A DNA stretch of 55,090 nucleotides from Acidobacteriota bacterium. Lineage in GTDB: Bacteria > Acidobacteriota > Terriglobia > Bryobacterales > Bryobacteraceae. Position numbers and translations under genes: made by a program. The notes under the pieces were generated by a model, which did not search any database, was not told the origin of the DNA, and saw only the letters and a program-made list of their open reading frames with translations. Shown here piece after piece: positions 1-55,090 of the stretch (the first letter of the stretch is position 1; every line of letters starts with the position of its first letter). Where the stretch lies: assembly GCA_025353165.1 (NCBI GenBank), contig JANXRE010000123.1, forward strand, positions 1-55,090, written 5' to 3'.

Positions 1-663
1 GTGCGGGCACATGACGATGTCGAAGTGGTCGGTGCCCACGCGTTCGAGGCTGCCCTCCAGCGAGCGCGTCATGAAATCGCGGAACTGCTGGCTGCCGTCC
101 ACCTTTTCCGCGTAGTCGCGCATCATGGCGAGCGTGAGGTACGCAGTAGGAAGCTGCGTCCGCTGACCCGGATAATAGTCGAGATAATAGCCGGGCTTTT
201 GTACGCCGCGCTCGAACATCAGGTCCGTGGCGCTCTTCTGAATCGCGCTCTGCTTGTCGGCGGCCAGCCCGTTGTAGACGTCTTTGTACAGACGGTCGCG
301 GATCTCGCGGAACCCGCTGATCTTGGTGGTCAGGAACACCTTGTCGCGCAATCCCGGCGTTTCCTTGAGCAGCAGGCCATAAGCGCGCTCGGTATCGCCG
401 CGGTTGTAGGCGGGCGCCATATCGAGATAGTTGAGGCCCATCTCGAGCGCCAAATGGAGGTGCTTGTAGTTATTCAGAGTGATCGGATCGCCGCCGCAGA
501 TCACCTCCGAGATCATCATGTTGGTGCGCCCCAGGCGGCGGTAGGCCATCCCGGATTGCTTGTTGCGCCACTCACCGTCGGTCTCGGCGGCGGCGACTGC
601 GAGAGAAGCGGCCACGGTGGTGTGGCGAAAGAAATCTCGACGGGAGCCCAGCATGGTGAGCAT
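1..663 (-). CDS. Aldo/keto reductase with TAT-like leader (3' end outside window)
   Basis: Partial gene: 221 codons are visible and the C-terminus lies beyond base 1. The N-terminus reads as a twin-arginine-like leader (GSRRDFFRHTTVAASLAVAA), followed by the start of an aldo/keto reductase barrel: YRRLGRTNMMISEVICGG, then NYLDMAPAYNRGDTE, which carries the Asp and Tyr of the AKR active-site signature, and later VFLTTKISGF. AKRs are NADPH-dependent carbonyl reductases; TAT-exported ones are common in acidobacteria, where the substrate is usually unknown. ATG at 663 or at 654 (MLGSRRDF) are both possible; no clear ribosome-binding site separates them. It is the last visible gene of the minus-strand run that starts at tsaD, 11 nt after the preceding gene. 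Family call is firm; export is inferred from the leader. Confidence 0.8.
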   Translation of the reverse strand, partial: MLTMLGSRRDFFRHTTVAASLAVAAAETDGEWRNKQSGMAYRRLGRTNMMISEVICGGDPITLNNYKHLHLALEMGLNYLDMAPAYNRGDTERAYGLLLKETPGLRDKVFLTTKISGFREIRDRLYKDVYNGLAADKQSAIQKSATDLMFERGVQKPGYYLDYYPGQRTQLPTAYLTLAMMRDYAEKVDGSQQFRDFMTRSLEGSLERVGTDHFDIVMCPH

Positions 664-674
664 GATAGCGCAGA

Positions 675-2744
675 CTAGAACCAGTACGGAGTTTTCTTCG
701 CCCACTCTGTATTTGGAAAGCGCTGGTGGAGTAGGGTGAAAGCGCGCTTGGAAATCTGGGTGGTCGCCGGGTCGACGCAACTGTAGCGGGTAGCGCGGAC
801 TACCCGGTACAGCGCTTCCGGCAGTCGCGGGTCGTTCGGATGCGCCTCCCCCCAGCGGAGAGTCAGCTCGCCGAGAAAGACCGGAGGCAGGGGCGCTTCG
901 GCCAGCGACGGCGCTTCCTCCCGGGCTGCTGCTTTCTGGTCGGCCGTCAGAAAGCGCACCTCGGGTTTGCCCTGCCCGTAGATCTTCCGTAGCGCGGGAC
1001 TCTCGAAGCGTTGCGCACTGCGGCGGTCTGTATCACACCACCAGTTATCACGCAGGTGATCGAGTTGGTTCACCGGAGTGGGACGCCCGAAGCCTGTCCG
1101 GGGCCATGGGTTTAGGCCTGGATTCCGCAGCATCACATATACGGCGGTGAACATCGCCGATTCGTTCGCCGCTTTTTGAAATGCCTCCAGATCCGGCCGC
1201 AGCACGGGAACCAGAGTTGCAAGCGCGGGTGCGATCGCGCGCGCCGCATCGACGCGGTTCAGCAGCACATCGCGAGTCCACGTTGCGATCGCGAGGTTTC
1301 GGCGTACGGCCGCCGGCAGTTTCGTATCCTGAACGGCGGCCGTCAGCAGAGTCAGCGGAACCTCGGTTCGGAGTGTTTCGATGCTGTCCTCGTCGAGCGT
1401 GGGCCCTTTCGGGTCGTATCTCTTGACATTCGGCTGGCCGGGATTATAGTCGTATCCATCCTCCCCGACGGGAACACGCACCGCATCGCGCAGAAAGTCG
1501 TCCCAGGTCGTAGCGAGCCTCATGCGCGCCGCCAGCATCATATTGCGCGCGGACTTCGGCAACTTCCTGTTGAGCAACCTCGTGAGGCGCGTTCGCGCCG
1601 CGCCCTCCTGTTCGAGCAACCCGGCGTAATACTGCGCCGAGAGATAGCCGGGTGATTTCGGCGACAGACCGTCGGCCGCCGCAATCAGTTCGGTGGCGCC
1701 GGGTGCAGCCGACGCCAGGGCGGCGACGAGCCATGCATCGTCATGCTTTGACCGCCAGCGCTCGCCCGCGTAGGTGCCGCTGGACTGGAAGGCGTGAATC
1801 CAATCGGTGAGGTCGTCCAGAGCGGCGACCTTCTCGATCTCGCCCGCTCGGTTGCTGAGGATGTTATACATCCACGTGTAGCTGGCAGCGAGGTCGTCGA
1901 AATCGCGGGGATGTTTCGCCGCAACACCGCGGGCCACCTCGGCCATCTTTTCCACGGGGTGCGCCTTCGCTCGCACCGTTTTCAGCAGACGCTGCGCGCG
2001 TTCGTCATTCGGCATCGAGAGGAGCTGCTTCTCGGCGCCGGTGTAGTCGCCCACCCGGATCATCACTCGCGCGGCCAGGTAGGGCCCGAGGTCCTTCCAC
2101 GGCGATTGGCTGTCTTTCCCGATTGCCAGGAACTCATCGCGGGCCTGATCGTAGTTGGCGCTGTAAAAGTGTGCCGCCGCAATCTGGTAGGCGCGATCGG
2201 CGCGGTCGAGCGGATCGGCGCTGGCCGGAAGAGGCTGCGGGATGGCGGGCCCTTCCGAGCAGTTCTTGAACACCATGTCCTGCGCCGCCAGCCAGTCTTC
2301 CACGCGTTGGCGTCTCGCCAGCGTCTGCCGGGCGGTCACGAACGCGTCGTCGTTGCAGTTCAGGTAATAATCGTTGGTTGCTGGATTCAGCCTATAGGGA
2401 TTGATATAGGGCACGCGCGCGGCGCCCCCGGCCGCCGTGCGCGCCCGCTCCCAGAGTTGCTCCGGATTTTCTTGCCAGGGCTGGCTTGGAACGTCCGGCG
2501 GAACCAGGTATGCCTGGTCGTCCTTCGACGCGGTCCCGTTCAGATACCGGTAAGCCACCAGCAGGTACCGCCTGCGGAACTGGGGTTGCAGAATCCCGAG
2601 GTTACCTTTCGCGAACTCATCGATCTCGATCGGCTGGTTTACCTCTGTGAACAAAGCCTGCAGGGGAGGAGCTCCGCAACTCTCCAGGCCGGTGGGCCAC
2701 ACCGCGAGCAGCCCCAAAAGCGACGCCCCGAGAACGACCTTCAT
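675..2744 (-). CDS. Large exported protein with TPR-like helical repeats, function unknown
   Basis: 689 residues. It starts with a short hydrophobic leader (MKVVLGASLLGLLAVWP), followed by an extended helical protein. A TPR-like pair is visible around residues 185-245 (RAYQIAAAHFYSANYDQARDE, then YLAARVMIRVGDYTGAEKQL). The C-terminal third has several Trp and Cys residues. The ATG at 2744 overlaps the stop of the upstream gene by 4 nt (ATGA), so the longer open frame reaching further upstream is not used. Co-transcription with the DUF3142-like and hydrolase-domain genes suggests a shared envelope or periplasmic role, but nothing in the sequence points to a substrate. I do not recognise a named family beyond the TPR-like character. 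Confidence 0.75.
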   Translation of the reverse strand: MKVVLGASLLGLLAVWPTGLESCGAPPLQALFTEVNQPIEIDEFAKGNLGILQPQFRRRYLLVAYRYLNGTASKDDQAYLVPPDVPSQPWQENPEQLWERARTAAGGAARVPYINPYRLNPATNDYYLNCNDDAFVTARQTLARRQRVEDWLAAQDMVFKNCSEGPAIPQPLPASADPLDRADRAYQIAAAHFYSANYDQARDEFLAIGKDSQSPWKDLGPYLAARVMIRVGDYTGAEKQLLSMPNDERAQRLLKTVRAKAHPVEKMAEVARGVAAKHPRDFDDLAASYTWMYNILSNRAGEIEKVAALDDLTDWIHAFQSSGTYAGERWRSKHDDAWLVAALASAAPGATELIAAADGLSPKSPGYLSAQYYAGLLEQEGAARTRLTRLLNRKLPKSARNMMLAARMRLATTWDDFLRDAVRVPVGEDGYDYNPGQPNVKRYDPKGPTLDEDSIETLRTEVPLTLLTAAVQDTKLPAAVRRNLAIATWTRDVLLNRVDAARAIAPALATLVPVLRPDLEAFQKAANESAMFTAVYVMLRNPGLNPWPRTGFGRPTPVNQLDHLRDNWWCDTDRRSAQRFESPALRKIYGQGKPEVRFLTADQKAAAREEAPSLAEAPLPPVFLGELTLRWGEAHPNDPRLPEALYRVVRATRYSCVDPATTQISKRAFTLLHQRFPNTEWAKKTPYWF

Positions 2745-3454
2745 TGCCACCGGTTCACCTCCGACATAGCCATTCGCAGCGCTTCCCGCGTCCACGGGCG
2801 AGGGTTGAACAGAAACACCCGGCGATGTACGGGCACCCGAACCAGTTCGTCGGTCGACAGGCCCGTGCTCGCCTGGCACAGCGGGTTTCTTAGCGCGACC
2901 CGGCGCAGGTAAGGCTCGGCACCCATCCGAAAGTACATCGGCACGGCATCCGCCACCGGGAAGTCGCGAATCCAGTCGTCCGACGCGCACCACGACACCA
3001 GCGCCGTCATGCTTAGCGGAACGTCGCGGGGAAGCTTCGCCCGCACTACTCGCGCGACGTCCTGGTAGAAATGCCGCTCGGACTCGGCCGCGTCGTAATC
3101 GATCTGCAATCCGGAAACTCCGGGCCGGACGGCGGAGACGAGCATCTCCGCGACAAGGCCGGTATCCGCGGGCGGCTGTCCGCGCGATTCCACCCGCACC
3201 ACCGCCATCAGCTTGGTACCGCGCGCCACCCACAGCGGTTGCAGCCGCGGCTTGAGGACGGTGCGGCCGTGGTCGATGGTGATTGTCCCGGCCAGGAACG
3301 CGACTCCGGCGGCCTGCGGGTCCAGAAACCGGAGGTCCTCTGGCCGTTCCCAGGCCCACAGCATCAGGGAAGGGAAGCCGGGCAGCGGATCGGGCTTCGT
3401 CCGGCCGCAGGAAAACGGAAAAACAGCCAAGAGCACAGCGACTGCCTGTCTCAC
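2741..3454 (-). CDS. DUF3142-like exported protein
   Basis: 237 residues. It has a short lipoprotein-like or signal-like N-terminus (MRQAVAVLLAVFPFSCG, with a Cys after the hydrophobic stretch). The body shows LMLWAWERPEDLRFLD, GVAFLAGTITI and a glycoside-hydrolase-barrel-like segment (GVSGLQIDYDAAESE; MTALVSWCASDDWI). This resembles the DUF3142 family, predicted to adopt a GH-like TIM barrel; the family assignment is from memory of its conserved blocks and is moderate. The GTG start at 3454 overlaps the upstream stop (GTGA), and its own stop overlaps the next ATG, so three genes are translationally coupled. No activity is established for the family. Confidence 0.7.
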   Translation of the reverse strand: MRQAVAVLLAVFPFSCGRTKPDPLPGFPSLMLWAWERPEDLRFLDPQAAGVAFLAGTITIDHGRTVLKPRLQPLWVARGTKLMAVVRVESRGQPPADTGLVAEMLVSAVRPGVSGLQIDYDAAESERHFYQDVARVVRAKLPRDVPLSMTALVSWCASDDWIRDFPVADAVPMYFRMGAEPYLRRVALRNPLCQASTGLSTDELVRVPVHRRVFLFNPRPWTREALRMAMSEVNRWQ

Positions 3455-5259
3455 GGAAGCTCCGCCCGATCCCACCGCGACGCCGCATCCGCGATAATCC
3501 GACCCGCGTCCTCCGGCAGCACGAAGCGATCGCGTACTAGCGCCCCGGTCGCGGTGGTCACGCGCTGCAGGTAATCCTGTTTGTCGCGGTAACGTTCTGA
3601 AATAGAGCGCCGGGAGAACGGGATGTACGATCCCACCAAGTCCGCCATCGTGTCCGGCGCGCCCACTATGGGAGCGCGTGGATTCCAACCCGTATACGTC
3701 CCGAGAGGCACGGCGACGTGAGGCAGCCGGATTCCCGCCAATTCGTTGCCGTCCGCGCCGACCTGCGGAACCAGTACGGGCCATGCCGCCCCGACCTTCG
3801 GCGGCTCGATGTCCATAATCCCCTCCCGAGCGAAACGAGGACCGAAATCCAGCCGGCAGGGAACGTAGATATGAACGGGAGGCTTCAGAAATCGCAGCCG
3901 CGACGGACTGACCAGCATTCCCGCGTCTACCCGCGGATATCGCGAAGGCGGCGGCGCGACGCCATCCTGGAGCCATCCATTCATCGCCGCCAGCAACGCC
4001 CGCAGAGCCCAACGATAGTCCGCCGGGTTGGTGTAGTTCTGCGTCGCGACGCGGCGTGACGCAGACGCCGGGCCGTGTTGCGTTCCGGCCAGGAAGTAGA
4101 TCCGCGCATTCTCTTCCAGCGGCGCATCCCCGCCGCTGTCCGGCGCCGTGTGAATCAGCGACGCCGCGCGGCCCCAGTATTCGTACGACCCCACCGTCTG
4201 GAAAAACTTCGGATCGACATGGAACGTGAAGGGAGGCAGGTCCACCGGGTAGAACAGGTTCATCCGCGCATGGCCGTCGCGCGACGCTTGCGCGAATCGG
4301 AGGTTAAAGTCGCCCCGCCCCGCGCCGGCGACATGCGCCCAGACCCCATCGAATACCTTGCGCCCCTGTTCGTCCGCATTGAATCCGTCGTAAAGGAACT
4401 GCCGGAGAAACCGCCCGCTCTGCGACGTTCCGAACCCGATCGACCGTTTGATCGACCTGTGTTCCTGGGAGAACATCGTCTCCGCGGACACGCCGTATTT
4501 CAGGAACGAAACGAAGTCCCGTACCGCGGCCAGCCCCAGCCCCGCGACCACCGGGTCCTGCGCCTCATAGACGATTTCGTAGATCCGTCCCGGCGTGAAC
4601 CCGGAAGCCATCTGGATGCCCTGGAGCGATTCGTCGAATTGCCACGCGGACCGGGGCACGTTCGATCGCGCGCCGGTGGGAGAGTCGCGCACCGTGAGCT
4701 GCACATCTTCTGGACTCACCGGAACGTACGCGACGTGATCGCGATCCCCCAGCGGCATGCGTTTTTCTGGACCGTTCGGAACAAACTGCGCCCGCACTGG
4801 CCCGCGAATCGGGCTGCCGTCCGGATTGTGCGCCACCGGCGCGCGCAACCGCAGCAGTCCTTCGCGGCGAGGCACGTCCCACTCCCATCCCACCCACACC
4901 AGCGTGTAGCCTTCCCGCATCAGCAATTCGTCGCCCATGTTGAACATCCCGAGCGCTCCGCCGACGCCTCCGCGGTTCGGAATCTCGCACAACACGGTCC
5001 CGTTCCCGCGCGCCGGATCGCGCGGCCGCATGACGACCACATCCACCGAGAACTCCACCAGTCCGCGCCCATTGCGGGGCGCCAGTCCGAGATCGGTGAC
5101 GATGCGGTTCGCTTCCAGCTTAGGGTCCACGCTGAAATACGCCACGGCGTGAATCTCCTCGTAAGCGTTCGGCGCGTCGGTCCGCTCGAGAACGTGGACC
5201 CGGTCGACGGCCGCTAGAGAGGATAGACCAGCGGCAAGCAGAATCGATAAAAGGCGCAT
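3451..5259 (-). CDS. Exported alpha/beta-hydrolase-domain protein
   Basis: 602 residues with a signal peptide (MRLLSILLAAGLSSLAAV). A beta-rich N-terminal half leads to an alpha/beta-hydrolase core with a GxSxG nucleophile elbow, GFGTSQSGRFLRQ, near residue 280. It matches the layout of the large 'alpha/beta hydrolase domain' proteins of acidobacteria and proteobacteria (Abhydrolase_10 type), which are predicted secreted esterases of unknown substrate. The conserved block EIPNRGGVGG near residue 95 also fits. It sits 6 nt after tsaD and overlaps the next gene by 4 nt, so it probably rides on the tsaD transcript. Hydrolase fold is well supported; substrate is unknown. Confidence 0.82.
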   Translation of the reverse strand: MRLLSILLAAGLSSLAAVDRVHVLERTDAPNAYEEIHAVAYFSVDPKLEANRIVTDLGLAPRNGRGLVEFSVDVVVMRPRDPARGNGTVLCEIPNRGGVGGALGMFNMGDELLMREGYTLVWVGWEWDVPRREGLLRLRAPVAHNPDGSPIRGPVRAQFVPNGPEKRMPLGDRDHVAYVPVSPEDVQLTVRDSPTGARSNVPRSAWQFDESLQGIQMASGFTPGRIYEIVYEAQDPVVAGLGLAAVRDFVSFLKYGVSAETMFSQEHRSIKRSIGFGTSQSGRFLRQFLYDGFNADEQGRKVFDGVWAHVAGAGRGDFNLRFAQASRDGHARMNLFYPVDLPPFTFHVDPKFFQTVGSYEYWGRAASLIHTAPDSGGDAPLEENARIYFLAGTQHGPASASRRVATQNYTNPADYRWALRALLAAMNGWLQDGVAPPPSRYPRVDAGMLVSPSRLRFLKPPVHIYVPCRLDFGPRFAREGIMDIEPPKVGAAWPVLVPQVGADGNELAGIRLPHVAVPLGTYTGWNPRAPIVGAPDTMADLVGSYIPFSRRSISERYRDKQDYLQRVTTATGALVRDRFVLPEDAGRIIADAASRWDRAELP

Positions 5260-5265
5260 ATCTAA

Positions 5266-6351
5266 CTAACCCGCCAGCGACAGGTTCGCCTGCGCTTTGA
5301 GCCCGAAATCCGCGAATTCGCCCCGCCGCAGTTTGGGAAAAGCCGCCGCGGCAATCATCGCGGCGTTGTCCGTCGACAGCCCTGGCGCCGGGAACAGCGT
5401 TCGAACCGGCAGCCGCGCCGATTGCGCCGCCGCGCGTAAGCCCGAATTACACGCCACGCCGCCCGACACGATGATCGTGCGTGCCTCGATTTCATCGGCC
5501 GATCGTGCGGCTCGCCGCAATAGTTCTTCAATGACCGTCCCCTGAAAGGACGCGATCACATCCAGCGTCCGCGGCGGCGTCACCGCCAGCCACTCCTCCA
5601 CGCCCGGCTTCGGATTCCGGCGCAGCAGTTCGCGGCGGCCCGCGACTTCCTCCTGAATGTCATGCGCTTCCGTCCACCGCAGGACGGCGGTCTTTAACCC
5701 GCTAAAACTGAAGTCCAGCGGATTGCCCTTCATCTTCGTGGCCGTGAACTTCACGCCCCGCGGATTGCCGTGAGGCGCAAGCAAGTCGATCACCGGACCG
5801 CCGGGATATCCGAACCCGAGCAGCTTCCCCACCTTATCGAACGCCTCCCCCGCGGCGTCGTCTCGCGTCTTGCCGAGCAGCCGGTAAGCGAACCCCTCGC
5901 GCACTTCAAACAGGTGTGTATGGCCGCCGCTCACCACCAGCGCCAGCGCCGGATACTCCACCGGTTCCCCGCGCCCGGCGGCTTCCATTATGACCGCGTG
6001 GATGTGTCCTTCAATGTGGTTAATGCCGATCAGCGGAATCGTGTGCGCAAACGAGAGCGCCTTCGCGTAAGTCACCCCGATTAGCAGCGAGCCGACCAGT
6101 CCCGGACCTTGCGTCACCGCCACCGCGCTCAGGTCTTTCCACGATGCGCGCGCTTCCTCCATCGCCGACCGCACCACCGGGACGATGGCCCGCAGATGCT
6201 CGCGCGACGCCAGTTCCGGAACCACGCCGCCGTACTTGCCGTGCGTGTCCAGTTGCGACGCGACCACGTTCGAGAGAAGGCGCGTTTCGTCCTCGATCAA
6301 AGCCGCCGCCGTCTCGTCGCAAGAAGATTCGATGCCGAGAATAAGGGCCAC
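5266..6351 (-). CDS. tsaD: tRNA N6-adenosine threonylcarbamoyltransferase TsaD
   Basis: 361 residues, full length for the Kae1/TsaD family. The enzyme transfers the threonylcarbamoyl group to A37 of ANN-decoding tRNAs, working with TsaB/TsaE (not in this window). Visible signatures: the ASKHA phosphate loop GIESSCDET at the N-terminus, the metal-binding HIEGH pair (His112, His116), VSGGHTHLF near 140 and STDNAAMIA near 320. The start is GTG at 6351. It diverges from queA, another tRNA-modification gene, across only 28 bp, and heads a long minus-strand run of exported proteins that have no obvious link to tRNA biology. Confidence 0.97.
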
Positions 6352-6379
6352 GGAATAACCAGTCTATACTGGCCACCAG
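6352..6379. promoter_or_regulatory. Short divergent tsaD/queA intergenic with symmetric -10-like element
   Basis: Only 28 bp separate the GTG of tsaD from the ATG of queA. The segment contains the near-palindrome CCAGTCTATACTGG. Read on plus it offers TATACT (6365-6370), about 10 nt before the queA ATG; read on minus it offers TATAGA at a similar distance from the tsaD start. Neither gene shows a Shine-Dalgarno sequence here, so one or both mRNAs may be leaderless or nearly so. No convincing -35 hexamer is visible. This is inference from sequence symmetry. Confidence 0.35.
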
Positions 6380-7378
6380 ATGCTGGTCGCCGACTTCGAC
6401 TATCGCCTTCCCGAGGAATTGATCGCCCAGCAGCCGCTGCCCGATCGCGCCGCCTCCCGAATGCTCGTCCTGTACCGGGACGAGCAGCGCTGGGAGGATC
6501 GCCAGTTCCGCGAGCTTCCCTCCTTCGTCCGCCCCGGCGATTGCCTGGTGCTGAATAACTCGAAGGTGTTCCCGTCCCGGCTGTACGGCAGGCGGGAAGG
6601 ATGGGATGGCCGCGTCGAGGTCTTCCTGACGAAGCGAATCTCGGCCGACGGGTTCACATGGGAAGCGCTGGTGCGCCCCGGCCGTAAGATTCGCACCGGC
6701 GAGCGCATCCGGTTTTCAGACACGGTGACGGCCGAAATCCTGGGCCGCGGCGAGTTCGGCGAACGCACGATTCGGTTCCACGCGGACCACGACATTTACG
6801 AAGTGCTGGACAAGATCGGCCACACTCCGCTCCCGCCCTATATCCGTAGGCCGGACACGCCCCAGGACCGCGGGCGTTACCAGACCGTCTATGCGGCGAG
6901 CACCGGATCGGTCGCCGCTCCCACCGCCGGTTTGCACTTCACGCCGGAAATCCTCGACGCATGCCGCATGGCTGGAGCCGCCGTTGCGCAGGTGACGCTG
7001 CATGTCGGGCTCGGAACATTCCAGCCGCTGCACGCGGAGGCGATCGAACAGGTGCGGCTTCACAGCGAACATTACGAGATTCCCGAGGACAGCGCCGCGA
7101 AGATCGAATCCGCCGCCCGGCGCATCGCCGTCGGCACGACGACCGTCCGCACGCTGGAGAGCGAGGCGAAGTCCGGAGAAACCAAACTCTTCATTTACCC
7201 CGGATTTCACTTCCGGATGGTGAATGCAATGTTGACCAATTTCCATTTTCCACAGTCCAGCCTGCTGATGCTGGTTTGCGCGTTCGCCGGCCGCGACTTC
7301 ACGCTCGCCGCCTACGAACATGCGGTGCGTCAGGGCTACCGGTTCTTCTCTTACGGCGATTGCATGCTGATTGTCTAA
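6380..7378 (+). CDS. queA: tRNA preQ1(34) S-adenosylmethionine ribosyltransferase-isomerase QueA
   Basis: 332 residues, close to the usual 340-350. QueA transfers and isomerises the ribosyl group of SAM onto preQ1 at tRNA position 34, the penultimate step of queuosine synthesis. Family blocks are clear: [23 protein letters not shown] at the N-terminus (read in pieces), [13 protein letters not shown] near 58, [11 protein letters not shown] near 150, [14 protein letters not shown] near 175, [10 protein letters not shown] near 205 and [12 protein letters not shown] near 290. The ATG at 6380 gives the canonical N-terminus. It diverges from tsaD. No other queuosine gene is in the window. Confidence 0.96.
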
Positions 7379-7406
7379 GCCGCGCGCGTGAGCCAGCGGT
7401 CTGGCA

Positions 7407-7438
7407 CAAAAAATAGCCGGGCGTTGGTCAGACGCCCG
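7407..7438 (-). terminator. Intrinsic terminator downstream of the MoeA-like gene
   Basis: On the minus strand a stem CGGGCGT/ACGCCCG (7418-7424 with 7432-7438, 7-nt loop) is followed by GCTATTTTTTG, i.e. a U-run at 7413-7408. This fits Rho-independent termination of the argCBA/MoeA-like transcript before it runs into queA from the opposite side. Confidence 0.65.
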
Positions 7439-7450
7439 ACTGAGTAGCAC

Positions 7451-7481
7451 CCACTGATTGCTCGGAGGAAGCGATCAGTGG
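7451..7481. other. Stable stem-loop between convergent genes
   Basis: CCACTGATTGCT (7451-7462) pairs with AGCGATCAGTGG (7470-7481): 12 bp with one G-U, 7-nt loop. It has no adjacent T-run, so it is not a canonical terminator. It lies between the 3' ends of queA and the MoeA-like gene and could act as an RNA 3'-end barrier for either transcript. Confidence 0.5.
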
Positions 7482-7511
7482 CTGTGGAGGAGCTTGAAAT
7501 AATTTAAAGAT

Positions 7512-8483
7512 CTAACAGAGCAGGCCACCGTGTCCCAAGGAACCGATTTCCCACCCGGAGATTCGATAACGGGCCAGCAAGGGAGGCAGCAACAAATCCA
7601 CCACATTCGCCCTGGTGGATCGAAAGCATCCCGGACCCGATACCACGCCAATTTCTTCGTTGAAACCTAAGAGTAACAAATTCCCCGGCTCAACGGGAGC
7701 CAAAAATCTTTCGATAGAACAACCGATTCTCGACATCGCGCGCCCAACTACGTCTTCCGGGCCGGCCGGGGCCGTGGTGGACGCGATCAGAATGGCAGTC
7801 GGCCTGGAACCTAGCAGGTGCCGCAGTCCATTGGCTACCGACTCTTCTTCCTCGACTACGGAAATCGAATACGGGTCGAGCACCCCGAATCGTTCCAGGC
7901 GGTGCCGCACGACATTCTCGAACAACTGGCGCGCGCGGTCGCCGGCCACCGGGTCGCTGTACAGAACGGCCACCGCCGGCCGCCGGATGGGGCGGGCCTG
8001 CAGGATCGGTCCGCGCTCCCGGATCATCGAGACCAGGGCTTCCAGCTCGGATTGAGCCACGGCAAACGGCGCGCTTTTCACCGTCGCGACGCGCTGGCCC
8101 GCTCGGGCGAAACTAAAATTCAGAGTGGTGGCGATCACCGTACTTGCGGTGCAGTTGATCTGCTTCAGCAGTTCATCGTCGACCAGGACGCAGCAAGGCT
8201 CGGTGGCGACCAGATTCGCCCGGCCCCCGGCGGCCGACCGGATTTCCACCGTGCCGCACGACATGACCGAGGCGATCTGCAGTACCGCTTCGTCTTCGCC
8301 GACCTCGCCCGCCTCCAGTTCGGTCACCCAAACCTGACGCATTCCCTCGTCTTCCAGCAGCCCCACGTCCTGCTCGCTGATCAGGTGCCCTTTGGACAGC
8401 ACCTTCCGACCGCCGGTCCGAAAAACGGTGCAGCACAAAATGCGGCCCGTGGACTGCCGAACATCGATGGTTTGCGCTCGCAC
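7512..8483 (-). CDS. Molybdopterin-binding MoeA/MoCF-like protein
   Basis: 323 residues. The N-terminal part (TGRILCCTVFRTGGRKVLSKGH, read in pieces) matches the molybdopterin-binding proteins that act on molybdate-charged cofactor next to molybdenum hydroxylases. The C-terminal part (about 165-310: RRPAVAVLYSDPVAG, AILIASTTAPAGPEDVVGRA, LAPVEPGNLLLLGF) is a MoCF-biosynthesis/MogA-like fold. It is shorter than MoeA and lacks obvious MoeA domains III/IV. The start is GTG at 8483. It lies 60 nt after the argA-like gene. A partner role with the IorAB/XdhC/MocA cluster at 26.8-31.2 kb is inference from pathway logic. Family confidence is fair; the exact step is uncertain. Confidence 0.72.
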   Translation of the reverse strand: MRAQTIDVRQSTGRILCCTVFRTGGRKVLSKGHLISEQDVGLLEDEGMRQVWVTELEAGEVGEDEAVLQIASVMSCGTVEIRSAAGGRANLVATEPCCVLVDDELLKQINCTASTVIATTLNFSFARAGQRVATVKSAPFAVAQSELEALVSMIRERGPILQARPIRRPAVAVLYSDPVAGDRARQLFENVVRHRLERFGVLDPYSISVVEEEESVANGLRHLLGSRPTAILIASTTAPAGPEDVVGRAMSRIGCSIERFLAPVEPGNLLLLGFNEEIGVVSGPGCFRSTRANVVDLLLPPLLARYRISGWEIGSLGHGGLLC

Positions 8484-8543
8484 TGAAAAAACACGCTCCG
8501 TCGCAGGGCTGTTGACGCCCGACGATCCTACAGATTGTCTGTT

Positions 8544-9086
8544 TCAGTGTTTAAAGTGCGGTGGAGCGGAGATATTCTCATTGTCGGAGGCAATTACCGC
8601 AAAAGGGGTGCGATTTGGGCGATTGACGCCCAGTTGCTTCAGCATGGCGACCTCGTCGCACGCCTGGAATTTGGGACAGCGGATGCAGTCCTTCCAGGCC
8701 TTCAGCGGCAGTTCGCCCCGGTCCACTTCGACGAACCCGAGTTTGGCGAAGAACGCCGGGAGATAAGTGAACGCAAAGAACAATTCGAGGTCGTTGTCGC
8801 GCGCCTCCGTCTCCAGCGCCTCGACGATCCGCCGCCCGATTCCCGATTCCTTCCGCCCCGGCGCGACGGCCAGCGACCGTATCTCACCGCTCGACGGCGT
8901 ATAGAAATGGAGCGCTCCGCAGCCCGCCAGTTCGTCGCCCTCGAAGGCAACCACGAAGTCCCGGATGTTCTCGGCCATCTCGAATTCGGTTCGCGGCAGC
9001 ATGATCTGCCGGGCGGCATACGCGTTGATCAACCCCAGCATCGCCGGGATGTCCTTCAGCGTCGCGCGCCGGATCACAACGTTCAC
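8544..9086 (-). CDS. argA: GNAT acetyltransferase, short-form N-acetylglutamate synthase (ArgA-like)
   Basis: 180 residues, a stand-alone GNAT domain. Motif A is LAVAPGRKESGIGRRI near 75-90, and the C-terminus has FFAKLGFVEVDRGELPLKAW followed by CIRCPKFQACDE, the Cys-containing tail typical of the short NAGS enzymes found in organisms lacking classical ArgA. It would acetylate glutamate for arginine synthesis. The GTG start at 9086 overlaps the argB stop by 4 nt (GTGA), giving an argC-argB-argA run that strongly supports the function. A longer open frame upstream belongs to a shadow of argB. The symbol is by function, not orthology to E. coli ArgA. Confidence 0.82.
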   Translation of the reverse strand: MNVVIRRATLKDIPAMLGLINAYAARQIMLPRTEFEMAENIRDFVVAFEGDELAGCGALHFYTPSSGEIRSLAVAPGRKESGIGRRIVEALETEARDNDLELFFAFTYLPAFFAKLGFVEVDRGELPLKAWKDCIRCPKFQACDEVAMLKQLGVNRPNRTPFAVIASDNENISAPPHFKH

Positions 9087-9862
9087 GAGCAGGCTCCTGC
9101 CACGATGCGCGTGCCCGCCTGCTCGCCCGCCGCGAGCCGTTCCAGAATTGCGGGACTCTGGCCCTGCGCGATGACGATTTCCCGCACGCCTCCCCCAAGC
9201 GCCACCTTGGCCGCTTCGAGCTTGGCTTGCATCCCCCCCGTGGCGACGCCCCCGGCGATGAGACGGTCGATTTCCTTCGGCGTCAGAGTCGGCATGACTC
9301 TGCCCGACCCATCGCGCACTCCTTCGACATCCGTAAGAAAGAATAGGCGGTCGCAACGGAACGCCGCGGCGCAGGATACGGCCATCTGGTCGGCGTTGAC
9401 GTTGTAGATCTCGCCGCGCGCACCGCCGCCGATGCAGGCCACCACCGGGAGGAACCCGTGCGACGCCAGCAGGTCCAGCAGCTCGGGATCGGACCGCTCG
9501 GGCCTGCCCACCGCGCCGAGCTCCGGGCTCATTTGACCAGCCACGCAAATCGAGCCGTCGAGGCCGCTCAAGCCCACCGGGCGCGCCCCGGCCTCCACCA
9601 GCGCCGCCACCAGCTCGTGATTCACCGTCCCGGCGAGTACCTTCAGCAGCGCATCGAGCACCGCCGGAGTGGTCACGCGCAGCCCGTTCACGAACGTCGA
9701 CTCGACGCCACTGGCCGCGAGGTAGCGGGTCATCTGCTTGCCGCCGCCGTGCACTACAACGACTTGCGCCAAGCGAGCGAACGCCGCGATTTCGCGGGCC
9801 AGCCGCCCGCGCGAATCCGCCGCGTCCAGAAGCGTGCCGCCGAGTTTTACCAGAGCCTTCAA
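9083..9862 (-). CDS. argB: Acetylglutamate kinase
   Basis: 259 residues. ArgB phosphorylates N-acetylglutamate, the second step of arginine synthesis. The amino-acid kinase fold signatures are visible: KLGGTLLD at the N-terminus, VVVHGGGKQMTRYL near 35, GLSGLDGSI near 100, NVNADQMAVSCAAAF near 155 and FLTDVEGVRDG near 175. The start is TTG at 9862, overlapping the argC stop by 4 nt (TTGA). It lacks the N-terminal helix extension linked to arginine feedback inhibition in some bacteria, so it is probably the arginine-insensitive type (inference). Confidence 0.95.
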   Translation of the reverse strand: MKALVKLGGTLLDAADSRGRLAREIAAFARLAQVVVVHGGGKQMTRYLAASGVESTFVNGLRVTTPAVLDALLKVLAGTVNHELVAALVEAGARPVGLSGLDGSICVAGQMSPELGAVGRPERSDPELLDLLASHGFLPVVACIGGGARGEIYNVNADQMAVSCAAAFRCDRLFFLTDVEGVRDGSGRVMPTLTPKEIDRLIAGGVATGGMQAKLEAAKVALGGGVREIVIAQGQSPAILERLAAGEQAGTRIVAGACS

Positions 9863-10866
9863 AGCAACCCCGCCGTTTCTTCATACCCGAGCGCCAGGTT
9901 CATATTCTGAACCGCCTGGCCGGCCGCGCCTTTTACGAGGTTGTCGATCACGGCAACCACGACGGCGCGGCCGGTGGCGGGATCGAAGCGGAAGCCGATG
10001 TCGCAGAAGTTCGTGCGCTGTACCGGTTTCAGATCGGGGATCTGTCCGTGTTTGTACAGCCGGACGAACGGCTCGCCGGCATACCGGCTCCGGTACGCGT
10101 CCAGAATCCGATCGGCCGTCGTGCCTTGGACCGCGCGGAAATAGATCGTCTCCAAAATCCCCCGGTCAATGGGAATCAACTGGGCGGTGAAGCTGAACTC
10201 CGCCTCCTCGAGACCGGACGTGAGCAGGACCTCGGGAACATGGCGGTGATTCAGGATCGAATAGGCCGTAACGTTTTCCGCGGCCTCGCAAAAATGCGTT
10301 TTCAGCGTGGGTTTGCGCCCGGCCCCGCTGACGCCCGACTTGGCGTCGCAAACGATGCCGTGCGCCCGGTCCACGAGGCCGCGCTCCAGCAGCGGCTTAA
10401 TCGCGAGATTCGCGGCCGTCGGGTAGCAGCCCGGATTCGAGATCAGGCGTGCCTGGGGGATCGCCGCCCGGTAGAATTCAGGCAGACCGTATACAGCTTC
10501 CGCCAGGAGATCCGCCGATTTGTGATCCTCTTTGTACCAACGGCTGTAGTTCTCCTGGGTGCGCAGCCGGTACGCTCCGGAGAGGTCGATCACCTTCGTG
10601 CCCGTGGCGAGAAGCGCCGGAGCCAACTCCATCGAGACGTCCGCCGGCGTGGCCAGAAAAACAACCGCAAGCCGATGATTCCGAACAGCTTCCGCCGTAC
10701 ATGGGAGGGCTGAAACAGCCTTGGAGTCGATCGGCTGCGCACGGTGCTCCACATCGGAACGGTGCTCCAGGAGCACGGGCTGTGCCTGCGGGTGCCCGCT
10801 CAGAATGCGGACCAGTTCCGCGCCGCTATAGCCCCGGAAGCCAACGATTCCAGCCCGCGCCTTCAT
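9859..10866 (-). CDS. argC: N-acetyl-gamma-glutamyl-phosphate reductase
   Basis: 335 residues, normal length. ArgC reduces N-acetylglutamyl phosphate to the semialdehyde using NADPH. The nucleotide-binding GFRGYSGAELVRIL is at the N-terminus, the catalytic Cys is in SNPGCYPTAANLAI near 148, and GVSGAGRKP near 185 is typical. The ATG at 10866 gives the canonical start; the longer frame upstream adds non-homologous residues. The first 41 nt overlap the 3' end of a hypothetical gene on the same strand. It is first gene of the argC-argB-argA operon. Confidence 0.95.
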   Translation of the reverse strand: MKARAGIVGFRGYSGAELVRILSGHPQAQPVLLEHRSDVEHRAQPIDSKAVSALPCTAEAVRNHRLAVVFLATPADVSMELAPALLATGTKVIDLSGAYRLRTQENYSRWYKEDHKSADLLAEAVYGLPEFYRAAIPQARLISNPGCYPTAANLAIKPLLERGLVDRAHGIVCDAKSGVSGAGRKPTLKTHFCEAAENVTAYSILNHRHVPEVLLTSGLEEAEFSFTAQLIPIDRGILETIYFRAVQGTTADRILDAYRSRYAGEPFVRLYKHGQIPDLKPVQRTNFCDIGFRFDPATGRAVVVAVIDNLVKGAAGQAVQNMNLALGYEETAGLL

Positions 10867-11431
10867 GAATAAAGCCTTTCTTCTCTGAATAAATATAACA
10901 TCGATATGCTCTCGCGAAGTGCTCGTCGGTCTTAGGGTCAAAAATCAGGCTCAGGCGTTCAGCAAAATCGGCAATCGTCTCCGTTTGCTGGTGGATCGAG
11001 TTGAGAGATCCAGCTGTCAATGTGCGGTTTGTATACCCCAGCCGACGACACGATTGATACAGATTTCTCAGCGTCATCACGAGGGACTCGATTTGCTCGA
11101 CTGCTTTGTGCGGGTCCACGGGTTCGGATATCGCTTCCCCGAGCTTGCGTGGCGCGGGGTTCTCGATGATGTCTACCATGGGTCGCAGCTTTCTCTCGAG
11201 CCTCCACAGGCGCAACGGGAACGCTGCGGTTTCGGACTTCTCTTGGATCGCCTCGGAGGCCGAGGAAACGACGGCCATCGCCGAATAGAAAGCGCTATTC
11301 CAGCGGACTTCCGAGACTCCGATGTCGAATGGGCTCAGGGCATCTCCGCCGGCGTTCATCTCTTCGAGAAGGTAATTTGTCAGCCGGGTCAGCGCTTGCT
11401 GTGAACGACCAATACAACTTCGGGACGCCAC
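10826..11431 (-). CDS. Hypothetical helical protein upstream of argC
   Basis: 201 residues, predicted mostly helical and without signal peptide or membrane segment. It has charged heptad-like stretches (VEQIESLVMTLRNLYQS; ETIADFAERLSLIF). I recognise no family. Its last 41 nt overlap the start of argC on the same strand, which is long for an overlap but leaves argC intact; it could feed ribosomes into argC. It diverges from murI across 26 bp. Composition looks coding, but support is limited to frame length and residue pattern. Confidence 0.55.
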   Translation of the reverse strand: MASRSCIGRSQQALTRLTNYLLEEMNAGGDALSPFDIGVSEVRWNSAFYSAMAVVSSASEAIQEKSETAAFPLRLWRLERKLRPMVDIIENPAPRKLGEAISEPVDPHKAVEQIESLVMTLRNLYQSCRRLGYTNRTLTAGSLNSIHQQTETIADFAERLSLIFDPKTDEHFARAYRCYIYSEKKGFIHEGAGWNRWLPGL

Positions 11432-11457
11432 CCGGCTTGTGCCTAAACTGAATACAG

Positions 11458-12243
11458 ATGGCCAAACCCATCGGGGTCTTCGATTCAGGCGTCGGCGGCC
11501 TGACCGTGCTGAAAGCGCTCCGCGAGAAGCTGCCGGGCCGCGATTTCATTTACTTCAGCGATACCGCCAGAGTCCCGTACGGCCGCAAGCCGAGGGAAAT
11601 GGTGCGCGGATTTGCCTATGAAATCGCCGCGTTTCTCCTGCAACAGGAGGTTGCGGCCATCGTGGTGGCCTGCAACACGGCGTCGGCGTGCGCCCTGCCT
11701 GGCCTCGCCGGGGACACCCCGGTGCCGGTTTGGGGCGTGATCGACCCGGGCGTCGAAGCGGCGCGCCGCGTGACCCTCAGCGGCCGCGTCGGCGTGATCG
11801 GCACGAAGGGGACTATCGAGGCGGGAGTTTACCAGGACAAGCTCCGGGCGCTCGGCCTGGACGTGTGGGCGCAAGCCTGCCCGATGTTCGTCCACCTGGT
11901 GGAAGAGGGCCTGGCGGAGTCGGACGAAGCGGAGGTCCTGGCGCGGCATTACCTGGAAAATCACCCGGACATCGACACGCTGATCCTGGGCTGCACGCAC
12001 TATCCCGTAATCCAGCCGGTGATTCGGCGCGTGATGGGCGAAGGAGTGCGGCTGGTATCGAGCGCCGAAGTCACGGCCGAGGCGGTGGCTGCGGTGCTCC
12101 CCCCCGATGGCAGCGGGGGTGGGTCGGTTATCCATTATGTGACGGGGGGAGTCCCGGCCTACCGGCACACGGCGGCAGTAATCGGCGGAGTGGAGGGGCC
12201 GGTGATTCCGCTGGATGTATCCCGCCTCGGCGACGCCGGCTAG
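11458..12243 (+). CDS. murI: Glutamate racemase
   Basis: 261 residues. MurI makes D-glutamate for peptidoglycan. The two catalytic cysteines sit in ACNTASA near 72 and GCTHYPVI near 180; the N-terminal FDSGVGGLTVLKAL and the SDTARVPYG block are canonical. The ATG at 11458 has no good Shine-Dalgarno, but TAAACT at 11444-11449 could be a -10, placing the transcript start almost at the ATG. It is followed by a 170-nt intergenic with two hairpins. Confidence 0.95.
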   Translation: MAKPIGVFDSGVGGLTVLKALREKLPGRDFIYFSDTARVPYGRKPREMVRGFAYEIAAFLLQQEVAAIVVACNTASACALPGLAGDTPVPVWGVIDPGVEAARRVTLSGRVGVIGTKGTIEAGVYQDKLRALGLDVWAQACPMFVHLVEEGLAESDEAEVLARHYLENHPDIDTLILGCTHYPVIQPVIRRVMGEGVRLVSSAEVTAEAVAAVLPPDGSGGGSVIHYVTGGVPAYRHTAAVIGGVEGPVIPLDVSRLGDAG

Positions 12244-12276
12244 TGTTTGCTTAGTGGGGCGAGCCCCCTAGCTAGA

Positions 12277-12324
12277 GCGAACCCCTTGGTTCGCAGCCGG
12301 CCGCCGGGACGGCTCATCCGTCCC
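12277..12324. repeat. Two adjacent hairpins, second related to a dispersed palindromic element
   Basis: GCGAACC/GGTTCGC (12277-12283 with 12288-12294, 4-nt loop) is followed by GGGACGG/CCGTCCC (12306-12312 with 12318-12324, 5-nt loop). No T-run follows, so these are poor terminators. The second stem, ending CCGTCCCAC, matches the arms of the palindromic element found inside the glycosyltransferase gene at 46180-46238. Confidence 0.55.
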
Positions 12325-12416
12325 ACGACCGGACACGCCCTTCGCCGTCTCCGCGCTCGATTTGCTGTAAACAAAGCCAGCTTTGCCTGGCCATTGGATT
12401 GCTTCTCAGCTCTACG

Positions 12417-14822
12417 ATGGCTCTCTGGGACGACTTGATCTACGCGGCACGCTCTTTGCAGAAAACGCCCGTGCTGGCAACCGTGATGGTATTGACGCTG
12501 GCCCTGGGCATCGGCGTCAATACCATCGCTTTCAATCTGCTGAACCTGTTGGTTCTGTCGCCGCCCTCGGCGAAGGAGCCGGACCGGTTACTGCGCATCG
12601 AACCGGCGAACAGCAATCTGATCTCATACTTGAACTACCGCGACATGGCCGGAAACAGCGCCTTCACGGATATGGCCCTGGCGTCCGGAACCCGCCTGAA
12701 CTGGCGCAGCGGGGACGGCGTCGAGCCCGTCCAGGCCATGCTGTTGTCCGCCAATTTCTTCCCATTCACCGGCACTTCCGCGTGGCTGGGACGGACCTTC
12801 ACAGTCGAGGAGGCTGCGCCGGGACGCAACCCGAACGTCGTGGTGCTGAGCTACGACTTCTGGCAGCGCCATTTTCAGGGCGACCGCGAGGTCCTCGGCC
12901 GCACGCTCAATCTCAATGGCCGGCCGTTTACGGTGATCGGTGTGATGGAGCGTGGATACCGCCCCGTGATGGGAGCCACCTTCCCGCAGCTTTTCGTGCC
13001 GATCGGCCCGGCGGTAGCGGCGGGGCTGGAAAACCGCCAGGCGGCGAGCTTTTCTCTGGTCGTGCGGCTGGCGCCCGGCATGGGCCGGGAGCAGGCTCGA
13101 TCGGCATTCACCGCCATGGCGAAGGTCCTCGAACGGGCCTACCCGAAGGAGAACGTAGGTTTCGGGGAGCCGGCCTTCGTGTTCCCGGTTTCCGGCCTGG
13201 GCAGCCTGCAATCGCGCGATTCGAATCCGGCTCTTGCCATTGGGATCGCGGCGCCGTTTGTGGTCGCCGGCCTGCTGCTGCTCATCGCTTGCGCGAATGT
13301 GGCCGGAGTGATGCTGGCGCGGGGCGTCACCCGCCAGCGCGAGATCGCCCTGCGGCTCGCCCTGGGAGCCAGCCGCGTGCGCGTGGTGCGCCTGCTCCTG
13401 GCGGATAGTTTCGTGCTCTCGGTATTGGGCGCCGGCGGCGCTCTGCTGGTCACCGCCTGGCTTACTCCGCTTCTGGCTCAAATCCGCATTCCGAATACGC
13501 CGTCCCTGCCCGCATTCAATCTGCACCTGGACGTGCGCCTGGCCTTGTACATGCTCGCTGTAGTGGTTGGCACGGTCGTTTTTTGCGGACTCATTCCCGC
13601 GCGCCAGTCCAGCCGCCCGCAGATTCTGCCGTCTTTGAAGCAGTCCACTCAACAGGGCACAGGGCGCAGCGGGGTGCGGCGATTCCTGGTCTCGGGCCAG
13701 GTAGCTGTTTCGGGGCTGCTGCTGGTGGTCTGTCTGATCTTCCTGCAAGGCCTCCTCTTGATTGGCAACGTGAACCCCGGTTTCGATATCGATCACGGCA
13801 TCACCGTGAGCGTCACGCCCGAGCAACCGAACTTCACTTCCGCTCAAGCCGGCGCTTTGGCTGAAGACCTGGTGCTGCGCCTGAAGACGCTGCCCGGAGT
13901 GGAGTCCGCCAGCTTCACGAGTTTGATTCCGCTCACCGGAGACGTGTTCGCGGGAAGCATCCAACTGAGGGACCGTCCCAATCTTCGCTCGCCTCTGATT
14001 CTGTTCAGCGATGTGGGGCCGGCTTACTTCCGAACCATGAAGATTCGAGTGTTGGCGGGGCGTGAGTTTCAGGCCTCGGACCGCCCGGGCGCGCCTGCGG
14101 TGGTGGTCGTCAACGAGACTCTCGCGCGGCTTTTCTTCCCGAAGGGAGATGCGCTAGGGCAGCGCATTCGCGCCGGGGATACCGAACCCTGGCGGGAAGT
14201 GGTCGGAGTGGTGGCCGACAACAAATACGAGTCGTACGCCGAAGCGCCCAAGCCGCAGTACTTCTCGCCATTCCTGCAAACCGGCAGCCGGATCTTGCTG
14301 CAAGTTCGGACAGCCGGCGCTCCGGCGGGCGCCATTGGAGCCGTCCGGCGCGTCATCGCGGAGATGGATAAGTCGCTGGTGACGAATGTTCAGACCACGC
14401 GCGATGCCACCAGCATGGAATTCACCCTGCGCAGGGCCAGCACTGTGCTCCTTGCGGGCATGGGAACGTTGGGACTCATCCTCTCGATGATCGGGCTGTA
14501 CGGCGTCATTTCCTGGGAAGTCAGCAGGCGCACGAAGGAGATCGGGATTCGCATGGCTCTAGGCGCATCGCGGGGCCAGGTCCGGGGGATGGTGCTGCGC
14601 GGCGCGCTGGTGCCTGTGGGTTTCGGGATCGTCTCGGGCGTAGGCGTGGCGGTGCTGGCCGCTCTTCCCCTGCGCTCGTTTCTGGCGGGAGTCAGCGCAA
14701 CCGATCCGGCAATGCTCGGCGGTGTAGCGGCCTTACTGGCCGTGGTGAGTCTCGCGGCCAGCTGGTTCCCGGTATGGAGAGCCACGCGGGTGGACCCGAT
14801 GGCGGCGTTGCGCTACGAGTAA
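12417..14822 (+). CDS. Acidobacterial duplicated orphan permease (ADOP), FtsX/MacB type
   Basis: 801 residues. N-terminal MALWDDLIYAARSLQKTP leads into a first membrane segment, a MacB-type periplasmic domain (about 55-250), an FtsX core with three membrane segments (about 275-400), then a second copy: QVAVSGLLLVVCLIFLQGLL, a second periplasmic domain and a C-terminal FtsX core ending in PVWRATRVDPMAALRYE. Two copies of the FtsX domain in one chain without a neighbouring ATPase gene define the ADOP paralogue family of acidobacteria, which supports the lineage call. ATG at 12417 is chosen because it starts the family motif; TTG at 12399 is possible. Energy source and substrate are unknown. Confidence 0.9.
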   Translation: MALWDDLIYAARSLQKTPVLATVMVLTLALGIGVNTIAFNLLNLLVLSPPSAKEPDRLLRIEPANSNLISYLNYRDMAGNSAFTDMALASGTRLNWRSGDGVEPVQAMLLSANFFPFTGTSAWLGRTFTVEEAAPGRNPNVVVLSYDFWQRHFQGDREVLGRTLNLNGRPFTVIGVMERGYRPVMGATFPQLFVPIGPAVAAGLENRQAASFSLVVRLAPGMGREQARSAFTAMAKVLERAYPKENVGFGEPAFVFPVSGLGSLQSRDSNPALAIGIAAPFVVAGLLLLIACANVAGVMLARGVTRQREIALRLALGASRVRVVRLLLADSFVLSVLGAGGALLVTAWLTPLLAQIRIPNTPSLPAFNLHLDVRLALYMLAVVVGTVVFCGLIPARQSSRPQILPSLKQSTQQGTGRSGVRRFLVSGQVAVSGLLLVVCLIFLQGLLLIGNVNPGFDIDHGITVSVTPEQPNFTSAQAGALAEDLVLRLKTLPGVESASFTSLIPLTGDVFAGSIQLRDRPNLRSPLILFSDVGPAYFRTMKIRVLAGREFQASDRPGAPAVVVVNETLARLFFPKGDALGQRIRAGDTEPWREVVGVVADNKYESYAEAPKPQYFSPFLQTGSRILLQVRTAGAPAGAIGAVRRVIAEMDKSLVTNVQTTRDATSMEFTLRRASTVLLAGMGTLGLILSMIGLYGVISWEVSRRTKEIGIRMALGASRGQVRGMVLRGALVPVGFGIVSGVGVAVLAALPLRSFLAGVSATDPAMLGGVAALLAVVSLAASWFPVWRATRVDPMAALRYE

Positions 14823-14936
14823 GGGCCCTTCCCTTGAAACCCATCCCGCTCACGCCGGACTACCAAAACCATCCAGATCCGGCACGGTACAGTTGGGACG
14901 CTATGAAAACGTTCGCGCGGATTCGATAGCGGATAC

Positions 14937-15408
14937 GTGAAAGCGGAATGGATATGTTTGTTCCTGGCTGTTGCCAACGTTGGATTCGCCGATACCCCTT
15001 CCGAACAACCAGGGCCAGACGGACCCAGCGGTGAGGTTTCTTTCGCGGGGCAATGACTATGCGCTGTTCTTGACCCCGGACAGCGCCGTGTTCAAGCTGC
15101 GCGCGGCCGTGGTGCGGATAAAGTTGGCCGGCGCCAATTCCCACGCGAAGATCGAGGGCGCAGAGGCTCTCTGAGGGACGGTGAACTATTTCATGGGCGC
15201 CGATCCCGATCGAATCGCACTGGACTTTTCGGGCGCCACGCCCCGGCTCGGCCCGGATGGCAGTTTGGTGCCGACGCTCGATGGCGGCCGCGTTCAATTT
15301 GCGCTGGGCCAGTACGACCACAGCTGCGCGCTGGTGATCGATCCGGTCCTGACCTGTTTGACCTACCTGGGTGGGAGTGGGGCGGACGTGATGGGTAACA
15401 GTATTTGA
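14937..15408 (+). pseudogene. Remnant of SBBP/beta-propeller-type exported protein
   Basis: Pieces of one ancestral gene lie in order but broken. A leader (KAEWICLFLAVANVGFADTP) starts at GTG 14937; the next block NQGQTDPAVRFLSRGNDYALF, then LTPDSAVFKLRAA, continues in another frame from about 15000. An in-frame TGA at 15172-15174 follows EGAEAL, after which GTVNYFMGADPDRIALDF resumes with an apparent internal deletion, and DPVLTCLTYLGGSGAD runs to a stop at 15406. The blocks match the N-terminal domain preceding SBBP repeats in large secreted acidobacterial proteins, and the expected repeats are absent. At least one frameshift, one nonsense codon and one deletion make it non-functional. Confidence 0.75.
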
Positions 15409-15419
15409 TTAGCGGCGGC

Positions 15420-15800
15420 ACGCAAGAAAAGGCCGGCAATCACAGGAGGGCAAGCCGAATGCCCCTGACCTTGCAACGCCTCTTCCAGATGCCGCAGACT
15501 CTTCGATGTCCACCGCAACAGCCGCATTGGATCCCCACGCGTTGCCGGATCCACCAGCGTTCAAGATCCGGCCCCCACCGCGTTTGCGGATTCGCCCGGC
15601 TTCCAATTGCCGTTTCTCGGCGATCTCCCTGAGCCCCCGGCTAAATGTGCTGCGAGCGATACCAGGGATCCGAGAAACCACACTCCCGCCGGCGCTACCG
15701 TTATGCTCGCGCTTCAGTCGCCGCGAACCGTCGTAGACCCTGTTCCTTCAGAACTGGCGACAGCCTCTCATAACGCTCCCGAACCCTCCGCTCTGAACCA
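15420..15800 (-). pseudogene. Truncated, frameshifted ISAzo13-type transposase fragment
   Basis: On the minus strand three collinear pieces match the N-terminal part of ISAzo13-family transposases: RLSPVLKEQGLRRFAATEAR, then (shifted frame) VSRIPGIARSTFSRGLREI with RIRKRGGGR, then (shifted again) DPATRGDPMRLLRWTSKS with LEEALQGQGHSA. Homology stops near 15420, where the broken SBBP-type gene begins, so the catalytic DDE part is missing. I see no terminal inverted repeats. It looks like an old insertion that truncated its neighbour and then decayed. Confidence 0.72.
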
Positions 15801-16437
15801 GCCGAACCGCTCACAACGGAACGTTATCACGCGGCGAAGCGGGTTGCGGGGACGCGTCCGCCCCGCCCCCAGCGGCCGCGGGCCGTATGCGCCCGGCCAT
15901 CAAGATATCATCGACGCTCCGTCAACCACCCGTCGGAGGCTCAAGCGACTCTGCGCACGTATCTCCCGCTGCTGCGAGCCGCTGTTTCGCGGCCTCGAGC
16001 CGCAGCGATCCGCTAAAAAAATGCTAAAATTCAGCCGTGCCAAACCGAACCGAACCTCGAACCGCCTGGCAATGGCTTCGCTACATCGTAGTGGCCCTGA
16101 TCGCCCTATTCCTCGTCTGGTGGATGTTGCGCGTGTACGTTCTATAAACGCAAGCTCCCGAATTTCTTGCTGCCCGCTTGCGGCATCATAGGGAATGGCG
16201 TAGGCGGCGCAAACGGGCCGGATGCGCTCCCTGCCATCTGGTCGGCCGAGTTGCCTCCCCGGCGGAATCGACAAGGGAAACGTCGTTCGGATACACTCGA
16301 GCCACGTTCGCGGGAGTCACCAGGACGTGCTTGGTGAACACAGAGTTCGATGTTCATAGTCTCCCGCTTCGCCCGTTCGGGGCGGATCAACATTGTTACT
16401 GTCGTGAAGCGATGGCTTCCCTGGGACAATAGATGCA
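15801..16437. other. Low-information stretch between transposase remnant and nhaA
   Basis: Apart from the possible 36-codon membrane peptide at 16037-16147 I see no convincing gene, RNA or repeat here. Six-frame reading gives only Arg/Pro-rich frames typical of non-coding GC-rich DNA. Confidence 0.5.
16037..16147 (+). CDS. Possible small single-span membrane protein
   Basis: A 36-residue frame from GTG 16037: a basic N-terminus with Trp residues (PNRTEPRTAWQWLRY) then a hydrophobic span IVVALIALFLVWWMLRVYVL ending at TAA. The charge layout (positive inside) and clean span look like a real small membrane protein, but there is no strong ribosome-binding site and I know no family for it. It may equally be chance in a degraded region. 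Confidence 0.35.
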   Translation: MPNRTEPRTAWQWLRYIVVALIALFLVWWMLRVYVL

Positions 16438-17799
16438 GTGGTCAACCCCCAACGCATCACGCCGGAGAGGACGCCGATCCTAACACTCGTGCGGCCCTTT
16501 CAGGAGTTTGCCGCTCGGGAGACCTCCGGCGGTATTCTGCTGCTGGCTTGCACGGTATTGGCTCTTATCTGGGCCAACTCACCTGGGGCGCACTACTACA
16601 CGGTTTTGTGGCATACGCCGTTCACGGTGGGATTAGGCAGTTTCAGCTTGAGCCACGAGCTTCACTTCTGGGTGAACGACGCGCTCATGGCCGTGTTCTT
16701 CTTCGTTGTAGGTTTGGAAATCAAGCGGGAACTGCTGGCCGGGGAACTGGCATCTGCACGTCAGGCCGCGCTTCCTATTTTGGCGGCGTTGGGCGGCATC
16801 CTGGTCCCGGCCGTTCTATACACTTTCCTCAACGCAAACGGCCCGGGCGCCCGCGGCTGGGGTGTTCCGATGGCCACCGATATTGCATTCGCCATTGGAG
16901 TGATGGCCCTCCTGGGCGATCGCATACCGCTTGGACTAAAGGTGTTTTTGACGGCTCTGGCGATTGTCGATGACATCGCCGCGGTGCTTGTCATCGCCGT
17001 ATTCTACACGGCTCATCTGGCATGGGGAGCGCTCGGAGTCGCGGCTTTCTGCCTCCTGCTGGCGCTGGCGGCAAATCGCCTCGGCGTGCGGCATCCGCTT
17101 CCGTACGCACTGATTGGCGCCGTGCTGTGGCTGACCGTGTTGCAGTCTGGAATTCACGCGACCATTGCCGGGGTACTCCTTGCCTTCTTGATCCCGAGCC
17201 GCACCGCTATCAACCAGCGTGAGTTTCTGAGGCATGGCCGCGCTGTGCTTGACCACTTTGAAAGAGCGGCGGCAACGGAACCTTTCGATATTCTGAGCGA
17301 CATTGAACAGCAGACCGCTGTAGAAGCATTGGAGGACGCTTGCGAGAAGGTGCAGCCGCCGCTTCACAGGTTGGAATCCGCCCTTCATCCGTGGGTAACG
17401 TTTCTGATTATGCCGCTCTTTGCGTTGGCTAACGCAGGAGTGTCGCTCTCCGGCGATCTGGTGAAGATTGTGACCCAACCCATCGCGCTTGGCGTCGTGC
17501 TCGGGCTGGTCCTTGGGAAACCAATCGGCGTGACACTTTTCTCATGGCTGGCGGTGCGGTTGGGCCTGGCGTCTCTTCCCGCGAACGTCTCATGGAAGCA
17601 TATTCATGGCGCGGGCTGGCTAGCTGGGATCGGGTTCACGATGTCGCTCTTCATGACCGGCTTGGCTTTCACCGATGATGCGCTTCTCACAGCGGCAAAG
17701 CTCGGCATCCTGATTGCCTCCCTGTGCGCGGGAATCCTCGGTTCGGTGATTCTTTTGCGCATATCATCGTCGGGCCCCACCTCTCCGCAGTTGGACTGA
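16438..17799 (+). CDS. nhaA: Na+/H+ antiporter NhaA
   Basis: 453 residues, a typical long NhaA with about 12 membrane segments. It exchanges external protons for internal Na+. Key regions are visible: [20 protein letters not shown] near 78, [21 protein letters not shown] around 140-160 with the conserved Asp, [19 protein letters not shown] near 180 holding the paired Asp of the ion site, and [15 protein letters not shown] near 400. The start is GTG at 16438; ATG 16433 is out of frame. The upstream flank is degraded DNA, so it may be monocistronic. Confidence 0.95.
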
Positions 17800-17959
17800 T
17801 TGTCCCAACGCACGTTGCTAACATGTCGCAATTGCAGCACGGCTTCCCGAACCGCACGTCGGGATCGATCGTGATCCGTGCAAGGAGCGAATCCAGTGCC
17901 GGCAGCCCATGGTACGCTTATGCCGCCGAATTGGCGGCAGCGCGCAAAGTCCACCGCGG

Positions 17960-18290
17960 ATGAAGCTCCTCTTCGACGAAAGCCTGTCGCCGAGACTGGT
18001 TCTGTTGTTAGACGGCCTATTCTCCGAGTCCGAGAGTGCGCTTTCAAACGGGCTTGCTCGGGCCGGCGATTCGCAGAATTCTGGAGTATGCGGCCGCTCA
18101 CGGTTTCGTCCTGGTCTCCACGGAGAGCGACTTCGAAGGTCTCCATAAGGCAGATCCCGGCGGCAGGGTCGTCATTCTCCGGTCCTGCGATTATTCAACG
18201 GATGTTGCGGCCAACGCGCTTCGGCGCAATGCGATCCGAATCGCTGAATTGGCCGGCTCCCAGAATAGTCTGATCTTCATCGACCGGTAG
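17960..18290 (+). pseudogene. Frameshifted DUF5615 (PIN-like) toxin gene
   Basis: ATG at 17960 starts MKLLFDESLSPRLVLLLDGLF, the N-terminus of DUF5615 proteins (PIN-like, VapC-related toxins). The rest of the family pattern continues in the next frame: PRVRFQTGLLG, then RRILEYAAAHGFVLVSTESDF and a normal C-terminus to the TAG at 18290. The switch falls near the tandem TCCGAGTCCGAG at 18022-18033, a likely slippage site. The ATG overlaps the stop of a short upstream frame ending WYAYAAELAAARKVHRG, which may be the remains of a cognate antitoxin, although I cannot recognise a DUF433 domain there. Inactive unless the frameshift is programmed or an assembly error. Confidence 0.65.
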
Positions 18291-18301
18291 TGGGCAGACC
18301 G

Positions 18302-19030
18302 CTATCCCTTCCACCCCACATGCAACGCCACCACCCCGCCCGTCATCCGCTCAAACTCCACCCGCAAATACCCCGCGTTACTCATCTCCCGGGCAAGCTG
18401 CTCGGCATTCGGGAACTTCCGGATCGACTCCGGCAAGTACGAATACGCCTGCGAAGACCCTGAAATCATGCGGCCGATCCGCGGCAACACGCGCTCCGAG
18501 AACCAGTCGTACAACACCGCAAACGGCCGCAACCGAGGCTGCGAAAACTCGAGAATCGCGACCACGCCCCCGGGCTTCAGCACCCGGAGCATCTCTTCCA
18601 GCCCGCGCCGGTAATTGGTAAAATTCCGGAACCCGAACGCAATCGCAATCGCATCCAGCGACTCATCGCCGAGCGGCAACTGCAGCCCGTCCGCCTCCAA
18701 CAATCCGGAGCGCAGGCGCTTCCGCAACAGCTTCTCCCGCGCCGCGGTCAGCATCGGATGACAGAAATCCGCGCCGATCGCCGGACGCCCGAACTCCCGC
18801 TCGAGCCCCACCAGCAGATCGCCGGTTCCGCAGCATAGATCCAAAATTCGACCGCCGCGCGGAACCTCGCGAGCCAGTCGCCGCACCGTCCGCCGGCGCC
18901 AGTACCGGTCGAGGTTGAACGACAGCAGGTGATTCAGAACATCGTAGTGCCCGGCAATCCCGCCGAACATCGACCGCACCCAAGCCGCGGCCTGCCGTTC
19001 GTCCGAGATGCCCTTCGGCGTCGTACCCAT
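18302..19030 (-). CDS. menG: Demethylmenaquinone methyltransferase (UbiE/MenG)
   Basis: 242 residues. It is the SAM-dependent C-methyltransferase that completes menaquinone (or ubiquinone) synthesis. Signatures: MFGGIAGHYDVLNHLLS near 21 (the family's F..IA..YD.LN pattern), ILDLCCGTGDLLVGL near 62 as SAM motif I, AIAFGFRNFTNYRRGLEEM near 130, LKPGGVVAILEFSQP near 152 and the C-terminal SIRKFPNAEQLA block. The ATG at 19030 follows the aroB stop with no gap, so the two are co-transcribed. Acidobacteria generally use menaquinone, hence the symbol. Confidence 0.92.
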   Translation of the reverse strand: MGTTPKGISDERQAAAWVRSMFGGIAGHYDVLNHLLSFNLDRYWRRRTVRRLAREVPRGGRILDLCCGTGDLLVGLEREFGRPAIGADFCHPMLTAAREKLLRKRLRSGLLEADGLQLPLGDESLDAIAIAFGFRNFTNYRRGLEEMLRVLKPGGVVAILEFSQPRLRPFAVLYDWFSERVLPRIGRMISGSSQAYSYLPESIRKFPNAEQLAREMSNAGYLRVEFERMTGGVVALHVGWKG

Positions 19031-20104
19031 CTATGCGAGAGCCTGCGTGATCGCCGCGCTCACATCCGCGTCTGGGATGCCGGACAGCACCCGCACGGCG
19101 CCAATCCGTTCCGGCAGCACAAAGTGAATCTTCCCCTTCAAGGTTTTCTTGTCGCTGCGAAGCCGCGCCACCAGCCTCTCGCCGTCAATCCCCTCGACCC
19201 CCGGAATCGGCCCATAATCGCCAATCACATTCAGGATCCGCGCCGCGTCCGCCTCGGATAATCCCCCCACGCGCGCCGCCAACAACGTAGCCGCTTTCAT
19301 CCCGAAAGCCACCGCCTCCCCATGCAAAAACCGCGCATAAGCGGTCTCGGCTTCGAGCGCGTGCCCGACCGTGTGCCCAAAATTCAGAATCCGCCGCAGG
19401 TCGCCCTCGCGTTCGTCGGCCGACACGACCTCCGCCTTAATCCGCACCGCCGCGGCGATCAACCGCTCCACGACATCGGCGTCGCGCGCAAACACCGCCT
19501 CGCGCCGCGCCTCCAGCAGTTCAAACAAAGCCCGATCCGCGATCACCCCGCACTTGATCACTTCGTAGAGCCCGGCGCGATACTCCCGGTCCGACAGCGA
19601 CCCCAAGACATCGGGATCGATGAGCACCGCCAGCGGTTGATGGAAAGCTCCGAAAAGATTCTTGCCGCTGGTCAGGTTCACACCCGTCTTGCCGCCGATC
19701 GAAGCGTCCACCTGCGCCAGCAAGGTCGTCGGAATCTGCACTACCGGAATTCCGCGCATGAACGCCGACGCCAAAAATCCGCCCATGTCGTTGACGATGC
19801 CCCCGCCGAATGCGACCACCACGCTGGTGCGATCGCCGCCCGCCTCAATCATCTTCTCCGCGAGCGCCTCCACTTCCGACACACGCTTCCGCGTCTCGCC
19901 GCCAGGGAAGAACAGAACCTCGAACCGCCGCCCCGCCAACGCCCGTTCGATTACAGAGCCGTGCAGTTCCCACACGTCGGCGGTCGTAACCACGAACACC
20001 ACTCCCGCGACATCGGGAACAAACTCGCCCGCCCGCGAAAGCAACCCGCGCTCGATGACGGCGTCGTACGAATGTTGCGCCGTCACCAGGGTAAAACGGG
20101 GCAT
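19031..20104 (-). CDS. aroB: 3-dehydroquinate synthase
   Basis: 357 residues. AroB cyclises DAHP to 3-dehydroquinate (second shikimate step) using NAD+ and a divalent metal. Clear blocks: FFPGGETRKRVSEVE near 80, VVAFGGGIVNDMGGFLASAF near 105, VQIPTTLLAQVDASIGGKTG near 130, and the metal-site RILNFGHTVGHALE near 255. The ATG at 20104 gives MPRFTLVT; the much longer open frame upstream overlaps nadB and is a shadow. It diverges from nadB across 24 bp and is directly followed by menG, linking chorismate supply with menaquinone synthesis. Confidence 0.95.
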   Translation of the reverse strand: MPRFTLVTAQHSYDAVIERGLLSRAGEFVPDVAGVVFVVTTADVWELHGSVIERALAGRRFEVLFFPGGETRKRVSEVEALAEKMIEAGGDRTSVVVAFGGGIVNDMGGFLASAFMRGIPVVQIPTTLLAQVDASIGGKTGVNLTSGKNLFGAFHQPLAVLIDPDVLGSLSDREYRAGLYEVIKCGVIADRALFELLEARREAVFARDADVVERLIAAAVRIKAEVVSADEREGDLRRILNFGHTVGHALEAETAYARFLHGEAVAFGMKAATLLAARVGGLSEADAARILNVIGDYGPIPGVEGIDGERLVARLRSDKKTLKGKIHFVLPERIGAVRVLSGIPDADVSAAITQALA

Positions 20105-20128
20105 ACGTTCGTTGTACCATGGACTTCC

Positions 20129-21604
20129 ATGCACCCCGATTACGTGGTGGTAGGCGCAGGCGTCGCCGGACTCCGCGCCGCGATTGAGTTGGCGGTCGGC
20201 GGCCAAGTGCTGGTCATCGCCAAGGACAGCCTGCGCGAATCGTCCTCCGAATACGCCCAGGGCGGCATCGCCGCCGCGGTGAGCGACGACGACGAAGTCG
20301 CGCTCCACGAACACGACACTCTCCTCGCCGGCGACGGCCTGTGCGACCCCGCAGCCGTTCACATTCTTGTCGAGCACGGCCCCGAGGCCATCGAGGAGTT
20401 GATCGGCTGGGGCGCCGAATTCGACCGCGAAGGTTCAAAACTCGCCTTCGCCCGGGAAGGCGCGCACAGCCGCAGCCGGGTTCTCCACGCCCACGGCGAT
20501 TCTACCGGCCAAGAGATTGCGCGAACGCTGTACCGCAAAGCGGCGAGTCTCCCGAACGTCGCGTTCCGAAGCTATGCGTCCGTCAGCGACCTGTGCGTCG
20601 ATGACGAGGAAGTCACCGGAGTGACCGTGCACGACGGAGCCGGGCGGACCGCCATTCCCGCGCGCGCGGTGCTGCTCGCCACCGGCGGCTTGGGCCAGAT
20701 TTATCGTGACACCACTAATCCCGCCGTAGCCACCGGCGACGGCGTCGCGATTGCCTACCGCGCCGGAGCTGTCATCGGCGACATCGAATTCGTCCAGTTC
20801 CATCCCACCGCCCTCCACGTCGAAGGCGCGCCGAGTTTCCTGCTTTCGGAAGCTCTTCGCGGCGAAGGCGCGTATCTGAGAAACAGCGCCGGCGAGCGCT
20901 TCATGCACCGCTATCACGAAATGGGTGAACTGGCCCCACGAGACGTCGTCTCCCGCGCGATCTTCGCCGAGATGCAAAAAACCGGCGCTCCGCACGTCTT
21001 TCTCGATCTCACCCACCTCGCCCCCGGCCGCGTCCAATCCCGCTTTCCGCGAATTTACGAGACCTGCCTGGCATACGGCGTGGACCTCGCCCGCGATCCC
21101 GCGCCCATCCACCCCGCCGCGCACTACGCGATGGGAGGAGTGAAAACGGATCTCGACGGCCGCACGAATCTGCGCCGCCTATACGCCGCCGGAGAAGTAG
21201 CCTGCACCGGAGTGCACGGTGCGAACCGGCTGGCGAGTAACTCGCTGCTCGAAGGCTGTGTCTTTGGCGCGAGAGCCGGTAAGTCGATGCTCGCCTGGTC
21301 CACTCACTCCGATCGGGCCCACTTACTAACTGCCCGCGTGGAACCAGGACCCGACGAACGCGTCCGAACCATAGCGTCCCAATACTGCGGCATCGTCCGC
21401 GACGCGGACGGCCTCCGCCGTGCGATCGCCGAACTACAAGCGCTGCCGCCAACCAACATGGGCACCGTCGCCGGCCTGATTGCGCGCTGCGGGCTGGCGC
21501 GCGAAGAAAGCCGCGGCGGCCATTACCGCTCCGACTACCCGAACAAGCGCCCGGTCGCCGTTCACTCTAACGTGCGCCAGGGTCAGGACGTCTGGTTCGC
21601 CTGA
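20129..21604 (+). CDS. nadB: L-aspartate oxidase
   Basis: 491 residues. NadB oxidises L-aspartate to iminoaspartate, the first step of de novo NAD synthesis; it is an FAD enzyme of the succinate dehydrogenase/fumarate reductase family. N-terminal YVVVGAGVAGLRAAIEL binds FAD; SEYAQGGIAAAVSDDD near 48, HPTALHVEGAPSFLLSEALRG around 230-250, HYAMGGVKTDLDGRTN near 335 and HGANRLASNSLLEG near 365 are all family blocks. The ATG at 20129 is in frame and 6 residues before the Rossmann motif; the open frame reaching far upstream is antisense to aroB. nadA and nadC are not in the window. Confidence 0.95.
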   Translation: MHPDYVVVGAGVAGLRAAIELAVGGQVLVIAKDSLRESSSEYAQGGIAAAVSDDDEVALHEHDTLLAGDGLCDPAAVHILVEHGPEAIEELIGWGAEFDREGSKLAFAREGAHSRSRVLHAHGDSTGQEIARTLYRKAASLPNVAFRSYASVSDLCVDDEEVTGVTVHDGAGRTAIPARAVLLATGGLGQIYRDTTNPAVATGDGVAIAYRAGAVIGDIEFVQFHPTALHVEGAPSFLLSEALRGEGAYLRNSAGERFMHRYHEMGELAPRDVVSRAIFAEMQKTGAPHVFLDLTHLAPGRVQSRFPRIYETCLAYGVDLARDPAPIHPAAHYAMGGVKTDLDGRTNLRRLYAAGEVACTGVHGANRLASNSLLEGCVFGARAGKSMLAWSTHSDRAHLLTARVEPGPDERVRTIASQYCGIVRDADGLRRAIAELQALPPTNMGTVAGLIARCGLAREESRGGHYRSDYPNKRPVAVHSNVRQGQDVWFA

Positions 21605-21619
21605 GCGTGCAGCAGTCTC

Positions 21620-21639
21620 GCGATCGCCTAGGCGATCGC
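21620..21639. repeat. Perfect 20-bp palindrome between convergent nadB and glyA
   Basis: Half-site GCGATCGCCT is followed directly by its exact complement, giving two GCGATCGC octamers fused around CCTAGG. It covers the last codon region and stop (TAG) of glyA and lies 16 nt beyond the nadB stop. As RNA it forms a hairpin in either direction, but has no T-run. Confidence 0.6.
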
Positions 21640-23154
21640 TCCCGTCGTCTGGCGCAAGAAATCCTGAATCAACCCCAGGTCCAATTCCGGATACACCGGA
21701 TACCGGCTCAACAGCGCTTCGACGCGCGCGCGAGCCTCCCGCTTTGGGCCTTCCTCCACGCTGTACTTCGCCTTGCTCGGACCCTTATCGGTGACATCCG
21801 CCTTCGTATGCGACAGCACCAGCGTCATCAATGATGCGATCTCCTTCATCTCGCCGGCGCCCATGCCAAGCGTGGTCGCCGCCGGCGTCCCCAACCGCAA
21901 ACCGCTCGTGTACCAAGGCCCACTGGGATCGAAGGGGATGGTATTCCGGTTCAGCGTAATGCCGCACTCGCGAACCGCGAACTCCGCCTGCCGCCCCGTG
22001 AGCCCGAACGGCCGCACATCCAGCAGCACCAGGTGATTGTCCGTGCCGCCGGTGATCACCGCCTGCCCGTTCTCCACAAAAGCTGCGGCGAGCGCCCGCG
22101 CGTTCTCCACGATCCGCCGCGAGTACGCCCGGAACTCCGGCTGCAGCGCCTCGGTGAAGCAGATCGCCTTCGACGCCATCACGTGTGGCAGCGGACCGCC
22201 CAACACCAGCGGGCATCCTTTATCCACCGAATCCGCGAACTCCTGCTTGCAAAGTACCAGCCCGCCCCGCGGACCGCGCAGCGTCTTGTGCGTGGTCGTC
22301 GTCACGATGTGCGCGTGCGCCACCGGATCGAAATCGCCCTCCAACACCTTCCCCGCAACCAGCCCCGCGAAATGCGCCATATCGACCATGAAGACCGACC
22401 CGGCCTTGTCGGCAATCTCGCGCATCCGCCGGAAATTGATCGCCCGAGGATACGCGCTGAACCCGGCGAGCAGGATTAGCGGCTTCAACTCCACCGCCTG
22501 CCGCTCGATCACGTCGTAGTCCAGCAGGTTCGACTTCGGGTCCACTCCGTACGAGTGCGCCTCGAACATTTTCGCCGACGCGTTCTTCCGGTATCCGTGC
22601 GTTAGGTGGCCGCCCGACCGCAGGTCCATTCCCAGCAGCTTCTGATTCCCGATCCGCTGCCGCAATTTCTCCCAGTCCGCGGCCGTCAGGTCCGCCGAGT
22701 CCTTCGCCCCGAACTCCGCCACGCCGGGATTCTCGATCTTGTGCGTCAGCACCGCCCAGAACGCCACCAGATTCGCGTCCGCCCCGCTGTGCGGCTGCAC
22801 GTAAGCGTGTTCCGCGCCGAACAGCGCCTTCGCCTGCCCGACCGCGAATTCTTCAATGACGTCAACGTTATCGCAGCCCGCGTAGAACCGCTTGAACGGG
22901 ACCCCCTCGGCATATTTATCTGTGAGCAGATTCGCCATCGCGCTCTGCACCGCCATGGACGAGTAGTTCTCGCTCGCGATCAGCTTGATGTTGCTCCGCT
23001 GATCCGCCAGCTCTTTCAAAATCGAGTTCGCCACCAGCGGCGAAACCTGCGCGACGTTTTCCAGGTTGGCCAGGTAAGCCAGCAGGCCCGGGCTGATCGA
23101 CGCCGCGTCGCCGCCGCGGGAGCGCAAAAATTCGGAAATAAGGGAAGGGCGCAT
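21628..23154 (-). CDS. glyA: Serine hydroxymethyltransferase, long form
   Basis: 508 residues, about 90 longer than the common bacterial enzyme. It interconverts serine and glycine with tetrahydrofolate. SHMT blocks are clear: NIKLIASENYSS near 55, KYAEGVPFKRFYAGC near 75, VQPHSGADANLVAFW near 118, and the PLP-binding HIVTTTTHKTLRGPRGG with Lys290. The extra length sits mainly between about 130 and 210 (including SADLTAADWEKLRQRIGNQK), as in the long SHMTs of acidobacteria and some other phyla. ATG 23154 (MRPSLIS) is preferred over a longer frame that adds a non-homologous 21-residue leader. It diverges from the next gene. Confidence 0.93.
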   Translation of the reverse strand: MRPSLISEFLRSRGGDAASISPGLLAYLANLENVAQVSPLVANSILKELADQRSNIKLIASENYSSMAVQSAMANLLTDKYAEGVPFKRFYAGCDNVDVIEEFAVGQAKALFGAEHAYVQPHSGADANLVAFWAVLTHKIENPGVAEFGAKDSADLTAADWEKLRQRIGNQKLLGMDLRSGGHLTHGYRKNASAKMFEAHSYGVDPKSNLLDYDVIERQAVELKPLILLAGFSAYPRAINFRRMREIADKAGSVFMVDMAHFAGLVAGKVLEGDFDPVAHAHIVTTTTHKTLRGPRGGLVLCKQEFADSVDKGCPLVLGGPLPHVMASKAICFTEALQPEFRAYSRRIVENARALAAAFVENGQAVITGGTDNHLVLLDVRPFGLTGRQAEFAVRECGITLNRNTIPFDPSGPWYTSGLRLGTPAATTLGMGAGEMKEIASLMTLVLSHTKADVTDKGPSKAKYSVEEGPKREARARVEALLSRYPVYPELDLGLIQDFLRQTTGAIA

Positions 23155-23216
23155 GGATCTATTCCAAGGATAGCGCCGCCCCGCGCGCGGGTGCATAATA
23201 TAGGCCTGGAGGAGCA

Positions 23217-23957
23217 ATGGACAAGGTCAAAATGGGGCTCGCGCCCACCATCGCATGCTTCAATCAGGCAACCACGCCGCTCGGTGTCGACTTCGACGAC
23301 CTGATCGCCGCGTTGCAGGTCTATGTCGACCGGTACGTGGCGCCCGTCTGGGGCACGCCTGCAAAACTGGTCAAGTCCGAGGGCTTCCTCAAGGGCGCCT
23401 GGGCCATCGTCTTCCTCGACAACGCCGATCAGAAGGATGCACTCGCCTATCACGACCTGACGCCGGACGGCCTGCCCGAATCCAAGGTCTTCGTCCAGAC
23501 CACCCTCGACAGCAAAGAACTGGTGAGCGTCTCAACCTCCCACGAACTGGTCGAGATGCTGGTGGACCCCGCCACCAACCTGATGACGACCGGTCCCGAT
23601 CCGAAAACCATCTACGCGTACGAAAGCGCGGATCCCGTGGAGGCGTTGAGTTTCGACGTCGACGGTATCCCGATGAGCGATTTCGTCTATCCGGCCTATT
23701 TCGAGACGTTTCACAAGGCCGGCTCGGTCCAGTTCGACCAGATGAACAAGGTCACGAAGCCTTTCCAGATCCTCGCTGGCGGCTACCAGATCGTCTTTAA
23801 AAGCGGCAAGTGGAGCCAGGTCTACGGTTCCAAGAGGAAAGAGAAAGCGTTCGCGAAAGAAGACCGGCGCGGGCACCGCAGCGAACAGCGCAAGGTAAGG
23901 GAATTGAAGCGCGCCGACAAAAAGGAAATCGCCCGGCTTAAGAGGGCCGCGGTATGA
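23217..23957 (+). CDS. HExxE-motif protein, predicted metal-binding, function unknown
   Basis: 246 residues. A single compact domain spans about 1-205, with STSHELVEMLVDPATN near 105, an HExxE motif that could bind zinc, and conserved-looking DGIPMSDFVYPAYFET and KVTKPFQILAGGYQIVF. The last 40 residues are a strongly basic tail (KRKEKAFAKEDRRGHRSEQR...). The ATG at 23217 has an excellent GGAGGAG ribosome-binding site. There is no signal peptide. Similar HELVEM proteins exist in other bacteria as hypotheticals, to my knowledge uncharacterised; protease activity is not shown. It overlaps the next gene by 4 nt. Confidence 0.72.
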   Translation: MDKVKMGLAPTIACFNQATTPLGVDFDDLIAALQVYVDRYVAPVWGTPAKLVKSEGFLKGAWAIVFLDNADQKDALAYHDLTPDGLPESKVFVQTTLDSKELVSVSTSHELVEMLVDPATNLMTTGPDPKTIYAYESADPVEALSFDVDGIPMSDFVYPAYFETFHKAGSVQFDQMNKVTKPFQILAGGYQIVFKSGKWSQVYGSKRKEKAFAKEDRRGHRSEQRKVRELKRADKKEIARLKRAAV

Positions 23958-25285
23958 CAAGACTATTTACGGCCACCGTGCTTTTCGCGGCAGCCTGCTT
24001 CGCGCAGACCGTCGCCATTTCACCGGCCGAGGGCCCTCCCACCACTACCGTGGCAGTTAGCGGCTCCGGCTTCGGCGCGAACGTCGCCGTGGACATCTAC
24101 TGGGGGAAAGCGCGCCTCGCGCTGGCCGTCACCAAACAAGCCGGCGCCTTCTCCGGCGTGTCCATCTCGATACCGCGGACCGCGCTGCCCGGCAATCAGA
24201 TGGTTGCCGCCATCGAGCGCAACAACGCCAAAGCCGCCGAGACTCCGTTCCTCGTCCAAGTCGACTGGCCTCAATTGCTGGGCGACAGTTCCCGCGCCGC
24301 CTTCAATCCATACGAGAATCTCCTCGGCGTCCAAAATGTCGGCGGCCTCGCGTTGAAGTGGACGGGCCCGGGCGGCACCACTTCGCCCGTCGTCGCGGAG
24401 GGCGTGGTCTACACTGGCGCAATCTCCGCTTTCGACTCCCGTTCCGGCATTCGGCTATGGACCTTCGCCACCGGCGGCGACATCCAGTCCTCGCCGGCGG
24501 TGGCCGCCGGCTCGGTGTACGCCGGCGCCTACAGCGGCGTGTTCTACGCCGTTAACGCCTCCACCGGCGCGCTTCGCTGGCAGTACCCCACCGGCGGAGC
24601 CATTTACTCTTCGCCCACCGTTGTCGGCGGAATCGTCTATTTCGGTTCCTACGATAAGAACGTCTACGCCTTGGATGCTGCCACTGGCGCGCTGAAGTGG
24701 AAATACACCACCGGAGGCGCCGTCCAATCCTCGCCCGCGGTGGTCAACGGCCTCCTTTACGCCGGATCGTTCGACGGCGCGCTCTACACCCTCGATGCCC
24801 GCACCGGAGCATTGAAGTGGAAGTACACCACCGGCGCGGCGATCCAGGGTTCTCCCGCGGTCTGGCACGGCATCGTCTACTTCACCTCGGGAGACACCTA
24901 CCTGTACGCCGTGGACGCGATAACCGGCAGCAGCCTTTGGAAGTTCAAAACCGGCTCCGTGCTCTATTCGTCCGTCGCGATAGCCGGAGGGATTGTATAC
25001 CTCCCCGGTTGGGACGGCAATCTGTACGCGCTGAACGCCCTTACCGGCGCGGCGCTCTGGAGTTATGCGACCGCGCCCGACGCCGGCTCGCCCGCCGTCG
25101 CCAACGGAGTGGTCTACTTGAATACGAATTCCTACGTTGGCCTGTTCTACGCCCTCGACGCGAAAAAAGGAAACCTGCTCTGGGCCTACAAAACGCCCGG
25201 CGGCAACGGCACCTCGCCCGCCGTCGTGGGAGGCGTCGTGTATCTCCAGGGCTCGCTCAATCTGTACGCCTTCGCCCTCCTATAA
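23954..25285 (+). CDS. Secreted PQQ-type beta-propeller protein with IPT/TIG-like domain
   Basis: 443 residues. A signal peptide (MTRLFTATVLFAAACFAQT) is followed by an IPT/TIG-like Ig domain (about 20-100: SPAEGPPTTTVAVSGSGFG) and then roughly eight PQQ/BamB-like propeller repeats of about 40 residues with the pattern SSPAVV.GIVY.GS.D..LYALDA.TG.L.WKY.TG. Such propellers bind partners or sugars; quinoprotein catalysis is unlikely because no PQQ-dehydrogenase active-site residues are apparent. The ATG at 23954 overlaps the upstream stop (ATGA), so it is co-translated with the HExxE protein, perhaps as a functional pair. Confidence 0.85.
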   Translation: MTRLFTATVLFAAACFAQTVAISPAEGPPTTTVAVSGSGFGANVAVDIYWGKARLALAVTKQAGAFSGVSISIPRTALPGNQMVAAIERNNAKAAETPFLVQVDWPQLLGDSSRAAFNPYENLLGVQNVGGLALKWTGPGGTTSPVVAEGVVYTGAISAFDSRSGIRLWTFATGGDIQSSPAVAAGSVYAGAYSGVFYAVNASTGALRWQYPTGGAIYSSPTVVGGIVYFGSYDKNVYALDAATGALKWKYTTGGAVQSSPAVVNGLLYAGSFDGALYTLDARTGALKWKYTTGAAIQGSPAVWHGIVYFTSGDTYLYAVDAITGSSLWKFKTGSVLYSSVAIAGGIVYLPGWDGNLYALNALTGAALWSYATAPDAGSPAVANGVVYLNTNSYVGLFYALDAKKGNLLWAYKTPGGNGTSPAVVGGVVYLQGSLNLYAFALL

Positions 25286-25292
25286 CCATCCA

Positions 25293-25373
25293 CGTGGCGC
25301 ACGCACTCGTGCGTGCCGCGTCGGCACTCCTGCCGACGCCCGGATCCGCGAGGATCTTGCCATGGCAAGATCC
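25293..25373. repeat. Dispersed palindromic repeat A, copy 1, plus 22-bp palindrome
   Basis: 25293-25339 holds two adjacent hairpins: GCACGCA/TGCGTGC (25299-25305 with 25310-25316) and CGTCGGCA/TGCCGACG (25319-25326 with 25331-25338). The same 47 bp recur in inverse orientation at 41204-41250 with two mismatches. Immediately after, 25352-25373 is a perfect 22-bp palindrome centred on CCATGG. This region lies between a propeller gene and an S4-domain gene that converge. Confidence 0.85.
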
Positions 25374-25456
25374 CGATGAATGGTCGGTTGCCGCCGCACT
25401 GATCTCACGGCCCACGGGCTCGGACTTACGTTACCGATGCCCTTGAGCGCCAGCGC

Positions 25457-25828
25457 TCATCTGCCCCGAACGCGATCCATCTCCCGCCGGTCCCGCTTCG
25501 ACGGCCTGCCCTCCCGTGGCGCCTCGAAGTTCAGCTTGCGCTCCTCGGCCGCCTTCCTGCGCAGCTCCCGGCTGGCCTCGGTCTCCCGATAGAGCATCTG
25601 CGCAACCGCCGCCGGGCCCCGCATATCGCTCACGGCCAGCACCTCTATCCGATACTCGCCGCTGTCATTCCTCACGTCCAGAAAGTCGCCGGCCCGAACC
25701 TCGCGCGCGGCCTTGACCGCCTGCCCCCGACACGAAATCCGCCCGATTTCGCAGGCCCGCGCGGCCAGCGAGCGAGTCTTGAAGAATCGCGCCGCCCAAA
25801 GCCATTTATCCATCCTCACGCCCATCAT
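25457..25828 (-). CDS. S4-domain RNA-binding protein, Hsp15-like
   Basis: 123 residues. The N-terminal MDKWLWAARFFKTRSLAARA with GRISCRGQAVKAAREVRAGD is the S4 RNA-binding domain of the Hsp15/HslR family, which binds stalled 50S subunits and free rRNA in the heat-shock response. The C-terminal tail is very basic (ELRRKAAEERKLNFEAPREG; KRDRREMDRVRGR). The first of two ATGs at 25828 is chosen because AGGAG lies 9 nt upstream; the open frame beyond reads through repeat B and is not coding. It stands alone on this strand. Confidence 0.85.
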   Translation of the reverse strand: MMGVRMDKWLWAARFFKTRSLAARACEIGRISCRGQAVKAAREVRAGDFLDVRNDSGEYRIEVLAVSDMRGPAAVAQMLYRETEASRELRRKAAEERKLNFEAPREGRPSKRDRREMDRVRGR

Positions 25829-25961
25829 GATCTCATTCTCCTGTCCAGCCGCACCTGGGTCCGCCCGGATCGGAACCACCACGTGACCCTTTTTTCGTTG
25901 AGAACCAGGACCGCAGCAGCCGGTGGCGAACGCCTGGCTCAGCAAAACCAATCTGTTACCG

Positions 25962-25984
25962 AGCCGCGACCGTGAGGGAGCGGT
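25962..25984. repeat. Dispersed repeat B, copy 1
   Basis: AGCCGCGACCGT then GAGGGAGCGGT. The same sequence, with one substitution and one extra base, occurs at 42204-42226. The ends (CCGC/GCGG) can pair. Read in one frame it gives SRDREGA, a string I have seen as a spurious peptide in many acidobacterial and planctomycete annotations, which suggests a widespread intergenic element. Confidence 0.65.
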
Positions 25985-26036
25985 TTTTCCCACAGGCTGT
26001 TAACCGCCAGGCACGCTACAGGGGCATCGCACTCTC

Positions 26037-26071
26037 CTAATACCGAGCGGATTATATACGCTCGGTATTAG
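26037..26071. promoter_or_regulatory. Perfect 13-bp inverted repeat, operator-like
   Basis: CTAATACCGAGCG, a 9-nt AT-rich spacer, then CGCTCGGTATTAG. It lies about 200 bp upstream of the S4-domain gene start and 150 bp before the tRNA. It could be a TetR-class dyad operator or a strong stem-loop; a minus-strand transcript would have a T-run before rather than after the stem, and a plus-strand transcript an A-run after it, so it is not a canonical terminator. No regulator gene is adjacent. Confidence 0.45.
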
Positions 26072-26143
26072 AGCCCAAAAAAAGAAACCAGCGCGCCCTC
26101 TACTTTCCTGTCGCGCACCCGATCTTCAGATCTCCAGCTCCGG

Positions 26144-26173
26144 TTCACGTTCGGAGACCGGGGATGCTATAGT
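26144..26173 (+). promoter_or_regulatory. Candidate promoter of tRNA-Pro
   Basis: TTCACG (26144-26149), 18-bp spacer, TATAGT (26168-26173), about 41 nt before the mature tRNA. The -10 is good, the -35 partial. Confidence 0.45.
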
Positions 26174-26214
26174 TAGAGGTGGCCGCCTCCCAGGGCGGCT
26201 TTTCTTCTGCGCAT

Positions 26215-26291
26215 CGGGGCGTGGCTCAGCCTGGTAGAGCGCCTGGTTCGGGACCAGGAGGTCGAAGGTTCGAATCCTTCCGCCCCGACCA
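26215..26291 (+). tRNA. tRNA-Pro(CGG)
   Basis: 77 nt including the encoded CCA. The acceptor stem CGGGGCG pairs with CGCCCCG; D arm GCTC/GAGC; anticodon stem CCTGG/CCAGG with loop TTCGGGA, anticodon CGG at positions 34-36; T arm GAAGG-TTCGAAT-CCTTC; discriminator A then CCA. All stems pair perfectly. It reads CCG proline codons, abundant in this GC-rich genome. Confidence 0.97.
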
Positions 26292-26402
26292 TCTCCCCTC
26301 TTCGTTCCTCATCGCGCAACGTCTTCGCCTCAATGCCGGAAAATGGGCGTCGTTCGGTTTGAAGTTGTCGGCGGTTCGATAGGTTCAGGTGGAATATCCC
26401 GC

Positions 26403-26660
26403 ATGAAGATACTGCGGACGGTTGCTCTCGGCATCCTGATCGGAGCCGGCGGCATGATGTTGTACGGGCAAAGTGAGCGGGCGATGCCACCAGCCAGAGC
26501 CACGCCGGCGCCGCGACCGACAGCCAGTAGCAGATGCCCGGCGGCGAACATCGACAGCAGCCCGAGCGACGACAGGAGGTCTAAGTTGATCCGCGGCGGC
26601 ATCCTTTGCGTCATCCAAATCAGGATCCGCTTCTCACCGCCCGCCAACAGGCTGTCTTGA
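26403..26660 (+). CDS. Doubtful small exported peptide
   Basis: 85 residues from ATG 26403 with AGGTGG about 10 nt upstream. The N-terminus MKILRTVALGILIGAGGMML looks like a signal or membrane anchor, but the remainder (Pro/Ser/Arg-rich) has no coding character and the opposite strand also carries a hydrophobic frame. It may be a degraded gene end or non-coding. Confidence 0.28.
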   Translation: MKILRTVALGILIGAGGMMLYGQSERAMPPARATPAPRPTASSRCPAANIDSSPSDDRRSKLIRGGILCVIQIRIRFSPPANRLS

Positions 26661-26787
26661 ATCCGCCTTGCGTTTTAAAAACCGGCCGCTTCCATACACA
26701 TGATCCGGGCACGCGGCTGGCCAGACGGAGAGGGTTCAATCGAATGGAACTTGGCAACATCCGGGCTGCAACCAAGCTCTGGCACTG

Positions 26788-27384
26788 TCAGGATAAGCTG
26801 GCGGCGGCCCGCGCGCGATCGTAGTCCGTCGGTGTGTCGATGTCCATCCCGGCTTCGGGACAATCGAGACGGATGGCGGAACCTGCGTGGGCGAGGATCA
26901 CGCCCTTACACCCCTGATCCGGCTGAAGGGACAGCAGGCGGGGAAAGAACTCGCGGGAAAAAAACACGGGAACGCCCACGGTGCCTGCATACTGAGAAGC
27001 GACGATCGGCTGGTCCGACTCCAGGTGGGTGAGAACCAGTCTGTCCAGGATTTCGAAAGTGACCAGAGGTTGATCGGCGAGCGCCAGGATCAGGCCATCC
27101 AGCGCTTCCCTCTCCGCGGCCGCGACGCCCGCATGGATGGAGGTGCCCATCCCTTCCGCCCAGCGCTCGTTCTCGACGATAAGGACCGGCAGTCCTTCCA
27201 GCGCGGGCCGAACCTCGGACGGGCGGCAGCCGATCACGGCGATCACGGGCGAACAAACGGAAGCCAGGGCGACTTGGGCGGCGTGGCGCAGCAGCGGTTT
27301 GCCCCCGTAGTCGAGAAGCTGTTTGGGCGCCCCCATTCTTGTTGAGCTTCCCGCCGCCAGGAGGACGATTCCGAATTGGGGCAT
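26788..27384 (-). CDS. mocA: Molybdenum cofactor cytidylyltransferase-like NTP transferase (MocA)
   Basis: 198 residues. It has the MobA/MocA nucleotidyltransferase signature LLAAGSSTRMGAPKQLL at the N-terminus, NERWAEGMGTSIHAG near 72 and LILALADQPLVT near 98. MocA attaches CMP to molybdopterin to make the MCD form used by xanthine-oxidase-family enzymes; the neighbouring iorA, iorB and xdhC genes make MocA likelier than the GMP-adding MobA. It is the last gene of the ior operon, 3 nt after xdhC. Confidence 0.87.
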   Translation of the reverse strand: MPQFGIVLLAAGSSTRMGAPKQLLDYGGKPLLRHAAQVALASVCSPVIAVIGCRPSEVRPALEGLPVLIVENERWAEGMGTSIHAGVAAAEREALDGLILALADQPLVTFEILDRLVLTHLESDQPIVASQYAGTVGVPVFFSREFFPRLLSLQPDQGCKGVILAHAGSAIRLDCPEAGMDIDTPTDYDRARAAASLS

Positions 27385-27387
27385 TGC

Positions 27388-28518
27388 TCAGGCCCGCTCG
27401 CAAACCGCGTAGGCGCGCTCCGGCGCGGCCGTGATTCGCGGCTCGCCGGTCTCGTGCGCCGGAGCGTGTATCGGGACGCGCCGGCTTCTGAGCTTCATTC
27501 CGGAGCGGCCCGCGAGCACGGCCTGAATCTCGGAAACGATGGAGAGGGCGATCGCCTCGGGGGTCTCCGCGCCGATGTCCAGACCAACCGGCGCATGCAC
27601 ATGGTCCGCTCCGGGACTGACTCCGATTTCCTCGAACAGGCGCTCGGTGCGTCTTTTCGGCCCGAGCAGCCCCAGGTAGCGGGGCCGGGCCGGAAGGATC
27701 CCTTGCAGAAGCTTGCCGTCCCCCGGGTAGTTGTGGGTCATTAGGACGACGCAAGTTTCGCGATCGATCTCGATGCCGGCCAGCGGATTTCCGGAATCGG
27801 TCAGCACAACCCGATCCGCGAGGGGGAAGCGCTCCACTCGCGCATAGGCGGGTCTTCCATCGGCGACCGTAACGTGCCAGCCGAGTTCCTTGGCGATGCG
27901 CGCCACGGGAATCGCGTCGTGTCCCGCGCCGAAGATCACCAGAGCGGGCGGAGGTCCGATGTATTCCACGAACACTTCGGAATCGTCGAGATGGACCAGG
28001 CGGCTTCTACGCTCGTGCAAGGCCGCCAGCGCGTGCGGCCGCAGGTCGTCACAAGCGGCAGTCGCAGGGAAAAAGAGATGGTCCCCCACCCGAGCCGCGG
28101 AGCCTTCGCGCACCCGAATGACCGTCGCCATCACGGCCGGCTTGCGGCACGCGCGGCAGGAGTCGAGTAATTCCATCGCCTCCCTGGCGGATTCGGTTTC
28201 CAGCCGCTCCAGCAGCACCTGAATCACGCCGCTGCAGCCCAGGCCGAACTCCCAGACGGCGTCTTCCTCCGAACTGGTGTCGTAAACTCGCACGACTGGC
28301 CGGCCCTCGGTGAACCACCAAGCTTTTTTCGCGACGTCGCCCTCCAGGCACCCGCCGCTGACGGAGCCGATCCGGCGGCCATCCGGCAGAATCAGCATGC
28401 GCGCACCCGGACGCCGGTACGCGGAGCCCTTCACGTGCACCACCGTGGCCAGCACCGCGTCCCGATTGGAATGCTCCAGGGTTCGCCAGGCGTCCAGAAT
28501 GGCGTGGAGGTCGTGCAT
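27388..28518 (-). CDS. xdhC: XdhC/CoxI-family molybdenum cofactor insertion factor
   Basis: 376 residues. The N-terminal XdhC_CoxI domain is marked by AYRRPGARMLILPDGRRIGS and VSGGCLEGDV, and GLGCSGVIQVLLERL near 105. The C-terminal Rossmann domain has PALVIFGAGHDAIPVARIA near 210 and MTHNYPGDGKLLQGIL near 280. XdhC proteins bind sulfurated Moco and hand it to xanthine-dehydrogenase-type apoenzymes. ATG at 28518 (MHDLHAIL) is chosen; it lies 5 nt after iorB. The open frame reaching further upstream is a shadow of iorB. Confidence 0.93.
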   Translation of the reverse strand: MHDLHAILDAWRTLEHSNRDAVLATVVHVKGSAYRRPGARMLILPDGRRIGSVSGGCLEGDVAKKAWWFTEGRPVVRVYDTSSEEDAVWEFGLGCSGVIQVLLERLETESAREAMELLDSCRACRKPAVMATVIRVREGSAARVGDHLFFPATAACDDLRPHALAALHERRSRLVHLDDSEVFVEYIGPPPALVIFGAGHDAIPVARIAKELGWHVTVADGRPAYARVERFPLADRVVLTDSGNPLAGIEIDRETCVVLMTHNYPGDGKLLQGILPARPRYLGLLGPKRRTERLFEEIGVSPGADHVHAPVGLDIGAETPEAIALSIVSEIQAVLAGRSGMKLRSRRVPIHAPAHETGEPRITAAPERAYAVCERA

Positions 28519-28523
28519 GGGCC

Positions 28524-30761
28524 TTAGAGTCCGCCCATGACGGCGCCGGGGAAGAACGGCAGCGAGCGCACCCGGGTCCCGGTCAGCTTCGCGTAAGCGT
28601 TGGCCAGCGCGGGGGCGCATGGCGGCACGGCCGGTTCGCCGATTCCGCTGGGGGTACCCGAGCTGGTCACGAGTTGCACGGTGATTTGAGGCATCTCGCC
28701 GATTCGCATCACCCGATAGTTGCTGAAGTTGCTCTGATTGGCCTTTCCGGCGGTGAAGGTCATTTGACCCCAGAGCGCCGCGTTGAGGCCATGGGCGATA
28801 CCGCCCTGCATCTGCGCCTGGACGGAGTCGGGGTTGATCGCCATCCCGCAATCCACCACGCACGCAACGCGATTGACCTGCAGGGAACCCTTGGCAAGCT
28901 GCGAGACATCCATAACCTCGCAGACCCAGGTTCCGAACGACTGCGAGATCGCGACCCCCCAGGCGTGTCCCTTCGGCAGCGAGTGCCTCCAGGAGCTGAG
29001 CGCGTCGGCGGCGGTCAGCACCGCGCGCGCCCGGGGGTCGGTCAGGGCGTTGTACCGGAAGGTGAACGGGTCGATTCCGGCGGCCAGCGCCAGTTCGTCG
29101 ATCATGCTCTCGACCACAAAGGCATTAATCGAGTTTCCGACCGACCGCCAGAAGCCCACGGGAATGCCTGCCGGCAGCGGCACCCATTCTACGACGTGCG
29201 TGCCCAGCGCGTAACCCAGGCCTACAGCGCCGTCGGGCCCCGAAGAATCGAGATCGCCAGGATTGATCCATCCGCGCTGCAGCAGAATGGAAGGAGAAAC
29301 ATTTCGATAGAACCAGGCGACGATATTTCCGGAGGCATCCAGTCCGCCGGTGGCGTGCACCAGGGCAAAGGGCCGGTACTGGTCGTGGGCGATGTCCTCT
29401 TCGCGAAACCACGTCAGCTTCACCGGTTTCTTCACGGCCATGGCCACCTGGACCGCCTGGCTGATGTAGTCCTGCTCGATCTTGCGGCCCAGGCCACCGC
29501 CTAGAAAAGTGGTGTGGACCGTGACCAGGTTGGGATTCACGCCTGTGATGGCGGAGGCGGTGCCCGCGACCCATGCGGCGGCCTGGCTGGGCGCCCAAAC
29601 CTCGCAACTCGAGGCGGTGCCGTTGGTGAAGGTGATGTTGACCGAGCAGTTCATCACTTCCATCGTGGAGTGCGCCAGGTAGGGGAGCGTGTAAGTGGCG
29701 TCCACTGTCTTTTTCGCGCCGGCCATCGCGCTGGCGACCTGAGCCTCGATCACGGCCGCCGGCGGCGTCGGGTTGTTCGGCTCGGCGACAATCGGCGTGC
29801 CGGTGGTGACAAGTTGCTGGGCCAGAGCCAGGATTTGGGCGCTGTCGATATTGGCGCTCGACGGCGGCAGATTCCACTTCAGCGATAGCCCCTTGACCAG
29901 ATTCCTTGCGGTCCAGGTATCGGTGGCCACCACGGCAACCGCGTTGACGCTTCCTGCCGCGACGACGCCGCGGCTGTCCGACGCGGTACAAGGCACTACC
30001 GCGATGGCTCCCGGCGGCTTCACGGGAGTGCTCGCGAGCGTGCCGCCGATCGTCGGGCAATGCACGACACTGGCGAAGACCATTCCCGGAATGCGGACAT
30101 CGATACCGTAGATCGCGCTGCCGTCGGTCTTCGACGGAATGTCGACGCGCTGCACGGGCTGGCCAATCAGGCGGAACTTACTGGGGTCCGTGAGCGGGAT
30201 GTTCGCAGGGACTGGCTGCGAGGCCGCCAGGACTGCCAGGGACCCGTAAGTCCAGGTCGCGATCGCGTGGGTGGTCGGATTGGTATAGGTGACCACGGCG
30301 CTGGCGGCCGAGTAATTGGCGCGCTTCGAGTCGCGCTGGAGGACCATCGCGGCGGCGATCAGCAACTCGCGGACGGTTGCTCCGGCCAGCCGGAGGGGTG
30401 CGTAACCATTGCTCACGGCGCTGCTGCCGCCCGTGATGTAGGAGACGACGGGGTCGACCAGCGCCTGCTGGACCGAGATCTGGCTCCAGTCCACCATCAA
30501 TTCTTCGGCTAGGATCTGGGCCAGCCCGGACATTGCGCCTTGTCCCATTTCGGCCCCGCCGAACGCGAGGGCGATGCTCCCGTCGGTGCCAACGCGGACG
30601 TAGGCGTTCAACTGTTCATAAATCGGCGAGGCGGCCTGCATGACGCGGTTCGCGGGCGGCATGAAGAATCCGAGCGAGAGTCCTCCGGCGGCGGTGGCGA
30701 GGAATCCTCGGCGGCCGATTTCCATCTTCTGGGCGGGTGCTTGGGGAGATTGAGGTGTCAT
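28524..30761 (-). CDS. iorB: Molybdenum hydroxylase large subunit, isoquinoline 1-oxidoreductase type (IorB-like)
   Basis: 745 residues. A TAT leader, EIGRRGFLATAAGGLSLGFF, indicates export of the folded holoenzyme. Moco-binding blocks follow: AFGGAEMGQGAMSGLAQIL near 75, TTFLGGGLGRKIEQDY near 415, PVGFWRSVGNSINAFVVES near 540, and GIGEPAVPPCAPALANA near 715 with the catalytic Glu of the xanthine oxidase family. The partner small subunit iorA lies upstream and no FAD subunit is present, so electrons probably leave via a cytochrome or quinone rather than NAD. Substrate is unknown; aldehydes or N-heterocycles are typical. Start ATG 30761; longer frames upstream are shadows of iorA. Confidence 0.92.
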   Translation of the reverse strand: MTPQSPQAPAQKMEIGRRGFLATAAGGLSLGFFMPPANRVMQAASPIYEQLNAYVRVGTDGSIALAFGGAEMGQGAMSGLAQILAEELMVDWSQISVQQALVDPVVSYITGGSSAVSNGYAPLRLAGATVRELLIAAAMVLQRDSKRANYSAASAVVTYTNPTTHAIATWTYGSLAVLAASQPVPANIPLTDPSKFRLIGQPVQRVDIPSKTDGSAIYGIDVRIPGMVFASVVHCPTIGGTLASTPVKPPGAIAVVPCTASDSRGVVAAGSVNAVAVVATDTWTARNLVKGLSLKWNLPPSSANIDSAQILALAQQLVTTGTPIVAEPNNPTPPAAVIEAQVASAMAGAKKTVDATYTLPYLAHSTMEVMNCSVNITFTNGTASSCEVWAPSQAAAWVAGTASAITGVNPNLVTVHTTFLGGGLGRKIEQDYISQAVQVAMAVKKPVKLTWFREEDIAHDQYRPFALVHATGGLDASGNIVAWFYRNVSPSILLQRGWINPGDLDSSGPDGAVGLGYALGTHVVEWVPLPAGIPVGFWRSVGNSINAFVVESMIDELALAAGIDPFTFRYNALTDPRARAVLTAADALSSWRHSLPKGHAWGVAISQSFGTWVCEVMDVSQLAKGSLQVNRVACVVDCGMAINPDSVQAQMQGGIAHGLNAALWGQMTFTAGKANQSNFSNYRVMRIGEMPQITVQLVTSSGTPSGIGEPAVPPCAPALANAYAKLTGTRVRSLPFFPGAVMGGL

Positions 30762-30775
30762 GTGATTGTTCCGTT

Positions 30776-31213
30776 CTACAGATTGCTCACCGCGTCCCGA
30801 ATGCGCTGGTAGGTTCCGCACACGCAGATGTGCTGAACCTCGGGCAGGATCTCCGGCCCGTGATGGCCGGCCATCATGGCCGCGGCGCATGCCATGATCA
30901 TCCCTGGCTGGCAGTAACCGCATTGCGGAACCTGGTGGGCGATCCAGGCCTGCTGGACTGGATGGCTCCGATTCGCGGAAAGGCCCTCGATGGTGATGAT
31001 CTTCTTGCCGACGGCGGACGTCACGTCGAAGACGCAGGAGTGCTCCCGCTGGCCGTCGATGATCACGGTGCAAGCGCCGCATACCTCGATGCCGCAGCCG
31101 TACTTGGTGCCGGTTAGCCCGATCAGGTCGCGCAGCACCCATAAAAGCGGCATGCTGCCGTCGCTGACTGTGACGGAATGGTTCTGACCATTCACATTCA
31201 GTGTAAGTTGCAT
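30776..31213 (-). CDS. iorA: Molybdenum hydroxylase small 2Fe-2S subunit (IorA-like)
   Basis: 145 residues, a standard length. The plant-type ferredoxin cluster ligands are Cys40, 45, 48 and 60 (GCGIEVCGACTV, then HSC); the C-terminal four-helix [2Fe-2S] domain has CGYC (98-101) and CVC (130-132) in QCGYCQPGMIMACA and HICVCGTYQRI. It relays electrons from the Moco site of IorB. It has no TAT signal of its own and would be co-exported with IorB. It is the first gene of iorA-iorB-xdhC-mocA and starts 111 nt after the subtilisin-like gene on the same strand. Confidence 0.95.
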   Translation of the reverse strand: MQLTLNVNGQNHSVTVSDGSMPLLWVLRDLIGLTGTKYGCGIEVCGACTVIIDGQREHSCVFDVTSAVGKKIITIEGLSANRSHPVQQAWIAHQVPQCGYCQPGMIMACAAAMMAGHHGPEILPEVQHICVCGTYQRIRDAVSNL

Positions 31214-31324
31214 GAATGAACCCCTCTTTCCCAGAAACGAATGTGCGAACGCAGGCCACCGGCTATCTGCCGTCCCAGGGCTGTTAGTCGATCGCTGAAA
31301 GCTGATGGTTAGTACTCTGAATCG

Positions 31325-32668
31325 CTACCGGTCGTTCCCGGCCGCGACGCTGGCGAAGACATCCAGGCGGCTCTGTCCGAGACCGAGCGACTCCGGCAGG
31401 GGGTGCCCGCTCTCCAGCGCATCCACGGCCAGGCCGATTCCCATCCGGCCGGTTGGCTGCGATAGCAGAGCGACCGTGCCCGACACCAGGGCGGTGCTGA
31501 ACGACGTGCCCCAGACGGCCACGTAGTTGTTCCCGGGGTAGGTGGTGATCAGCGCTTCTCCAGGGGCGGCCATGAAGATGCTCGGCATTCCGTAGTTGCT
31601 GAAAGCACTGCGGCCGTCGGTTGTGGTGGTGGAGCTAACCCCGATCACTTGCGGGAAACCGGCAGGGTAAGTCAACTCCTGTTGGCCTTCGTTCCCGGAC
31701 GCAGCCACGCAGATTGCGCCCTTGGACTGCGCATACGCGATCGCCTTCTGCAGGTCGGGCGAGGCGGTCTCCGTGTCGAAGCTCATGGAGATCACGGTTG
31801 CTCCATTATCCGCGGCATAGTAAATAGCGTGAATGATGTCCGACAAGTTGGCCGAACCGTCCGATTTGAAGGCCTTCAACGGCATGATCTTCGCGGTTGG
31901 AGCCACCAGGTGGATCAACCCCGAGACCATTGTCCCGTGGCCGAAATCGGATGGCAGAGTGCCGTTCCCGTCCAGGATCACAACCGTGGATTGGTCCAGA
32001 ATCACGACCGTCGATTGCTGGAGCAATACCTGGGTTTTCTGGGAAGGGGGGACCGTCGACGATTGCGTCAACGCATTCGCGGAAGCCGCGCTGAGGTCCA
32101 GTAGCTCGTTCGGAGTGCCTGCCTGATTCCGGGTGAAATCGTATCCGGTCACCAGCGCGCCCGACAAGGCCGGGTGGGCCGGGTCCACGCCCGTGTCGAT
32201 TACCGCCACAATCGGGACTTTAGAAGTTGGGGGGACCGTGCTCAGGCCGAGGCGAATCAGAGATGCGGCCGACTGATTCACGTAGATATTGCGAACCGTC
32301 GCGCCAGCGAACGGGACGGTACTCGTGTCGCTCAGAATCGATTGAATGGCCCCCAGGTCGATCTGAACCTTGGAAGCCGGCTCTACCTCCGACGACTCCA
32401 TGGTGGCGTTTGTCTCGAAGGCAGTGACGGTCGGATCGGCCGCGATTTGCGCGAGGGTTGGGGGGGGTAAACTGGCGGGAGCTGTGACAAGATAAACGCC
32501 ACCGGAGGAGTTCAGGTCGTCGACGACGGTCAACCCGTATTTGGCCGTGACCGCGTTCAAATTCGTCGCCGACGTCCCAAGAATGTATTGCGTTTGCGCC
32601 ACGGCCGGCGTGACCCACAGTAGTACGAGAATCAGGCCAAGGTACAAATTGAATATGCTCTTGTTCAC
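31325..32668 (-). CDS. Secreted subtilisin-like (S8) protease with tandem octapeptide insert
   Basis: 447 residues. A signal peptide (MNKSIFNLYLGLILVLLWVTP) and a prodomain-like region (about 26-150) precede an S8 catalytic domain: Asp158 (VAVIDTGVD), His244 (DFGHGTMVSG), oxyanion Asn326 (ASGNEG) and Ser389 (GTSFSTALVSG). Between Asp and His, residues 218-233 are two perfect copies of QSTVVILD, an insert not found in standard subtilisins that would form paired beta-strands in a surface loop. It lies 15 nt after the zinc-finger gene and ends the sigma-CHAT module. No sorting anchor is visible at the C-terminus. Protease call is firm; substrate and role are unknown. Confidence 0.93.
   Translation of the reverse strand: MNKSIFNLYLGLILVLLWVTPAVAQTQYILGTSATNLNAVTAKYGLTVVDDLNSSGGVYLVTAPASLPPPTLAQIAADPTVTAFETNATMESSEVEPASKVQIDLGAIQSILSDTSTVPFAGATVRNIYVNQSAASLIRLGLSTVPPTSKVPIVAVIDTGVDPAHPALSGALVTGYDFTRNQAGTPNELLDLSAASANALTQSSTVPPSQKTQVLLQQSTVVILDQSTVVILDGNGTLPSDFGHGTMVSGLIHLVAPTAKIMPLKAFKSDGSANLSDIIHAIYYAADNGATVISMSFDTETASPDLQKAIAYAQSKGAICVAASGNEGQQELTYPAGFPQVIGVSSTTTTDGRSAFSNYGMPSIFMAAPGEALITTYPGNNYVAVWGTSFSTALVSGTVALLSQPTGRMGIGLAVDALESGHPLPESLGLGQSRLDVFASVAAGNDR
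31970..32017 (-). repeat. In-frame 24-bp tandem duplication in the S8 protease gene
   Basis: Two adjacent 24-bp units (31970-31993 and 31994-32017) differ at three bases, all silent: both encode QSTVVILD. Synonymous-only divergence suggests the peptide sequence is under selection. Confidence 0.85.
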
Positions 32669-32683
32669 GTTTGTCTCCTCTTC

Positions 32684-33307
32684 TCAGGCATAGCCGGATT
32701 CCAGCCGGCTCAGGGCGACTTCTATTTGCGTACCGTTGTGCTCCAGCGGGATACAAAGGCGCAGCTTGGTGCGCTGGCGGTACTCCAGGCAGAACTCTCC
32801 GAAATCGTTGGTCACGGCTTGCGCAAGCACTTTGCCGCTGCCCAGCAACAGTACCGGAAGACCGTCGACCCGGTTCGTTTCGGGCTTGTCGCAAGCAAAC
32901 TGGCCGACCAGGGTTACTTGCGAATTGCTGCGGTCCATCTGCAGTTCCAGACGATAGCTCCCGGCCTGCAGGGCCAATTGGCGGCTGGCCGGTTGCCCGC
33001 TTCTCGCCCCTTCGTGTTGCAGATCGGCAAAACTGTCGTAGGTCAGAGTCGCCAGGATGCGGTCCAGCAGCCGGGGCCTCTCGGGGATTCGGGAAGCGGG
33101 AATGGAAGCCACGGCGGCGACCAGATCGGCCGGAGGGCTGTACAGCGCATCGGCTGCGGCGACTTCGCGAACCTGCTGGAGCATTTGCTGCACGGGACGG
33201 CAATCCGGGCATTCGCTGGCCAGGTGGCTGGCCATCTCGTCCCGCTGGGCGGCGGCCAAAGTGCCCAAAACGAAATCGGCCCACTCGGTGATGTCGAAAT
33301 GCTTCAT
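32684..33307 (-). CDS. Zinc-finger anti-sigma-like protein
   Basis: 207 residues, no membrane span. The N-terminus ITEWADFVLGTLAAAQRDEM with HLASECPDC is the HxxxCxxC zinc-binding helix pair of zf-HC2/anti-sigma proteins. The C-terminal half (about 120-205) is beta-rich with GLPVLLLGSGKVLAQAVTN and DFGEFCLEY, resembling carboxypeptidase-regulatory-like/transthyretin modules. It sits 94 nt after the CHAT gene and 15 nt before the S8 protease gene. It is probably the cytoplasmic anti-sigma or adaptor for the ECF factor encoded at the head of the cluster. A weak TTGACT at 33351-33356 (minus) could give it its own promoter. Confidence 0.75.
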   Translation of the reverse strand: MKHFDITEWADFVLGTLAAAQRDEMASHLASECPDCRPVQQMLQQVREVAAADALYSPPADLVAAVASIPASRIPERPRLLDRILATLTYDSFADLQHEGARSGQPASRQLALQAGSYRLELQMDRSNSQVTLVGQFACDKPETNRVDGLPVLLLGSGKVLAQAVTNDFGEFCLEYRQRTKLRLCIPLEHNGTQIEVALSRLESGYA

Positions 33308-33401
33308 TTAATCTATCCGCCAGCGAAATCCCATTGCTTCGTCTGTAATGAGTCAAAGAACCGCTCGGGAAATATACCCTTCGGGAAAAAAACTTGCGCC
33401 G

Positions 33402-36254
33402 TTACGACATGTGATTCCCGACAAGCACGAAAGGCGCCCAGAAATAAGGATGTCCGTACTGCTCACGGATAGCCTGTGCCGCGGTACGAACCGCCTCTGC
33501 CTTGCTCGCGCCACCACAAAGTGTACGATAAAACACTATCATGAAGTCGGCCGTACTCCGGTCGAACACGTCCCACAGGCTTACGAGAACGCTGCCAGCG
33601 CCGGCCGACAGCAGGCCGCGCATGAGACCGAACAGCTCATCCCCGCCCACCACCACGTTAAGCCCGGTGCTGCAGCCGCTCAGCGTCACAAGTTCCGCGT
33701 CTAGTGGCAACTGATAGAGATCGAAGAGGCTTAGGTGGCCGTCGCCGAGCCGTATGGAGGAAAACATCGGGTTGTCGATTCGAAAAACGCCGTGGGTCGC
33801 GATGTGAATATACCGGCTGCCGCAACCCGATTCCCGGAGCAGCCGCCGCGTGGCGTTCTCGCCGAGATACAGCGTCGCGTCGGGCAGGGTCGAGGCGACG
33901 GTACGCGCCTCTTCTTCGATATGAGGCGTCCGGGCGTCGGGAACGCCGAGCACCAGCGACTGGCCGGTAACCGAGGGCCTCCGGGAGCGGCATAGAGCAT
34001 ACACGCTGGCGCTCGGGGTGTACGATACCGTGAAGTCGTCGATCAGATAGCGGGCGCCGTCGTAGAGCGCATGAAATGGGAGGTGGTGGAGAAGACCGTG
34101 CGGCGACACGATCAGATGGTCCGCCTGGAGCAGACGCCGCACGGGCGCGATGAGCTTGTCGTACAGTTCCCGCAGATGGGAGTCGGTGGCTTCCTTCCAG
34201 GCTTCGCCGACGCGCTTGTCATGCGCCGGCACGAACCGGAATCGCCCTAGTTGAAACTGCAGCAGCCGCAAGGCGCGGCGGACGCTCGCTATGTTGGCCA
34301 GTTGCGCCATCTCCAGACGGTCCCGCCCCACTAGGCAGACGTGGAGCACGCCGCAGATTTGAAAATACTCGAGCAGAATCGCGCCGGGGGGAATCGAATC
34401 GCGAATCCTGTCCAGGCTGAGGCAGGTCTCGCCGAGGAATACCGCGGCTTCCGGATCCGCCGAGCGGAGGCGGGCCACGCTCTGCAGCAGTTCGACCTCG
34501 CGCTCGCGGGCCTGTCCGCGCAGATTCTCAACCGCCCGCGGGCTGACGGAGCCTTTTCGCAGCGCCGCCAAGTCCAGTTGCTTGTAGTGCCAGTCGAGTT
34601 CCCGGCGAAGCTCCTGAATCCGGCCGGCCGGCGATTCGCCCCGAGGCTCCCCGGATTCGGCGTCGGCTGGGAAAGCCATCAGATCGGCGAGCTTACGGGA
34701 CTTGGCCTCTTCGATATAGCGAAACGACTCCTCGATAGCCTGGGACTCGGGCAGCCGTTCCAGGCACAGACGCACCAGGTTCTCGTAAATTGCGAGCTTG
34801 TCTTTCAGAAAGGAGACCTGCACCTGCTCGCTCCGCAACTGGCTGAGCAGGTTTTCCGTCTGGGTGCGGGCGGTCTGAAGGGCCTGGTAGGCGGCTTCGA
34901 GGTTGCCGAAGCTCTCCTCGATCCGGGCCAGCACGGCGTAGGCGTGAAACAGAAGATGCCTCGATTCCGCGCGCCTCAGCCGGCCAATGGCGGAAAGGCA
35001 GGTGGCGCGCGCCTTGTCGAGCTGGCCCGAGTCGCGCAGCATTTGGGCGAGAAGCAGTTCGCACAGCGCCGCTTTTGCCGGCAGCAGCGAATCCGCGAGC
35101 GACTTGTTGGCTTTCAAAGCCAAACGCCAGGCCTGCCGTTCCTGTCCGAGGTCGTGGGAGATCAGCGCCAGGTACAGATCGATCACCGCGGGCCAAAGCT
35201 CGTTGGATTCTGAAACGAAGAGCCTGCGCGCCTCGCGCAGCAGCCGGACGGCCTTGCGCGCATCGCCGCGGTGGCTGCAGGCCACGGCCATGTTCATCAC
35301 GGCCTTGGCGCGCTCATACGTCATGCCGAGCTCTTTGAATTTCCGGGCCGCCAGACCGGCCAGCCGCTCGCCCTCTTCACTGAAGTTGAGCTCCAGGTAC
35401 ATCTCCGACTCGTCGAGGTCGCACAGCGCCTCATGGTAGGCGTCGCCGGTCTGCTGGCAGTGGACGCGGCTTTTCTGGAATAAGTCGATCGCCTTCAGGT
35501 AGTCGGCGCGCAGGTAGTACAGGTACGCGATGTTGTAGTCCGCGTCGGCGGTCAGGACATCGAGGCCGTGCGCGAGGCAATGTTCGCGCGCGGTGCGGTA
35601 GGTATCGAGCGCGCGGGGGAAGTTGCCCAGGCTTGTATAGCACACCGCCATGTTACTCAGGACGGCCGCGATGTCGCGCGCGTCGCCGAGGCTGCGCAGC
35701 CGCTTGTACGCCTGCGCGTAATTCTCAATCGCCTCCTGGTAGCGGTCCTGGCGGTACAGGATATTGCCGACATTGCTGGTGAGCCGGGCCAGGCGCAGTT
35801 CGTCGTGGTGGCGCTCGTAGATTTCGCGGGCCCGGCTCGCCCAGGTGAACGCCTCATCGTAGCGGCCGAGATAGATCAGCACTTGAAGACCGGTGGCGAG
35901 GGTCCGGCCCACTTCCAGGTCCTCTCCGGCCGCCTCCAGGAGTTCGAGCGCCTCCGCGTAGTTCGCGAACGCAGCCTCGTGTTTCGAGCGCGCGAACAGA
36001 AGGTGGCCGGTCGAGCGGAGGGCGAACGCGCGGGCGATGGGGTCGCCCAGTTCTCCGGCGAGCCAGTGCGCGGACTCGGCCAGCCGCTCGCCCTTCTCCA
36101 GATCGACGTACGCCAGCTTCAGCACTTCGGAATAGAGAAGCTTTACTCCTTCGACCGAGTTCAGCTCCGCGCTGCCCGCCAGGATTTCGCGGCGTTCCCG
36201 TTCCGAGGCTGTGTTCGCCACCTTCTCGACGAGCGAATCGGGGCTGGCGGGCAA
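33402..36254 (-). CDS. TPR-repeat CHAT (caspase-like) protease
   Basis: 950 residues. About 15 TPR-like helical repeats span 30-480 (e.g. NILYRQDRYQEAIENYAQAY, MAVCYTSLGNFPRALDTY), a coiled helical linker follows (about 490-640), then a CHAT domain from about 690 to the end. The caspase-fold dyad is visible: His821 in HIATHGVFR and Cys861 in LSGCSTG, followed by GGDELFGLMRGLLSAGAGSVL and the terminal PYFWAPFVLVG. No signal peptide, so it is cytoplasmic. The TTG start at 36254 has GGGAG 6 nt upstream and begins 1 nt after the sigma factor stop; the longer frame is a shadow of that gene. Probably a regulated protease acting on a partner such as the zinc-finger protein. Confidence 0.9.
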   Translation of the reverse strand: MPASPDSLVEKVANTASERERREILAGSAELNSVEGVKLLYSEVLKLAYVDLEKGERLAESAHWLAGELGDPIARAFALRSTGHLLFARSKHEAAFANYAEALELLEAAGEDLEVGRTLATGLQVLIYLGRYDEAFTWASRAREIYERHHDELRLARLTSNVGNILYRQDRYQEAIENYAQAYKRLRSLGDARDIAAVLSNMAVCYTSLGNFPRALDTYRTAREHCLAHGLDVLTADADYNIAYLYYLRADYLKAIDLFQKSRVHCQQTGDAYHEALCDLDESEMYLELNFSEEGERLAGLAARKFKELGMTYERAKAVMNMAVACSHRGDARKAVRLLREARRLFVSESNELWPAVIDLYLALISHDLGQERQAWRLALKANKSLADSLLPAKAALCELLLAQMLRDSGQLDKARATCLSAIGRLRRAESRHLLFHAYAVLARIEESFGNLEAAYQALQTARTQTENLLSQLRSEQVQVSFLKDKLAIYENLVRLCLERLPESQAIEESFRYIEEAKSRKLADLMAFPADAESGEPRGESPAGRIQELRRELDWHYKQLDLAALRKGSVSPRAVENLRGQAREREVELLQSVARLRSADPEAAVFLGETCLSLDRIRDSIPPGAILLEYFQICGVLHVCLVGRDRLEMAQLANIASVRRALRLLQFQLGRFRFVPAHDKRVGEAWKEATDSHLRELYDKLIAPVRRLLQADHLIVSPHGLLHHLPFHALYDGARYLIDDFTVSYTPSASVYALCRSRRPSVTGQSLVLGVPDARTPHIEEEARTVASTLPDATLYLGENATRRLLRESGCGSRYIHIATHGVFRIDNPMFSSIRLGDGHLSLFDLYQLPLDAELVTLSGCSTGLNVVVGGDELFGLMRGLLSAGAGSVLVSLWDVFDRSTADFMIVFYRTLCGGASKAEAVRTAAQAIREQYGHPYFWAPFVLVGNHMS

Positions 36255-36255
36255 C

Positions 36256-36855
36256 CTATACTCCCCGGTCTTCCAGATTTCGCCGGAGCTTCTGCAGGCA
36301 GCGGCCGCGAATGAACCCGATGGAGCCCTCGGCAAGACCGAGGCGCTGGGCGACTTCACTGTACGGCAGGGGCGGATCGCTGTAGAACAGCAGGCGCACC
36401 ATCGTCTGGCAGCGATCGGGCAGGTTCTGAATGGCTTCCCGCACCACCTGCTCGCGCTCCATCGCCTCCTGGAAAGTCGCGGTTCCGGACCCGCCGGCCA
36501 GGGTCTCGATGTCGAACTCCGGATCCGCGGGCTCACCCCACTTCCGCTGGTTTTTCTTCATGCGATAGCACTGATTGGAAGCGACGGTCATCAACCAGGA
36601 GCGCACCGCGCCGGGTCGCCGCAGTTTACTGAGCTCGTTGTACAGTTCGGTCCACACCGACTGAAAAACATCCGCTGCGTCCTCCGGGCTCATCCGGTAC
36701 TTCACCGGGACCGAGTAAACCAGATTCTTGTACTTCGAGACCAGCGCGGTCCAGGCCTGCTGGTTACCGGAGAGGCATTCCGCAATGAGATCTTCGTCGC
36801 TCCACGCGGGCGTCGGGGAATGACCGAACGCGATCTCCTGCAGCTTGGCTTTCAT
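36256..36855 (-). CDS. ECF-type RNA polymerase sigma factor
   Basis: 199 residues. Region 2 spans about 25-95 (LIAECLSGNQQAWTALVSKY, DAADVFQSVWTELYNEL, RSWLMTVASNQCYR) and region 4 about 140-190 (REAIQNLPDRCQTMVRLLFY, YSEVAQRLGLAEGSIGFIRG). It lacks regions 1.1 and 3, as expected for group 4. It heads the minus-strand run sigma-CHAT-zinc finger-S8 and ends 1 nt before the CHAT start, so the sigma factor and protease are made together. ATG 36855 is the only reasonable start. Confidence 0.92.
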   Translation of the reverse strand: MKAKLQEIAFGHSPTPAWSDEDLIAECLSGNQQAWTALVSKYKNLVYSVPVKYRMSPEDAADVFQSVWTELYNELSKLRRPGAVRSWLMTVASNQCYRMKKNQRKWGEPADPEFDIETLAGGSGTATFQEAMEREQVVREAIQNLPDRCQTMVRLLFYSDPPLPYSEVAQRLGLAEGSIGFIRGRCLQKLRRNLEDRGV

Positions 36856-36866
36856 TGAATCGAGGG

Positions 36867-36891
36867 GCTTAGTTATCGAGGCTTAGTTATC
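36867..36891. repeat. Short direct repeat at the 3' end of the transporter gene
   Basis: GCTTAGTTATC occurs at 36867-36877 and 36881-36891. The second copy contains the stop codon (TAA on minus) of the solute-binding gene; the first lies just before the sigma factor start. It looks like a small tandem duplication. Confidence 0.5.
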
Positions 36892-38580
36892 CCTGTGGAA
36901 TAACTCCTCGACGTTCCAGAGCGTGTAATCCGCCATCGCCGCTGGAGCAAAACCGCCGACCCACTTCCGGGCCGCCACCACGACGTGCGGACTCGCGAGA
37001 AAAACCATCGGCACATTTTCGGCGATCAACTGCTGGACCCGGTCCCACTGTTGTTTGCGTTCCTTGATCCTTATCGCGCTCATTTGAGCGCGCATTAACC
37101 GGTCGATCTCCCCTTCCCAGGGAGTGGACGGCTGCTTCTGGCCCGGGTTCCAGACGTGCATGCCCCCGCTGGACAGCCATACGTTCATCTCGCTGTTGGG
37201 GTCGGCATCGCCGCCGCCCAAACCCATGATGGCGGCATCGAACTGGCGGGTGTTCAGGACGCGGTCCACCAGCGATCGGAATTCGAGAGATGCCACCTGG
37301 ACCTTCATGCCCAGTTGTTTCAAGTCGTATTGCACGATCGTGGCCATCTGAACACGTTCTGTATTGCTAGACGCAACGATGATCGAAAATTCGACAGGCT
37401 TCCCGGTTCGATCGCGCAAAGTCTTCCCCGAGTCCCACGTAAAGCCGGCCGATGCCAGAAGATCCCGCGCTTGCGACAAAGACCGCACGGGAATCGGGAT
37501 GTTGGAATTCGACCATTGCCGGTTTCCGGCGCTGACATTGCCCCACATGGGTGCGCCACGACCCCCATAAACGAGGCGGACGATGGAATCGCGATCCACG
37601 GCCATCGACACCGCTTTCCGAAAGGCCGTCTGCTGGAACCAGGTTGGTTTCACGGCCGGACTGAGGTTAAAAACAAGGAAGTTGTACTCCAGGCTGGGGC
37701 CCGCGTCCGAAACGATATCTCCCCGCGACGCCTGCCCAGCGGCAAGTTGCGGGAACATCCTAGGGCTGACCCGGTTGAGGATATCGGTTTCGCCCGCGGC
37801 GAACCGCGTCACCTGGGCGTCCTCCGAGCCGACAAACAGAAAGGTGAGCTCGTCGAAATACGGCAGCCGCTGCCGCGAGCCGTCCTCCTGCCAGTAATAT
37901 GGATTACGTTCCAGCACGAGACGTTCTCCCGGCTGGTACTGCTTTAAGCGAAACGGACCCAATCCGGCGATCCCATCCGCCGGCGTGTTGAGCCGCCATA
38001 CCTCGGCCAGTTTGCCCTCCCGAAAGGGCTTCTCAAGTATATGGCGGGGCAGCATCGGAAGACCGTCGAAGATGCGTTCGGCCGCGGCATACGGCGCGGG
38101 CAGTTCGATAAGGACCGTGTAAGCGTCGAGCTTTCGCGCGGTAAGCGGATGGCCGTCGACGATCAGGAGGTCGCGCTGCGGCGAGTGCGTCTTCTCATCC
38201 AGAAAAGCTTCTAGAGTGAAGACGACATCATCGGCGTCGAACGCGTGCCCGTCGGAAAAACGCAAGCCGCGGCGAAGGTGCAGCGTGTACCGGCGCCCAT
38301 CCGGGGAAACCGTCCACGATTTCGCCAGCGCAGGCTGAGTCAGTTGGGTCTGACGATGGATCGAGATCAGGTCCGCGTGCATCCGGCCGATCACGTCGCG
38401 CGAGGGAAGGTCCATCGCGATCAGCGGATTCAGAGTCTTTGGTTCGGCGCGCAATGCGACCGTAAGCCGGCCATCGCGGCGGCCTTTGGCGCTATGCGAA
38501 ACAAGCAGTTCCTCGCCGGGACACAGTGCCACAAATAACGCGCCGGACAGCGCGCACAAGACACCCGATTTTACCCTCAC
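36883..38580 (-). CDS. Peptide ABC transporter substrate-binding protein (SBP family 5)
   Basis: 565 residues. A hydrophobic leader (MRVKSGVLCALSGALFVALCPG) may be a signal or lipoprotein signal. The SBP_bac_5 fold follows: LTVALRAEPKTLNPLIAMD near 40, LAKSWTVSPDGRRYTLHLRRG near 87, FSDGHAFDADDVVFTLEAF near 110 and GLGPFRLKQYQPGERLVLERN near 215. Such proteins deliver di- or oligopeptides (sometimes other solutes) to Dpp/Opp importers. GTG start at 38580. It is the last gene of the operon, 28 nt after the second permease gene, an unusual position because the binding protein usually leads. Confidence 0.9.
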   Translation of the reverse strand: MRVKSGVLCALSGALFVALCPGEELLVSHSAKGRRDGRLTVALRAEPKTLNPLIAMDLPSRDVIGRMHADLISIHRQTQLTQPALAKSWTVSPDGRRYTLHLRRGLRFSDGHAFDADDVVFTLEAFLDEKTHSPQRDLLIVDGHPLTARKLDAYTVLIELPAPYAAAERIFDGLPMLPRHILEKPFREGKLAEVWRLNTPADGIAGLGPFRLKQYQPGERLVLERNPYYWQEDGSRQRLPYFDELTFLFVGSEDAQVTRFAAGETDILNRVSPRMFPQLAAGQASRGDIVSDAGPSLEYNFLVFNLSPAVKPTWFQQTAFRKAVSMAVDRDSIVRLVYGGRGAPMWGNVSAGNRQWSNSNIPIPVRSLSQARDLLASAGFTWDSGKTLRDRTGKPVEFSIIVASSNTERVQMATIVQYDLKQLGMKVQVASLEFRSLVDRVLNTRQFDAAIMGLGGGDADPNSEMNVWLSSGGMHVWNPGQKQPSTPWEGEIDRLMRAQMSAIRIKERKQQWDRVQQLIAENVPMVFLASPHVVVAARKWVGGFAPAAMADYTLWNVEELFHRDN

Positions 38581-38608
38581 TCAACGGCCACTTTACCACA
38601 GGGTTGTG

Positions 38609-39535
38609 TTAGCGGTCGCTCGGGCTGGTACTAATCGCGGCGTAGTAACACATCACCACCGGCAGGAGCGCGAAAGCAGGCATCGCCAGCCACCAGTGAG
38701 AGGTAAGCATCCCTGCCTCTCTCAGGGGCGCCAGCATACCGCCCCAACTCGGAGCCGGCTCTCCCACTCCCAGGCCGAGAAACGACAGGGTCACTTCCGC
38801 CAGGATGTACTGTGGAATCAGCAGCGTAGCCTGGGTCAGGGCGGCTGAGCGCAGATCGGGCAGAATATGCCACGAGAATATATGCAAGCTGGAAGCCCCG
38901 AACCCGCGCGCCGCATAGACATACTCTCTCTCCTTCGCGCTGAGCACGATGCCGCGAAACAGGCGGGCCGGCCGGGCCCAACCGACCACTCCGATCACGG
39001 CGATGGTCAGCAGAAACGTGCGGACCGGATCCAAAGACAGGGGAAGAAAAGCGCGCACGCCCAGCAGCAGATAGAGCCAGGGCAATGCCAGGAATACTTC
39101 CGCGAGCCGCATCAGGACGGTATCGCGCCATCCGCCGTAGAAGCCCGCGACGGAACCTAGAATCAAGCCGGCCAGCAGCGTCAGAAGGGTTGCCAGCAGC
39201 CCTGCGCCCAGCGATACCCGGCCTCCGTGGAGGATTCTTGAAAACTGATCCCGTCCGAACGCGTCGGTCCCCAGCAGAAAAACATGGCCCGGCTCCTCCA
39301 CCTGGAACAGCTTTCCGTTCACGAGGACCTGCAGAGGATACATGCGACCGGCGCTGAACACGAACGGGCGCAGGTGGAAATTCCCGCCAGAGTCGAAAAA
39401 GTGGACGGCCATGGGCGGCTCAAACGGGTAGTCGCGGTGCTGTTCCGCGGGATCGTACGGCGAAATGAAACCGGCCAGCGCCACCGCCAGGTGAATCGCG
39501 GCGAGCGTCAGCGCCACCAGCCATAGGCGGGTCAA
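38609..39535 (-). CDS. Peptide ABC transporter permease (DppC/OppC-like)
   Basis: 308 residues. It has an N-terminal membrane span, an extended periplasmic loop (about 25-85), then the BPD transport core with five or so spans. GTDAFGRDQFSRILHGGRVS near 93 is the OppC-type signature, and the EAA loop is visible as EREYVYAARGFGASSLHIFSW near 205. The start is TTG at 39535, directly after the stop of the partner permease gene. It pairs with the DppB-like subunit. Confidence 0.9.
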   Translation of the reverse strand: MTRLWLVALTLAAIHLAVALAGFISPYDPAEQHRDYPFEPPMAVHFFDSGGNFHLRPFVFSAGRMYPLQVLVNGKLFQVEEPGHVFLLGTDAFGRDQFSRILHGGRVSLGAGLLATLLTLLAGLILGSVAGFYGGWRDTVLMRLAEVFLALPWLYLLLGVRAFLPLSLDPVRTFLLTIAVIGVVGWARPARLFRGIVLSAKEREYVYAARGFGASSLHIFSWHILPDLRSAALTQATLLIPQYILAEVTLSFLGLGVGEPAPSWGGMLAPLREAGMLTSHWWLAMPAFALLPVVMCYYAAISTSPSDR

Positions 39536-40441
39536 CTACGCCTCCACCCGGATGCGCGGGTCGCAGGCGTACAGAGCCACGTCCGCCACGAGCGATCCGA
39601 GCATGAGGAAGACGGCCGAAATCACGATGGAGCCTACGATCACAGGTACATCCCGCGCGTACACCGCTTCGAGCAGCAAAGGACCGAGCCCCGGCCATCC
39701 CAGGATCACCTCGACCAGTAGGGAAGCGCTCAGCAAAGTCCCCAGGCTCAGGCCGGCCAGGCTGATCAGCGGATTGGCCGCCGCGGGAAGAACGTAGCGA
39801 AAGACGAGACGGCCTTCGGAAATGCCGTGCGCGCGCGCCGCCACGAGGAACGGGCTGTCCACGACCTCCAGGACGGCGGCGCGGGTGTGCCGGATGACGA
39901 CGGGCATCGACCCGGCCGCCAGCACCAGCGCGGGGAGCGCCAAGTGCCCGCCCGCTGGAAACCAGCCGGTCCGGACGGCCACGATCGACGCCATCACGGC
40001 CATCAGCAATTCCGGAATCGTGAGTGCCGCCGAGGCCGCGAAGCTGAGGATGCGGCCGGGCCATTTTCGTGTGGCCGCCCACCACCCCAAAGGCACTCCG
40101 GCCAGCCACGCCAGCGCCAGCGCCGAGCTGGCCAGCAGCAACGTGTTTCCGGCGCGAGGGGCCAGCAGCGCCGATGCGGGGAGGTTGTATGCCAGCGAAA
40201 CGCCGAGGTCGCCCGCCATTGCCGAACGCAGCCATCGAAGATAGCGAACCGGAAGCGGGCGGTCCAGGCCGTATTCGCCGCGGAGCCCGGCGACGGTTTC
40301 GCTCGAGATCCGCGGGTTCAAGCGCGCGTCGGTGAAGTAATCTCCCGGCGCGAGATCGACCAGCGCGAACGACAGCGCCGAGACGCCGAACAGGAGAAGA
40401 ACCGCGTGCAGGGCGCGCCGCGCGAGATATCGGATCAGCAC
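39536..40441 (-). CDS. Peptide ABC transporter permease (DppB/OppB-like)
   Basis: 301 residues. LIRYLARRALHAVLLLFGVSALSF begins the first membrane span (OppB N-terminal family motif), DYFTDARLNPRISSETVAGL matches the periplasmic element, and SPFLVAARAHGISEGRLVFRYV near 220 is the EAA coupling loop. GTG 40441 is chosen because GGGGGA precedes it by 5-6 nt and it gives the standard N-terminus; ATG 40462 would add seven residues. It overlaps the upstream ATPase gene by 7 nt. Confidence 0.9.
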   Translation of the reverse strand: MLIRYLARRALHAVLLLFGVSALSFALVDLAPGDYFTDARLNPRISSETVAGLRGEYGLDRPLPVRYLRWLRSAMAGDLGVSLAYNLPASALLAPRAGNTLLLASSALALAWLAGVPLGWWAATRKWPGRILSFAASAALTIPELLMAVMASIVAVRTGWFPAGGHLALPALVLAAGSMPVVIRHTRAAVLEVVDSPFLVAARAHGISEGRLVFRYVLPAAANPLISLAGLSLGTLLSASLLVEVILGWPGLGPLLLEAVYARDVPVIVGSIVISAVFLMLGSLVADVALYACDPRIRVEA

Positions 40442-41184
40442 GGAATCCCCCCCGGCGCGCACGCGATCAGGCTCCTCGTGCGCGGATGTTGCGGGCGCTG
40501 GAACAGCTCCACGGGCGGTCCTTCTTCCACGATCCTTCCCTCGTCGATCACGGCGATTCGATCCGCGAAATGGCCGGCGATGCCCAGGTCGTGGGCGATC
40601 AGAATATATGCGAGGCCCAGCCGGTCCTGCAGGTCGAGCAACAGGTTGACCATCTGCGCCTGAACGGGAAGGTCCAGGCTGGCGAGAGATTCATCGAGGA
40701 TGAGTATGCGCGGGTCGCACGCCAGGGCGCGAGCCAGCGCCAGGCGTGAGCGCTGGCCGCCGCTGAACGCCGTTACCTTCGCGCCGCTCGATTCAACCGG
40801 CAGCCCCACCATCGACAGGAGCTCCGGCACGCGGCGGCCCGCGCCGGGCTCGCTCACGACCTGGAGCGCAGTCAGCCGCGGATTGAGGCTTGTGCCCGGA
40901 TCCTGCGGGATTAGCTGGATGGCCCGGCGGTCTTCGCCCGCAAACCAGATGTCGCCGGAATCGGGACGTTCCCGCCCGGCGATGCAGCGCACCAGCGTGG
41001 ATTTCCCCGCGCCCGACGGGCCCACGAATGCCAGCGTCTCGCGCTCGGAGAGATTGAACGAAATGCCGTTTAGAGCGGCCTTCGGGGGACCGCCTGGGGA
41101 GAACCAGCTGCGCTTCGAGTAGGTCTTGGTCAGGTTCGAGACGCGAAGGATGGGCTCGGGGCTTGTCACGAAATCACCAGTCAC
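40435..41184 (-). CDS. Peptide ABC transporter ATP-binding protein (DppF/OppF-like)
   Basis: 249 residues. Walker A GPSGAGKST near 55, Q-loop LIPQDPGTSLNPRLT near 90, signature FSGGQRSRLALARALA near 140 (first residue Phe instead of Leu), Walker B ILILDESLASLD near 158 and H-loop LIAHDLG near 195 are present. It is shorter than usual OppF because the C-terminal oligopeptide domain is almost absent. The GTG start at 41184 overlaps the stop of the companion ATPase gene by 4 nt. Confidence 0.9.
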   Translation of the reverse strand: MTGDFVTSPEPILRVSNLTKTYSKRSWFSPGGPPKAALNGISFNLSERETLAFVGPSGAGKSTLVRCIAGRERPDSGDIWFAGEDRRAIQLIPQDPGTSLNPRLTALQVVSEPGAGRRVPELLSMVGLPVESSGAKVTAFSGGQRSRLALARALACDPRILILDESLASLDLPVQAQMVNLLLDLQDRLGLAYILIAHDLGIAGHFADRIAVIDEGRIVEEGPPVELFQRPQHPRTRSLIACAPGGIPC

Positions 41185-42155
41185 TCACCGCGCCGCACGC
41201 CAAGCGTCGGCAAGAGTGCCGGCGCGGCACGCACGAGTGCGTGCGCCACGTCGACGGGGGCTCGATGTTCATACAGCACGCACTTTACGCGGCGCGATGG
41301 GAACGGCATCGAATCCCGAAGCGGATTTTCGCGGCAGCCGGTTCGCGCGGAGGCGCATCTGGGTGCGAAGGCGCATCCGGCGGGAAGGTTGGCGAACCGC
41401 GGTGGATCGCCGGGTATGGCCGACAGCCGTTTCGTGGCCGCGCCGGGCGCGGGCGGGACGGCTTTCAACAGCGCCTCGGTATACGGGTGCAAAGGCTTTG
41501 ACAACACCTGCTCGACGCCGCCCTCCTCGACGATCTCTCCCGCGTACATGACCAAGATGCGGTCTGCCAGTCCTCGCAGGATGGCCGGGTGATGCGATAT
41601 GAACAGCATGCCGGCCTGCGACTCCGTCTTGAGACCGGCGAACAAGCGCAGGATTTCGGCTTGCGTGATGGTGTCGAGCGAAGCGGTCGGCTCGTCCGCC
41701 ACGATCAGCGATGGCTCGCAAGCAAGCGCCTGCGCAATGCACACGCGCTGCAATTCCCCTCCGCTCATCTGGTGCGGGTAGCTGTTGTACAAGGACTCGT
41801 CCAGCCCGGCCCTGTTCATCAACTCCAGAGTTTTGCTCTTGCGGTTCCGATAATTCTTATGCGCGCGCAGCACCTCCGCGATTTGATCGCCGGCACGGAT
41901 GGTGGGGTGCAGCGCAAGTCTCGGTTCCTGAAAAACGATGCTCCGCGCGCGGCCATGGAAGCGGATGGATCCGGAGACAGCCGATCCCGCGGGCAGCGCC
42001 GCGAGGATCGCGAGCGCGATGGTGCTCTTTCCGCAACCGGATTCCCCCAGCAGCCCGACCACTTCGCCGGGTGCGATCGAGAAACTCACGCCTCGCAGGA
42101 CCGGGACCGGGCGTCCGGGATAGCTCACCCGAAGATCGGATACCTCAAGCAACAC
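41181..42155 (-). CDS. Peptide ABC transporter ATP-binding protein (DppD/OppD-like) with repeat-derived C-terminus
   Basis: 324 residues. Walker A GESGCGKST near 37, Q-loop VFQEPRLALHPTI near 74, signature MSGGELQRVCIAQALA near 130, Walker B LIVADEPTASLD near 148. The C-terminal oligopeptide domain carries the Cys-rich GCAFAPRCASARTGC near 280. After CVLYEHRAPV, the last roughly 20 residues (DVAHALVRAAPALLPTLGVR) are encoded by dispersed repeat A, so the repeat replaced or extended the native tail. GTG start at 42155; TATATA at 42168-42173 (minus) may be the operon -10. First gene of the five-gene importer operon. Confidence 0.9.
   Translation of the reverse strand: MLLEVSDLRVSYPGRPVPVLRGVSFSIAPGEVVGLLGESGCGKSTIALAILAALPAGSAVSGSIRFHGRARSIVFQEPRLALHPTIRAGDQIAEVLRAHKNYRNRKSKTLELMNRAGLDESLYNSYPHQMSGGELQRVCIAQALACEPSLIVADEPTASLDTITQAEILRLFAGLKTESQAGMLFISHHPAILRGLADRILVMYAGEIVEEGGVEQVLSKPLHPYTEALLKAVPPAPGAATKRLSAIPGDPPRFANLPAGCAFAPRCASARTGCRENPLRDSMPFPSRRVKCVLYEHRAPVDVAHALVRAAPALLPTLGVRRGE
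41204..41250 (-). repeat. Dispersed palindromic repeat A, copy 2 (inside a gene)
   Basis: Reverse complement of 25293-25339 with two mismatches in 47 bp; both hairpin stems are kept apart from one mismatched pair. It encodes the C-terminal residues of the DppD-like ATPase and ends 20 nt before the next gene's start. Confidence 0.85.
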
Positions 42156-42203
42156 GCCTCTTCAGTGTATATATGGCGCAACCACTTGCTAAATGCGCTT
42201 CCC

Positions 42204-42226
42204 AGCCGCGACCGTAAGGGAGCCGG
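42204..42226. repeat. Dispersed repeat B, copy 2
   Basis: AGCCGCGACCGT then AAGGGAGCCGGT, matching 25962-25984 with one substitution and one extra C. It lies 5 nt downstream of the ChbG-like stop and about 50 bp from the dppD-like start. Confidence 0.62.
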
Positions 42227-42230
42227 TCTC

Positions 42231-43037
42231 CTACGCGGTGCGCGCGATGGCCGTGGCGGCGGCCGGGAAGCCCGCTGGCCGGAAGCCGTGCATCTCCATC
42301 CGGCCTTGCAGCGCGAGGTCGGTCAAAACATCGAGTTCCTGTTCCCGGTCGCACACGTATTTCGAAACGCCGGACAGCGCCGCATCGGCCCGCCCGGCAT
42401 GGCACATCACCTCGACAGTGCTGCCGGGAGGCAGGTCGCGAGTGCCATCCCGGATGATCCGCATGAGCCCCTCGACCGTGAGATTCTCGCCGAACCATCC
42501 GACCAGCGTCCGCTCCACGCCCGGCACTCCGCAACCTCTTAAGATCGTCGTCATCGCCGGGTTGAGCGAACGCGCCGCGACTCCGTAGTGGCGGGCGATT
42601 TCCAGATACGCGCGGAACACGTGCGGGTACCGGTGCACGTGGTGATGCGTATCAATATGTGTAATCTCGATGCCCGCGCTTTCGAGGGCACGGATCTGCG
42701 CGTGCCATTCCCGAACGATCTCGCCGCACCGCGCATGCTGGAGTTGTTTCTTCGACGCTGGAAAATTCCCCGCGCCATCCACCAGCGACGGAACGCGATT
42801 CCGGCCGAGGACGGATCTTCCGCTCGTCAGCTGAAGATGCGCTCCCACGCGGCCCCGTATGGCCGGCGCCCAGCGGGCGATTCTGTCGAGCGATCCGGGA
42901 ACCGCGGCCATCGCGGTGGTTGCCGTGAGGCACCCCGACTGAACCGCTTCGACTATGCCGGAGCACACGCCGTTGGTAATCCCGAAATCGTCGGCGTTGA
43001 AAACTACGTAGCGGTACGGCCGGTTATCGATGCTCAC
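42231..43037 (-). CDS. ChbG/YdjC-family carbohydrate deacetylase
   Basis: 268 residues. YdjC/ChbG enzymes are metal-dependent deacetylases of N-acetylated sugars (e.g. chitooligosaccharides). Metal ligands are visible in VVFNADDFGITNGV near 12 and HIDTHHHVHRYPHVF near 125, and MCHAGRAD near 210 fits the active-site His. ATG 43037 (MSIDNRPYRY) is standard. It diverges from the glycosyltransferase run, suggesting it trims an acetyl group from the same glycan or its intermediates, as ChbG-like proteins often sit in polysaccharide loci. Confidence 0.88.
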   Translation of the reverse strand: MSIDNRPYRYVVFNADDFGITNGVCSGIVEAVQSGCLTATTAMAAVPGSLDRIARWAPAIRGRVGAHLQLTSGRSVLGRNRVPSLVDGAGNFPASKKQLQHARCGEIVREWHAQIRALESAGIEITHIDTHHHVHRYPHVFRAYLEIARHYGVAARSLNPAMTTILRGCGVPGVERTLVGWFGENLTVEGLMRIIRDGTRDLPPGSTVEVMCHAGRADAALSGVSKYVCDREQELDVLTDLALQGRMEMHGFRPAGFPAAATAIARTA

Positions 43038-43173
43038 ACATCAACGGGTACGGACCGCTCGCCGGAAATATAGACCGCGCGAAAAATTAAATTTCACGTC
43101 GCCGTATATTTCCGAGCGCCTCGTTTCCTCTATTGCAGTATCCAAGCCGCGATGGGCGGCATTGAGGTATCCC

Positions 43174-44394
43174 TTGCGACTACTTGTTTACTCACACGAC
43201 ACCTTCGGCCTGGGAAACATCCGGCGGATGCTGGCCATCTGCGAGCACCTGCACCAGGCTATCGAGGATCTATCCATCCTCATAGTGACCGGGTCGCCGA
43301 TGCTGCACAGCTTCCGCGTGACGCACGGCATCGACTACATCAAGCTGCCGTGCCTGAAGCGGAGCGAAGGCGGGCATCTCGGCGTGCGCTTCCTCGACCT
43401 CGAATCCGACGACGTGATCGGGCTGCGAAAGCAGCTCATCCTCGCTTCGGTAAGCAGCTTCCGGCCGGACGTGATTTTAGTCGACAAAAAACCGCTTGGC
43501 CTGGCCGGAGAGCTAAAGCCGGCGCTGCGCTACGTCAAGACCCATCTGCCCGCATCCAAAGTCGTGCTGGTGCTGCGGGACATCCTCGATGAGACCGCGC
43601 CCACGATGGACCAATGGCGCAACAGCCAATCGGATGAAGCGGTGGAGTGGTTCTACGATTCCGTCCTGGTTCTGGGCAGTACAAAGATTTTCGACGTACG
43701 GAAGGAATACCGGTTCTCCACCGAAGTCAACGCCAAGGTTGTCCATTGCGGGTACGTGAAGCGGCAGCCCGGCCGCAGGTCGCGCGCCGCCGTGAGGCGT
43801 GAGCTAGGCGTGGCCGGCGACGAACGTTTGGTGTTGGTCAGCGCGGGCGGAGGCGAAGATGGCTGCGCGCTCATGGAAGCTTATCTATCCGGCCTGGATA
43901 TCATGCCGAAGGACAAGGTCAAGACGCTCATCGTGACCGGTCCGGAGATGGCTGCGCCGCGGCGCATGAAGCTGATGCAGCAGGCGGCGGGCCGGCGCGA
44001 CGTCGCGGTTCTGGAATTTACCGACGATCTGATGAGTTACATGGATGCGGCCGACCTGGTGGTTTGCATGGGCGGCTACAACACCGTCTGCGAATTGTTG
44101 ACGCTTCAGAAGCGCGCCATCGTCGTCCCCCGTGAAGAACCCGTCGCCGAGCAGAGAATACGCGCCCAGCGAATGTCCGCGATGGGCCTATTCGAAACCA
44201 TCCTGCCGTCGGCCCTGAGACCCTCGGTCCTCAGGAAGGCCGTGCAGCGCCAAATCTCCGGCGTCGCACAACAGAAGGTTCGAGGATTGGTCGACATGGA
44301 AGCGCTGCCCCGCATCGCCAGGCTCGTGAGAGAAATGTCCGGGCCGGGCCTGCCCGAGGCGGCGATGACTCGAGAATTTCGGATGGGGCTCTAG
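43174..44394 (+). CDS. GT28/MurG-like glycosyltransferase
   Basis: 406 residues. N-terminal RLLVYSHDTFGLGNIRRMLAI is the acceptor-side start of MurG-like (GT-B) enzymes; the C-terminal domain has VLVSAGGGEDG near 250, VLEFTDDLMSYMDAADLVV near 315 and CMGGYNTVCELL near 335, the sugar-nucleotide site. TTG 43174 is chosen because GAGGT lies 6 nt upstream and it aligns the N-terminus with the paralogue at 45643; a longer frame from 43030 exists. Donor and acceptor are unknown. First gene of the plus-strand glycan run. Confidence 0.82.
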   Translation: MRLLVYSHDTFGLGNIRRMLAICEHLHQAIEDLSILIVTGSPMLHSFRVTHGIDYIKLPCLKRSEGGHLGVRFLDLESDDVIGLRKQLILASVSSFRPDVILVDKKPLGLAGELKPALRYVKTHLPASKVVLVLRDILDETAPTMDQWRNSQSDEAVEWFYDSVLVLGSTKIFDVRKEYRFSTEVNAKVVHCGYVKRQPGRRSRAAVRRELGVAGDERLVLVSAGGGEDGCALMEAYLSGLDIMPKDKVKTLIVTGPEMAAPRRMKLMQQAAGRRDVAVLEFTDDLMSYMDAADLVVCMGGYNTVCELLTLQKRAIVVPREEPVAEQRIRAQRMSAMGLFETILPSALRPSVLRKAVQRQISGVAQQKVRGLVDMEALPRIARLVREMSGPGLPEAAMTREFRMGL

Positions 44395-44398
44395 ACCG

Positions 44399-45661
44399 AT
44401 GCGAACCGCCTATCTGTTGAAGACCTTCCCCAGGCTTTCCGAGACGTTCATCCTGAACGAAATACTTGGGCTCGAAAGCTTGGGACAGGAGCTCGAGATC
44501 TTCGCGCTGAAACGCCCGGCGGAACAGCAGGCGCACCCGTCGGTGGCGAAGGTGAAAGCCCCGGTGATATACGTACCGTCGCTGCTGCCCAACCCGCTCG
44601 ACGCGCTGCGATGTGTCATCGCCCACCTGGCGCTGTTTCTGGCGAGCCCCGTGCTGTACTCGCGCGCGCTCCGCTTCTTCGTGAGCGTGCAGAAGAGCCG
44701 GGTGAAGGATTTCGCGCAAGCCGGCTGGCTCGCCCGCGCGCTGCAGCGCCGGTCCATAACTCACCTGCACGCGCATTTCGCCAATGTCCCCGTCTCCGTG
44801 GCGGAGTTGGTTCACCGGCTCACCGGCATCCCGTACAGCTTCACCGCTCACGCGAAAGACATCTATCTCACGCCGCCAGATGAATTGAGAAGGAAGATTC
44901 GCTCGGCCTCCTTCGTACTCACTTGCACAGGCTTCAACGCGAATCACCTGGCAGGAATATCGGACGGGCAGACGCCGATCCGGCTGGTTTATCACGGCAT
45001 CGACCTCAGCTTTTTCGAGCCTGCCCGCGCGCCCAAGCAAGAGAAGGAATGCCCCCTCCTGATTAGCGTTGGCCGGTTCTGCGAGAAGAAGGGCTTGCCC
45101 TATCTCATCCAGGCGTGCGCGCTGCTGAAAGAGCAGAACCGTCGTTTTCAGTGCCGGATCATCGGTTACGGCGAGCTTCGCGATGAACTCTCGGCGTTAA
45201 TCGCGCATCTGGGCCTCGAGAATTGCGTCTCGCTCGAAGGTCCGTTTACCCAGGACCAGGTTCTGGAGGTTTACGGCCAGGCGGACGCGTTCGTATTGCC
45301 GTGCCTCGTTACGGACAACGGCGACCGGGATGGCATACCGAACGTGCTGCTGGAAGCGATGAGCATGGGCATCCCCGTTATTTCGACCGGCATTTCTGGA
45401 ATCGGCGAACTGATTCGTCACGCGAGCAATGGCCTGCTGGTTCCGGAGCGCGACGCGGAGGCCATCGCCGCCGCGATCGTCCTGCTGCTGGATTATCCGA
45501 GGCTCGCCGCGCAGTTGGCCGCGAGTGGACGCGAGAAAGTGCTGGGTCAATTCGAACTGCGGCAGAGCGCCAGCGCCGTGCTGGCCGCTTTTGACGAATA
45601 TCAATTCGGCGCTGCGCCTGTCGCCGCCGTGGAGGAGCTGACGTGCCGCTGCACAATGTAA
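44399..45661 (+). CDS. GT4-family glycosyltransferase
   Basis: 420 residues, GT-B fold. TAYLLKTFPRLSETFILNEI opens the acceptor domain; THLHAHFANVPVSVAEL near 120 and SFTAHAKDIYLTP near 148 are typical of colanic-acid-type WcaL/GT4 enzymes. The donor domain has LISVGRFCEKKGLPYLIQA near 220 and GIPNVLLEAMSMGIPVIST near 315 with the conserved Glu pair. It starts 4 nt after the first GT28-like gene and its end overlaps the next gene by 19 nt, so the three transferases are co-expressed. Confidence 0.9.
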   Translation: MRTAYLLKTFPRLSETFILNEILGLESLGQELEIFALKRPAEQQAHPSVAKVKAPVIYVPSLLPNPLDALRCVIAHLALFLASPVLYSRALRFFVSVQKSRVKDFAQAGWLARALQRRSITHLHAHFANVPVSVAELVHRLTGIPYSFTAHAKDIYLTPPDELRRKIRSASFVLTCTGFNANHLAGISDGQTPIRLVYHGIDLSFFEPARAPKQEKECPLLISVGRFCEKKGLPYLIQACALLKEQNRRFQCRIIGYGELRDELSALIAHLGLENCVSLEGPFTQDQVLEVYGQADAFVLPCLVTDNGDRDGIPNVLLEAMSMGIPVISTGISGIGELIRHASNGLLVPERDAEAIAAAIVLLLDYPRLAAQLAASGREKVLGQFELRQSASAVLAAFDEYQFGAAPVAAVEELTCRCTM

Positions 45662-46785
45662 TGTTCTACTGCCAGCACCTGCTCGGCATGGGCCACCTGG
45701 TACGCAGCGTCGAGCTCGTCCGCGCGCTGGCATGCGATTGGAACGTGACATTCGTTGTCGGCGGCGGGCTCATTGAGGGGATGCCGCTGCCTCCCGGCGT
45801 GGATCTCGTAAGCCTGCCGGCGCTGCAGTCCGATCCAAATTTCCAGGCGCAAAGGCGCGAGCTTCTGCTCGCCTGTTTCCGCCGCGCGCTCCCCGCAGTC
45901 CTGATCGTCGAGTTGTTCCCGTTCGGTCGGAAGCAGTTCTCCTTCGAGCTCATGCCGCTGCTGGACGAGGCGCGCAAAAACGGTACGCGCGTGGTTTGCA
46001 GCCTGCGGGACATTCTCGTTGCCAAGCCGAACCAGAACGAATTTGAAGCGCGCGTCTGCGGAATCACGCGGAAGTATTTCGACCTGGTCCTGATCCACGC
46101 CGATCCGCGCTTTCAGACCCTCGACGAATCGTTCTCGCGCAGGAGCGATCTTGGCTGCCCCGTCGCCTACACGGGCTACGTGGGACGGACGAGTGTGTCG
46201 CCGCCTGTGCCTGTGGGGGACATACCCGTCCGTCCCACCATCGTCGGCAGCATCGGAGCAGGCAAGTGCGAAACCGGCCACCGTCTTCTGGAAGGCTTGA
46301 TGGCCGCCGCGGAACTCCTAAAAGCCGAGCTTCCGCACCAGTTCGAGATCTTCACCGGTCCGTTCATGCCCGAGCGCGATCACCTCCGCATGCGGGACCT
46401 CGCTGGGAATCTTAGCAACGTCACCGTCCGGCAGTACACTCCCGACTTGCCCGGGCGCCTTCGCGCCGCACATCTCTCGGTCAGCATGGGCGGCTACAAC
46501 ACCATCATGGACGTGCTGCGGGCGAATGTCCGCGCGCTGGTCTATCCGGTGATTGGGAACGGCGACAGCGAACAGGCGGTCCGCGCCGCGAAGCTGGAAG
46601 CCCGGGGCGCCATCGAAACCCTCGAGACTCGCGAGCTGGTTCCGCAAGTCCTCGCGTCGAGAATCGCGAAGGCTCTCCGCAAGCCTCGCACGGCCGTGTC
46701 GCTGGACATGGACGGCGGCGAGACCACGCGGCGGATCGTCCACTCCCGCTTCGCGCCCGCGGAAATGGCCGCCGCTCTGAGATAA
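45643..46785 (+). CDS. GT28/MurG-like glycosyltransferase with in-frame palindromic insert
   Basis: 380 residues, a paralogue of the protein at 43174. It begins VMFYCQHLLGMGHLVRSVEL and has the C-terminal SMGGYNTIMDVL near 285. The interdomain linker (about residues 180-199, GRTSVSPPVPVGDIPVRPT) is encoded by a palindromic element at 46180-46238 that is absent from the paralogue. GTG 45643 is chosen for the GGAGGAG 5 nt upstream; ATG 45661, whose A overlaps the previous stop (TAATG), is an alternative. The native fold is probably retained because the insert falls between domains. Confidence 0.82.
   Translation: MPLHNVMFYCQHLLGMGHLVRSVELVRALACDWNVTFVVGGGLIEGMPLPPGVDLVSLPALQSDPNFQAQRRELLLACFRRALPAVLIVELFPFGRKQFSFELMPLLDEARKNGTRVVCSLRDILVAKPNQNEFEARVCGITRKYFDLVLIHADPRFQTLDESFSRRSDLGCPVAYTGYVGRTSVSPPVPVGDIPVRPTIVGSIGAGKCETGHRLLEGLMAAAELLKAELPHQFEIFTGPFMPERDHLRMRDLAGNLSNVTVRQYTPDLPGRLRAAHLSVSMGGYNTIMDVLRANVRALVYPVIGNGDSEQAVRAAKLEARGAIETLETRELVPQVLASRIAKALRKPRTAVSLDMDGGETTRRIVHSRFAPAEMAAALR
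46180..46238. repeat. Palindromic element inserted in a coding region
   Basis: Perfect 11-bp arms GTGGGACGGAC (46180-46190) and GTCCGTCCCAC (46228-46238) enclose 37 nt. The whole element is read in frame without a stop. The core CCGTCCCAC recurs in the intergenic hairpin at 12318-12326. Confidence 0.75.
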
Positions 46786-46787
46786 CA

Positions 46788-48593
46788 ATGCCCGCAACCA
46801 ATCCATCCCGCCTGCTGCGCGCGTTCTGGCCCGAGATCCGGAAACAGCGCTGGGCGCTGGTCACCTCGTTCGGAGCGGCGCTGCTGACCGCCGGGCTTCA
46901 GGTCCTGGAACCCTGGCCGCTGAAATTCATCTACGATCTGATCTTCCACTCGCAGCGCGGCTCCGGCCTTCCGCTGAACCTCAGCGCGCCGGCCATCCTC
47001 GCTCTCTCGGCTCTCAGCATGGTTGTCCTGACAGGGCTGGCGGCGATGGCCGAGTACTTTGGCACGGTCTGGTTGAACCGGGCGGCCTGCCGCATCATTA
47101 CCGATATTCGAGACCGGCTGTTTGCGCACCTGATTCAGTTGCCGGTCTCCTTCTTCCAGGGCCATCGCACCGGCGACCTGATCACGCGCGTGACTTTCGA
47201 CATCGATCGGATGCGCGACATCCTCGTCACCGCCTTGCTGCCGCTCATGACGACGCTGTTGAGCCTGAGCGCCATGATCGCCGTGATGCTCTGGATGAAC
47301 TGGCGGCTGGGCCTGATTGCGATCGTGACGTTTCCTTTGTTCGCGCTATCCGTCTCCCGCCGCACCAAACGGATCAAAGAAGTCACCCGCATTCAGCGGT
47401 CCCGCGAGGGCGCGGTCGCCTCGACCACCGGCGAAGTGATCGGCGCGATCCGCGTGGTGCAGGCCTTCTCGCTGCAGACGTTGTTCTTCCGGAAATTCTC
47501 GCTGGTGAACCGCCAGAGCCTCGAGGACGGAGCCAAAGCCCAGTCGCTTTCCGCCGGGCTGGAACGCACGACGGAAGTTCTGGTGGCGGGCAGCACCGCC
47601 CTCGTGCTCTGGGCCGGAGCGCAGTTCGTGCTGAGCCACAAGCTGACCCCCGGCGAGCTGATCGTATTCGTGACCTACCTCCGGACGGCGTTCAAACCCA
47701 TCCGGCAGTTGGCCAAGTACTTGGGACAGATTGCGAAAGCGATTGCCTCCGGCGATCGGGTGTTGAACGTGATGCACACAGAATCGGTTTTAAAGGACCG
47801 TGCCGGCGCAATCGGCGCCAGCGCGTTGAGCGGGTCGGTACAATTCGACGGAGTTTCGTTCGGGTACGAGCCGGGCAGTCCGGTGTTGCGCGACCTCTGC
47901 TTCTTCGTCCCCCCGGGCGAGCGCATCGCCGTGGTCGGAGCTTCCGGCAGCGGAAAGTCGACGCTCGCCAGCCTGCTTCTCCGTTTCCACGATCCGGTCG
48001 AAGGCCGCATCCTGATCGACGGACGCGATAGCCGCGACTACACGCTGGAATCGCTTCGTTCGCACATCGCGTTCGTCCCGCAGGACAGCGTTCTGTTCGC
48101 CGCCACCGTTCGCGACAACATCACGTTCGGGTCCGTGGGCGCGTCCGAGATGCGTGTGATGGAAGCCGCGCGCCTGGCGAACGTGCATGAATTTGCTTGC
48201 AATCTGCCGCTGCGATACGAAACCCTGATCACCGAGCGCGGCGCAAGCTTGTCGGGCGGCCAGAGACAGCGGATCGCCATCGCCCGCGCGGCGCTGCGGC
48301 AATCTCCCATCGTCATCCTCGACGAGCCGACGACGGGGCTGGACGACCGTAACGCGCAACAGGTGATGGACGCGCTCGACCGCGTTACGAAGGGGCGCAC
48401 GACGTTCCTGATCACGCTCGATCTCCGGGCCGCGCGCCTCGCCGACGTCATTGTATTTCTAGAGCACGGGCGCATTCTCGAGCGCGGGAGCCACGAGCAG
48501 TTGATGGCGCTGGACGGCCGCTATGCCGAGGTCTACCGCGGGCAGTTGGCATCCAAGTCGGGTCTGAGGGAGATGTATGCAACCGTCGCGTAG
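46788..48593 (+). CDS. MsbA-like ABC exporter (fused permease-ATPase) with substituted H-loop
   Basis: 601 residues. The ABC type I exporter membrane domain (about 20-330, six spans) includes LPVSFFQGHRTGDLITRVTFD near 120. In the nucleotide-binding domain Walker A GASGSGKST starts at 384, Q-loop FVPQDSVLF near 430, LSGGQRQRIAIARAAL near 486 and Walker B PIVILDEPTTGLD near 510. The H-loop reads LITLDLRAARLAD: Leu544 stands where the family has the conserved switch His. Most likely exports a lipid-linked glycan made by the adjacent transferases. It starts 2 nt after the second GT28-like gene; the next gene overlaps its end by 17 nt. Confidence 0.92.
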   Translation: MPATNPSRLLRAFWPEIRKQRWALVTSFGAALLTAGLQVLEPWPLKFIYDLIFHSQRGSGLPLNLSAPAILALSALSMVVLTGLAAMAEYFGTVWLNRAACRIITDIRDRLFAHLIQLPVSFFQGHRTGDLITRVTFDIDRMRDILVTALLPLMTTLLSLSAMIAVMLWMNWRLGLIAIVTFPLFALSVSRRTKRIKEVTRIQRSREGAVASTTGEVIGAIRVVQAFSLQTLFFRKFSLVNRQSLEDGAKAQSLSAGLERTTEVLVAGSTALVLWAGAQFVLSHKLTPGELIVFVTYLRTAFKPIRQLAKYLGQIAKAIASGDRVLNVMHTESVLKDRAGAIGASALSGSVQFDGVSFGYEPGSPVLRDLCFFVPPGERIAVVGASGSGKSTLASLLLRFHDPVEGRILIDGRDSRDYTLESLRSHIAFVPQDSVLFAATVRDNITFGSVGASEMRVMEAARLANVHEFACNLPLRYETLITERGASLSGGQRQRIAIARAALRQSPIVILDEPTTGLDDRNAQQVMDALDRVTKGRTTFLITLDLRAARLADVIVFLEHGRILERGSHEQLMALDGRYAEVYRGQLASKSGLREMYATVA

Positions 48594-49572
48594 CGGCCGC
48601 CCCGCTACCCGGTTCATCCTCGTCCGCCACGGACAGAGCGACTTTAACGCGCAAGGGCGCGTGCAGGGATGCTCCGACGAACCGTCCTTGACAGATGCCG
48701 GCCGCCGCACCGCCGATGAGGTGGCGCGTTATCTCCAGCGCGCCGGCATAAGTCGCGCAATCGCCAGCCCGCTCCGAAGGGCGCGCGATTTTGCCGGCCG
48801 CATTTGTTCTTTCTTGCGCGTGCCCGTACAGAACGACGATCGCCTGCGGGAGATCCACCTGCCGCTCTGGGAGGGCTTGGAAATCGCGGCGCTGGAACGA
48901 AATGAACCGGAGCTATATTTTTGGTGGCGGGAACGTCCTCATTCGTTTGTGATGCATTCCGGTTGGCGGCCAGTTCCAGACTTATACGCTCGCGCCGCTG
49001 CGTTCTGGCAGGATTCCGCGGACCGCTTTAGCGGCGAGACGGTTCTGGTGGTCACGCACGCCGGAACAGCCCGCGCTCTGGTGGCGACCGCGCTTTCCAT
49101 CTCGCCGGACCGTTTTCATTCCATTCAGCAATCCAACGGCGGGCTGACGATCCTGGACGCGGGGTCCGAATTGGTTTGCCTGAACGCGACCGGCCACCTA
49201 AGCGAGCGCCTGCCGAAGCTGAAGGACGGACACACCGGCGTGCGGGTCCTGCTGATGGGAACACAAGCATACCGCGAATTCGGTCCGCGTCTCGAAGGCG
49301 TAGCGATAGACCGGGTTATCGAAGCGCCGCAACCCGTGCAATTCGGCCAAGGATTTCAGACGCAGTTGTGGGTGCTGGATCCGCCGGCGGTGGCGCGCCA
49401 GATCGCCCACGCTCTCGGAGACAACGTGCCAGAGTACCGCATTCGAAAAGCGGCGCTCGGATTAACCGTGCTGCATTACACATCGTCCGCCCGGCCGCCG
49501 GTCGTGCAGACGATCGATCTGCCGGAAACGCAGCGATGGCTCGACGGCAATGAGGTGGAAATATGTGCGTGA
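48577..49572 (+). CDS. Histidine phosphatase (phosphoglycerate-mutase-like) with C-terminal extension
   Basis: 331 residues. The catalytic RHG motif is FILVRHGQSDFN (His18 the phospho-acceptor), LREIHLPLWEGL near 90 supplies the Glu, and VLVVTHAGTARAL (His161) the second His. The phosphatase domain ends near 205 (GGLTILDAGSELVCLNATGHL); a further 125 residues form an extra domain with IRKAALGLTVLHYTS, which faintly echoes the end of the first domain. Embedded in a glycan locus, it may dephosphorylate a sugar phosphate or lipid carrier (inference). It overlaps both neighbours (17 nt and 10 nt). Confidence 0.85.
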   Translation: MQPSRSGRPATRFILVRHGQSDFNAQGRVQGCSDEPSLTDAGRRTADEVARYLQRAGISRAIASPLRRARDFAGRICSFLRVPVQNDDRLREIHLPLWEGLEIAALERNEPELYFWWRERPHSFVMHSGWRPVPDLYARAAAFWQDSADRFSGETVLVVTHAGTARALVATALSISPDRFHSIQQSNGGLTILDAGSELVCLNATGHLSERLPKLKDGHTGVRVLLMGTQAYREFGPRLEGVAIDRVIEAPQPVQFGQGFQTQLWVLDPPAVARQIAHALGDNVPEYRIRKAALGLTVLHYTSSARPPVVQTIDLPETQRWLDGNEVEICA

Positions 49573-52190
49573 AATTGGCAGCGCTGGTTCTAGTGACAAT
49601 GAGTTGCGCCGCCGCCCAGGATGTCCAAGGTACGCTGGTTGTGCGTGTGAAGGACGGATCGGGCGCAGTGGTACCGGGCGCTATCGTGCAAGTTGCTGGC
49701 CGGTCTGGCGCGGCGGATGCAGCGGGCGAGGTTGCCTTCGCGAATCTGCCGCCGGGATCGTACGGCGTTCACGTGTCGTGGCAGGGTTTCTCGGAATACG
49801 ACATGCCCGCGGTGCAAGTGCGCGGCAACAGCCCCACGGTGCTCGACGCATCGCTGGAGTTGAAACCCTCGGCAGACAGCGTCACCGTGTCATCCGATCC
49901 CACCGGTGAACTGAGCACCGAGCCCTCGTCGAACGCCAGCGCGATTGTTCTGCAAGGCGAAGACCTCAACGCTCTGCCCGACGATCCCGACGATCTGGCC
50001 GCCGACCTCAGAGCCATAGCCGGCCCGGCGGCGGAGTCCGGCGCGGCCGAGATCCTGGTGGATGGCTTCAGCGGCGGACGCCTGCCCGCGAAAGCGTCCA
50101 TCCGGGAGATCCGCATCAACCAGAATCCCTTCTCGGCCGAGTACGACCGGCTGGGGATGGGGCGGGTCGAAGTACTCACCAAGCCCGGATCCGAACAATA
50201 CCACGGCGCCGCGTTTCTTAAGTTCAGCGACGCCGCGTTCAACTCGCGCAATCCATACTCGCCGGTGAAGGCTCCGTACCAATCCCGCCAGTTCGGAGGC
50301 GATTTCGGCGGCCCGATCGCGCGCGGAGCGTCCGTATCCCTGGAATTTGAACGGCACCAGATGGACGACAATGCCGTTGTCAATGCGACCGCGCTCAATT
50401 CGCAACTGCGCATCGTCCCGGTTCAACAGACGGTCGTGAGCCCCGGACGGTTCTCGTATCTGAGCGCCCGGCTCGATGAACAACTCGGAACGCGCAACAC
50501 TCTTTCCGGCCGTGTCACCTGGCAGGCAACCGATACGCAGAACGCCGGCGTCGGCGCGCTTGTGCTGCCGTCGCGGGCGTACCGGGTCTCCGAGAATAAC
50601 TATTCCGCTCAGTTAACGGGCACTTCGGTTCTGAGCGCTCGCTCCACCAACGAGGCGCGGTTCCAGTTCAGCCGCGAAAGCACCGGCTGGAATGGGACAA
50701 GTAGTGGCCCATCCATCCTGGTGCTCGATTCGTTCGCCGGCGGAAGCCCGCTCGATCCGATGAAGTCGGCCCGCCGCGACCGGTTCGAATTCCAGAACAT
50801 TACGTCGTGGGCGATGGGACGGCACACGATCAAATTCGGCGGCCGGGTCCGCGACCTTTCGCTCGCCGACTCGTCCCAGAAGGATTTTAACGGCCTGTTC
50901 GTCTTCGCCGGTGGACCGCAACTAAGCTCGATCGAACGATATCGCCAGACGCTGCTCTGGCCGCCGATGGGCGTAGGACCTTCGCAGTTCATCCTCGCCG
51001 CCGGCGTGCCTCAAACGGACATCCGCCTGGCCGACGCCAGCCTGTTCGCGCAAGACGATTGGCGATTGACCTCGGCGCTCTCCATCAGCGCGGGAGTTCG
51101 CTGGGAGTCCCAGACGGGCGTCGGAGACCGCGCCGATTTCGCTCCGCGCGTGGGTTTCGCGTGGGCGCCGGGAACCGGAAAGCAACGCAAGACGGTCGTC
51201 CGCGGCGGATTCGGAGTCTTCTTTCAGCGCGTCGGCGAGGACGTTCTTCTGAACGCCGCGCGTTACGGCGGAACACAGCAGGCGCTGTACATCGTTCACG
51301 ACCCTACCTTCTTCCCCGTCGTTCCGTCCGCCGCGCAGCTCGCCGCCATGGGCATGCCGCAAACCATCCACCAACTCCAGGCCGGGCTTCAGGCCCCGTA
51401 CCTCCTTCAGAGTTCTTTATCCGTGGAACGGCAACTGCCGTTTCGCGTGGTGGTCTCGACGACGTACACCCATACGCGGGCACTGCATCTGCTGATGTTG
51501 AGAAAGACTGGGGACGTTTTCACTTACGAATCGACCGGCATCCTGAACCAGAATCAATGGCTCGCCAACGTGAGCCGCCGGTTCAGCGGACACTTCAGCA
51601 TGTTCGGCTACTACTCGTATGGACAATCGTTCAGCGACACCGACGGCCCGACGTTCGTGCCGTCGGACTCGAACAATGTTCGTGCCGATTACGGCAGGTC
51701 CCCACTGGATATTCGCCACCGCGTCGTGATGGGCGGTTCAATTCACGCGCCGCTAGGGCTTCGCTTCAGCCCGTTTTTGTTGGCCCGTTCCGGCGCGCCG
51801 TACAACATCACTTCGGGCGCGGGTGCGAATGCCAGTTCCGTTTTCAACGACCGGCCGGCTTTCGGGCCATCGGGTTCCTTGAACCTGTACCCGGCGCCCG
51901 GAGAGCGGATCATACCCCACAACTTCGGGCAAGGGCCCGCGTTCAGCAGCCTGAATGTCCGCGTCAGCCGGACCTTCGGGTTCGGGAGCGGCGAGGGACG
52001 CCACCCCAGCCTGCTGGTGGCGGTGCAAGTGCGCAACGCGATGAACCACCTGAACGGCGGGATCCCGATCGGCACCCTCAGTTCGCCTCTGTTCGGGCGA
52101 TCCAACTGGCTCGCGTCGAGCGCCGGTCCGGACAGCCAGGCCATGGGCGACAACCGGCGCATTCAACTGCAACTCCGGCTGACTTTCTAA
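49563..52190 (+). CDS. Oar-like TonB-dependent outer-membrane protein
   Basis: 875 residues. Signal peptide (MCVKLAALVLVTMSCAAAQ), a carboxypeptidase-regulatory-like Ig domain (about 22-105: GTLVVRVKDGSGAVVPGAIV), a plug region (about 120-230: SIREIRINQNPFSAEYDRLG, then MGRVEVLTKPGSEQYHGAAF) and a long beta-barrel ending in a C-terminal aromatic residue (RRIQLQLRLTF). This is the acidobacterial/myxobacterial Oar architecture. Its place inside the exporter operon, overlapping the phosphatase gene by 10 nt, suggests it passes or anchors the exported glycan rather than importing siderophores, but that is inference. No classical TonB box is obvious. Confidence 0.88.
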   Translation: MCVKLAALVLVTMSCAAAQDVQGTLVVRVKDGSGAVVPGAIVQVAGRSGAADAAGEVAFANLPPGSYGVHVSWQGFSEYDMPAVQVRGNSPTVLDASLELKPSADSVTVSSDPTGELSTEPSSNASAIVLQGEDLNALPDDPDDLAADLRAIAGPAAESGAAEILVDGFSGGRLPAKASIREIRINQNPFSAEYDRLGMGRVEVLTKPGSEQYHGAAFLKFSDAAFNSRNPYSPVKAPYQSRQFGGDFGGPIARGASVSLEFERHQMDDNAVVNATALNSQLRIVPVQQTVVSPGRFSYLSARLDEQLGTRNTLSGRVTWQATDTQNAGVGALVLPSRAYRVSENNYSAQLTGTSVLSARSTNEARFQFSRESTGWNGTSSGPSILVLDSFAGGSPLDPMKSARRDRFEFQNITSWAMGRHTIKFGGRVRDLSLADSSQKDFNGLFVFAGGPQLSSIERYRQTLLWPPMGVGPSQFILAAGVPQTDIRLADASLFAQDDWRLTSALSISAGVRWESQTGVGDRADFAPRVGFAWAPGTGKQRKTVVRGGFGVFFQRVGEDVLLNAARYGGTQQALYIVHDPTFFPVVPSAAQLAAMGMPQTIHQLQAGLQAPYLLQSSLSVERQLPFRVVVSTTYTHTRALHLLMLRKTGDVFTYESTGILNQNQWLANVSRRFSGHFSMFGYYSYGQSFSDTDGPTFVPSDSNNVRADYGRSPLDIRHRVVMGGSIHAPLGLRFSPFLLARSGAPYNITSGAGANASSVFNDRPAFGPSGSLNLYPAPGERIIPHNFGQGPAFSSLNVRVSRTFGFGSGEGRHPSLLVAVQVRNAMNHLNGGIPIGTLSSPLFGRSNWLASSAGPDSQAMGDNRRIQLQLRLTF

Positions 52191-52203
52191 AAGGAGACTT
52201 ACC

Positions 52204-53193
52204 ATGCGTGTACTCATCACCGGCGGCGCCGGCTTTATCGGCTCCCATGTCGCCCAGCAGTTGATTCACCAGGGCCACGAGATCGCGATCGTGGACGACC
52301 TGAACGATTTCTATTCGCCGGATCTCAAGATCGCGAACCTGCGGGAGGTGAGACAGGCCGGCTGGTTTCGTTTCTACGAAGAGGACATTCGCGACGAATC
52401 CGCGATGAGGGACGTATTCTCGGCCGTGCGGCCCGAAGCGGTGATCCACCTGGCGGCGCGCGCCGGAGTGCGGCCCTCGCTGGAACAGCCGCTGCTGTAT
52501 GAGAGCGTGAATGTTCGCGGCACGCTGGTGCTGCTGGAACAAAGCCGCATGTCCGGCGTGTCCAAGTTCCTGTTTGCGTCTTCCAGTTCGGTATATGGAA
52601 ACGAAGACCAGGTGCCGTACAGCGAAGACCGCAGCCGCAACCTGCCGATATCGCCTTATGCGGCGACCAAGCTGGCCGGCGAGAAGCTGTGCTTCACGTA
52701 CTCCCATCTGTACGGCCTTTCGGCGATCTGCCTCCGCTTCTTCACCGTCTACGGTCCGCGCCAGCGTCCCGATCTCGCGATCCGGAAGTTCATCGGCGCG
52801 ATCGGCCGCGGAGAGCCCATACCGGTCTTCGGCGACGGGTCCACCAGCCGCGACTACACGTACGTGAACGACACGGTGCAAGGCATTGTCGCGGCGCTGT
52901 TCCACGACGCGCGCTTCGATGTCTTCAATCTCGGCAACTCTTCGCCGATTCGTTTGATCGATCTGATCCGCCTGATCGAGCGCGCGGTCGGCAGGGAGGC
53001 GATCATTCGATGGAAGCCGGAACAGCCGGGCGATGTACGCACGACCTATGCCGATATTACGAAGGCCAGAACGCTGCTCGGATACCGTCCGGCGACGGCC
53101 ATCGATGCTGGAATCGAAGCTTTTGTGAACTGGCACGAAACCAGCAACATCTTCGCGAAACCTATATTTTCCGGGCTCGCGGTGGCCTCTTAA
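52204..53193 (+). CDS. NAD-dependent NDP-sugar epimerase, UDP-glucuronate 4-epimerase-like
   Basis: 329 residues, extended SDR. N-terminal ITGGAGFIGSHVAQQL binds NAD; SSSSVYG near 125 and YAATK (Tyr/Lys of the active site) near 148 are present; IPVFGDGSTSRDYTYVND near 205 is the sugar-nucleotide loop typical of GalE/uronate epimerases. The N-terminal LNDFYSPDLKIANL resembles UDP-glucuronate 4-epimerases. AAGGAGA lies 8 nt before the ATG. It supplies a sugar nucleotide to the upstream transferases; the exact sugar cannot be read from sequence. Confidence 0.9.
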   Translation: MRVLITGGAGFIGSHVAQQLIHQGHEIAIVDDLNDFYSPDLKIANLREVRQAGWFRFYEEDIRDESAMRDVFSAVRPEAVIHLAARAGVRPSLEQPLLYESVNVRGTLVLLEQSRMSGVSKFLFASSSSVYGNEDQVPYSEDRSRNLPISPYAATKLAGEKLCFTYSHLYGLSAICLRFFTVYGPRQRPDLAIRKFIGAIGRGEPIPVFGDGSTSRDYTYVNDTVQGIVAALFHDARFDVFNLGNSSPIRLIDLIRLIERAVGREAIIRWKPEQPGDVRTTYADITKARTLLGYRPATAIDAGIEAFVNWHETSNIFAKPIFSGLAVAS

Positions 53194-53246
53194 GAAGCAG
53201 AGGGCGCAACAAAATCACAACGCCCGAGAAAACGAAAACAGGAGAA

Positions 53247-53519
53247 ATGAAAATGAAGAAAGCAATCAGTCTGTTGCTGTTGACGCTTCTTGCGGTAGTT
53301 GCGGTGGCGTCCGCTACGACGTACATAACCAAAGCGAAGGCCGAGTCGGTTGCGTTGGCCGCTGTCGGCGGCGGCACGGTGGTGCGGGCCGTCCTCGAAA
53401 CGGCGGACAATCCCCCCGTCTGGTCCATCGACATCAAGAACTTCAAGACTCACAAGGAAAACGAAGTGAAGGTAAACGCGATCACGGCCGCGGTGGTGGC
53501 GATCATCCCCGGAGGTTGA
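53247..53519 (+). CDS. Small exported PepSY-domain protein
   Basis: 90 residues. A signal peptide MKMKKAISLLLLTLLAVVAV and a single PepSY domain (YITKAKAESVALAAVGGGTV through EVKVNAITAAVVAI). PepSY modules are small secreted regulators, often inhibitors of proteases or envelope proteins. AGGAGA precedes the ATG by 2-6 nt. The TTG/ATG frames further upstream are shadows of the epimerase. Last gene before the terminator; whether it belongs functionally to the glycan run is unclear. Confidence 0.82.
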   Translation: MKMKKAISLLLLTLLAVVAVASATTYITKAKAESVALAAVGGGTVVRAVLETADNPPVWSIDIKNFKTHKENEVKVNAITAAVVAIIPGG

Positions 53520-53543
53520 TCATCATCGAAAGCCGGCGAGTGG

Positions 53544-53574
53544 CAGGGGGCGCTTCGGCACCCCCTGTTTTTTT
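53544..53574 (+). terminator. Rho-independent terminator of the glycan run
   Basis: Stem CAGGGGGCGC/GCACCCCCTG around a TTCG tetraloop (53544-53567, one mismatch) followed by seven T. It faces rpoD arriving on the other strand. Confidence 0.9.
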
Positions 53575-53606
53575 GTTTCAGTCCATCGGACTGCTAGTCC
53601 GAAAAC

Positions 53607-55090
53607 CTATCGCGCGGCGAGCAACGCCCGCAGATGGCGTGCCCGTTCCGGCGACCGAAGCTGGCGTAATGCCTTGGCCTCTATCTGGCGGATCCGCTCG
53701 CGGGTGACGTCAAACTCCTGGCCGATCTCCTCCAGCGTGTGCTCCCGGTCGCAGCCGATGCCGAACCGCAGCCGGATCACTTTCTCCTCCTTGGGAGAAA
53801 GCGTCTTCAGGATATTGGCCGTTTCATCGCGGACGTTCGAGTCGATCACCGCATCCACCGGCGAGCCAACCCAGCGGTCCTCGATCAGATCGCCGAGCGC
53901 GGATTCACCGTCCCGGCCCACCGGAGTTTCCAGCGACACGGGATCCCGGGAGATGGTCTTCAGCTTCTGGACCTTCTCCACCGGGATGTCCATCCGGCGG
54001 CCAATTTCGTCATTTGTAGGAGTGCGACCCAGTTCCTTCTCCAGTTCGCGCGTTGCCCGGAGAAACTTGTTCATGCTTTCGTTCATGTGAACCGGGATGC
54101 GGATGGTGCGGGACTGGTCGGCGATGGCACGCGTGATAGCCTGACGGATCCACCAGGTAGCGTAGGTAGAAAACTTGTAACCGCGGCGGTATTCGAACTT
54201 GTCGGCGGCGCGCATGAGGCCGATATTGCCCTCCTGGATCAAGTCGAGGAGGTGAAGTCCGCGGTTCACGTATTTCTTGGCAACGGAGACGACAAGGCGG
54301 AGGTTGGCCTCTACCAAGTCCTTTTTGGCCCGCTCGGCTTCAGCTTCGCCATGACGGATTACAGTCATGCTGTGCTTGAGTTCGGGCAGGGTGGCGCCGG
54401 CGGCGGCTTCGCGCTTCTTGATTTCGCGCTTCAACTCCCGCAGGCGGAGTTGCTGGGTGGGGTTAGCCCGTACTTCGAGGCGCTTGATTTCGCCGTCGAG
54501 GTGGCTGATTTCATCCACCGCACGTTCGATTTCGCGGGCGAATTCCTTCCACTTGATGAGGCGGAAGGGGGCTCGGCGGATGGCCAGTGAGGTTTCCACC
54601 TTGGCGCGGCTGAGCTTGGCGTAGAGACGTTTGCGTGGTTTCTTACCGGCCCCCGGGGTGGTTTCCACCTTGTCTTCCAACTGCTGTAACTTCTTGTGCA
54701 GAAGCGTGATATCGGCGAAGTGCTTGGCGGCTTCGCTGCGCACTTGGAGATCCGCCGGGGAGCCTTCCTCGACGTCCCCAAGATCCACTATGCTTTCGAT
54801 CTCAATCGTGGCCTTCTTCAGTTGCTCGGCCACATCCACAACCACGCGCTGTACCAGGGCGGAACGGCTGATCGCCTTCTGCATGCGCAGCTTACCGCGT
54901 TCCATGCGGCGCGCCAAATCGACTTCGCCTTCGCGAGTCAGGAGGGGAACGGCACCCATCTCGCGCAGGTATACACGGACAGGGTCGTCCGTGTAGATAG
55001 ATTCTTCCACCGGGGCGGGGTGCAAAAAATCGGCTTCATGAGCAGCTTCCGGATCGAAAAATTTGGGGTCTTCTTCGAAATTAAGGCCCA
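53607..55090 (-). CDS. rpoD: Primary RNA polymerase sigma factor RpoD (N-terminus outside window)
   Basis: About 494 codons are visible; the frame continues past base 55090 ([20 protein letters not shown] precedes the TTG at 55025, which is therefore not the start). Region 1.2: [19 protein letters not shown]; a charged non-conserved/coiled segment; region 2: [56 protein letters not shown] with the -10-binding residues; region 3: [15 protein letters not shown]; region 4: [15 protein letters not shown] and [18 protein letters not shown], the -35-binding helix. This is the housekeeping sigma-70. Region 1.1 is not visible. Confidence 0.96.

Follow-up and report, generated by a model that had tools for sequence, protein, structure and literature searches.

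Linkage of an ECF sigma factor, a TPR-CHAT protease, a putative anti-sigma factor and a subtilase to a peptide importer in Acidobacteriota: a possible proteolytic sigma switch

The stretch of 55,090 nucleotides from Acidobacteriota contig JANXRE010000123.1 (hereafter the window) raises the question of what joins the gene of an ECF sigma factor to those of a TPR-CHAT cysteine protease, a zinc-finger (ZF) protein and an S8 subtilase. The open reading frames confirmed the four intact genes of the initial annotation, which lie on a single strand and are separated in this order by 1, 94 and 15 nt. The four genes are real, but the cluster does not start at position 36855 as originally assumed, since five co-directional peptide-transporter genes (36883-42155), which overlap or lie no more than 28 nt apart, extend it to 42155 (Table 1).

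Table 1. Positions in the window of the genes and sites of the nine-gene cluster.
Feature	Position	Strand	Basis or remark
S8 subtilase, 447 aa	31325..32668	-	Pfam Peptidase_S8
Tandem octapeptide QSTVVILD-QSTVVILD in S8	about 31970..32017	-	between catalytic Asp and His
ZF protein, putative soluble anti-sigma factor	32684..33307	-	profile matches
Codon of ZF Arg102	33002..33004	-	P1 residue of the linker between the two domains, where CHAT is predicted to cut
TPR-CHAT cysteine protease, 950 aa, TTG start	33402..36254	-	Pfam CHAT, TPR_12
ECF sigma factor, 199 aa	36256..36855	-	TIGR02937, Pfam
Peptide ABC transporter substrate-binding protein (SBP_bac_5)	36883..38580	-	PF00496
ABC transporter permease	38609..39535	-	named from sequence and neighbourhood; homologues adjoin the binding protein elsewhere
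ABC transporter permease	39536..40462	-	sequence and neighbourhood
ABC transporter ATPase	40435..41184	-	sequence and neighbourhood
ABC transporter ATPase, first of the nine co-directional genes	41181..42155	-	two ATPase matches also beside several other modules

The sigma factor was recognised by TIGR02937 (sigma70-ECF; 1.8e-23, 83 bits, above the cut-off of 42.9) and by the Pfam models Sigma70_r2 (2.9e-12) and r4 (6.9e-07). The ECF54 group of sigma factors reportedly goes back to Casas-Pastor et al. 2021. In its passage on this group a 2022 review describes sigma factors whose gene neighbourhood encodes CHAT, subtilase and 'carboxypeptidase' proteins; they are said to be without an anti-sigma factor, and control by proteolysis is proposed for them (PMC8999054). 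CHAT and S8 genes are likewise present beside the window sigma factor, a likeness to ECF54 drawn from the description of the neighbourhood only, and the third (ZF) protein presumably corresponds to the review's 'carboxypeptidase' protein, as judged from its C-terminal domain. The statement of the initial annotation that it knew of no described system with exactly this set is not supported in view of that passage. In contrast to the ECF54 description given there (PMC8999054), which has no anti-sigma factor and makes no mention of an importer or peptide repeats, the third window protein carries an anti-sigma-type domain; what appears to be new relative to it is this protein with its Arg102, the linked importer and the octapeptide repeats of the S8 protease.

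The ZF protein is predicted to consist of an N-terminal zinc-binding anti-sigma-type domain, a conserved linker and a C-terminal beta-sandwich. The Pfam model zf-HC2 remained below its cut-off on the window protein (11.4 vs 22.2 bits). A profile built from 48 homologues matched RsiW (2.9e-07 at 12-80), DdvA (3.1e-05) and 3hug_B (1.7e-04), while RsrA was matched at an E-value of 0.14 only; a weak match of the zinc-finger domain (E 0.0039) concerned PDB entry 8rot, a 'CHAT domain-containing protein'. The profile relationship to the solved anti-sigma factors RsiW and DdvA bears out the earlier assignment of the family to the anti-sigma type. The C-terminal part matched 4v4c_B (2.9e-06 at 154-197), NOMO2 (1.7e-04) and, weakly, SdrD (0.045) and a 'transthyretin-like protein' (0.32), and is read as a putative transthyretin/Cna-B-like fold.

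RsiW, DdvA and RsrA are ZAS-type anti-sigma factors, which the window protein resembles in its profile match, in the adjoining ECF sigma factor gene and in the H-x3/4-C-x2-C motif of its N-terminal domain. It differs from them in being joined to a beta-sandwich, in its invariant linker arginine and in the lack of any transmembrane segment visible by eye; it may thus be a soluble anti-sigma factor. The zinc motif first written as HxxxCxxC is present, but its spacing in the window is H28-x4-C33-x2-C36. Of the 48 homologues, 43 have the H-x3/4-C-x2-C motif; at the position of the first candidate ligand (His3 in the window) 24 carry a histidine and 20 a cysteine. Since five of the 48 are without the motif and one actinobacterial homologue is without the zinc ligands, zinc does not seem to be essential. 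Residue 102 of the linker is an arginine in all 85 aligned homologues, a set which takes in partial frames and includes some proteins without a zinc finger. Cleavage of the linker by CHAT would most likely occur after this residue, although the arginine could have a structural role instead.

The TPR-CHAT protein was matched by the Pfam models CHAT (1.6e-65, 221.9 bits, cut-off 24) and TPR_12 (7.9e-28), and no signal peptide was seen in it by eye. His821 and Cys861 are intact, as had been noted, and invariant in nine of nine aligned CHAT proteins; together with Asp898 they were found in 73 of 73 aligned residues, six of the 79 rows being gapped. Asp898 lines up with the LWDVTDRD of separase (5fc2/5fby), which shares the LWDV-x-D motif after the catalytic cysteine, whereas the overall similarity to separase is very weak (E 0.083 over 63 aa). 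The corresponding site is Ser or Pro in the two Csx29/TPR-CHAT chains compared. The separase-like Asp898 suggests cleavage after Arg102 of the ZF protein. As a module-specific mark the residue was dropped, since another CHAT protein of the same genome has an aspartate there (LWDVND). A search of this genome for CHAT/TPR paralogues gave three weak matches, and no adjoining ZF or S8 gene was found.

The best family matches of the TPR-CHAT protein were CHAT and generic TPR models, and it was not placed in the Rap, Rgg, NprR, PlcR, PrgX or AimR families. Its TPR region matched the peptide receptors RapF and RapJ among many other TPR proteins. The Csx29 model reached only 45.9 of the 300 bits that its cut-off requires, and PADLOC returned TPR (1e-4), JetA (0.023) and LmuB (0.023).

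The sigma, CHAT, ZF and S8 families were found co-stranded in 43 of 63 ordered loci (more than 45 bits per gene, strand taken as that of ZF), in shuffled gene orders, and 12 of the 63 hold sigma, ZF and CHAT without S8 on that strand. Homologous gene sets were also detected in Chloroflexota and in one actinobacterial record. The distribution in a family-level sample was patchy, with the module in five of 37 genomes (its own and four of the 36 others). The initial annotation had named a neighbourhood confined to close relatives as one of the grounds for giving up its switch; patchy and reordered as it is, the gene set is kept beyond close relatives. The four families have correlated distance matrices across 44 loci (r 0.63-0.76, a level that none of 999 permutations reached), and the nearest neighbour is the same for all four families in only 13 of the 44.

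Among plasmids no match to the ZF protein was found. The sigma protein matched 77 records, three of which were examined: a match on a Streptomyces plasmid was rejected, since its biosynthetic cluster has neither CHAT nor S8; in Miltoncostaea an S8 gene follows the sigma match; and in a Nonomuraea record, unannotated there, profiles identified CHAT, S8, sigma and a ZF homologue. In one genome CHAT and ZF seemed to be fused, a reading that was discarded because of unknown bases within the frame.

CHAT protease substrates are varied across known systems. The ZF protein and the sigma factor may therefore form a simple binding switch, with CHAT cutting different substrates, such as in stress or cell death, and S8 acting on neighbours. 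Taking into account that ZF and CHAT stay together despite the changes in gene order and that the catalytic residues of CHAT are invariant, this seems unlikely.

The gene of the binding protein (PF00496, 282.5 bits), one of two SBP_bac_5 proteins found in this genome, precedes the sigma gene by 27 nt. A PF00496 gene was detected near 22 of 65 loci, belonging to 20 of 41 genomes, where 0.72 loci would be expected; in 13 of these 22 it shares the strand, and sigma is the module gene closest to it. The other 43 loci have no importer gene within the fetched stretch, a count in which short contigs may hide such genes. The 65 loci were fetched around ZF matches in relatives and a phylum sample, including variants without CHAT or S8; the Chloroflexota loci, L035-L039 (zinc finger only) and five of 41 genomes with ZF matches, namely G409, G165, G098, G412 and G209 (2.4e-13 or below), were left out. 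The linked binding proteins of two of the 22 loci (L118, L122) belong to another clade. Another locus, L161, combines an importer with a TPR-type regulator and an S8 that carries repeats.

The S8 protein was assigned by Pfam Peptidase_S8 (2.8e-35, 122.5 bits, cut-off 21.8) and by the PADLOC subtilase model (6.7e-17); matches to IetS (PADLOC, 3.7e-05) and IteS (NCBIfam, 2e-4, far below the cut-off) were weaker. Its triad Asp158/His244/Ser389 is intact, as originally described, and invariant in 16 of 16 aligned S8 proteins. The N-terminus shows by eye a hydrophobic signal helix followed by an I9-like prodomain. As the single-sequence structure predictions were poor (pLDDT 45.2 and 42.5), only residues 1-87 of S8, the only mostly confident part, were used; they form a helix followed by a beta-alpha-beta-beta-alpha-beta pattern.

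Within its catalytic domain the window S8 holds two copies of QSTVVILD, which the initial annotation does not mention, and the S8 of one relative contains 15 exact copies of QSTGAILD. The octapeptide copies are identical within an S8, differ in sequence between species and differ in codons between copies; a further form among relatives is QSTAGILE. In 20 octapeptide S8s, not counting L074, 222 codon differences between copies were silent and four were not (603 and 32 in L074 alone). Because the search for copies started from words already seen to repeat, it is biased towards similarity; applied to the nine hexapeptide S8s, this loose count yielded 116 silent differences against 124 that change the residue, most of them due to chance words. 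A degenerate QST-type pattern matched twice in the whole genome, both times in the window S8. In 14 genomes it gave 58 matches, 53 of them in module S8s, two in an S8 of genome G019 and three elsewhere, vs none for the control pattern in either search. The G019 S8, on another contig, had been considered as the rest of a cut module S8, but proved to be a separate copy, with 186 of 192 residues shared.

Short repeats directly before the catalytic domain were found in two other S8 lineages, and a third lineage has SWSIGG-type hexapeptides at the corresponding place. Of 50 S8 loci, 20 are without octa- or hexapeptide repeats. Exact repeats of at least 6 aa occur in 34 of 53 module S8s and, among the matches listed, in 10 of 24 non-module S8s (from 30 listed loci, minus three module S8s and three without S8 by profile; L085_4500_5771 was omitted from the repeat counts), where they are of other kinds and mostly C-terminal. 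The idea that repeats are a general mark of module S8s is weakened by these ten. Octapeptide and importer occur together at 14 loci, the octapeptide alone at seven, the importer alone at five and neither at 24 (L027 left out; L084, with PRTIVFID twice, included); the Fisher test (p 8.8e-4) overstates this association because the loci are related.

The repeats may point to a self-made signal. The subtilase would then be both propeptide and processing enzyme, releasing a species-specific octapeptide that a dedicated importer returns to the TPR region of CHAT as its receptor, whereupon the anti-sigma factor would be cut after the invariant arginine and the sigma factor would re-express the operon. 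This would resemble RRNPP(A) autoinduction, as outlined in PMC9765709, in that a TPR protein is the possible receptor of a reimported short peptide. It would differ in that no separate small propeptide gene was noted, the candidate peptide lying within the secreted protease, and in that the receptor would be a protease instead of a DNA-binding or phosphatase-type protein (PMC9765709). The identity of the copies within and their divergence between proteins, the overwhelmingly silent codon differences, the 15 copies in one S8, the concentration of the pattern in module S8s, the association with the importer among related loci, the repeats before the catalytic domain in two further lineages and the gene combination at L161 are consistent with such a loop. 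However, excision of the window copies would cut the enzyme itself, the repeats alone do not mark the module, five importer-linked loci are without octapeptides, 20 S8 loci have neither repeat, and the silent excess has to be read against the search procedure and the hexapeptide result. We therefore consider both this autoinduction and the complete loop unlikely.

Alternatively, the cluster may be a nutrient regulon for protein foraging, in which the secreted protease breaks down extracellular protein, peptides of any kind enter through the importer and are sensed by TPR-CHAT, and the repeats serve only as autoprocessing or recognition elements suited to the active site of the enzyme itself. 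A secreted protease next to a peptide importer of general type would fit, as would repeats placed before the catalytic domain in several lineages like an autocleavage site, and the specificity of a single enzyme would keep its own copies alike. Fifteen exact copies, however, exceed the need of autocleavage, and many loci keep sigma, CHAT, ZF and S8 without an importer in the fetched stretch, so that this is possible but rather doubtful. Highly improbable, in our view, is a role of the octapeptides as beta-strand or amyloid-like stacking units assembling the protease. In-register stacking would require identity, and the repeats are hydrophobic, identical within a protein and of apparent beta propensity by eye; yet long stretches of sequence often separate the copies, and the third lineage has SWSIGG-type hexapeptides at the corresponding place.

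We tentatively read the nine genes from 42155 to 31325 as a peptide-responsive, Craspase-like proteolytic sigma switch, a reading that falls a little short of probable. A release switch of CHAT protease, anti-sigma and sigma factor is a known kind of mechanism, as in Csx29-Csx30-CASP-sigma, where Csx29 cleaves Csx30 and Csx30 inhibits CASP-sigma according to PMC10028731. With type III-E Craspase as described there the window shares a TPR-CHAT protease, a putative sigma-binding inhibitor with a separate C-terminal domain and a predicted sigma factor (PMC10028731). It differs in that no Cas gene was noted by eye among the listed flanking ORFs, in that none of the 12 PDB sequences to which the ZF profile gave a match is a Csx30 chain, and in having a secreted protease and an importer instead.

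From the observed gene set, linkage, conserved residues and repeats we infer the following interactions, cleavage and regulation for the switch. The soluble ZF protein would hold the sigma factor in the cytoplasm, as expected from its anti-sigma homology, until a ligand or partner bound to the TPR superhelix switches TPR-CHAT on. Active CHAT would cut the ZF linker between the sigma-binding domain and the beta-sandwich, most likely after Arg102, and the cut would free the sigma factor. The free sigma factor would transcribe its targets, probably including its own operon, so that secreted subtilase and importer are made, and the importer would return peptides to the TPR-CHAT sensor, either general digestion products or the subtilase's own octapeptide. 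Importer and S8 repeats thus suggest an input of the switch and not only, as initially proposed, a secreted protease as its output.

The linkage of the set, the correlated distances, the ZF profile matches, the invariant CHAT and ZF residues, the alignment of Asp898 with separase, the importer linkage, the RapF/RapJ matches and the Csx29-Csx30 precedent (PMC10028731) count in favour of the switch. Against it we count the 43 loci without an importer, the deviating clade of L118 and L122, the 12 loci without S8, the low nearest-neighbour agreement, the aspartate in a non-module CHAT, the zinc ligands missing in some homologues, the RsrA value and the patchy distribution in the family.

If the core switch is true, the logic of type III-E CRISPR, in which a caspase-like protease cuts an anti-sigma factor, would be that of a chromosomal signalling module found across several phyla of bacteria. 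A soluble anti-sigma factor, with a residue predicted as its cleavage site, might then have been overlooked for sigma factors of the ECF54 type. Should the peptide loop be true, peptide quorum sensing would extend to other phyla, with a protease as the receptor. Either reading makes exact predictions, which concern one peptide, one arginine and one cysteine.

The genes for the ECF sigma factor, the TPR-CHAT protease, the zinc-finger protein and the S8 subtilase described in the initial annotation are present in the window as open reading frames on one strand, separated by 1, 94 and 15 nt, and the catalytic residues of CHAT and S8 regarded there as intact were confirmed and found to be invariant among the aligned module relatives. 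However, the unit is larger than the four genes originally delimited, as the five genes of a peptide ABC transporter are located directly upstream of the sigma factor gene, at a distance of 27 nt. A predicted molybdenum-hydroxylase-like group adjoins the S8 gene.

Features of the module and its neighbourhood in the window
Feature	Position	Strand	Pfam match
Sigma factor gene	36256-36855	minus	clear
TPR-CHAT gene	33402-36254	minus	clear
Zinc-finger protein gene	32684-33307	minus	sub-threshold only
S8 gene	31325-32668	minus	clear
Peptide ABC transporter (binding protein, two permeases, two ATPases)	36883-42155	minus	
Molybdenum-hydroxylase-like group (MobA-like, XdhC-like, large subunit, 2Fe-2S small subunit)	26788-31213		

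The gene set, for which a search in other genomes had been suggested, recurs across phyla, but its order is variable and its occurrence within the family patchy, since only five of the 37 family genomes carry all four genes. Among 61 genomes from the window's own genome up to its genus, family, order and class, the zinc-finger protein was matched at E 0.01 in 11, and the complete four-gene set was identified in the window's genome, G001, G005 (two loci), G016, G057 and G019, where the contig ends within the S8 gene. In the phylum sample of 396 genomes, 129 gave matches at 1e-6, many through the zinc finger alone, and 41 at 2.4e-13 or better; for 36 of these 41 the genomic context was covered. 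Of 63 loci whose gene order could be established, 43 have all four families on one strand; the order is sigma factor, zinc-finger protein, CHAT, S8 in 21 and sigma factor, CHAT, zinc-finger protein, S8 in 12, others occurring besides. In the phylum of one Chloroflexi record the zinc-finger protein was matched at 1e-10 in 16 of 301 genomes, and five of the 18 loci read (L182, L183, L187, L188, L189) combine all four families. In another Chloroflexi locus (L164) a sigma-like ORF recognised by eye (7561-8256; no Pfam match at 0.001) precedes the zinc-finger protein, CHAT and an S8 in which no signal peptide is obvious. CHAT, S8 and sigma factor also co-occur in an actinobacterial record (Nonomuraea), together with a zinc-finger protein homologue that lacks zinc ligands. 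The distances of the four families correlate over 44 loci (r 0.63-0.76; none of 999 permutations reached these values), a result compatible with co-inheritance and also with a shared species history; the nearest neighbour is the same in all four families at 13 of these loci.

A profile of 48 homologues of the zinc-finger protein matched the solved anti-sigma factors RsiW (2.9e-07, residues 12-80) and DdvA (3.1e-05), and RsrA only at 0.14. Its C-terminal part, with matches to 4v4c_B (2.9e-06), NOMO2 (1.7e-04), SdrD (0.045) and a transthyretin-like protein (0.32), is read as a putative transthyretin/Cna-B-type sandwich. The H-x3/4-C-x2-C motif occurs in 43 and Cys33 with Cys36 in 44 of the 48 homologues, while the most conserved positions, Arg102 (85/85), Gly135 (85/85) and Phe172 (84/85), are not zinc ligands. 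An actinobacterial homologue (L171, 8563-9060) retains the linker Arg and the beta-sandwich part, the zinc ligands not being seen. A solved 991-aa “CHAT domain-containing protein” (PDB 8rot_B, 8rw5), for which no paper was traced, shows a weak N-terminal match to the zinc-finger anti-sigma domain (E 0.0039).

Arg102 is located between the two domains of the zinc-finger protein. In CHAT, Asp898 is present in all 73 aligned rows and aligns with the Asp of the separase motif LWDVTDRD, a residue that presumably lines the pocket for a P1 arginine. Ser and Pro occupy this position in the two Csx29/TPR-CHAT chains compared, and another CHAT of the window's genome has an equivalent Asp. Together, the invariant Arg102 and the separase-like Asp898 suggest that CHAT may cleave the zinc-finger protein after Arg102. 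Such a cut would detach the beta-sandwich from the sigma-binding domain. That CHAT thereby releases the sigma factor from a soluble anti-sigma factor is a tentative reading, with chances somewhat short of even.

A chance association of importer and module is unlikely, since the search of the window's genome yielded two SBP_bac_5 genes and since, of the 65 loci fetched around zinc-finger protein homologues, 22 include a PF00496 gene in the fetched stretch, where genome-wide counts would predict 0.72 (Poisson-binomial P ~1e-27, the 65 loci not being independent). In G016 and in G019 no binding protein other than the module-linked one was found, and both binding proteins of G005 adjoin its two modules. 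At 13 of the 22 linked loci the binding-protein gene is co-directional with the module and has the sigma factor gene as its nearest module neighbour. In the binding-protein tree 15 of the 22 form one group and five a second one with low support, L118 and L122 being placed apart from both. The other SBP_bac_5 gene of the window's genome (contig C187, L159: 2496-5015, 5881-7659) is located beside another S8 protease with about eight C-terminal GAAWGT hexapeptides; thus, both binding proteins of this genome adjoin a repeat-bearing S8.

The S8 protease of the window carries QSTVVILDQSTVVILD between the catalytic Asp and His. Its relatives contain different octapeptides that are identical within each protein: QSTVIILD (x4), QSTVAFLD (x3 or x2), HSSAAVLD (x3), QSTGAILD (x15; 17 copies, two altered), QSTAGILE (x5) and QSTAAILE (x4). 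Just before the catalytic domain, another lineage has QISHAFLD, QRSQAFID, QTSQAFID, PRTIVFID and similar words, and a third lineage SWSIGG-type hexapeptides. The search for copies started from words known to repeat and allowed up to three mismatches; more decayed copies exist besides. Codon differences between copies were silent in 222 and changing in 4 cases in 20 octapeptide S8s without L074, and 603 versus 32 in L074 alone, an excess which argues that the octapeptide copies are held alike at the protein level, not by recent duplication alone. Under the same loose rule, which picks up chance words, nine hexapeptide S8s gave 116 silent and 124 changing differences. A degenerate QST-type pattern was found at 58 places in 14 genomes (control count 0). 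Module S8s account for 53 of these, a second S8 of G019, encoded on another contig and nearly identical to the module S8 of that genome, for two, and other sites in G016, G057 and G316 for three. This second G019 S8 (L200, at the end of contig C289; 186 of 192 residues alike, QSTVVILD twice) either is a paralogue or reflects strain variation within the assembly.

Octapeptides and importer linkage coincide: 14 loci have both and 24 have neither, 7 have the octapeptide without the importer and 5 the importer without the octapeptide (Fisher p 8.8e-4, related loci treated as independent and L027 left out). Against a special role of the repeats, 20 of 50 S8 loci lack any octa- or hexapeptide repeat, and in one count exact repeats occur in 34 of 53 module S8s versus 10 of 24 non-module S8s, seven of these ten having C-terminal WG-type hexapeptides. 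Recurring C-terminal hexapeptides around a WG pair were seen in the non-module S8s of L133, L134, L135, L140, L141, L147 and L155. Locus L161 (3074-13964), a possible parallel design without sigma factor or CHAT, brings together SBP/permease genes, a TPR/BTAD regulator and an S8 that carries ATGIDG seven times.

Importer linkage, anti-sigma identity and S8 repeats are apparently unreported: no report was found among the matches listed from the open-licence literature, since, judged from their listings, only the review PMC8999054 and the Csx29 paper PMC10028731 were relevant to CHAT with sigma factor, anti-sigma factor or S8, and the papers listed for subtilases with peptide pheromones mostly concerned Gram-positive peptide signalling. 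Another ECF review, PMC8103513, offered nothing relevant on CHAT.

The importer and the S8 repeats point to peptides as a candidate input of CHAT. According to PMC9765709, TPR proteins are known as receptors of reimported peptides in RRNPPA systems, but the CHAT of the window lies outside those receptor families. The peptides may be foreign, the module then serving foraging. Alternatively, the octapeptide of the S8 itself would be reimported and activate CHAT in an autoinductive loop, which the constancy of the copies and their coincidence with the importer would suit; we consider this improbable. Under either source, imported peptides would provide the signal to CHAT.
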